From the IMG/VR virus record IMGVR_UViG_3300042555_001232, positions 1 through 20,792 of that record: a DNA stretch of 20,792 nt, one strand, 5' to 3'. Position numbers and translations under genes: made by a program. The notes under the pieces were generated by a model. That model was not told where the DNA came from. It worked only from the letters and a program-made list of their open reading frames with translations, and did not search any database. The stretch's first letter is position 1. Each line of letters begins with the position of its first letter. This DNA comes from a virus. Positions 1 to 20,792 of this stretch are shown here, piece after piece.

Positions 1-26
1 CAAAGTATTTACCTGAATTAGTATTA

Positions 27-167
27 ATGTGGATTATTATTGTATTCGTGTTCGCGCTAGTGACTAGCTGCTCCAGCACCAGAGCCATCCAGACTTCCCA
101 GACGCCCCAGACGGTGAGTGGATCAAGCGAATGGAAGTATGTGGAGCTAAGAGGCAATAAACACTAA
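27..167 (+). CDS. Small phage lipoprotein (46 aa)
   Basis: The product begins with a hydrophobic stretch (WIIIVFVFALV) followed by the lipobox VTSC, so Cys15 is the expected lipidation site; the mature part is only about 31 residues. It contains a three-residue repeat, QTS-QTP-QTV, encoded by a 9-bp tandem repeat beginning CCAGAC (near 91-117). The ATG at 27 was chosen because a weak TATATTCAC-like box (GTATTTACC, 5-13) lies at the distance seen before the other small genes. The frame is open to the window edge, however, and an upstream start would add a lysine to the signal peptide. The stop codon lies inside a 34-bp direct repeat that carries the next promoter. Role unknown; lysis (spanin-like) or envelope modification are possibilities only. 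Confidence 0.6.
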   Translation: MWIIIVFVFALVTSCSSTRAIQTSQTPQTVSGSSEWKYVELRGNKH

Positions 168-197
168 TGTGGTGGGGCAGAACATGGATCGTATATT
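164..197 (+). repeat. 34-bp direct repeat, copy 1
   Basis: A perfect 34-bp repeat of 371-404. It spans the stop codon of the upstream gene and the promoter of the next gene. The two copies flank the 51-codon gene at 219-374, so recombination between them would remove that gene cleanly and leave one working promoter. Confidence 0.9.
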
Positions 198-200
198 CAC
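174..200 (+). promoter_or_regulatory. Early-type bipartite promoter P1
   Basis: GGGGCA (174-179), 12 bp, then TATATTCAC (192-200), followed by an A/T-rich leader to the ATG at 219. It is one of eight elements with the same 12-bp spacing in the small-gene block and is nearly identical to P2. The TATATTCAC box resembles the Bacteroidota TAnnTTTG element. The promoter function is inferred from repetition and position. Confidence 0.7.
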
Positions 201-218
201 GTTATAAAATTTATTATT

Positions 219-374
219 ATGTATAGTTTAAAATGCGATTATTACGGAGCTGAATTTACCTGTCTAGGGGATCTAATAGCTCACATTATGATATCTGGGA
301 TGGATCCAGATCACGAGATTACCAGAGACGGTAAATCGATAGGTGAACGAGCGATCGATTATATTTCATTCTAA
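219..374 (+). CDS. Small hypothetical protein (51 aa)
   Basis: The product starts MYSLKCDYYG and ends AIDYISF. The middle, HIMISGMDPDHEITRDGKS, has no motif I recognise. The start is the first ATG after promoter P1, 18 nt beyond its TATATTCAC box, matching the leaders of the neighbouring genes. The gene is enclosed between two copies of a 34-bp direct repeat, which makes it a self-contained gene-plus-promoter cassette. The Asp/Glu/His-rich centre could bind a metal, but that is a guess. Confidence 0.6.
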   Translation: MYSLKCDYYGAEFTCLGDLIAHIMISGMDPDHEITRDGKSIGERAIDYISF

Positions 375-404
375 TGTGGTGGGGCAGAACATGGATCGTA
401 TATT
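371..404 (+). repeat. 34-bp direct repeat, copy 2
   Basis: A perfect second copy of 164-197, again running from the last codon of the upstream gene through the stop and into the TATATT box. The copies diverge immediately after it (TTCAC in the first, TTGAT here). Confidence 0.9.
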
Positions 405-407
405 GAT
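381..407 (+). promoter_or_regulatory. Early-type bipartite promoter P2
   Basis: GGGGCA (381-386), 12 bp, TATATTGAT (399-407), then a 20-nt A-rich leader to the ATG at 428. It has the same upstream sequence as P1 but a changed downstream end, so the two may differ in strength. Confidence 0.7.
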
Positions 408-427
408 GTTATAATTAAAATTAAAGT

Positions 428-721
428 ATGAATAAGAAAGAAATCAAAAACACCATCACAAGGGAAGTGTGTGCGTTCGTTACTAACCTAGGATACATCA
501 TTGAAGATGATGGGTTCCACGGTTCAATTACGTTCCAGAGACCAGGAACCACGTGTGACGATTCAATTGAGTGGAACCGTAGCTACCAGGAGGCGGTGAC
601 GTTCAACTGGGCTAGTGACCAGACGAAAGCTGACTGTGATAAGATCGATGCACACATGAAACCGATAATTGAACATTATAACGCTCAGTACGTAGACAAA
701 CGTAAGAAAATAGCTGCATAA
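428..721 (+). CDS. Hypothetical protein (97 aa)
   Basis: I do not recognise this protein. It is a soluble mixed alpha/beta sequence: an N-terminal basic helix (MNKKEIKNTITREV), a central beta-rich part (GFHGSITFQRPG) and a C-terminal helix ending in a basic tail (VDKRKKIAA). The centre resembles small phage proteins that look like single-domain DNA- or protein-binding folds, without a diagnostic motif. The start follows promoter P2 directly. It is transcribed alone, with the next promoter beginning about 10 nt after the stop codon. Confidence 0.75.
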   Translation: MNKKEIKNTITREVCAFVTNLGYIIEDDGFHGSITFQRPGTTCDDSIEWNRSYQEAVTFNWASDQTKADCDKIDAHMKPIIEHYNAQYVDKRKKIAA

Positions 722-729
722 TAAACGGG

Positions 730-746
730 GTGGGGCATAGCCCCAC
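730..746 (+). promoter_or_regulatory. Perfect hairpin/palindrome overlapping promoter P3
   Basis: A 7-bp stem, GTGGGGC / GCCCCAC, with loop ATA (737-739). It sits between two genes and includes the upstream box of promoter P3. A hairpin of the same register but different stem sequence occurs at 994-1010. No T-run follows, so a symmetrical operator or an RNA-processing element fits better than a simple terminator. Confidence 0.6.
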
Positions 747-758
747 TCGTATATTCAC
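732..758 (+). promoter_or_regulatory. Early-type bipartite promoter P3
   Basis: GGGGCA (732-737), 12 bp, TATATTCAC (750-758), then a 21-nt leader to the ATG at 780. The upstream box lies in one arm of the 730-746 palindrome. Confidence 0.7.
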
Positions 759-779
759 ATCATAATAAAATTAAAACGT

Positions 780-1004
780 ATGGAAAAGTATCAATTAGAC
801 AATGAACATTATATGTTCGGTGGTAAAGGTGATGTATGGAGCAATACAGCTCACATCGCTAAATCAGGTGAATACACTACGATGTGTGGACGTCCGATGT
901 TATCTAGTAACTGGGTAGCGTTAGAGGGTGTGGAACACATTGGATGCCCTAAATGTGTAGCTAAGTACCAACAGTTAGAAGCAGATAAATGTGTCATGGC
1001 ATAG
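780..1004 (+). CDS. Small zinc-ribbon-like protein (74 aa)
   Basis: The product has the layout HIAKSG...TMCGRP...NW...GCPKC: a His followed by a single Cys in CGR and then a closely spaced Cys pair (GCPKC). Many phages encode short proteins with this H/C-CGR-W-CxxC pattern; they are predicted to bind zinc and their function is not known. The last three codons and the stop (VMA*) lie inside a palindrome (994-1010) that forms part of the next promoter, so gene end and regulatory site overlap. Product class is moderately sure; metal binding is inferred. Confidence 0.75.
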   Translation: MEKYQLDNEHYMFGGKGDVWSNTAHIAKSGEYTTMCGRPMLSSNWVALEGVEHIGCPKCVAKYQQLEADKCVMA

Positions 1005-1010
1005 CCATGA
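994..1010 (+). promoter_or_regulatory. Perfect hairpin/palindrome overlapping promoter P4
   Basis: A 7-bp stem, TCATGGC / GCCATGA, with loop ATA (1001-1003). It lies at the same distance from its TATATTCAC box as the 730-746 hairpin does. The outer stem pairs differ between the two, with the pairing kept. Confidence 0.6.
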
Positions 1011-1022
1011 TTATATATTCAC
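998..1022 (+). promoter_or_regulatory. Early-type bipartite promoter P4
   Basis: GGCA (998-1001), 12 bp, TATATTCAC (1014-1022), then a 17-nt leader to the ATG at 1040. It overlaps the stop codon of the preceding gene, and its presence decides the start of the next one. Confidence 0.65.
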
Positions 1023-1039
1023 GTCATAATAATAATGAT

Positions 1040-1270
1040 ATGAAACAAATAACAACACAACCAGTAGTAACATTTCAAGTAGGCGATCGCGTTCAATTCA
1101 ACAGATCAATTAACGAGCGAGGTATGAGCACGTACCTAAACACTGAATACGGTATCATAACTAAAATGAATAAGGTAACAGCGATAGTGAAAACACAAAC
1201 CGCAGCATGGAAAATGAACATTGATGAGCTAAAGCAATATGTTGATCCATTTAGTGGTTGGGCTGAATAA
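1040..1270 (+). CDS. Small beta-rich hypothetical protein (76 aa)
   Basis: The product starts MKQITTQPVVTFQVGDRVQF and continues with alternating hydrophobic strands (YGIITKM, VTAIVKTQ), a pattern of a small beta-barrel of the SH3/KOW kind. I cannot name a family. An in-frame ATG exists at 989, but the extra 17 codons would be read through promoter P4 and the upstream stop; the ATG at 1040, directly after the promoter leader, is therefore preferred. The C-terminal end (QYVDPFSGWAE) carries the GGCT that serves as the upstream box of the next promoter. Confidence 0.7.
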   Translation: MKQITTQPVVTFQVGDRVQFNRSINERGMSTYLNTEYGIITKMNKVTAIVKTQTAAWKMNIDELKQYVDPFSGWAE

Positions 1271-1285
1271 TAATCATACCTTCAC
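1261..1285 (+). promoter_or_regulatory. Early-type promoter P5 (degenerate)
   Basis: GGCT (1261-1264), 12 bp, TACCTTCAC (1277-1285), then an A-rich leader to the ATG at 1305. Both boxes are weaker matches than P1-P4, but the 12-bp spacing is kept. Confidence 0.5.
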
Positions 1286-1304
1286 GGTACACAAATAATA
1301 AAAC

Positions 1305-1511
1305 ATGAGCAAATTAACATTTACAGACGGTGAAACATTCGATTTAAGTGGTCCATTACGTTTAGAAGAACGAGCTGATGGATGGTATGTGTTAGGGGAA
1401 AACAGAATGATGGCTGTGAACGATGTAAATGAAGGTAATAAATACATTGAACACACTAATTACCAACTTGAACTTATGAGACAATCAGATAATTATAGCT
1501 TTATTAAATAA
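1305..1511 (+). CDS. Small hypothetical protein (68 aa)
   Basis: The product is an acidic, beta-strand-rich sequence (MSKLTFTDGETFDLSGP, then DGWYVLGENRMMAVNDV) with a short helical tail. The DGWYVLGEN segment resembles small phage proteins of unknown function. The start follows promoter P5. Only 6 nt separate its stop from the next ATG, so the two genes are probably cotranscribed, unlike the other small genes here. Confidence 0.7.
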   Translation: MSKLTFTDGETFDLSGPLRLEERADGWYVLGENRMMAVNDVNEGNKYIEHTNYQLELMRQSDNYSFIK

Positions 1512-1517
1512 TAATAT

Positions 1518-1673
1518 ATGAACGTAAACGAATTAAAAGAACAACTACAACAGGACTTATTAAGTCTATTAGAGGGTATGGGTATTGAAGATACATTATC
1601 ACCTAGTGATTATGAAAATCTCAAAAATGAAGTGTGTGATATTGTAATTACTAATGTTAATAAATTAAATTAG
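1518..1673 (+). CDS. Small helical acidic protein (51 aa)
   Basis: The product begins MNVNELKEQLQQDLLSLLEG and reads as two amphipathic helices separated by a Ser-Pro turn (TLSPSDYENL). No family is recognised. No promoter box separates it from the 1305-1511 gene. Its first 15 bases including the T before the ATG (TATGAACGTAAACGA) are identical to the start region of the EF-hand gene at 1809, which suggests a duplicated or exchanged gene start. Confidence 0.65.
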   Translation: MNVNELKEQLQQDLLSLLEGMGIEDTLSPSDYENLKNEVCDIVITNVNKLN

Positions 1674-1676
1674 ATA

Positions 1677-1702
1677 GGGCAAAACACAACTCGTATATTC
1701 AC
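1677..1702 (+). promoter_or_regulatory. Early-type bipartite promoter P6
   Basis: GGGCA (1677-1681), 12 bp, TATATTCAC (1694-1702), then an 18-nt leader (ggtataaaattaaatgat) to the ATG at 1721. It drives the membrane peptide and probably the EF-hand gene. Confidence 0.7.
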
Positions 1703-1720
1703 GGTATAAAATTAAATGAT

Positions 1721-1804
1721 ATGATTATATTAAAAGTATTAGTGTATATAATAGTATTAGCACTTACTATATCATTATTAGGTAATAATAAACAATTAAA
1801 ATAA
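1721..1804 (+). CDS. Tiny membrane peptide (27 aa)
   Basis: The product begins MIILKVLVYIIVLALTISLL and ends GNNKQLK: one hydrophobic helix with a short basic tail. The start lies directly after a good promoter and the stop is 4 nt before the next gene, which supports real expression despite the size. Single-helix phage peptides of this size include holin-like, antiholin and envelope-protein inhibitors, but nothing here selects among them. Confidence 0.5.
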   Translation: MIILKVLVYIIVLALTISLLGNNKQLK

Positions 1805-1808
1805 CAGT

Positions 1809-2045
1809 ATGAACGTAAACGATTTAATGAACATGAACGACATGTACTATGTAGGGAACATAGTTGATGTAGATGGTGATGGATGGGTAAGTAAAGCTGA
1901 AGCCCAAGCTATATTAGATGAAATATGCGATGGTGAAGATAACAATAAAGTAATCGACTGGAACGGAGTATATGACTACGGTTACGGTGATGAATCACCT
2001 GCTGAACATAAGCGTATGTTAGCTGAAGTGGGAATTAAAATATAG
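1809..2045 (+). CDS. EF-hand calcium-binding-like protein (78 aa)
   Basis: Residues 20-31 (DVDGDGWVSKAE) form a canonical 12-residue EF-hand loop, with Asp at positions 1, 3 and 5, Gly at 6, a hydrophobic residue at 8 and Glu at 12. A second, degenerate loop follows at residues 41-52 (DGEDNNKVIDWN), which gives the usual paired arrangement. The first loop also resembles a dockerin repeat. The protein has no signal peptide, so it would act in the cytoplasm. It is 4 nt downstream of the membrane-peptide gene and shares its promoter. Calcium binding is inferred from the motif. What a phage would do with it is unknown; modulation of a host process or a metal-stabilised inhibitor are possible. Confidence 0.8.
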   Translation: MNVNDLMNMNDMYYVGNIVDVDGDGWVSKAEAQAILDEICDGEDNNKVIDWNGVYDYGYGDESPAEHKRMLAEVGIKI

Positions 2046-2052
2046 ATGTGAC

Positions 2053-2079
2053 GGGTCAGAATAATAATCGTATCTTAAT
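2053..2079 (+). promoter_or_regulatory. Early-type promoter P7 (variant)
   Basis: GGGTCA (2053-2058), 12 bp, TATCTTAAT (2071-2079), then an A-rich leader to the ATG at 2100. The spacing is retained but both boxes are off consensus. Confidence 0.5.
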
Positions 2080-2099
2080 AACACAATTAAAAATAAAAT

Positions 2100-2279
2100 A
2101 TGACATTAATCAGTAACAAGTACTTAGAAATCCATTTAATTAAGGGTATAGTATTAGGTGTAGCTAAAGCGGATGACGATTATGCTCTAATGCTCGGGTT
2201 CATCGTGATTGAATTCAAGCCGCAACGCAACGTTAAGTTCAAGCGCGGCACGCATATCGGTAAGCCGTCCACGTTCTAG
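2100..2279 (+). CDS. Small hypothetical protein with GC-shifted 3' half (59 aa)
   Basis: The product starts MTLISNKYLEIHLIKG and ends in a strongly basic tail (FKPQRNVKFKRG...GKPSTF). The first half uses A/T-ending codons like the neighbours. From about 2185 the third positions turn C/G-rich (CTC GGG TTC ATC GTG, then AAG CCG CAA CGC), and this composition continues into the gene-free GC-rich island downstream. The 3' end may therefore have been replaced when the island arrived. The start is the ATG after promoter P7. No family recognised. Confidence 0.6.
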   Translation: MTLISNKYLEIHLIKGIVLGVAKADDDYALMLGFIVIEFKPQRNVKFKRGTHIGKPSTF

Positions 2280-2280
2280 T

Positions 2281-2351
2281 GGGCGCACGGGCGTCTGGGC
2301 GTCTGGTCACACGGGCGCCTGGGCACGCGGGCAAACGGTCATCGGGCGCGT
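2281..2351 (+). repeat. Degenerate 8-bp tandem repeat with 24-bp higher order
   Basis: The stretch divides into nine units near GGGCGYCT: GGGCGCAC, GGGCGTCT twice, GGTCACAC, GGGCGCCT, GGGCACGC, GGGCAAAC, GGTCATC (one base short) and GGGCGCGT. They also group as three 24-bp blocks. GG or GGG recurs every 8 bases on the + strand, so a two-layer G-quadruplex is conceivable. Outer bases (2305-2312 and 2348-2355) could also pair as a long hairpin. Confidence 0.8.
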
Positions 2352-2373
2352 GACCGAAAAAGGTTTCGGAGTC

Positions 2374-2402
2374 GATAGCGGGGCGATAGCGATACAATAG
2401 CG
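2374..2402 (+). repeat. Three 11-bp-spaced GATAGCG repeats
   Basis: GATAGCG at 2374-2380 and 2385-2391 and AATAGCG at 2396-2402, with starts exactly 11 bp apart. This is about one helical turn, which would put protein contacts on one face of the DNA, like short iterons or a multi-site operator. Confidence 0.65.
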
Positions 2403-2501
2403 AAGTGCTCCCACGCTAATTGCGGTCAATCGACGGGCCACGGTCATCGTAAAAAAACTATGGGTATTCTCAACAGAAACACCACCTACAACCATCGATG
2501 A

Positions 2502-2519
2502 GGTATATACGCATATACC
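2502..2519 (+). promoter_or_regulatory. Palindrome GGTATAT-ACGC-ATATACC
   Basis: A perfect 7-bp inverted repeat around ACGC, followed one base later by the palindrome TTTTCGAAAA (2521-2530). It contains one of three GTATATACG 9-mers that lie around the 2639-4153 operon. An operator upstream of promoter P8 is the likeliest reading. Confidence 0.5.
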
Positions 2520-2593
2520 GTTTTCGAAAATACCCCTTTACCCCACCTTTGCAAAATCCCAAAAAGAGGTCTTGAACAAAACGAGTTTCAAGT

Positions 2594-2618
2594 GGCAAAG
2601 TATATACGTTATATTTCC
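2594..2618 (+). promoter_or_regulatory. Promoter P8 of the membrane/lipoprotein/nuclease operon
   Basis: GGCA (2594-2597), 12 bp, TATATTTCC (2610-2618), then an A-rich leader (caaacaaaaataaaggtt) to the ATG at 2639. The 12-bp spacer contains GTATATACG (2600-2608), also present at 2503 and 4153, so regulator binding would fall between the promoter boxes. Confidence 0.6.
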
Positions 2619-2638
2619 ATCAAACAAAAATAAAGGTT

Positions 2639-2824
2639 ATGTTCATTTACTATTTCATCATCAGTGGATTAATTATGGGTGTTTGGGCGTCATATCGCCA
2701 ATACCAAACATCAGATATCAGCGTGTTAGATATCCTATTAAATTTAGTTGGATTTATGTTAATTGGGTGGATAATGTTACCCATTACACTTATTGCATTA
2801 TTAGATAACATTAAAATTAAATAA
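2639..2824 (+). CDS. Small two-helix membrane protein (61 aa)
   Basis: The first hydrophobic segment starts at the N terminus (FIYYFIISGLIMGVW), followed by a polar loop (RQYQTSDIS) and a second segment (LVGFMLIGWIMLPITLIALL) with a short lysine tail. It is the first gene of a four-gene operon; its stop codon abuts the next ATG. An alternative overlapping frame from 2572 lacks a promoter and is rejected. A holin would have this size and topology, but the placement beside a lipoprotein and a nuclease gene fits an envelope or exclusion role as well. The function is not settled. Confidence 0.7.
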   Translation: MFIYYFIISGLIMGVWASYRQYQTSDISVLDILLNLVGFMLIGWIMLPITLIALLDNIKIK

Positions 2825-3475
2825 ATGAAACAGTTTATCGTATTATTCTCAGTATTAGTATTATTCGGTTGTAGTAAAGACGCGTTACAATACCCGTCAC
2901 CATTCACCAATGCAATCAGTGGTCAAACACAAATCACAATGGGTACGCCTAAAGACGCCCGTGGTTATTTCCACTATAAGTTCGATAGAACAAAGTCGTT
3001 CAATTATACTAGCGTTTACGCCGAAGCTACGCGTATCACTAACGAGCGTTATTTATATAACGGTGTTTCAGTCGTTGAAAGTACGTTTGACACCGACACT
3101 TACTGGGTGTTTGATACTCTCACCGTCACTATTCCATTATATAATCCGTTTCGCTCATTATACTCTTCACCATATTTCACAACTCCACTGTCTGTTGGTA
3201 CAAAAACCGTTACTTTGTCGCAATATCGCAACACTATTGTACCATTAATAGCTACTTCCAGCACTTACTTTAAGGAGTATGATGCTCGTATGGATGAATA
3301 TAAACCGAGTGGAAATAATATGTGGACAAAACAATTAATTGGTCCGATTCCAGCTCAATATCGTGGGGATACTATTAAGATATACGTTAAAACATATTGG
3401 GAGTGTGGCAATTATTCACTTACTTATCCCGAACGTACCGAAAAAATTGATTCACTTAGTTTAATTATTGATTAA
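2825..3475 (+). CDS. Probable surface lipoprotein (216 aa)
   Basis: The N terminus MKQFIVLFSVLVLFGC is a lipoprotein signal peptide with lipidation at Cys16. The residues after it, SKDA, give C-x-K-D, close to the Bacteroidota lipoprotein export signal that directs proteins to the cell surface. The mature domain is about 200 residues of beta-strand-rich, Tyr/Thr-rich sequence with no recognised family; its end (GDTIKIYVKTYWECG...) looks like a small beta-sandwich. It is the second gene of the operon, directly joined to the gene before (stop then ATG) and overlapping the next by one base. A phage-made surface lipoprotein in a Bacteroidota cell could block receptors against further phages, but this is inference. 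Confidence 0.75.
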   Translation: MKQFIVLFSVLVLFGCSKDALQYPSPFTNAISGQTQITMGTPKDARGYFHYKFDRTKSFNYTSVYAEATRITNERYLYNGVSVVESTFDTDTYWVFDTLTVTIPLYNPFRSLYSSPYFTTPLSVGTKTVTLSQYRNTIVPLIATSSTYFKEYDARMDEYKPSGNNMWTKQLIGPIPAQYRGDTIKIYVKTYWECGNYSLTYPERTEKIDSLSLIID

Positions 3476-3972
3476 TGATACGATTAACACACGACGAGGC
3501 TAAACAATATCGCCAACTTAATAGCGAAATTGATTTTAAGTATAATATGAAATCCGCTATTGCGTATACACTTACTCCAATTGAGGGTGAAGGTGGATGG
3601 GAGGAAATTACATATTATGGTGCTGCTTGGGTGGATCCAACTAATACACCTCAAAACCCACACTATGTTTATGTGCTTTGTAATCCATCTGTGCCTGGAA
3701 TATGTAAAATTGGTTACACTACCACAACAGTATACGATAGAGTACGCCAAATTAATTTAGCTACTGGCGTTATTACACCATGGTACCCAACATTTGCATA
3801 TAAGTGCCCTAACGGCCGTATGTTGGAAAGTGAAATTCATAATGAACTTGAGAAATTAGGTGCACGGGTCAACAATAAACGTGAGGGTTTTTATATGTCA
3901 TCTGATGATGCACGTAAAATTATTGAAAAATTAGGTTCTAAATATCAAAATCAATTAAATGGCAAAGATTAA
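3475..3972 (+). CDS. T5orf172/Mug113 GIY-YIG-type nuclease domain protein (165 aa)
   Basis: Residues about 63-150 match the T5orf172 (Mug113) branch of the GIY-YIG superfamily: HYVYVLCNP at the start, GICKIGYT about ten residues later, a conserved Arg (R89 or R91), the TGVITPW turn, the acidic LESEIHNEL helix and the REGFY strand. YVYVL and KIGYT correspond to the two GIY-YIG half motifs, and E120 is the best candidate for the metal-binding acid. The roughly 60 N-terminal residues are unrecognised and may recognise a target. Family proteins occur in many phages, sometimes fused to DNA-binding domains; few have tested activity. The start overlaps the upstream stop (TAATG) and the 3' end overlaps the next gene by 14 bases. 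Confidence 0.85.
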   Translation: MIRLTHDEAKQYRQLNSEIDFKYNMKSAIAYTLTPIEGEGGWEEITYYGAAWVDPTNTPQNPHYVYVLCNPSVPGICKIGYTTTTVYDRVRQINLATGVITPWYPTFAYKCPNGRMLESEIHNELEKLGARVNNKREGFYMSSDDARKIIEKLGSKYQNQLNGKD

Positions 3973-4153
3973 TATATTAATGATGGTTATTACTTGGGTA
4001 TTTGGTCATATTTTAATTTACCAAACCCACCATTACTTAACGGAAACTTATGTTTATAACATTCCTTTCATAATAGCGTTGTTCTTTACCGCTATGTACG
4101 CGCATCATCGTTTGTTCCATCATATGACTTTTAAGATTTTATCATATTTATAG
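3959..4153 (+). CDS. Small His-rich membrane protein (64 aa)
   Basis: Two hydrophobic segments (INILMMVITWVFGHILIY and YNIPFIIALFFTAMYA) flank a His-containing loop (THHYLTET), and a second His cluster follows (HHRLFHHMTF). The gene overlaps the nuclease gene by 14 bases and ends the operon. The stop codon lies inside an ATATTTATA box (4144-4152) and next to a GTATATACG site. The histidines could bind metal or haem; no family is recognised. Confidence 0.65.
   Translation: MAKINILMMVITWVFGHILIYQTHHYLTETYVYNIPFIIALFFTAMYAHHRLFHHMTFKILSYL
4144..4152 (+). promoter_or_regulatory. ATATTTATA box (possible late promoter, distant)
   Basis: An exact match to the late-type box found before 6604, 12753 and 18673, but overlapping the end of the upstream gene and 91 nt from the next likely start (4244). 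It could give a longer leader for that gene, or be chance in AT-rich DNA. Confidence 0.3.
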
Positions 4154-4221
4154 TATATACGGATAGTTGTATTAGAGTAGAGTCCACAAATTTAACGAGT
4201 GGGAGCTACGTCTTGTTCAAC

Positions 4222-4230
4222 CTATTTATA
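4222..4230 (+). promoter_or_regulatory. Late-type box before the duplicated-module gene
   Basis: CTATTTATA, one base off the ATATTTATA box, ends 13 nt before the ATG at 4244. It sits directly before a gene preceded by no early-type box, which supports late expression of that gene. Confidence 0.45.
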
Positions 4231-4243
4231 TTTATTGATAACA

Positions 4244-4990
4244 ATGACAGTATATAAAATTAAATCGGAAGACAAAGCTGCGTTTTTAAATCGCTTAGAA
4301 AAGTTGAATATCAACGTTAATTCTAATGATTTAAAGAACAAAAATAAACTTCAAGATGGAAATGTAATTAGTTGGTTTGAATTAACTGTTACTGATCCTG
4401 AACATGAACAACAAATAAATAATATTATAAACCAATCACCCGCAATAAACATAATAAGCGAAATGGAAACTAAAAAGAAAAAAATGACTAAGGACCAATT
4501 AAAAGAAATGGTTCGTCAAGAATTACAAGCTGTTTTAGCTGAAAAGAAAAAAGTTAAAGACGAAGATAAAAAAGAGAAATTAGACGAAAACGAAGTTACT
4601 TTAGAAGAATCTCCAATTGTTGATATCTTAGGTATATTAGCAGGTGTTGGTGGAATTGGTTTAACTGGTGCTGCTATTGCAAAAGCACAAGATATGCTTA
4701 AAGCTAAAAATCCAAAATTATATAATGATTTAGCTAGTATCAAAACATCAATTGCTAAAGCTGATCCTTCTAAGAATTTAGAAGAAAATGAAGAAGAAGT
4801 AAATGAAATGATTGATCCATCTACAGTAGCAGACGTGTTAGGCGTATTAGCAGGTATGGGTGGTATTGCAGCAAGTGCAGTAGCTATTGATAAGTGGCAA
4901 GAAAGAATTAAAATGAAGAACCCAGAATTGTATAAGAAAATGCAAGATCTTGGTACTACAATCAAAAGAGCAAAAGGTATTCAAGACTAA
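4244..4990 (+). CDS. Protein with duplicated glycine-rich module (248 aa), probable late protein
   Basis: Residues 1-70 look like a compact alpha/beta domain (MTVYKIKSEDKAAF...). They are followed by a Lys/Glu-rich helix (KMTKDQLKEMVRQELQAVL) of a kind common in T4-like phage virion proteins. The rest is a tandem duplication: residues about 115-178 and 181-246 share V-D-LG-LAG-GGI...KNP-LY and differ elsewhere. Each copy has a hydrophobic glycine-zipper-like helix (LAGVGGIGLTG, LAGMGGIAASA). The ATG at 4244 is preferred over an in-frame GTG at 4199, which would read through the late-type box. A strong terminator follows. A scaffold, internal head or membrane-interacting virion protein is plausible; not identified. 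Confidence 0.75.
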   Translation: MTVYKIKSEDKAAFLNRLEKLNINVNSNDLKNKNKLQDGNVISWFELTVTDPEHEQQINNIINQSPAINIISEMETKKKKMTKDQLKEMVRQELQAVLAEKKKVKDEDKKEKLDENEVTLEESPIVDILGILAGVGGIGLTGAAIAKAQDMLKAKNPKLYNDLASIKTSIAKADPSKNLEENEEEVNEMIDPSTVADVLGVLAGMGGIAASAVAIDKWQERIKMKNPELYKKMQDLGTTIKRAKGIQD

Positions 4991-5014
4991 TATAGTTTAA
5001 CATTATAACCGATT

Positions 5015-5047
5015 GAGCGGCTTGTGAAAACAGGTCGCTCTTTCTTT
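5015..5047 (+). terminator. Intrinsic terminator with GAAA tetraloop
   Basis: An 11-bp stem (5015-5025 with 5030-5040, two G-U pairs) closed by the tetraloop GAAA (5026-5029) and followed by TTTCTTT. It ends the unit of the 4244 gene and separates it from the sigma-factor operon. Confidence 0.85.
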
Positions 5048-5068
5048 GGTTCCGTTATTTTCCGGTCG

Positions 5069-5077
5069 TATATTGAG
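5069..5077 (+). promoter_or_regulatory. Early-type promoter P9 of the sigma-factor operon
   Basis: TCG then TATATTGAG (5069-5077), the same downstream box as P2, followed by an A-rich leader to the ATG at 5096. The GGGCA box is missing at the expected 12-bp spacing, so activity may depend on another factor or be weaker. Confidence 0.55.
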
Positions 5078-5095
5078 GTTAAAATACTTAAAACA

Positions 5096-5263
5096 ATGAG
5101 ATACAAAGACTTATTATTACAAAAGGTTGAGCAATTAGACATAATGATCAACAACCTAAACTTGATTGCTAGAGAAGGACAGGTTACAGATAACCACTTC
5201 GAGCAGTTAAAAGAACAAATTGAAGAAATTCGTTACCAAATTTCATTAGAAAACGAAGATTAA
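5096..5263 (+). CDS. Small helical protein (55 aa)
   Basis: The product begins MRYKDLLLQKVEQLDIMINN and is almost entirely predicted helix with heptad-like leucines, probably a short coiled coil. The ATG at 5096 follows promoter P9; the longer in-frame GTG at 5024 lies inside the terminator stem and is rejected. It is the first of four closely packed genes ending with the sigma factor. No family recognised. Confidence 0.75.
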   Translation: MRYKDLLLQKVEQLDIMINNLNLIAREGQVTDNHFEQLKEQIEEIRYQISLENED

Positions 5264-5264
5264 T

Positions 5265-5486
5265 ATGCTTAGCCAAAATTGGCAGGAAATATTAACCTAC
5301 ATTGAATCTAATGTAAAGGATCCCCACCGCACTCAGCTTCTTATTTTATGTAAGAAGTTTGAAGTGCATCTAAACTTAAACTCTGCCCCGAAACCTAAAA
5401 AACAATCTAAAAGGGATATACAAAACAAAATTGTATCAGAAAACCCTAATGCAGATAATTTACAAAATATTTTAAAAGGATTTTAA
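5265..5486 (+). CDS. Small basic protein upstream of the sigma factor (73 aa)
   Basis: The first 35 residues form a hydrophobic/amphipathic helix region (NWQEILTYIESNV, TQLLILCKKFEVHL); a basic linker follows (APKPKKQSKRD), and the protein ends NLQNILKGF. The C-terminal hydrophobic-plus-Phe ending resembles sliding-clamp-binding tails. In T4, the coactivator gp33 works with gp55 and the clamp, so a gp33-like role is possible; the sequence similarity is too slight to assert it. It starts 1 nt after the preceding stop. Confidence 0.7.
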   Translation: MLSQNWQEILTYIESNVKDPHRTQLLILCKKFEVHLNLNSAPKPKKQSKRDIQNKIVSENPNADNLQNILKGF

Positions 5487-5487
5487 T

Positions 5488-5772
5488 ATGATTACATTTA
5501 TAGTTTCACTTATAATTACCCTAACTTCAGGATATATTATTTGGAATCTTCTTAGAAAAGTAGAAAAATTAGAAGACGTAACTAACGAACAAAATGAATT
5601 AATTACTACTCTTACAGCTAGTGTAATTAAAATTGACGAAGTAATAACACAATTGGATTCATCAGGTGCATTTGAAAGTGATGATGAAATAGGTACTTTC
5701 TTTGAACAAATTAAGAATATGAGGGATGTTTTATTAGATAATTTAGCTAAAAAAGAAGAAAATAATGTATAA
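5488..5772 (+). CDS. Membrane-anchored coiled-coil protein (94 aa)
   Basis: Residues 3-22 (TFIVSLIITLTSGYIIWNLL) are one transmembrane helix. They are followed by a basic residue pair and a coiled coil (RKVEKLEDVTNEQNELI), then an acidic segment with FESDDEIGTFFEQIKNM. Short proteins of this layout (TM helix, LLRK-EKLED, SDDE-G-FF) are, to my recollection, commonly encoded next to gp55-like genes in T4-like environmental phages; their function is unknown. The gene starts 1 nt after the previous stop and overlaps the sigma gene by 8 bases. Confidence 0.75.
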   Translation: MITFIVSLIITLTSGYIIWNLLRKVEKLEDVTNEQNELITTLTASVIKIDEVITQLDSSGAFESDDEIGTFFEQIKNMRDVLLDNLAKKEENNV

Positions 5773-6559
5773 TGGATATTACGATGGTGGTAATTTTGAT
5801 GCTGCCAAATACCTAGAGGATGAATTAGGACCTGCTTTAACTAAGAAAGGTCGTGTACGTAAACGTAAACCAAAACAACCAAGAATTTACTTTACAGAAG
5901 ATACAGAAAATGCTATTGTTCAATATCTAGCTGAAACTGATCAAGATCTTCGAAATAGAATATATAATGAAAGAATTGCATATGGTTTCTACAAATTAGC
6001 AGAAAATATCATCCATACATTTAAATTCTATTATACCGACACAGATACAATTGAGGAATTAAAACATGAGGTGGTAGCGTTTCTTCTTGAAAAACTTCAC
6101 CTATATAATCAAAATAAAGGTAAAGCATATTCATATTTCGGTACAATTGCAAAGCGTTACTTGATAGTTTACAACCAGAACAACTATAAAAAATTACAAG
6201 AAAAGGTAAATATGGACGAAGTAAACGACGAAAACGATATCTTCGTAGACAATAACATAGGCTTAGATGAAGAGAAGAATGAGCTTAATATGTTTTTAGA
6301 TCAATTCGTTGCTTATATAGATAAACACATCTACACGATATTTCCTAAACAACAAGATGCTAAAACAGCAGATGCTATTGTTGAGTTATTCCGTAAACGT
6401 GAAAATTTAGAAATATTCAATAAGAAAGCACTATACATTTATATACGTGAAATAACAGACGTCGACACACCTCAAATCACTAAGATTATTAAAAAGTTAG
6501 ACGTTATTCGCCTTAAATTATTTAATGAGTTCTATGAACATGGGTACGTTAAAATGTAA
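5765..6559 (+). CDS. gp55-like RNA polymerase sigma factor for late transcription
   Basis: The core at residues about 80-142 (FKFYYTDTDTIEELKHEVV, FLLEKLHLYNQNKGKAYSYF, then GTIAKRYLI) matches the sigma region-2-like segment of T4 gp55 relatives: an acidic-helix region, the F.....GKAYSYF turn and an AKRYLI helix that would bind polymerase and melt the promoter. T4 gp55 replaces the host sigma to read late promoters. The N-terminal 45 residues are basic (KKGRVRKRKPKQP). The C terminus (FNEFYEHGYVKM) lacks an obvious clamp-binding tail such as the one in T4 gp55. It is the last gene of a four-gene operon from an early-type promoter. Its target is proposed to be the ATATTTATA box. Confidence 0.85.
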   Translation: MYNGYYDGGNFDAAKYLEDELGPALTKKGRVRKRKPKQPRIYFTEDTENAIVQYLAETDQDLRNRIYNERIAYGFYKLAENIIHTFKFYYTDTDTIEELKHEVVAFLLEKLHLYNQNKGKAYSYFGTIAKRYLIVYNQNNYKKLQEKVNMDEVNDENDIFVDNNIGLDEEKNELNMFLDQFVAYIDKHIYTIFPKQQDAKTADAIVELFRKRENLEIFNKKALYIYIREITDVDTPQITKIIKKLDVIRLKLFNEFYEHGYVKM

Positions 6560-6573
6560 CCTTTGTTTTTCTC

Positions 6574-6582
6574 ATATTTATA
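6574..6582 (+). promoter_or_regulatory. Late promoter box L1 (ATATTTATA)
   Basis: ATATTTATA ends 21 nt before the ATG at 6604, in the 44-bp gap after the sigma gene, and is the only promoter-like signal before the 6604-12685 operon. T4 late promoters use TATAAATA at the same relative place; this box contains its reverse complement. Confidence 0.55.
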
Positions 6583-6603
6583 CGTAAATAATACATAAAT
6601 ATT

Positions 6604-6999
6604 ATGGAAAATTTCAACCAAGTTATATTTGGTAAGAAGACATTCTCGGACTTATTGCAGGATATATACAAGACTACTAAGAAAACTGAAGATAGAATTG
6701 AGGAATTGATACTAGCCCTCAAACCATTTATTAATTCACCAGCGGAAGCTGTAATGATTGTGCCACTTATTAAAGAATATTTAGACGTTCAAGTAAAAAA
6801 CAATGACCATTTAGTAAGAATGGCATCAGTGGTGCAAAGAGCTATGTCAAATAGTGCAGCAGTAGGTAGTAATGATTTATTAATATCGGAAGAGGAAAAA
6901 GAACAATTATTACTTGAAGTTAAAAAAATGGGTGAAGATAACAAACAACTAGAAAATGTTGATGTTAGTGCTAACAAAATATTAGAAAATGGTAACTAA
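6604..6999 (+). CDS. Helical phage protein, probable baseplate/assembly factor (131 aa)
   Basis: The product is all alpha: helices around FSDLLQDIYKTTKKTEDRI, the Pro-containing FINSPAEAVMIVPLIKEYL, and a C-terminal charged coiled coil (EEEKEQLLLEVKKM). No catalytic motif or membrane helix is present. As the first gene of the baseplate operon it may encode an assembly chaperone or hub factor. It overlaps the spike gene by 11 bases. Confidence 0.75.
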   Translation: MENFNQVIFGKKTFSDLLQDIYKTTKKTEDRIEELILALKPFINSPAEAVMIVPLIKEYLDVQVKNNDHLVRMASVVQRAMSNSAAVGSNDLLISEEEKEQLLLEVKKMGEDNKQLENVDVSANKILENGN

Positions 7000-8170
7000 A
7001 TACGGTCTATCTTCTTTACGTAATTCCCCATCGTCAGGTGGTTCTCCCTTTAAATTTAAGGTAGGTAAAGTATTTGCTACTGTAATGGATGAGAAAACCC
7101 CCTCTAAAAAAGTTTTTGATCAATGTGGTGGGTGGTCTGGAGTAGGAACAGTATTGTTTAAATTCTACCCAGCAAATAAAGCAAAAGATAATTATGAGGA
7201 AAACAAAACAAGTAAAACTGTATTAGGTTATTCAACAGCTAAACCTCTTTTTCCAAATCAAAAATATATTCCTCTAAATGGGGAATTAATTTTAGTTTTT
7301 TCTTTACCTTCTATAAGCACACAAGGAAGTAAAGCTAATAATGGTCCTTCATATTATTACATGACAAATATTAATTTGTGGGGTAATAACCATTCTAACT
7401 CTCAAACAGCTAATCCTGAACATCCTTTAGGCTTGGGGTTTGATGAAAATCCAAATATACAATCTCTTTTACCTTTTGAAGGTGATTATATACTTGAAGG
7501 TAGATTTGGAAATACTTTAAGATTTGGATCTACAAATAAAATTAATACAGGAGAAAATTTTTGGAGTAATAGTGGTAGAAACGGGGATCCAATTACTATT
7601 TTAACTAATGGTCATAAATTTGGGAGTGAGAAATTATATGTTGAAGATATTAATAAAGATTCTTCTGCTTTATATTTAACTTCTACTCAAAAAGTTCCTT
7701 TAGAAGTATCTAAAACTAAACTTAATCCTCTTACTACAACCTCTTTACCTAACAAATATATAGAAGGATCTCAAGCAATATTAACGGCAGATAGAGTTGT
7801 TATAAATTCTAAAACAGAAAACGTATTATTATTTGCTCAAAATAATATTGAATTATATACTAAAAATACTATTAGTTTAGATGCTGATACTAGAACAGTA
7901 ATTAATTCACCTGTTATATTTTTAGGAATGAATGGAAGTCAAATTCCTGAAGAACCTGTATTATTAGGCAATGAAACTGTTTTTTTATTAAACACATTGC
8001 TTACAAGCTTATCCACATTCAGTACAATATGTTCATCTGCCTTAAATGGATCAAAGGGTTCTCCTATGACTCAGCTTAACACAGCAGCTAGGGGGTTAAA
8101 AGAATCAGTTGATAATTTAATTCCAAAATTAATTGATATTAAATCACAAAAAGTAAGAGTAGCCAAATAA
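6989..8170 (+). CDS. Baseplate central spike protein, gp5-like without lysozyme domain (393 aa)
   Basis: An N-terminal domain (FKVGKVFATVMDEKTP) is followed by an OB-like region with the GDYILEGRFGNTLRFGS segment (about 164-183). A repetitive beta-rich part comes next (AILTADRVVINSKTENVLLFA, then NNIELYTKNTISLDADTRTV). This is the layout of the T4 gp5/VgrG spike: OB fold, then stacked short strands with V.NS / ISLDAD spacing. The C-terminal helix (EPVLLGNETVFLLNTLLTSL, about 321-340) is also typical of gp5-type proteins of T4-like environmental phages. No lysozyme catalytic insert is seen, so wall digestion would come from another protein. The gene precedes gp25 and gp6 homologues. Confidence 0.75.
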   Translation: MVTKYGLSSLRNSPSSGGSPFKFKVGKVFATVMDEKTPSKKVFDQCGGWSGVGTVLFKFYPANKAKDNYEENKTSKTVLGYSTAKPLFPNQKYIPLNGELILVFSLPSISTQGSKANNGPSYYYMTNINLWGNNHSNSQTANPEHPLGLGFDENPNIQSLLPFEGDYILEGRFGNTLRFGSTNKINTGENFWSNSGRNGDPITILTNGHKFGSEKLYVEDINKDSSALYLTSTQKVPLEVSKTKLNPLTTTSLPNKYIEGSQAILTADRVVINSKTENVLLFAQNNIELYTKNTISLDADTRTVINSPVIFLGMNGSQIPEEPVLLGNETVFLLNTLLTSLSTFSTICSSALNGSKGSPMTQLNTAARGLKESVDNLIPKLIDIKSQKVRVAK

Positions 8171-9462
8171 TGTCAAATACAGTTAACATAGCAGGATTAG
8201 CATCTAATATAGCAGCAGGTAAGGGAAAATTAGAATCTATTAAAAATAATCTAAATGCCTCTAAAGTAGCAGACTTAGCTATTGAAAAAGGAAAACAGAT
8301 GACATCAGGACCTGTTCAACAGGTTTTAAATGATATTGAAGCAGCTAAAAAGAAGTATGATGATTTAAAAGCAAACACGTATGATAAGTTTAATGATTTA
8401 GATAAACGTATTATAAATAAATCTATTACTAGGGAAGAAGCAGATAGAATTAAAGGTATAGTACAAGGAAATTTTGAAGAAGAAGAAAAGGACTTAAAAG
8501 AATTTATAGATAAAAAAACAGAACAATATACTAAGTTAGTAGAAAACAGTAAAGAGTCTATTAAAAACAAGTTAAAAACAGCAGACGAGAAAGTTAGAGG
8601 ATTTTTAAAGAAAAGTCATAAAAGGGCTAAAAGAAAAAATGGAAAAATACTAAAAGATTTATTAAAAGGAGCTCTTAAGGCTGCTAAAAAGAATCCGGTT
8701 CCGGCCATAATGGCAGCTCTAACTATAACATGTCAATTAGTTTCTGTAAGAAATAAAAAAATTGAAGAATTAGTTGATAGTGTAAATAATGTTATAGATA
8801 ATATTCAATCCAAAGAGGATGTTAAAAAAGCAACTTTATTAAGAAATAATGCTATACGAATTATAAGAGAAAATGAAGCTAAAATCAACTCTATAAAGGG
8901 TACTTTAGAACGAATAGCATTAATACTATCAATATTAGATATTATTTTATTCTTAGCAGATATTCTTTTACCAATTCCTGTACCATCCCCAGCACCCGAC
9001 GTTGTAACTCCTTCTAAAGAAAAATTTAGAAAGAAGTATGAATTAGCTGTTGAGATTATAACTAGTTTAATAGCAGCTATTGCTATTATAGGATCGTTAT
9101 TAGATAGAATTATTGAAGAATTAGAAGACCAAAAAGAAAGACTTAAAGAAATTGATGCGTTCTTTGATGAACCTTCTAATTTAGCAGCATTTGACAGAAC
9201 TGATTTAGATAAAGCTTTAGCAGCTATATCACCATCAGGTAATTTTGGGGATTTGGGCACAGGATATAAAGGATTTAGATTTGCTCTTAAAGAAGAAAAT
9301 GATTCTAAATTCATTGTAGCTGGAAATAAACGTCGATATGCAGTAGCTCTTAATAGAGATGGTAATGAGGTACTACAATCTTCTCGCTCATTTACATTAG
9401 ACCCAGATATTCTTATTGAAGAACTTAAATTAATCATAGATCAACAAAATCTCAAACCTTAA
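8170..9462 (+). CDS. Helical membrane-segment tail/baseplate protein, possible tape-measure-like (430 aa)
   Basis: Residues 1-160 are Lys/Glu-rich coiled coil. Hydrophobic segments follow at about 175-193 (PAIMAALTITCQLV), 250-276 (LILSILDIILFLADILL and a proline run PIPVPSPAP) and 295-315 (IITSLIAAIAIIGSLL). The C-terminal 65 residues form a small beta domain (YKGFRFALKEEND, RRYAVALNRDGNEVL) and a final helix. Coiled coil plus membrane segments is what tape-measure or hub proteins that enter the host membrane look like, but 430 residues is short for a tape measure. The neighbours, a spike gene and gp25, support a tail-tip location. The start overlaps the spike stop by one base. Confidence 0.65.
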   Translation: MSNTVNIAGLASNIAAGKGKLESIKNNLNASKVADLAIEKGKQMTSGPVQQVLNDIEAAKKKYDDLKANTYDKFNDLDKRIINKSITREEADRIKGIVQGNFEEEEKDLKEFIDKKTEQYTKLVENSKESIKNKLKTADEKVRGFLKKSHKRAKRKNGKILKDLLKGALKAAKKNPVPAIMAALTITCQLVSVRNKKIEELVDSVNNVIDNIQSKEDVKKATLLRNNAIRIIRENEAKINSIKGTLERIALILSILDIILFLADILLPIPVPSPAPDVVTPSKEKFRKKYELAVEIITSLIAAIAIIGSLLDRIIEELEDQKERLKEIDAFFDEPSNLAAFDRTDLDKALAAISPSGNFGDLGTGYKGFRFALKEENDSKFIVAGNKRRYAVALNRDGNEVLQSSRSFTLDPDILIEELKLIIDQQNLKP

Positions 9463-9470
9463 TATTTATT
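9462..9470 (+). promoter_or_regulatory. Weak late-type box (ATATTTATT)
   Basis: One base off the ATATTTATA box and ending only 3 nt before the ATG at 9474, which would give a leaderless transcript of the 9474 gene. It may be chance; the operon reads through in any case. Confidence 0.25.
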
Positions 9471-9473
9471 GTT

Positions 9474-9836
9474 ATGGAAGCTAAACAATTTAAATCATTA
9501 ATTAAAGAAGCAGTACGTGAAGCCGTTCGTGAAGAACTTGGCTTAATGCTGTTAGAACAATTAAAGAGTGGTACAACACCACAACAATCTCAACCACTTA
9601 CTGAAGGTCGCTCAATGTCATTTGACAGCGGGGATGTACATAGTGTTGGTATGAGATCCCAAATGGGAAATAAAATGGCCGAAATGTTTGGAATGCCAGC
9701 AGCTGGAGCGGGAGTTAAACCTCAAACACAATTAAAAGTAGACCCAACAAGTGATAATCCATTTGCTGCGTTTATTAATGATACCGCTGCTAATCTTAGC
9801 CCTCAAGAAATGAGACAAATGTTACAAGGAGGATAA
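9474..9836 (+). CDS. Small virion-type protein (120 aa)
   Basis: It begins with an amphipathic helix KEAVREAVREELGLMLLEQL, a motif seen in several T4-like phage virion proteins and echoed in the 4244-4990 product. It continues with a Gly/Ser/Met-rich flexible part (FDSGDVHSVGMRSQMG) and ends NLSPQEMRQMLQGG. No known domain. It lies in the baseplate operon, overlapping the gp25 gene by one base, so a minor baseplate or hub component is likely. Confidence 0.7.
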   Translation: MEAKQFKSLIKEAVREAVREELGLMLLEQLKSGTTPQQSQPLTEGRSMSFDSGDVHSVGMRSQMGNKMAEMFGMPAAGAGVKPQTQLKVDPTSDNPFAAFINDTAANLSPQEMRQMLQGG

Positions 9837-10246
9837 TGGCAGTACCTAAAACATACCGTATAGACCCTAGAGATTTGCAAAAAAATATTGCAATTGGGGT
9901 TGGTTTGCCTTTTAGTTTACCTTCTGCTTTTAAAAGTACATATAGTACTAAAGAACAGGTAAAATATAATTTGATTAATCTTTTATTAACTAATAAAGGT
10001 GAACGAGTTGAAAATCCTGAATTTGGTTGTGATATAAAAAAATCTATATTTGATTTTATTAATAATGAAAATGTTAGTAAAATTAATAATAATATAAGAA
10101 CGGGTATAGCAATGTTTGTTCCTGAAGTAAATTTAGAGAATGTAATTATTACCCCAACACCTGATCAAAATACAATAAATGTAAAAATAGAATACAGTAT
10201 GAGAATTTCAGGTGAAGCCGATGAAATACAAATTAACTTTGAATAA
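9836..10246 (+). CDS. gp25-like baseplate wedge protein (136 aa)
   Basis: The segment NKGERVENPEFGC at residues 53-65 is the hallmark of the GPW/gp25 family (T4 gp25, phage P2 W), with the usual length near 130 residues. An N-terminal PFSLPSAFKSTYS and a C-terminal strand pair (TINVKIEYSMRISGE) agree. In T4, gp25 forms part of the inner baseplate wedge that nucleates sheath assembly. GGAGG ends 3 nt upstream of the ATG, one of the few Shine-Dalgarno-like sites here, but it is also the coding end of the previous gene. The stop overlaps the next start (TAATG). Confidence 0.9.
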   Translation: MAVPKTYRIDPRDLQKNIAIGVGLPFSLPSAFKSTYSTKEQVKYNLINLLLTNKGERVENPEFGCDIKKSIFDFINNENVSKINNNIRTGIAMFVPEVNLENVIITPTPDQNTINVKIEYSMRISGEADEIQINFE

Positions 10247-12075
10247 TGTCCGAAACTAAAAACATATCATATCTAAATAAAAGCTTTAGTGACTTTAAAG
10301 CCACATTAATAAAGCATGCTAAAACTTATTTCCCTACAGCATATAATGATTTCTCAGACGCATCTCCAGGGATGATGTTTATTGAAATGGCATCTTATGT
10401 AGGTGATGTATTATCATTCTATTTAGATACTCAGTTCCAAGAAAACTTACTTTTATACACAAAGGAAAAAGATAATGCTATATCTTTAGCTTACGCATTG
10501 GGTTATAGACCTAAAATGTCTTATGCTTCCTATGTTGACTTACAAATATCTCAAAGAGTTCCAATCATAACAAACATATTAAACAATACAGACATTCCAG
10601 ATAGCAATTATTATATTGTTATTCCTGAAAACAGTGTTGTAGAAAGTATTAATGGAACTAAGTTTTTAACTATTGAATTAGTTGACTTCTCTAAAGAAGA
10701 AAATAGAACTATTGCTTTTGAAGAAACAGGATATTATAGAGTAACCAAAACAGTAAAGGCTATATCAGCTGAAATCAAAACAACAACTGTTGATTTTGGT
10801 AATACACCACAAAAGTTTACTAGTACTACTATATCTGATAATAGAATATTAAATATATTACAGGTTACGGATGCTGGTAATAATATTTGGTATGAAGTTC
10901 CATATTTAGCTCAACAAGGTATTCCTCAAAAAACTACTAATCCAACATACAACTCGGATTCAATTCCTTACTTATTAAGTTATATTGAAACACCTAGAAG
11001 ATTTGTAACAAGATTTAAGGAAAATGGTGATTTAGAATTACAATTTGGAGCAGGCACAAATGCAGCTTCAGATACTTCTATTTTACCTAATCCAAATAAC
11101 TTAAATTTAGGTACAGATGCTAATGTATATGATCCAACTAATACATTTAATAGAGCAACAGTAGTAACTACAAGAGAATATGGTTTAGCTCCAACTGGTG
11201 TTATGACAATAAAATATCTTGTGGGTGGTGGTATAGCATCAAATGTTTCTTCTAATGAAATTGTAAATAGAAGATTTAACTTAGCTGATATTTCATTTAA
11301 TGGAGCTGTATCAACTCCTCAAGATGTAAATATTTTCAACAGCATGATTATTACAAATCCTGAACCTGCTATTGGAGGTAGAGATGAAGATACAGTTGAA
11401 GAAATTAGACAAAATACTCTTTATTCTTTCTCTTCACAAAATAGAGTTGTAACTAAAGAAGATTATATCAATAGAGTACTTAGTATGCCTAGCCACTTTG
11501 GTGCAGTTGCTAAAGTATATGCTATCAATGATTATGCCTTATCTCAAAACTCAGGAAATGATAGATTATTAGACAATAATCCTTTATCTATTAGTTTATA
11601 TGTTTTAGGATACAATGCAAATAAAAATTTAGTAACCCCATCTTCTGCACTCAAGAATAATATTAAAAACTATTTATCACAGTACAGAATGGCTACAGAT
11701 GCTATTAATATTAAAAATGCTTATTATCTTAATATAGGCATTAACTTTGATATTTCTGTGTTACCCACATTTAATAACAAAGAGGTATTAAGTAATTGCA
11801 TAAATGCTTTAAAAGATAAATTTAGCATTGAGTACATGCAGATTAACAAACCATTAGTTATATCTGATATTAATTCAACTTTAATACAAGTTAAAGGAGT
11901 TCAATCAATAACAAAAGTTGAAGTCGTAAATAAATCTGGTGGTAGTTATTCTCCATACAGTTATGATATTCACGGAGCAACTAGAAATAATATATTATAT
12001 CCATCATTAGATCCATCTATATTTGAAATTAGATTCCCTGATGTTGATATACAAGGTAGAATTGTAACATTATAA
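10246..12075 (+). CDS. gp6-like baseplate wedge protein, baseplate J family (609 aa)
   Basis: The N terminus (FPTAYNDFSDASPGMMFIEM, then ASYVGDVLSFYLDTQFQENL) is the typical start of T4 gp6/baseplate-J homologues in T4-like phages. Residues about 371-425 carry the conserved EPAIGGRDEDTVEEIRQNTL and VVTKEDYINRV segments. Gp6 dimers form the ring that holds the baseplate wedges together, and gp25 packs beside it, which agrees with the adjacent gene. Length is close to T4 gp6 (660 residues). It overlaps the gp25 stop by one base. Confidence 0.9.
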   Translation: MSETKNISYLNKSFSDFKATLIKHAKTYFPTAYNDFSDASPGMMFIEMASYVGDVLSFYLDTQFQENLLLYTKEKDNAISLAYALGYRPKMSYASYVDLQISQRVPIITNILNNTDIPDSNYYIVIPENSVVESINGTKFLTIELVDFSKEENRTIAFEETGYYRVTKTVKAISAEIKTTTVDFGNTPQKFTSTTISDNRILNILQVTDAGNNIWYEVPYLAQQGIPQKTTNPTYNSDSIPYLLSYIETPRRFVTRFKENGDLELQFGAGTNAASDTSILPNPNNLNLGTDANVYDPTNTFNRATVVTTREYGLAPTGVMTIKYLVGGGIASNVSSNEIVNRRFNLADISFNGAVSTPQDVNIFNSMIITNPEPAIGGRDEDTVEEIRQNTLYSFSSQNRVVTKEDYINRVLSMPSHFGAVAKVYAINDYALSQNSGNDRLLDNNPLSISLYVLGYNANKNLVTPSSALKNNIKNYLSQYRMATDAINIKNAYYLNIGINFDISVLPTFNNKEVLSNCINALKDKFSIEYMQINKPLVISDINSTLIQVKGVQSITKVEVVNKSGGSYSPYSYDIHGATRNNILYPSLDPSIFEIRFPDVDIQGRIVTL

Positions 12076-12085
12076 AAATTAAAAT

Positions 12086-12685
12086 ATGAATTTAGACAAA
12101 TTAAAAGGACATATTCCTGATAACGTAATTGCCCAAATTCCAGGAGTTATGGAAAAATTCCAGATTAATACTCCACTACGTTTAGCTCACTTTTTAGCTC
12201 AATGTGGTCATGAATCAGGCGGTTTCCGTTTAACAAAAGAAAACTTAAATTATAGCGCTAAAGGTTTAATGGGTATATTTAAAAAATATTTCCCTACACA
12301 AGCATTAGCTGACGCTTATGCTCGTAAACCAGAAAAAATTGCTAATAAAGTATATGGTGGTAGAATGGGCAATGGCCCAGAAGCATCTGGTGATGGCGCT
12401 AAGTACTGTGGACGTGGTTATATTCAATTAACAGGTAAAGACAACTATACAGCATTTGGTAAATCAATCAACGAAGATTTAACAGTAGACCCAACAGTAG
12501 TAGCAAGTAAATACGCTCTATTGTCAGCTGCATGGTTTTTCAGTAAAAACGGTTTACATAAATTAGCAGATGGTGGTGCAACTGATGCAGTTGTTACACA
12601 AATTACTAAGCGTGTTAACGGTGGTACTATTGGTTTAGCCGATAGAATTAAGCACTTCAAGGAATATCACGCCTTACTAGCATAA
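12086..12685 (+). CDS. GH19 chitinase-fold endolysin (199 aa)
   Basis: Residues 42-46 (HESGG) hold the catalytic Glu43 in the family motif. TKENLNYS (50-57) contains a second Glu (E52), and residues 109-121 (GRGYIQLTGKDNY) match the conserved GRG-QLTG-NY motif. GH19 phage enzymes cut peptidoglycan glycan strands. Length is normal for a single-domain enzyme; there is no signal peptide and no wall-binding domain, so it needs a holin or delivery within the virion. Being the last gene of the baseplate operon, 10 nt after gp6, it may substitute for the lysozyme missing from the spike protein. A terminator follows directly. Confidence 0.9.
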   Translation: MNLDKLKGHIPDNVIAQIPGVMEKFQINTPLRLAHFLAQCGHESGGFRLTKENLNYSAKGLMGIFKKYFPTQALADAYARKPEKIANKVYGGRMGNGPEASGDGAKYCGRGYIQLTGKDNYTAFGKSINEDLTVDPTVVASKYALLSAAWFFSKNGLHKLADGGATDAVVTQITKRVNGGTIGLADRIKHFKEYHALLA

Positions 12686-12705
12686 TAATACATAATTAAA
12701 TTAGG

Positions 12706-12750
12706 AGTTTCCGGTTGCAATATTTATATATAGTAACCGGAAACTTTTTT
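12706..12750 (+). terminator. Terminator with late promoter box in its loop
   Basis: A perfect 11-bp stem (12706-12716 with 12735-12745) holding GTTTCCGGTT / AACCGGAAAC, with an 18-nt loop (12717-12734) and a run of six T (12745-12750). It ends the baseplate-endolysin unit. The loop contains the ATATTTATA late box of the next unit. Confidence 0.9.
12720..12728 (+). promoter_or_regulatory. Late promoter box L2 inside the terminator loop
   Basis: ATATTTATA followed by TATAGTAA, nearly identical over 17 bases to L3 (12720-12736 versus 18645-18661, one difference). A start site 6-10 bases beyond would fall in the 3' arm of the hairpin, so the new transcript would lack the 5' arm and not terminate. 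The ATG at 12753 is 24 nt after the box. Confidence 0.6.
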
Positions 12751-12752
12751 AC

Positions 12753-13820
12753 ATGGCCGTATATAAAATATTCCCTGAAAAGGACGCGACAATTTATTCT
12801 TACTATCCCTCAACTAATACAGGGATAGACGAAATTCTAGAAGTTAGTACATTTGAAAGTTCTTTTCAAGGTACTAGAGAATCTTCTAGATCACTTATTA
12901 AATTTTCAACTAGCGAAATAGTTAATACCATTGCTACCAAGGTGGCAGGAGGTAGTTATAAAGCATTTTTAAAATTATATTTAGCAAGTGCTACTGAAAT
13001 TCCAACGGATTATAAGATCGAATGCTACCCAGTTTCTGGAGCTTGGGATATGGGAACAGGACGATTAGCTAATTATCCACCAACTGAAAATGGTGTTTGT
13101 TGGACAAACAAAACATTAAGCGATACGTGGACTACAGCAGGTGGTGATTGGTTTACAAGTTCGGTTGCTACTCAATCATTTTCATATAATGATGATAAAG
13201 ATATAGAGTTAAATGTAACTACAACTGTAAATGCATTTTATGCTTATGAAACTAACCCATTTGCCGCTGTTAAGACTAAAAACGAAGGCTTTATTTTAAA
13301 ACACTCAGGCAGCGTTGAGTTTGCAACTTCAAGCGCCCCATTTGAATTAAAATATTTCTCAGCAGATACTCATACTATTTACCCACCTTGTTTGGAAATT
13401 AGATGGGATGATAGTACATTCGTTACTGGTAGTGCTATTGTAACAACTAATCATAAAGCCGTTGTTTCGTTAAAAAACAATAAAGCTGAATTTCAACAAG
13501 ATTCAATTAATAAATTTAGATTAGGAGTTAGAGATCAATATCCACCAAGAACATTTAATGCAAACCAATTATACATAACTGGGTCCCAATTGTTACCTAG
13601 TTCATCGTATTGGGCTATTAAAGATTTAGATACTGAAGAATGGGTAGTAGATTTTGATACATCTTATACAAAGATAAGTGCTGACCCAACTTCAAGTTTC
13701 TTCACAGTTCATATGAATGGGTTACAACCAGAAAGATTTTATAAAATACTTATTAAATCTGTAATCGATGGTTCAACTATTATATTTGATGAAGATTATA
13801 TTTTTAAAGTAATTAGATAA
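12753..13820 (+). CDS. DNRLRE/CBM96-like virion protein (355 aa)
   Basis: Residues 1-200 resemble the DNRLRE (CBM96-like) beta-sandwich: an opening KDATIYSYYPSTNTG with DEILEVSTF, the SRSLIKFSTSEI strand and the later IELNVTTTVNAFY segment, in the usual order ending with a strand that reads FELKYFSAD. Such domains bind polysaccharide. The C-terminal 120 residues (YPPRTFNANQLYITGSQLL, YKILIKSVIDG) look like another beta-sandwich. There is no signal peptide, so it belongs in the virion, possibly a fibre or receptor-binding component that contacts the host glycan coat. It is the first gene of the second late unit, overlapping the next by one base. Confidence 0.65.
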   Translation: MAVYKIFPEKDATIYSYYPSTNTGIDEILEVSTFESSFQGTRESSRSLIKFSTSEIVNTIATKVAGGSYKAFLKLYLASATEIPTDYKIECYPVSGAWDMGTGRLANYPPTENGVCWTNKTLSDTWTTAGGDWFTSSVATQSFSYNDDKDIELNVTTTVNAFYAYETNPFAAVKTKNEGFILKHSGSVEFATSSAPFELKYFSADTHTIYPPCLEIRWDDSTFVTGSAIVTTNHKAVVSLKNNKAEFQQDSINKFRLGVRDQYPPRTFNANQLYITGSQLLPSSSYWAIKDLDTEEWVVDFDTSYTKISADPTSSFFTVHMNGLQPERFYKILIKSVIDGSTIIFDEDYIFKVIR

Positions 13821-14149
13821 TGGCTAGTATAAAAGTTGATAAAACTATTTTAGGGAAGAATAATAGTGTATTAAATACAGATTTTAGTTTCTTTTTAAAA
13901 GATACAACAGTACCTGAATTTACACTTGAAGACTTCTTTCAGTTATATGAGGAATTGTTTTATCAAATCCCTAAAGAAGGTGAAATTGAATCTCATAGAT
14001 ATATTCTAACTAAAGAAGCAGAGTACTTAGGAGTACAACTAGCAGACGATGTTGATATACAAGCGTTACTTAATGAAATTACTTCTTTGAGACAACAGCT
14101 TTTAGAAGCAAAAACAATTATTACAGACTACACAAAGACTAAAAGATAA
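13820..14149 (+). CDS. Small virion-associated protein with C-terminal coiled coil (109 aa)
   Basis: The N-terminal half contains FTLEDFFQLYEELFYQIP, an aromatic acidic segment, followed by HRYILTKEAEYLG. Residues 75-105 (INEITSLRQQLLEAKT-like heptads) form a coiled coil. It is wedged between the DNRLRE-type protein and the giant tail protein with one-base overlaps at both ends, so it is probably a structural adaptor or trimerisation partner. No family recognised. Confidence 0.7.
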   Translation: MASIKVDKTILGKNNSVLNTDFSFFLKDTTVPEFTLEDFFQLYEELFYQIPKEGEIESHRYILTKEAEYLGVQLADDVDIQALLNEITSLRQQLLEAKTIITDYTKTKR

Positions 14150-17100
14150 TGGCCGAAATAAAGATTATAGGGAATATTAGTAACACTGCTCAATCAAATA
14201 GATTTGATGAGAAAGACATTGCATTGTTGGGCCAAAACAGAATTATAAATAATTTTGGAACTCCTGATGATTACGTAGAATATCATATACATGATGCTTT
14301 AGGTAATCCATTAAGACAATTTTATTCTTATTTATCCTATAAATCACCTTCTGATATTGCCTTAAATTTAGATGGAACTTATTCTTCTTTAGAAATAGAT
14401 CCTATTGAAGATCTAAAGGATCAATATAGTAATGGTGAATTTCAAACAACATATAACTTTTTTAGAAATAAATTAGGTTTACCTGTTGCTCCTCTTTTTA
14501 TTAAAGAGATTTCTGATGATAGAACTGAACTTAAGGTAGGTTCTACTTTTTTAAATAATGATTTATTAGGACCAAGAACATTAGCTTTAGTAAATGAAAT
14601 TACTAATACTCCATATTTAAAGTATTATTTAGCTAACTTTGGGGATGGTAGTACACCATTAGTTATAATTAACGTTGCCTTAGACACAACTGAGGATAAT
14701 TACTATGCTCTTATCAAATTATATCAACCACTACCAGAGAATATATCTGTAAAAGATACTTTTTGGGTTGTTGATGAAATTATTGATAGTTATACTTTTG
14801 ATATTAATTTAGATAAATTATTAATATTAGATGAAGTTCCTAATATAAAGGGACCTAATTTTAGTGTTAAAGTTGATTTTAATAATGTAAGTACTCCTTA
14901 CCACAATCATAATTCATTAATTAATCAATTAACGGGTTCTAATTTTAATTTTATAACTCGTTATTTAAGTGGATCTATTGATATTAATGTAGACTATACT
15001 GATTTTAATGATTTTATTAGATTTAGTTCTGCTGAAGCTAGAATTGCTAATTTTAAAGATAAAGTAACTTTACTTCAAAAATATGAAGCTACTTCATCCC
15101 TTATAGCATCTAGTACATTATCTACTAAAGCAACAGAATTAGCTTATTATTCATCAAGTATTACCTCTATTGTTACTGGATTTGATGAGTATGAAAAATA
15201 CATGTACTTTGAATCAAGCTCATATGCTTATCCAAAGACAACAAGTACTAAACCATTTATATTACAACCAGTAACATCATCAATTGTTACTAGCTGGTAT
15301 AATGACAGAATAACAGCTGCTCAGGATTTTGATTTAGACAATCAAGACCAATTATTACAATTAATTCCTGAATTTGTTCGTGAAGATGAAAGTAATACCC
15401 CATACTTAACATTTGTTAATATGATGGGTCAATATTTTGATAATATATGGATTTATTTAAATTCAATTACTGACTTACATAAGAATAGAAATAACCTTGA
15501 AGAAGGTGTTTCTAAGGATGTTGTATTTCATGCATTACAATCATTAGGAGTTCATTTATATAATAGTAAAGCAGATGTAGATTTAGATTTAGCATTATTA
15601 GGTGCTAATAGTGGTAGTATTGGAAATTTAGATAATATTCCTAAAAAAGATTTAGTTGCTGAGGTATATAAAAGGATATATCATAACATACCATTATTAT
15701 TCAAATCAAAAGGTAGTAATAAAGGTTTAGATCATTTAGTTAATGTGTTTGGTATTACAGGTAGTATTCTACCAATTAAAGAATTTGGTGGAAATACAAA
15801 ACGTAATACATTAACCGATAGTAATGGAGATAAAATTCGTGTTATTCCTACTCAAATTACAGGAAGTGTATTATCACCTTATATTAGACTTGAAGAAGAA
15901 AGCACAGACATTACAGCAGTTAGGTCAGTAGACTTTCATAAAATTGATATATCTTTTTCACCTCAAAATGAAATAGACAATATATTGTCATCATCTATAT
16001 CAACAGCTGTTACTAATTTTGAAATTGACAATTATGTTGGTGATCCACGTTTTGAATTAAGTGGTAGTTATCCTACATTAGAAACATTAAGAAAAACACA
16101 TATTAATTCTAATTTTACTGTAGAATTTGATTATGCTGGTTTTATTGAATTAATAAAGTTCTTTGATAATTCATTATTTAAAATGTTAAAGGATTATGTA
16201 CCTGGTAGATCAACTCTATTAACAGGTGTAACTATTCGTCCTCAACATTTAGAAAGAATTAAATTTAAAAGACTTCAACCTGGTGTTGTTAGACAAACAG
16301 TATATGAAGCTAATTATCAAGGGCCTACAATTGCTGAGGACAATGATTATTTATATAGTTTATTACCAAACGATAGACGAGCATTTTACAATGGGGAATT
16401 GAGTGGAAGTTGGCCTGATATCAATGAAAGATTTGAAATTACAAACCCTAACCCATTCTTAATCACAACTACATCTAGCTCATATCAGTTTGAACATACT
16501 GATTTTAATGTAACATTAAACAATGCTAGCGGAAGTAGACATTCTATTAAAGTTCAAAAACTAACCCCAATATATTCATTTGTAAGTGGTACCTTACAAC
16601 AAACAAGCCATATTCAGGTACAAACTGATGTTCAGGATAGTAATGAGTCTTTAAGATCATTTGAATTATCAAGATATAAAGGAGTTAAATTAACTAGCTT
16701 AAATTATAACACATATACATCGGCTTCATTTAATTATGAAGGAGATAAATCATATGGTAAAACAGCTGCGATTGATAAGCAAGTTAGAAAATTAGGTTTA
16801 TTTTCTGAAATTGTTAAAAGTAGATTTTTACCAAATAGAAATGATGTTGTTACAAAATATCTTGTTGATGAAGAAGGTAATTTAACTGAATTAAACCAAC
16901 GTAATAAAAACTGGGAAGAAGTTCAAAGAACATTTGTTACTGCTGATGATTTGAATATATCATTATTTGACAATCAAAAATACAGTAATCAAAAGAGTTT
17001 AGATGGAACTAAACATATTTTTGAAAGCGGATATTCATACACACCACTATTATATTTCTCAGGAAGTGATAGTACATTGTATTTTGAATCAACTATAGGA

Positions 17101-18627
17101 AATACAGCTCATGAATTAGTAGCATCTCATCCTGTTGGTTTCATAACTAGTTCGTATGGTAATGCACCATCTTATCCTTTATTTACAAGTGGGTCCGATA
17201 GAGTAATTTATAATATTTTTACAAACATAACTACAGATATTAACTCAGCAGCTTATTATAATATAGGAAGCACAGGATCCCAAACACACCCTTCATACTC
17301 AGTTCCTGAAACCGGATTATATAATATCTCAGCTAGTGTTTCATTAGAGGTAAGTATGTCTAATGGTGGTGGTGTAACTTATACTTTAGAAGTTGTTAGT
17401 GGATCTACAGTATTAGCTTCTGGTTCACAATCAGTTACAATAGTAGATCAAGTAACAGGTTCTGTATTTAGTGGACAAGCATATATTGATGATTTTAGTT
17501 ATAATGGAGGAGATCCAGGTTTTAGAGAATCTATAACTCTTAATGGTACTCCTTATGTTTTAGAAGCAGATATTACTGTTGGAGGAACTGTTGTATTTCC
17601 TAGAGGAACTACAATTTATGGGTACAATATTTACAGCTCAGTATCCCTCCCATCTAATAATTGTATAGGATTTGATTGTAATAGCTGTGGTAGTTGTAAT
17701 GTTAGTTTTTCTAATTACAAGGCTATATGGGGTGCAAGTTCAACTATAACCTTTTTTGTTAATGGTGGAGCATGTACTGCAACACCTCCTGGCATGTATG
17801 GAAATCCTATTAACTGTGGATTTTATAGCTATGGTCAAGCAAATCTTTATGGCCAATTTTATGAAATTCCAGGAATATATAATACTGCTGAGACTGCTAC
17901 TATTAATTTAAATTTAGCAACCCAACAAAATTTAACAGGACCAACTGATAAATTACAAATTCGTTTAAAACAAAGTGGATTGACTATTGGATCTGGAGGT
18001 GATTGTTTAATTAAATTTAGTACCGATGGATATTTAAGAATAGCATCAATTTCTAATCAAATTAACAATCTTCCAAACGCTATAGCAGGTGGTGGTGGTT
18101 TTATCGAAGGTACAACTTTTACTTCAGGGGGCACAACTAGTAGTATAACATTAAATAGTCAATTATCTAGTTTTGAAGGATATAATTTTATTCCAAACCC
18201 ACCAACAGGATCTGGGATTCCAGTCCATTCATTATATCCTACTTATGGTGATATAGATTATACATTTAATCCTGGTTATTTTGATTTAATAGTACATTAT
18301 AATACTAGTGGACAGGTATCTGAATATAGAATTGTAAATAGTAGAAAAGTAGGTGGTAAATTAATATTAGATATTTCCCCATCATTTGATAATAGTACTC
18401 AAGCAACTACATTTAGAGGATCTATGAGTAGAATAATATTTTTAAAAAGATTAAAAGACGAAACAAATACAATCATAAATTTCATCAAACGTGATGGTAA
18501 AACATCATATGGTTTTTCAATCCCTGAAAATCTTCACCCAGATGTATTCAAAAATATTGATACAATTACCCGTGAAGTAAAAACTAAAATGATTGAAGGT
18601 GGTGGGTTAGATGGTGGTACATTATAA
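14149..18627 (+). CDS. Giant tail-protein-I-like baseplate/tail protein (1,492 aa)
   Basis: Residues about 400-550 (PEFVREDESNTPYLTFVNMM, FDNIWIYLNSITDLHKNRNN, YKRIYHNIPLLFKSKGSN, then GLDHLVNVFGI and IKEFGGN) have the layout of phage tail protein I / gp7-class wedge proteins. Here it is fused to large N- and C-terminal parts. Residues about 590-950 are beta-rich with repeated Ser/Thr runs. Residues about 1171-1222 hold six cysteines (CIGFDCNSCGSCN, GGAC, INC), which is rare in phage tail proteins. The C terminus is glycine-rich (GGGLDGG). The role is inferred as the wedge-to-fibre connection. The start overlaps the upstream stop by one base, and no frameshift is visible. Confidence 0.75.
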   Translation: MAEIKIIGNISNTAQSNRFDEKDIALLGQNRIINNFGTPDDYVEYHIHDALGNPLRQFYSYLSYKSPSDIALNLDGTYSSLEIDPIEDLKDQYSNGEFQTTYNFFRNKLGLPVAPLFIKEISDDRTELKVGSTFLNNDLLGPRTLALVNEITNTPYLKYYLANFGDGSTPLVIINVALDTTEDNYYALIKLYQPLPENISVKDTFWVVDEIIDSYTFDINLDKLLILDEVPNIKGPNFSVKVDFNNVSTPYHNHNSLINQLTGSNFNFITRYLSGSIDINVDYTDFNDFIRFSSAEARIANFKDKVTLLQKYEATSSLIASSTLSTKATELAYYSSSITSIVTGFDEYEKYMYFESSSYAYPKTTSTKPFILQPVTSSIVTSWYNDRITAAQDFDLDNQDQLLQLIPEFVREDESNTPYLTFVNMMGQYFDNIWIYLNSITDLHKNRNNLEEGVSKDVVFHALQSLGVHLYNSKADVDLDLALLGANSGSIGNLDNIPKKDLVAEVYKRIYHNIPLLFKSKGSNKGLDHLVNVFGITGSILPIKEFGGNTKRNTLTDSNGDKIRVIPTQITGSVLSPYIRLEEESTDITAVRSVDFHKIDISFSPQNEIDNILSSSISTAVTNFEIDNYVGDPRFELSGSYPTLETLRKTHINSNFTVEFDYAGFIELIKFFDNSLFKMLKDYVPGRSTLLTGVTIRPQHLERIKFKRLQPGVVRQTVYEANYQGPTIAEDNDYLYSLLPNDRRAFYNGELSGSWPDINERFEITNPNPFLITTTSSSYQFEHTDFNVTLNNASGSRHSIKVQKLTPIYSFVSGTLQQTSHIQVQTDVQDSNESLRSFELSRYKGVKLTSLNYNTYTSASFNYEGDKSYGKTAAIDKQVRKLGLFSEIVKSRFLPNRNDVVTKYLVDEEGNLTELNQRNKNWEEVQRTFVTADDLNISLFDNQKYSNQKSLDGTKHIFESGYSYTPLLYFSGSDSTLYFESTIGNTAHELVASHPVGFITSSYGNAPSYPLFTSGSDRVIYNIFTNITTDINSAAYYNIGSTGSQTHPSYSVPETGLYNISASVSLEVSMSNGGGVTYTLEVVSGSTVLASGSQSVTIVDQVTGSVFSGQAYIDDFSYNGGDPGFRESITLNGTPYVLEADITVGGTVVFPRGTTIYGYNIYSSVSLPSNNCIGFDCNSCGSCNVSFSNYKAIWGASSTITFFVNGGACTATPPGMYGNPINCGFYSYGQANLYGQFYEIPGIYNTAETATINLNLATQQNLTGPTDKLQIRLKQSGLTIGSGGDCLIKFSTDGYLRIASISNQINNLPNAIAGGGGFIEGTTFTSGGTTSSITLNSQLSSFEGYNFIPNPPTGSGIPVHSLYPTYGDIDYTFNPGYFDLIVHYNTSGQVSEYRIVNSRKVGGKLILDISPSFDNSTQATTFRGSMSRIIFLKRLKDETNTIINFIKRDGKTSYGFSIPENLHPDVFKNIDTITREVKTKMIEGGGLDGGTL

Positions 18628-18644
18628 TAAAATTTAAAATTTGT

Positions 18645-18653
18645 ATATTTATA
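18645..18653 (+). promoter_or_regulatory. Late promoter box L3 (ATATTTATA)
   Basis: ATATTTATA inside the inverted repeat TGTATA-TTTA-TATACA (18642-18657), then CAGTAA. It ends 19 nt before the ATG at 18673, after a 45-bp gap, and starts the third late unit. Confidence 0.55.
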
Positions 18654-18672
18654 TACAGTAATTAAATACACT

Positions 18673-19332
18673 ATGGCAATATTAAATCCTTCTTATGTAA
18701 CTGTTGATGCGGTTTTAACCAAAAAGGGCCGCGAATTGTTGGCTCGTAACGACGGTTCATTTCAAATCACACAGTTCTCATTAGCAGATGACGAAGTTGA
18801 TTATACTTTATATAACCCAACTCATCCATCTGGTTCAGCATATTATGGCGAAGCTATTGAAGCTATGCCAATTATTGAAGCGTTCCCAGACGAGGCGCAA
18901 ATCATGCGTTACAAATTAGTAACTTTACCAAGAGGTACAAGCAAAATGCCTGTTATTTCTTTAGGTTACTCTTCAATTATCTTGAAACAAGGTCAATCAT
19001 TAAGCATTACTCCACAAACATTAAATTATTTAGGTGCTAATAGTACTTATGAAACTAATGGTTATGTAATGAGTGTTGCTGATGTTCGTTTAGTGTCTAC
19101 TTTCACAGGTGCTGGAATTACTGGTGCTACTGTAGGTAATAGTGGTTTAAATACTACAAGCGGTACTAAATTATCTAAAGCAGAAATTGGTACTTCATTT
19201 ACACTAACCGGAACTACAATTAACACATTATTTGGCACTAGTGCTACTTCATTAACTACTACAATTACTGTAACTGGTAGAGATAGTGGTTCAAGAATTA
19301 CTGTTCCTTTAATTATCCAAAAAGTTAACTAA
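18673..19332 (+). CDS. Conserved phage structural protein with Ig-like C terminus (219 aa)
   Basis: The N-terminal 120 residues (YVTVDAVLTKKGRELLARND, FQITQFSLADDEVDYTLYN, HPSGSAYYG, YKLVTLPRGTSKMPVISLG) match a protein widely found in environmental T4-like phages and annotated as structural, in my recollection of such genomes. The last 80 residues (VADVRLVSTFTGAG, TSLTTTITVTGRDSG) form an Ig-like beta-sandwich with many Thr/Ser residues. It follows late box L3 and lies 3 nt from the next gene. A tail tip, neck or fibre component is likely, not proven. Confidence 0.75.
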   Translation: MAILNPSYVTVDAVLTKKGRELLARNDGSFQITQFSLADDEVDYTLYNPTHPSGSAYYGEAIEAMPIIEAFPDEAQIMRYKLVTLPRGTSKMPVISLGYSSIILKQGQSLSITPQTLNYLGANSTYETNGYVMSVADVRLVSTFTGAGITGATVGNSGLNTTSGTKLSKAEIGTSFTLTGTTINTLFGTSATSLTTTITVTGRDSGSRITVPLIIQKVN

Positions 19333-19335
19333 CAT

Positions 19336-20292
19336 ATGTCATTTAATAGATATAACACAGAAGATTCAGTAATAAGTTCAGAAACAGTTGTTAGAGGGTT
19401 ATGGCCTTCTGATAATGTGAATTTAACATCTGTAGCAACTTCTTCAACTCAAGCATCAGCATCGCAATTTTATTTAGATGTATATAATGCAGGTGAAGTA
19501 GTATTCTCTATTGAATATGCTCACATTTCAGGTTCAGGATCAGCTTACTTTAATTCAAATGTAACTAGTTCTACACCTACAAAAGTAGTATATGGTCAGT
19601 ATAGAAATTTAATTTACGGAAGTGAAACAGCAACTTTCCAAATTGGAGGTTCTACTGTAAGTTCATTTTATGTTATTAACGTAGCAAGATCTCGATATAA
19701 AGAATCTTTACATCCTGGTTCTTTAACCTTAGCATTAAGTGGAAGCTCTGGAATTATTTCTTTAACAGATAATAGTACTGTTTTAACTACTAGTCAATTT
19801 ATTGATAGTAACAGATATTTTAATATTGTTAGTGGATCTGCAGGAACACCTGCTAACACAACAGTGTATGGACATATGTTCCCTGATTTAGGATTAATTG
19901 TTTTAAATCCAGGCGCATTAACAGGATATATGACAGCTCCAGCTACATCAACTAATAGTTATGATAATAATAATGCTAAATTATATGATTCTATAAACAG
20001 AGCTGTTGGTGGTAGTAGATTCTTCAGATTACAATCTCAAGAAACTATTTCATCTCGTTTCTTCTTTACAAGAATTAAAAACAGTGAATATAATTATACT
20101 TCAAATCCATCTATTATTGATAATACAGGTAATATCTTGTATTCAACATTAATAGATAATCCACAAACTTATATCACAACTGTAGGGTTATATAACGACA
20201 ATAACGAATTATTAGCTGTTGCTAAATTAAGTCGCCCATTAGTAAAAGACTTTACTAAGGAAGCCTTAATTCGTATCAAGTTAGACTACTAA
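19336..20292 (+). CDS. Conserved phage structural protein (318 aa)
   Basis: A Ser/Thr-rich beta protein. The N terminus (ISSETVVRGLWPSDNVNL) and the C terminus (QTYITTVGLYNDNNELLAV, then AKLSRPLVKDFTKEALIRI) are the parts I recall as conserved in T4-like environmental phages, where it is an unnamed virion protein. The middle (SRYKESLHPGSLTLALSGSS) shows no enzyme motif. It probably belongs with its neighbours in the tail or neck. Specific role unknown. Confidence 0.7.
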   Translation: MSFNRYNTEDSVISSETVVRGLWPSDNVNLTSVATSSTQASASQFYLDVYNAGEVVFSIEYAHISGSGSAYFNSNVTSSTPTKVVYGQYRNLIYGSETATFQIGGSTVSSFYVINVARSRYKESLHPGSLTLALSGSSGIISLTDNSTVLTTSQFIDSNRYFNIVSGSAGTPANTTVYGHMFPDLGLIVLNPGALTGYMTAPATSTNSYDNNNAKLYDSINRAVGGSRFFRLQSQETISSRFFFTRIKNSEYNYTSNPSIIDNTGNILYSTLIDNPQTYITTVGLYNDNNELLAVAKLSRPLVKDFTKEALIRIKLDY

Positions 20293-20311
20293 TATAAAGA
20301 AATGTTATTAA

Positions 20312-20792
20312 ATGGCATCATTCAAAAAACTGAGTACATCAGACGTATTTGTTGTTCCTTATACAGCAAATAAAAATTGGAACCTTAATTTTACTTGTGT
20401 CCCTCAGGATGGTGCATATTTTACTATATTCAAAGGAAAGAATTTAACTGGTAGTATTGATTTAACTAACGGTCCTATAACTGAGACTCAATATGAGTCT
20501 TTAGTTTATCGTCAAATAAACCATTTATATTACCAGTATCACTCTTCAAGCATTCTTAATTCTCACTCATTGCTAGATTCTATGTATTATGAATCTTATA
20601 TGACAGAATCAAGTACTATTTCAACTAGTTCTTATTTTGATTTTAATGAGAATCCTGAATTTATAAATAATTTTCCAACATCATCTAATGATATTATTAG
20701 GGTAATGTCGTTCAACCAAAACATTTATGGTGAACAAATTAAACCTAATAACTTTGTTTTAACTGCAAGTGGTAGTTATCAATTAGTAGATG
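20312..20792 (+). CDS. Phage structural protein, 3' end beyond the window
   Basis: The ATG at 20312 opens a frame that continues to the window end (about 160 residues: MASFKKLSTSDVFVVPYTAN, NWNLNFTCVPQDGAYFTI...). The opening is typical of unnamed virion proteins that follow the 19336-type gene. The first ATG in the gap (20302) is in another frame and stops after about 22 codons. No signal peptide or catalytic motif is visible in the part present. Confidence 0.7.
   Translation, partial: MASFKKLSTSDVFVVPYTANKNWNLNFTCVPQDGAYFTIFKGKNLTGSIDLTNGPITETQYESLVYRQINHLYYQYHSSSILNSHSLLDSMYYESYMTESSTISTSSYFDFNENPEFINNFPTSSNDIIRVMSFNQNIYGEQIKPNNFVLTASGSYQLVD

Follow-up and report, generated by a model that had tools for sequence, protein, structure and literature searches.

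Late promoters of phage T4 consist of TATAAATA and are read with gp55. The T4 MotA box lies 12 +/- 1 bp from the -10 element, is centred at -30 and replaces the -35 element (PMC2988021). In Bacteroidota, e.g. Flavobacterium johnsoniae, promoters of the primary sigma factor carry TTTG at -33 and TAnnTTTG at -7 (PMC6847099). Transcription control in the phages of this phylum is little described, and no promoter map for any Bacteroidota phage was found in the literature searched (open-licence papers). Here we describe a window (the whole stretch of DNA analysed) of 20,792 nt (20.8 kb) from an uncultured relative of Flavobacterium phages, IMG/VR record IMGVR_UViG_3300042555_001232. It carries eight near-identical promoter-like switches in series (P1-P8, Table 1), which recur in dozens of copies in related phages and which bacteria are without. 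Judged from the sequence, they are probably (roughly 0.55) separate promoters of one phage-specific class, early or middle, each ahead of one or two small genes.

Table 1. Promoter-like elements and associated features of the window. The -7 element of P1-P8 begins at the first T of the TATATT-like box, and the upstream box lies 12 bp before it.
Feature	Position	Strand	Upstream element	-7 or late-type element	Start of following gene	Matrix score	Remarks
P1	168..200	+	weak -33 TGTGG (168-172); box GGCAGAAC (176-183)	TATATTCAC (192-200)	ATG 219	28.9	predicted +1 ~204
P2	375..407	+	box GGCAGAAC (383-390)	TATATTGAT (399-407)	ATG 428	19.6	near-copy of P1
P3	726..758	+	box GGCATAGC (734-741)	TATATTCAC (750-758)	ATG 780	27.0	box within inverted repeat GTGGGGCATAGCCCCAC
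P4	990..1022	+	box GGCATAGC (998-1005)	TATATTCAC (1014-1022)	ATG 1040	22.0	box within inverted repeat CATGGCATAGCCATG
P5	1253..1285	+	box GGCTGAAT (1261-1268)	TACCTTCAC (1277-1285)	ATG 1305	19.8
P6	1670..1702	+	box GGCAAAAC (1678-1685)	TATATTCAC (1694-1702)	ATG 1721	30.4
ORF after P6	1721-1804						27 codons, read from sequence
P7	2047..2079	+	box GTCAGAAT (2055-2062)	TATCTTAAT (2071-2079)	ATG 2100	16.3
P8	2586..2618	+	box GGCAAAGT (2594-2601)	TATATTTCC (2610-2618)	ATG 2639	11.2	lowest score
Box-less host-type promoter	5045..5077	+	TTTGG (5045-5049), 19 bp	TATATTGAG (5069-5077)	5096 (55-aa gene)		terminator-like hairpin 5015-5040 before it
Sigma-like protein, gp55-like	5765..6559	+					264 aa
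Lone late-type box	6575..6584	+		TATTTATA	6604
Late-type box	12721			TATTTATA	12753
Late-type box	18646			TATTTATA	18673

The original prediction of eight bipartite sites ahead of small genes was borne out at every one of them, by the box at 12 bp, by the matrix scores and by an ATG 26-30 nt downstream. The weight matrix was built from 205 sites in other phages, with the window and its close relatives left out; scanned over both strands, it found exactly eight places, all on one strand (P1-P7 strong, P8 weak), and no other position on either strand scored >10. Dinucleotide shuffles gave 0.04-0.07 sites per window above 14-16. Exact matches to GGGCA-N12-TATATTCAC number three in the window (175, 733 and 1677), against none in 100 dinucleotide shuffles. 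A 48-nt repeat family of six copies spans P1-P4, P6 and P7, and since P1 and P2 are near-copies over ~32 nt, these two are not independent sites. The weakest site, P8, has a counterpart kept at the equivalent place in G001, G004, G005 and G011. P5, set apart earlier for its GGCT, is of no different kind, since its counterpart in G011 reads GGGCTGAGTAATAATCATATATTCAC. No Rfam families were found in 2000-5200, and no tRNA in the whole window.

The consensus reads GGCAAARY (~ -28 to -21), N5, then tCG-TATATTYAC, with GGCA as the core of the box. Across 13 related phage sequences, GGCA and TAYMTTYA are spaced by 12 bp in 154 cases, by 11 bp in 14 and by any other distance in 0-2, with one case on the reverse strand; 154 of the 169 sites spaced 11-13 bp thus have 12. 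Sites lie on the coding strand in 255 cases and on the opposite strand in nine. At positions -8 to -4 the mean pairwise identity is 0.297, with 91 different 5-mers among 151 sites. Fixed spacing combined with a diverged spacer points to constraint and not to recent copying, in line with the earlier argument for common recognition over ancestry alone, and an unconserved stretch of 5 bp at fixed spacing is typical of one rigid complex making two contacts. The predicted GGGCA-like box is real, with its sequence and extent corrected to GGCAAARY; the invariant 12 bp holds at P1-P8, but the figure depends on the box boundary chosen, because tCG just before TATATT is conserved too and the truly unconserved gap is ~5 bp. 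Only a minority of sites have inverted repeats (z ~4 over shuffles), and a hairpin or terminator was rejected as the defining feature.

At -33, box sites hold ~1.0 bit and an exact TTG in 8%, whereas box-less sister phages reach 1.6-2.0 bits and 30-38%. Sister phages have the Bacteroidota TTTG at ~19-21 bp from the -7 element; box sites as a class do not, and in the window phage it is largely decayed, the pattern that a box acting in its stead would leave. Against this, box strength and residual TTG show no trade-off within the clade (rho 0.01). The box had been noted as unlike the usual upstream element, but a residual TTG(G) still sits at the usual distance, in the wider site set as a weak signal 20 bp upstream of TATATT. 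Box genomes also retain box-less TTTG-N20-TATATT promoters (36 at spacing 20, 13 at 19, 0-7 elsewhere), and the one in the window has a counterpart at G001:116948. Two sister lineages have a related TTTGG..RGCGAAA at the box position (few sites), which may mean that the box arose from a more ancient element that the polymerase itself reads.

The box is restricted to a single clade, made up of large T4-like relatives of Flavobacterium phage immuto. Each genome has 32-37 strong sites, 26-32 of them at most 80 nt ahead of an ORF start, and 0-2 on the opposite strand; a random scatter of the pair in coding sequence, which would have spoken against promoters, is not what was observed. Nor is it confined to small-gene blocks, as had been asked, though most copies lie there: the class also stands ahead of the DNA polymerase A gene (two phages) and of other larger genes. 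In a sample of 296 genomes from the host phylum, in which the true host family may be absent, the full element occurs four times against six for a reversed control, which is chance level. This agrees with the phage-specific class suggested earlier, and a cellular origin was rejected on the same count and on the scattered taxa of a species-genome scan. Of the records checked, which were the whole of immuto, parts of Mel-JY01 and part of LR756508, none is a cultured relative with the box; the last, an uncultured record, has a single isolated match in the part covered.

A lone TATTTATA precedes structural genes in box genomes. The 264-aa protein encoded in the window, which is also found in box-less phages such as immuto and shows no region 4, is probably the late sigma factor: profile matches of its family include Sigma70_r2 in 15 of 31 members (best E 0.0021) and a PHROG sigma in 11 of 31, and fold matches of its model (pLDDT 72) in the PDB are mostly sigma factors, with gp55 (7d7c_F) at probability 0.94 and TMt 0.55 but an E of 0.83. 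Each genome would then carry three promoter classes, as in T4: box, box-less TTTG and TATTTATA.

Established here are the element with its geometry, its confinement to one clade, the decayed -33 element and two further promoter-like classes in the same genomes. From these we infer promoter activity, start sites, timing and an activator. Host RNA polymerase with its primary sigma factor would contact the -7 element TATATTYAC and start 4-5 nt past its 8 nt, leaving A-rich leaders of ~14-18 nt. A sequence-specific factor on GGCAAARY, most probably a small activator that the phage encodes and either makes early or brings in with its virion, would touch the polymerase and replace the strong -33 TTTG contact, and this contact would set the distance at 12 bp, with 11 tolerated. 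The logic would be that of T4 middle promoters (MotA-like), with different sequences. A putative binding site of an early activator is, as first proposed, the best idea for the box. The fuller reading is tentative, at somewhat below even odds: a system resembling sigma appropriation, invented by one Bacteroidota phage lineage independently of T4, in which a small phage protein on GGCAAARY near -25 replaces the sigma contact at -33, related lineages having swapped upstream elements (GTTG, TTTGG, TTAGG, TTTGG+RGCGAAA, GGCAAARY) while the geometry was kept.

Pfam searches for MotA/AsiA (PF09158, PF09114 and PF09010) gave no match at E<=1 in 10 phage genomes, with control genomes that gave no true positive, and a diverged homologue could escape. 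Proteins unique to the box clade, among them families of 63, 61 and 191 aa, show no recognisable DNA-binding domain. Rejected as specific readers were an AT-hook protein, present in box and box-less phages alike (33-37% identical between groups), an 80-aa HTH-like protein (G003:109927), for which no homologue was found in G004, a genome with the box, and a phage RNA polymerase, which gave no matches. A 63-aa basic protein is a weak activator candidate: each of the eight near-complete box genomes has it and the three box-less proteomes do not, but its model is small and helical, without a known domain.

The negative activator search would also fit direct reading of the box by the host holoenzyme, with no phage activator needed. 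The primary sigma factor of the clade's hosts or another polymerase part might contact GGCAAARY within the spacer, or the phages might have optimised an extra contact, as extra polymerase contacts are optimised in T4 early promoters. The host-like -7 element and residual TTG favour this, as do the graded upstream elements at the same place in sister phages and the early promoters, independent of phage protein, that small-gene blocks usually have. We nevertheless consider it rather unlikely, given the chance-level occurrence in a phylum sample that may lack the true host family, and the box-less TTTGG promoters persisting in the same genomes, which suggest two different readers. A reader encoded by the phage itself, as sigma factor or RNA polymerase, could be sought in the 264-aa sigma-like protein, but box-less immuto has it too and it shows no region 4; searches for region 4 and multisubunit polymerase were negative in ten phage genomes with all controls positive, that for a T7-type polymerase was negative and had no positive control, and this reader is very improbable.

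Some boxes lie within inverted repeats, and all stand between -33 and -7, where a bound protein blocks polymerase; the box could thus be an operator whose repressor covers the spacer and shuts off early genes. A repressor needs no base-exact spacing, most boxes are non-palindromic and the decay at -33 fits replacement, not blocking, which makes an operator improbable. The perfect repeats at sites such as P3 and P4, together with hairpins nested in the promoters of sister phages, might also make GGCA a by-product of the preceding gene's terminator hairpin overlapping the promoter. This is hardly credible: of 166 sites, 102 lack any pairing outward from the core and at least three pairs are seen in only 14, GGCAAARY is kept where there is no hairpin, and no T-run follows.

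Binding of an early activator to the box thus remains our preferred reading, and the data suggest that the clade evolved its own means of redirecting host RNA polymerase. A fixed, clade-specific box class is a handle that tells which genes are co-regulated, predicts starts within 1-2 bases and points to an activator. If the activator exists, the system would have arisen convergently with T4 sigma appropriation, here directed at the unusual primary sigma factor of Bacteroidota, and it might supply separate promoters for Bacteroidota tools. Comparison with sister phages points to exchange of promoter elements within a kept geometry.

Like T4 with its late promoters, the box phages have structural genes with a lone TATTTATA and encode a gp55-like sigma; unlike the box class, T4 late promoters are without an upstream box. 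As in T4 middle promoters, the upstream box ends 12 +/- 1 bp before a -10-type element, lies near -30 and takes the place of the host -35/-33 element; box genomes likewise have host-type and late-type promoter classes, and immuto, a relative, has structural genes annotated as T4-like. The box itself differs (GGCAAARY against (a/t)(a/t)(a/t)TGCTTtA for MotA), the -10-type element is of the Bacteroidota kind, and the Pfam search detected no MotA/AsiA homologues. With promoters of the Bacteroidota primary sigma factor the sites share the A-rich leader and a residual TTG at the standard distance. Their -7 element, TATATTYA, comes close to TAnnTTTG, the resemblance noted at first, but ends in A instead of G; the -33 element is weak and GGCAAARY is added. 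Although the small-gene promoters of immuto (NC_055915) have GTTG at -33 and no GGCA box, they occupy the same genomic block, one per small gene, at a fixed 20-bp spacing, and share the -7 element TATATTTAG.

The original prediction had proposed an array of eight promoter-like sites (P1–P8), each ahead of a small gene and each with two boxes exactly 12 bp apart. To avoid the site selection behind it, every GGCA in the window and nine related sequences was scored for how far it lies from any TATATT or TACATT, which gave 89 pairs at 12 bp, 0–9 at each other distance and, on the opposite strand, none at 12 bp. With the longer box, 13 box-carrying phage sequences yielded 154 pairs at 12 bp, 14 at 11 bp and 0–2 elsewhere. 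Exact GGGCA-N12-TATATTCAC occurred at three sites in the window and at none in shuffled sequences. A weight matrix built on 205 sites from phages other than the window and its nearest relatives picked out P1–P8 and no further site in the window. Between the boxes, at -8 to -4, the sequence is random (151 sites have 91 distinct 5-mers and a mean identity of 0.297), so that the distance is conserved and the sequence is not, as had been proposed.

In the logo of the element (see table), the predicted distance of 12 bp holds, whereas the box described as GGGCA becomes GGCAAARY, with an additional tCG. If numbered as in Flavobacterium, where the -7 element begins with a T at -12 and transcription starts 4–5 nt past the element (PMC6847099), the box spans roughly -28 to -21 and a residual TTG roughly -35 to -33. 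Within the window, the first T of TATATT is 26–30 nt upstream of the ATG (at 1721 for P6), distances that are bounded because some site selections (the 151-site set, the -7 set of Flavobacterium phage vB_FspM_immuto and the -33 information comparison) demanded a downstream start codon. The -7 element of these phages, TATATTYA, has A, not G, where the Bacteroidota TAnnTTTG ends.

Positions of sequence elements and genes (logo positions count from the first T of TATATT)
Feature	Position	Source	Remark
TTGG	-23..-20	logo, 255 sites	weak
GGCAAARY	-16..-9	logo, 255 sites	strong
tCG	-3..-1	logo, 255 sites	
TATATTYAC	0..8	logo, 255 sites	then A-rich leader
GTTG	same distance upstream	immuto	
TTTGG	same distance upstream	G324, G327	
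TTAGG	same distance upstream	G325, G326, partly G324	
TTTGG with RGCGAAA	same distance upstream	L354, G327	few sites
Box-less TTTG..TATATT-type site	5045-5077	window	
Small genes	about 200-2,640	window	
T5orf172-domain gene	3475	window	after small genes
Baseplate wedge proteins	9836-12075	window	structural block
Endolysin	12086	window	structural block

In four near-complete genomes, 22–30 of the 32–37 strong sites fall within one 25-kb stretch with small genes; others lie ahead of a DNA polymerase A gene in G001 and G002 or of further genes at dispersed places, and confinement to small-gene blocks thus held for most sites only. A looser pattern run over IMG/VR returned 53 stretches, and all 47 newly fetched ones share proteins with the box clade, the large T4-like phages with the box, represented by environmental contigs only. 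Since, in addition, a sample of 296 genomes, drawn from the phylum of a Ferruginibacter genome, gave four matches vs six for a reversed control, the element is, judged by its distribution, a phage element and not a host promoter class, in line with one of the options in the original prediction.

The conserved AT-hook protein of the small-gene block served as lineage marker. Its close versions occur at 39 loci with 2–12 GGCA sites at 12 bp, and versions of 33–37% identity at 19 loci with none, most of which have TTG at 20 bp. In the marker tree, where a few rows on long branches are of unsure placement, 31 box loci group together on one side with full support; the sole exception is L354, which has two GGCA matches (one not promoter-like) and stands among the box-less loci. 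The -33 region holds about 1.0 bit in box sites (exact TTG in 8%) and 1.6–2.0 bits in box-less phages (30–38%). Read from these comparisons, upstream elements have been swapped among sister lineages with the geometry retained, a clean evolutionary switch, in which TTTGG with RGCGAAA may be an intermediate form, on the evidence of few sites. The marker itself (L097:9471-10118) combines up to four RGRP AT-hooks with an N-terminal domain that is conserved, and has relatives in G001–G007, G011 and G328–G331 and diverged ones in G324 and G325; it is adjoined by a small protein of repeated RGRP/SARQ units, also conserved in the block. In sister phages, the -33/-7 spacer of some promoters (L354:5691, L354:6554, immuto upstream of 68018 and 70302) contains a GC hairpin with a GAAA or TTCG loop, as if the previous gene's terminator overlapped the next promoter.

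The window is a 20,792-base fragment of a virus genome with nearly all genes, defined by simple ORF calls, on one strand. The closest isolate found was immuto (160 kb), whose annotation includes T4-like gp20 and gp23 and which shares 49% identity over 80% of a 264-aa protein (5765–6559) and 46% with a baseplate protein; long environmental relatives in IMG/VR reach 91% for the former. From this nearest isolate and the type of -7 element we infer Bacteroidota as the host phylum. Between the gene of P7 and P8 lies an ORF-free block (2322–2570) whose GC reaches 0.68 (vs 0.32 for the phage) and which is 70–97% identical in many relatives. It contains a GATAGCG-like repeat in three copies 11 nt apart, the invariant motifs TGCTCCCA and AATT.CGGTC, and the palindromic GTATATACGCATATACC. 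It gave no Rfam match or well-supported RNA structure, and is a candidate replication origin.

Box genomes also contain box-less TTTG-N20-TATATT (36 at 20 bp, 13 at 19 bp, 0–7 at other distances), and lone TATTTATA precedes structural genes. At 12700–12750 of the window, a hairpin and the T-run behind it make up a terminator-like structure whose loop contains TATTTATATA, a putative late promoter; a similar arrangement precedes G001:124659. The family of the 264-aa protein has weak Sigma70_r2 and PHROG sigma matches, and its medium-confidence model matches mostly sigma factors (T4 gp55, 7d7c_F: probability 0.94, TMt 0.55), with poor E-values; it looks like a sigma factor. Because a homologue is present in box-less immuto, a role as the late sigma is more probable for it than one in reading the box.

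Neither a multisubunit RNA polymerase nor sigma region 4 was found in ten phage genomes, and a search of the phage genomes for a T7-type polymerase, run without a positive control, was also empty; the enzyme at box promoters is therefore likely the host RNA polymerase. The main rival explanation is that a particular host's sigma reads the box directly. A repression site or a by-product of hairpins would match the fixed spacing less well. A box standing in for the -33 element, with 12 bp from its end to the -7 element and almost no leeway in that distance, would suit a DNA-bound activator that touches sigma or polymerase. The geometry is as expected of the activator site originally suggested; among the proteins that all or most box genomes have and box-less ones lack is a basic helical protein of 63 aa, and none of them has a known DNA-binding fold. 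For this reason, and since MotA and AsiA were not detected in the phage genomes, which sets them apart from T4, the activator is a predicted factor. T4 MotA acts likewise, as a DNA-bound activator replacing the upstream element (PMC2988021), and the likeness lies in an upstream box that would take the place of the host's -35/-33 element at a fixed distance.

Follow-up and report, generated by a model that had tools for sequence, protein, structure and literature searches.

The late promoters of phage T4 carry a box of A and T only (TATAAATA) that begins at -13, about one helical turn upstream of the transcript start. They have no conserved -35 element, precede virion genes and depend on the phage-encoded sigma factor gp55, in which similarity to sigma-70 is confined to domain 2, the beta flap being occupied by gp33 (PMC2988020). 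In the cyanophage S-PM2, which encodes a gp55 homolog, virion genes follow the late promoter NATAAATA with its loose first position, and overlapping early and late promoters have been proposed for both RB49 and S-PM2 (PMC2984593). In Bacteroidota, sigma-A promoters combine TTTG with TAnnTTTG, and the latter, the -7 box, is located at -12 to -5 in F. psychrophilum, where leaderless mRNAs account for 5.5% (PMC9723704). A literature search recovered no account of late promoters of the gp55 type in phages of Bacteroidetes or Flavobacterium, no ATATTTATA as a phage promoter, and no published promoter analysis of Flavobacterium phage immuto (Immutovirus).

We analyzed a complete IMG/VR record of 20,792 bases from a T4-like myovirus (the window), which has its sigma family, gene order and boxes in common with the isolate immuto (strand bias of the box in immuto, 25:3). 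The original prediction for this DNA had proposed a second promoter class upstream of the virion units, unlike the early class and paired with a gp55-like sigma factor encoded adjacent to it, and all of this was supported. Judged from sequence, the late class is a real, strongly conserved class of putative promoters and a variant on the T4 late-promoter theme. As in T4, an AT-only box is located before virion genes, -35 conservation is missing, and the phage encodes a candidate sigma factor with a gp55-like region 2; the predicted distance from box to start, about one helical turn, would also agree with T4 (PMC2988020). Unlike the 8-bp box of T4, the consensus here is ATATTTATW, with AA replaced by TT at -9/-8, with T-5 and W-4 also conserved, and with no strict T-13; the S-PM2 box also differs in having the central AA. 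The candidate late boxes of the window and the units that follow them are:

Positions 4144 to 4152, plus strand: copy of ATATTTATA, functionally doubtful, that overlaps the end of ORF 3959-4153 and directly adjoins GTATATACG.
Positions 4228 to 4236, plus strand: late box ATATTTATT, 13 nt before the ATG at 4241, with the box end 4 nt from the ATG.
Positions 6574 to 6582, plus strand: late box ATATTTATA, starting 30 nt before the ATG at 6604, the first gene after the sigma gene.
Positions 6604 to 9462, plus strand: virion unit 1 (ORFs 6604, 6989 and 8170), with gene order conserved in immuto and relatives.
Positions 9462 to 9470, plus strand: late box ATATTTATT, exactly 12 nt before the ATG at 9474.
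Positions 9474 to 12685, plus strand: virion/lysis unit 2, with a gp25-like gene (9836), a gp6/J-like wedge gene (10246) and a GH19-type endolysin gene (12086).
Positions 12720 to 12728, plus strand: late box ATATTTATA, 33 nt before the ATG at 12753.
Positions 12753 to 18627, plus strand: virion unit 3 (12753, 13820 and 14149), with orthologs in the baseplate/tail region of immuto.
Positions 18645 to 18653, plus strand: late box ATATTTATA, 28 nt before the ATG at 18673.
Positions 18673 to 20292, plus strand: virion unit 4 (18673 and 19336), with an ortholog of 18673 present in immuto.

In the window, ATATTTATA occurs four times on the plus strand (4144, 6574, 12720 and 18645) and never on the minus strand. 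The boxes predicted at 6574, 12720 and 18645 are real and precede the first genes of units, and the claimed agreement of the latter two over 16 of 17 bases was correct (ATATTTATATATAGTAA and ATATTTATATACAGTAA). A weaker box had been placed at 4222; the site itself reads CTATTTATA, and the true element, ATATTTATT, overlaps it at 4228. The copy at 4144, from which the predicted range had started, is doubtful, since it is kept in the closest relatives only, about 90-100 nt from the start, while nearly all relatives share GTATATACG there instead. The number of boxes in the window is not above chance (6 ATATTTATW, compared with a shuffle mean of 2.3 and a maximum of 7). As for their placement, 5 of the 6 start 8-45 nt before an ORF start, as compared to a mean of 0.14 and a maximum of 2 in 200 shuffles.

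The box at 12720 sits in the loop region of a terminator-like structure at 12706-12745, in which a T run comes after an 18-nt inverted repeat (RNA fold -24.1 kcal/mol, z -7.3); this repeat can be recognised in the three closest relatives. Because the promoter would be nested in the terminator hairpin, transcripts begun at this box would not be caught by the terminator, which halts read-through. Within the window, neither an Rfam nor a tRNA scan gave a match. Two further observations concern other parts of the window. The sequence GTATATACG (4153-4161, also at 2503 and 2600) is conserved upstream of the orthologs of gene 4241 in nearly all relatives, with about 70 nt of non-coding DNA between it and the gene, and occurs in 2-4 mostly intergenic copies per genome. 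Also, positions 2210-2400 hold a GC-rich, repeat-like stretch (ggcgcacgggcgtctgggcgtctgg...) with no convincing gene, the rest of the genome having 30% GC.

The box was then counted in about 0.8 Mb of DNA from relatives, consisting of six long contigs and almost the whole of immuto. On the coding strand, ATATTTATA was found 153 times, as against 9 times on the opposite strand, and it ranks first for strand bias among 510 A/T-only 9-mers. These strand counts predate the addition of the final 50 kb of immuto; the placement count, which includes them, locates 135 of 160 copies 8-45 nt before ORF starts, a zone that holds 5.3% of positions. A count of intergenic versus coding DNA had been suggested as a check, and the box was not equally frequent inside genes: most copies are intergenic, in genomes whose non-coding share is just 4-11%. 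The enrichment was mostly lost with any single substitution in ATATTTATA except A to T at position 9, which gives the consensus ATATTTATW. The reversed sequence was useless as a control, ATATTTATA being a mirror palindrome.

For each gene in the window, 60 nt upstream of its orthologs in the relative loci were scanned for ATATTTATW. The box was present upstream of 80/81 orthologs of gene 6604, 44/50 of gene 12753, 21/27 of gene 4241 and 47/47 of gene 9474, whose box at 9462 had been missed in the original prediction despite this conservation. The box of gene 18673 was also found at the orthologous gene in immuto, G001, G002, G003, G004 and G007. Operon-internal genes had no box (0/69, 0/71, 0/65, 0/71, 0/68, 0/45 and 0/40), and for orthologs of the endolysin gene 12086 the count was 3/36. 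Among the first genes behind late boxes in the relatives that have a recognised immuto homolog, 49 are virion genes (portal, terminase, sheath, tail completion, hub, tape measure, head completion and baseplate) and 6 are others, 5 of these PhoH, as compared to 0 virion and 3 other genes with a recognised homolog behind early boxes. Fisher's exact test gives p ~0.003 by hand calculation with cases taken as independent, which overstates the evidence because orthologs repeat between genomes. The sequence ATATTTAT(A/T) before virion genes is almost certainly the late-gene switch of a sizeable and poorly studied group of T4-like viruses of Bacteroidota, with a presumed promoter role in vivo.

The position of the start was derived from a non-redundant set of 244 boxes, indexed with the first A of the box as 0. 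A purine occupies index +12 in 91% of these sites (89% without the 12-nt class), and the box-to-ATG distance is two-peaked, with 38 of the 244 boxes (~15%) exactly 12 nt before the ATG, few at 13-21 nt and most at 22-33 nt. The 12-nt class is drawn from several unrelated genes. The simplest reading is that transcripts would start at index 12, with the box spanning -12 to -4 and leaders that are either absent or no shorter than 10 nt. Since the ATG is located at index 12 in the 12-nt class, leaderless mRNAs are predicted, among them that of the gp25/gp6 baseplate unit behind the box at 9462.

This register also bears on the orientation of the box. The original prediction had described it as a re-oriented T4 box, and TATTTATA and TATAAATA are indeed exact reverse complements of each other, so that the sigma factor would read TATAAATA on the opposite strand. 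Such a reverse match is weak evidence, because the two strings differ at two central positions only. In the reverse-complement alignment, T4 spacing puts +1 at index 14, a position without a purine peak, whereas alignment of (N)ATATTTA on the (N)ATAAATA of T4 and the cyanophages in the same orientation, with AA to TT at -9/-8, puts it at index 12, where the purine and ATG peaks are found. An inverted box is in our view very improbable, and the element appears better described as NATAAATA in the same orientation, i.e., a T4-type box with AA to TT at -9/-8 in which a further two positions are fixed.

The proximity of the boxes to start codons, together with the lack of Shine-Dalgarno signals in Bacteroidota (PMC6847099), would also agree with an mRNA element, such as a translation initiation or processing site, in place of a promoter. 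The distance from box to ATG, however, varies from 8 to more than 45 nt with a gap at 13-21, operon-internal starts have no box, and the box often follows terminator hairpins and once lies inside one. We regard the chance that the box acts in the mRNA as minute and continue with the promoter reading.

The late class is distinct from the early class of these phages, which has the form TTG...GGCAAAA...TCGTATATT[T/C]A, with TTG around -23 to -21 and GGCAAAA around -16 to -10. The early class resembles the Bacteroidota host promoter, and its TTG is located about 20 nt before TATATT, which is the spacing of Bacteroidota promoters. In the window, it is found at:

Positions 192 to 199, plus strand: -7 box TATATTCA of an early-class promoter, with further copies at 399 and 750.

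Near-identical repeats (tggggcagaacatggatCGTATATTcacgttataa) at 150-215, 370-415, 720-770 and 1675-1710, located before small early ORFs, constitute repeated early promoter units.

The core TAnnTTT of the sigma-A promoter is common to both phage classes, and the early class also shares its -33 TTG at ~20 nt spacing (PMC9723704). The late boxes might accordingly be read by host sigma-A as a variant (TATATTTA) of the -7 box TAnnTTTG, perhaps switched by a phage activator, with the gp55-like protein doing something else. The resemblance to the F. psychrophilum box at -12 to -5 (PMC9723704) and to the early phage boxes TATATT[T/C]A speaks for this, as does the early GGCAAAA-type spacer at ~17/244 late boxes. 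These hybrid boxes are like the overlapping promoters proposed for RB49 and S-PM2 (PMC2984593), and they explain just part of the purine bias near index -17, within a weak bias that extends over index -18 to -16 upstream of late boxes. Against reading by sigma-A, the late boxes have neither the -33 TTG nor the final G of the host element; no -33, TTTG-like or -35 signal was found upstream of the 244 sites. A T directly precedes the box in only 48%, and nine positions are fixed, two of which (T and W) are additional. Virion genes, moreover, follow the late class, and the 9-mer is not in use in host genomes: across 0.9 Mb of Bacteroidota DNA of low GC content, clear enrichment upstream of genes is seen for TAnnTTTG (153 vs. 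42) and hardly any for ATATTTATW (11 vs. 3.5, with 6 antisense), which makes the host sigma factor an unlikely reader. The preferred reader is instead a sigma factor of the phage, for which the relevant features in the window are:

Positions 5045 to 5076, plus strand: early/host-type promoter TTTG-N20-TATATTGA, matching the early class, before the operon 5096-6559, in which the sigma gene is last.
Positions 5765 to 6559, plus strand: candidate late sigma factor of 264 aa, with a gp55-like sigma-2 region (approximately residues 41-164) and a helical C-terminal domain (166-264).

The candidate sigma factor is longer than T4 gp55 (185 aa), the C-terminal helical domain being extra. Its AlphaFold2 model was of moderate quality (pLDDT 71, pTM 0.41), and the best match among the PDB chains compared was T4 gp55 in the gp55-RNAP-promoter complex (7d7c_F; Z 10.0, 118/137 residues, rmsd 5.4), with other sigma factors next. 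A Foldseek search with the model gave a probability of 0.97 with a poor E-value of 0.66. The modelled similarity of the sigma-2 domain to gp55 is as expected for a member of the gp55 late sigma family. At the sequence level, hhalign aligned residues 45-129 with 14-101 of gp55 collinearly and below threshold (E 0.011, probability 4%). Searches of PHROGs, Pfam and PDB sequences gave nothing above threshold, with Pfam Sigma70_r2 below the cut-off; the S-PM2 homolog is much closer to T4 gp55 by sequence.

The C-terminal domain was modelled with a pLDDT of 87.5 and has sigma region 4 among its best matches, which are weak (Z 5.6-6.4); Foldseek found nothing significant for this domain. The family ends in ...EHGY(I/V)xM/I, and an acidic end, as in the hydrophobic and acidic sliding-clamp epitope at the C-terminus of the gp55 family, is not evident. 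A search for the T4-type clamp (PF02916) gave a match in T4 only and is uninformative, being so insensitive that the cyanophage control was also missed. It is possible that a single sigma factor does the jobs of both gp55 and gp33. Structure and genomic context indicate that the product of 5765-6559 probably reads the late box.

The original prediction had placed the sigma gene under an early-type promoter, giving a simple early-to-late switch. Such a promoter is present in the window at 5045-5076, preceded by a terminator-like hairpin near 5015-5041, and is kept in the closest relatives only. Most other relatives (L020, L025 and L031 among them) have instead a late or hybrid box, the conserved (G)TATATTTATATATAAACATAT, at a distance of ~550-600 nt ahead of the sigma gene, which suggests that autoregulation is likely in those relatives, and the simple switch is thus just a local state.

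For the gene at 5765-6559, IMG/VR contains at least 596 relatives, and the phage group comprises at least 576 related stretches in the same database. In immuto, the relative is 49% identical and annotated as hypothetical. When loci were binned by identity of their sigma factor to that of the window, the box was still enriched in the two bins at only 40-48%, being found in 67 of 321 upstream regions, compared with 12 that have the reverse complement. Mel-JY01 (PP395634), which is listed as a Microcystis phage, has the box as well (14 vs. 1.2). The upstream regions of this phage (L128, L137-L146) are enriched in TATATTTG and ATATTTAT, which are Bacteroidota-type signals, and the cyanobacterial host stated for it may be wrong. 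The box is absent from the jumbo phage LR756508, which has a higher GC content and a sigma factor that is 40% identical by alignment. Searches for relatives with single sequences recovered two near-copies of the LR756508 sigma factor and none for that of Mel-JY01, while a profile search did yield relatives. Retention of the box alongside a diverged sigma factor fits coevolution of the two; their co-occurrence is no proof of recognition, because of shared descent.

Overall, we consider it likely that ATATTTATW is the late -10 element of a Bacteroidota T4-like myovirus clade and is read by a gp55-like phage sigma factor, with the promoter role in vivo, the reader and the start site as we infer them here. 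In this scheme, early genes would be transcribed from promoters that combine TTG at -33 with TATATT[T/C]A at -7, by host RNA polymerase carrying the host's sigma-A. The phage sigma factor (5765-6559), with its gp55-like region 2, would then be made, bind the host core polymerase and direct it to ATATTTATW as a -10 element that needs no -33, turning on the virion and lysis units. Transcripts would start 12 nt downstream of the box's first A, and an ATG at that position would give a leaderless mRNA.

A more far-reaching proposal, which we put forward tentatively and hold to be possible at best, is that this is a distinct system. One sigma factor with a gp55-like region 2 and a region-4-like C-terminal domain would take on the roles of both gp55 and gp33, perhaps with no clamp involved. 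The box would have moved from TATAAATA to NATATTTATW alongside the host's own change from TATAAT to TAnnTTTG, and a substantial fraction of the late mRNAs would be leaderless.

The analysis suggests a transcription programme, with an early class, a late class and a candidate late sigma factor, for an abundant group of environmental phages in which the sigma factor is annotated as hypothetical. Late genes and operons would become readable from sequence, and leaderless late mRNAs are predicted. It also raises an evolutionary point, in that the late box seems to track the -10 consensus of the host.
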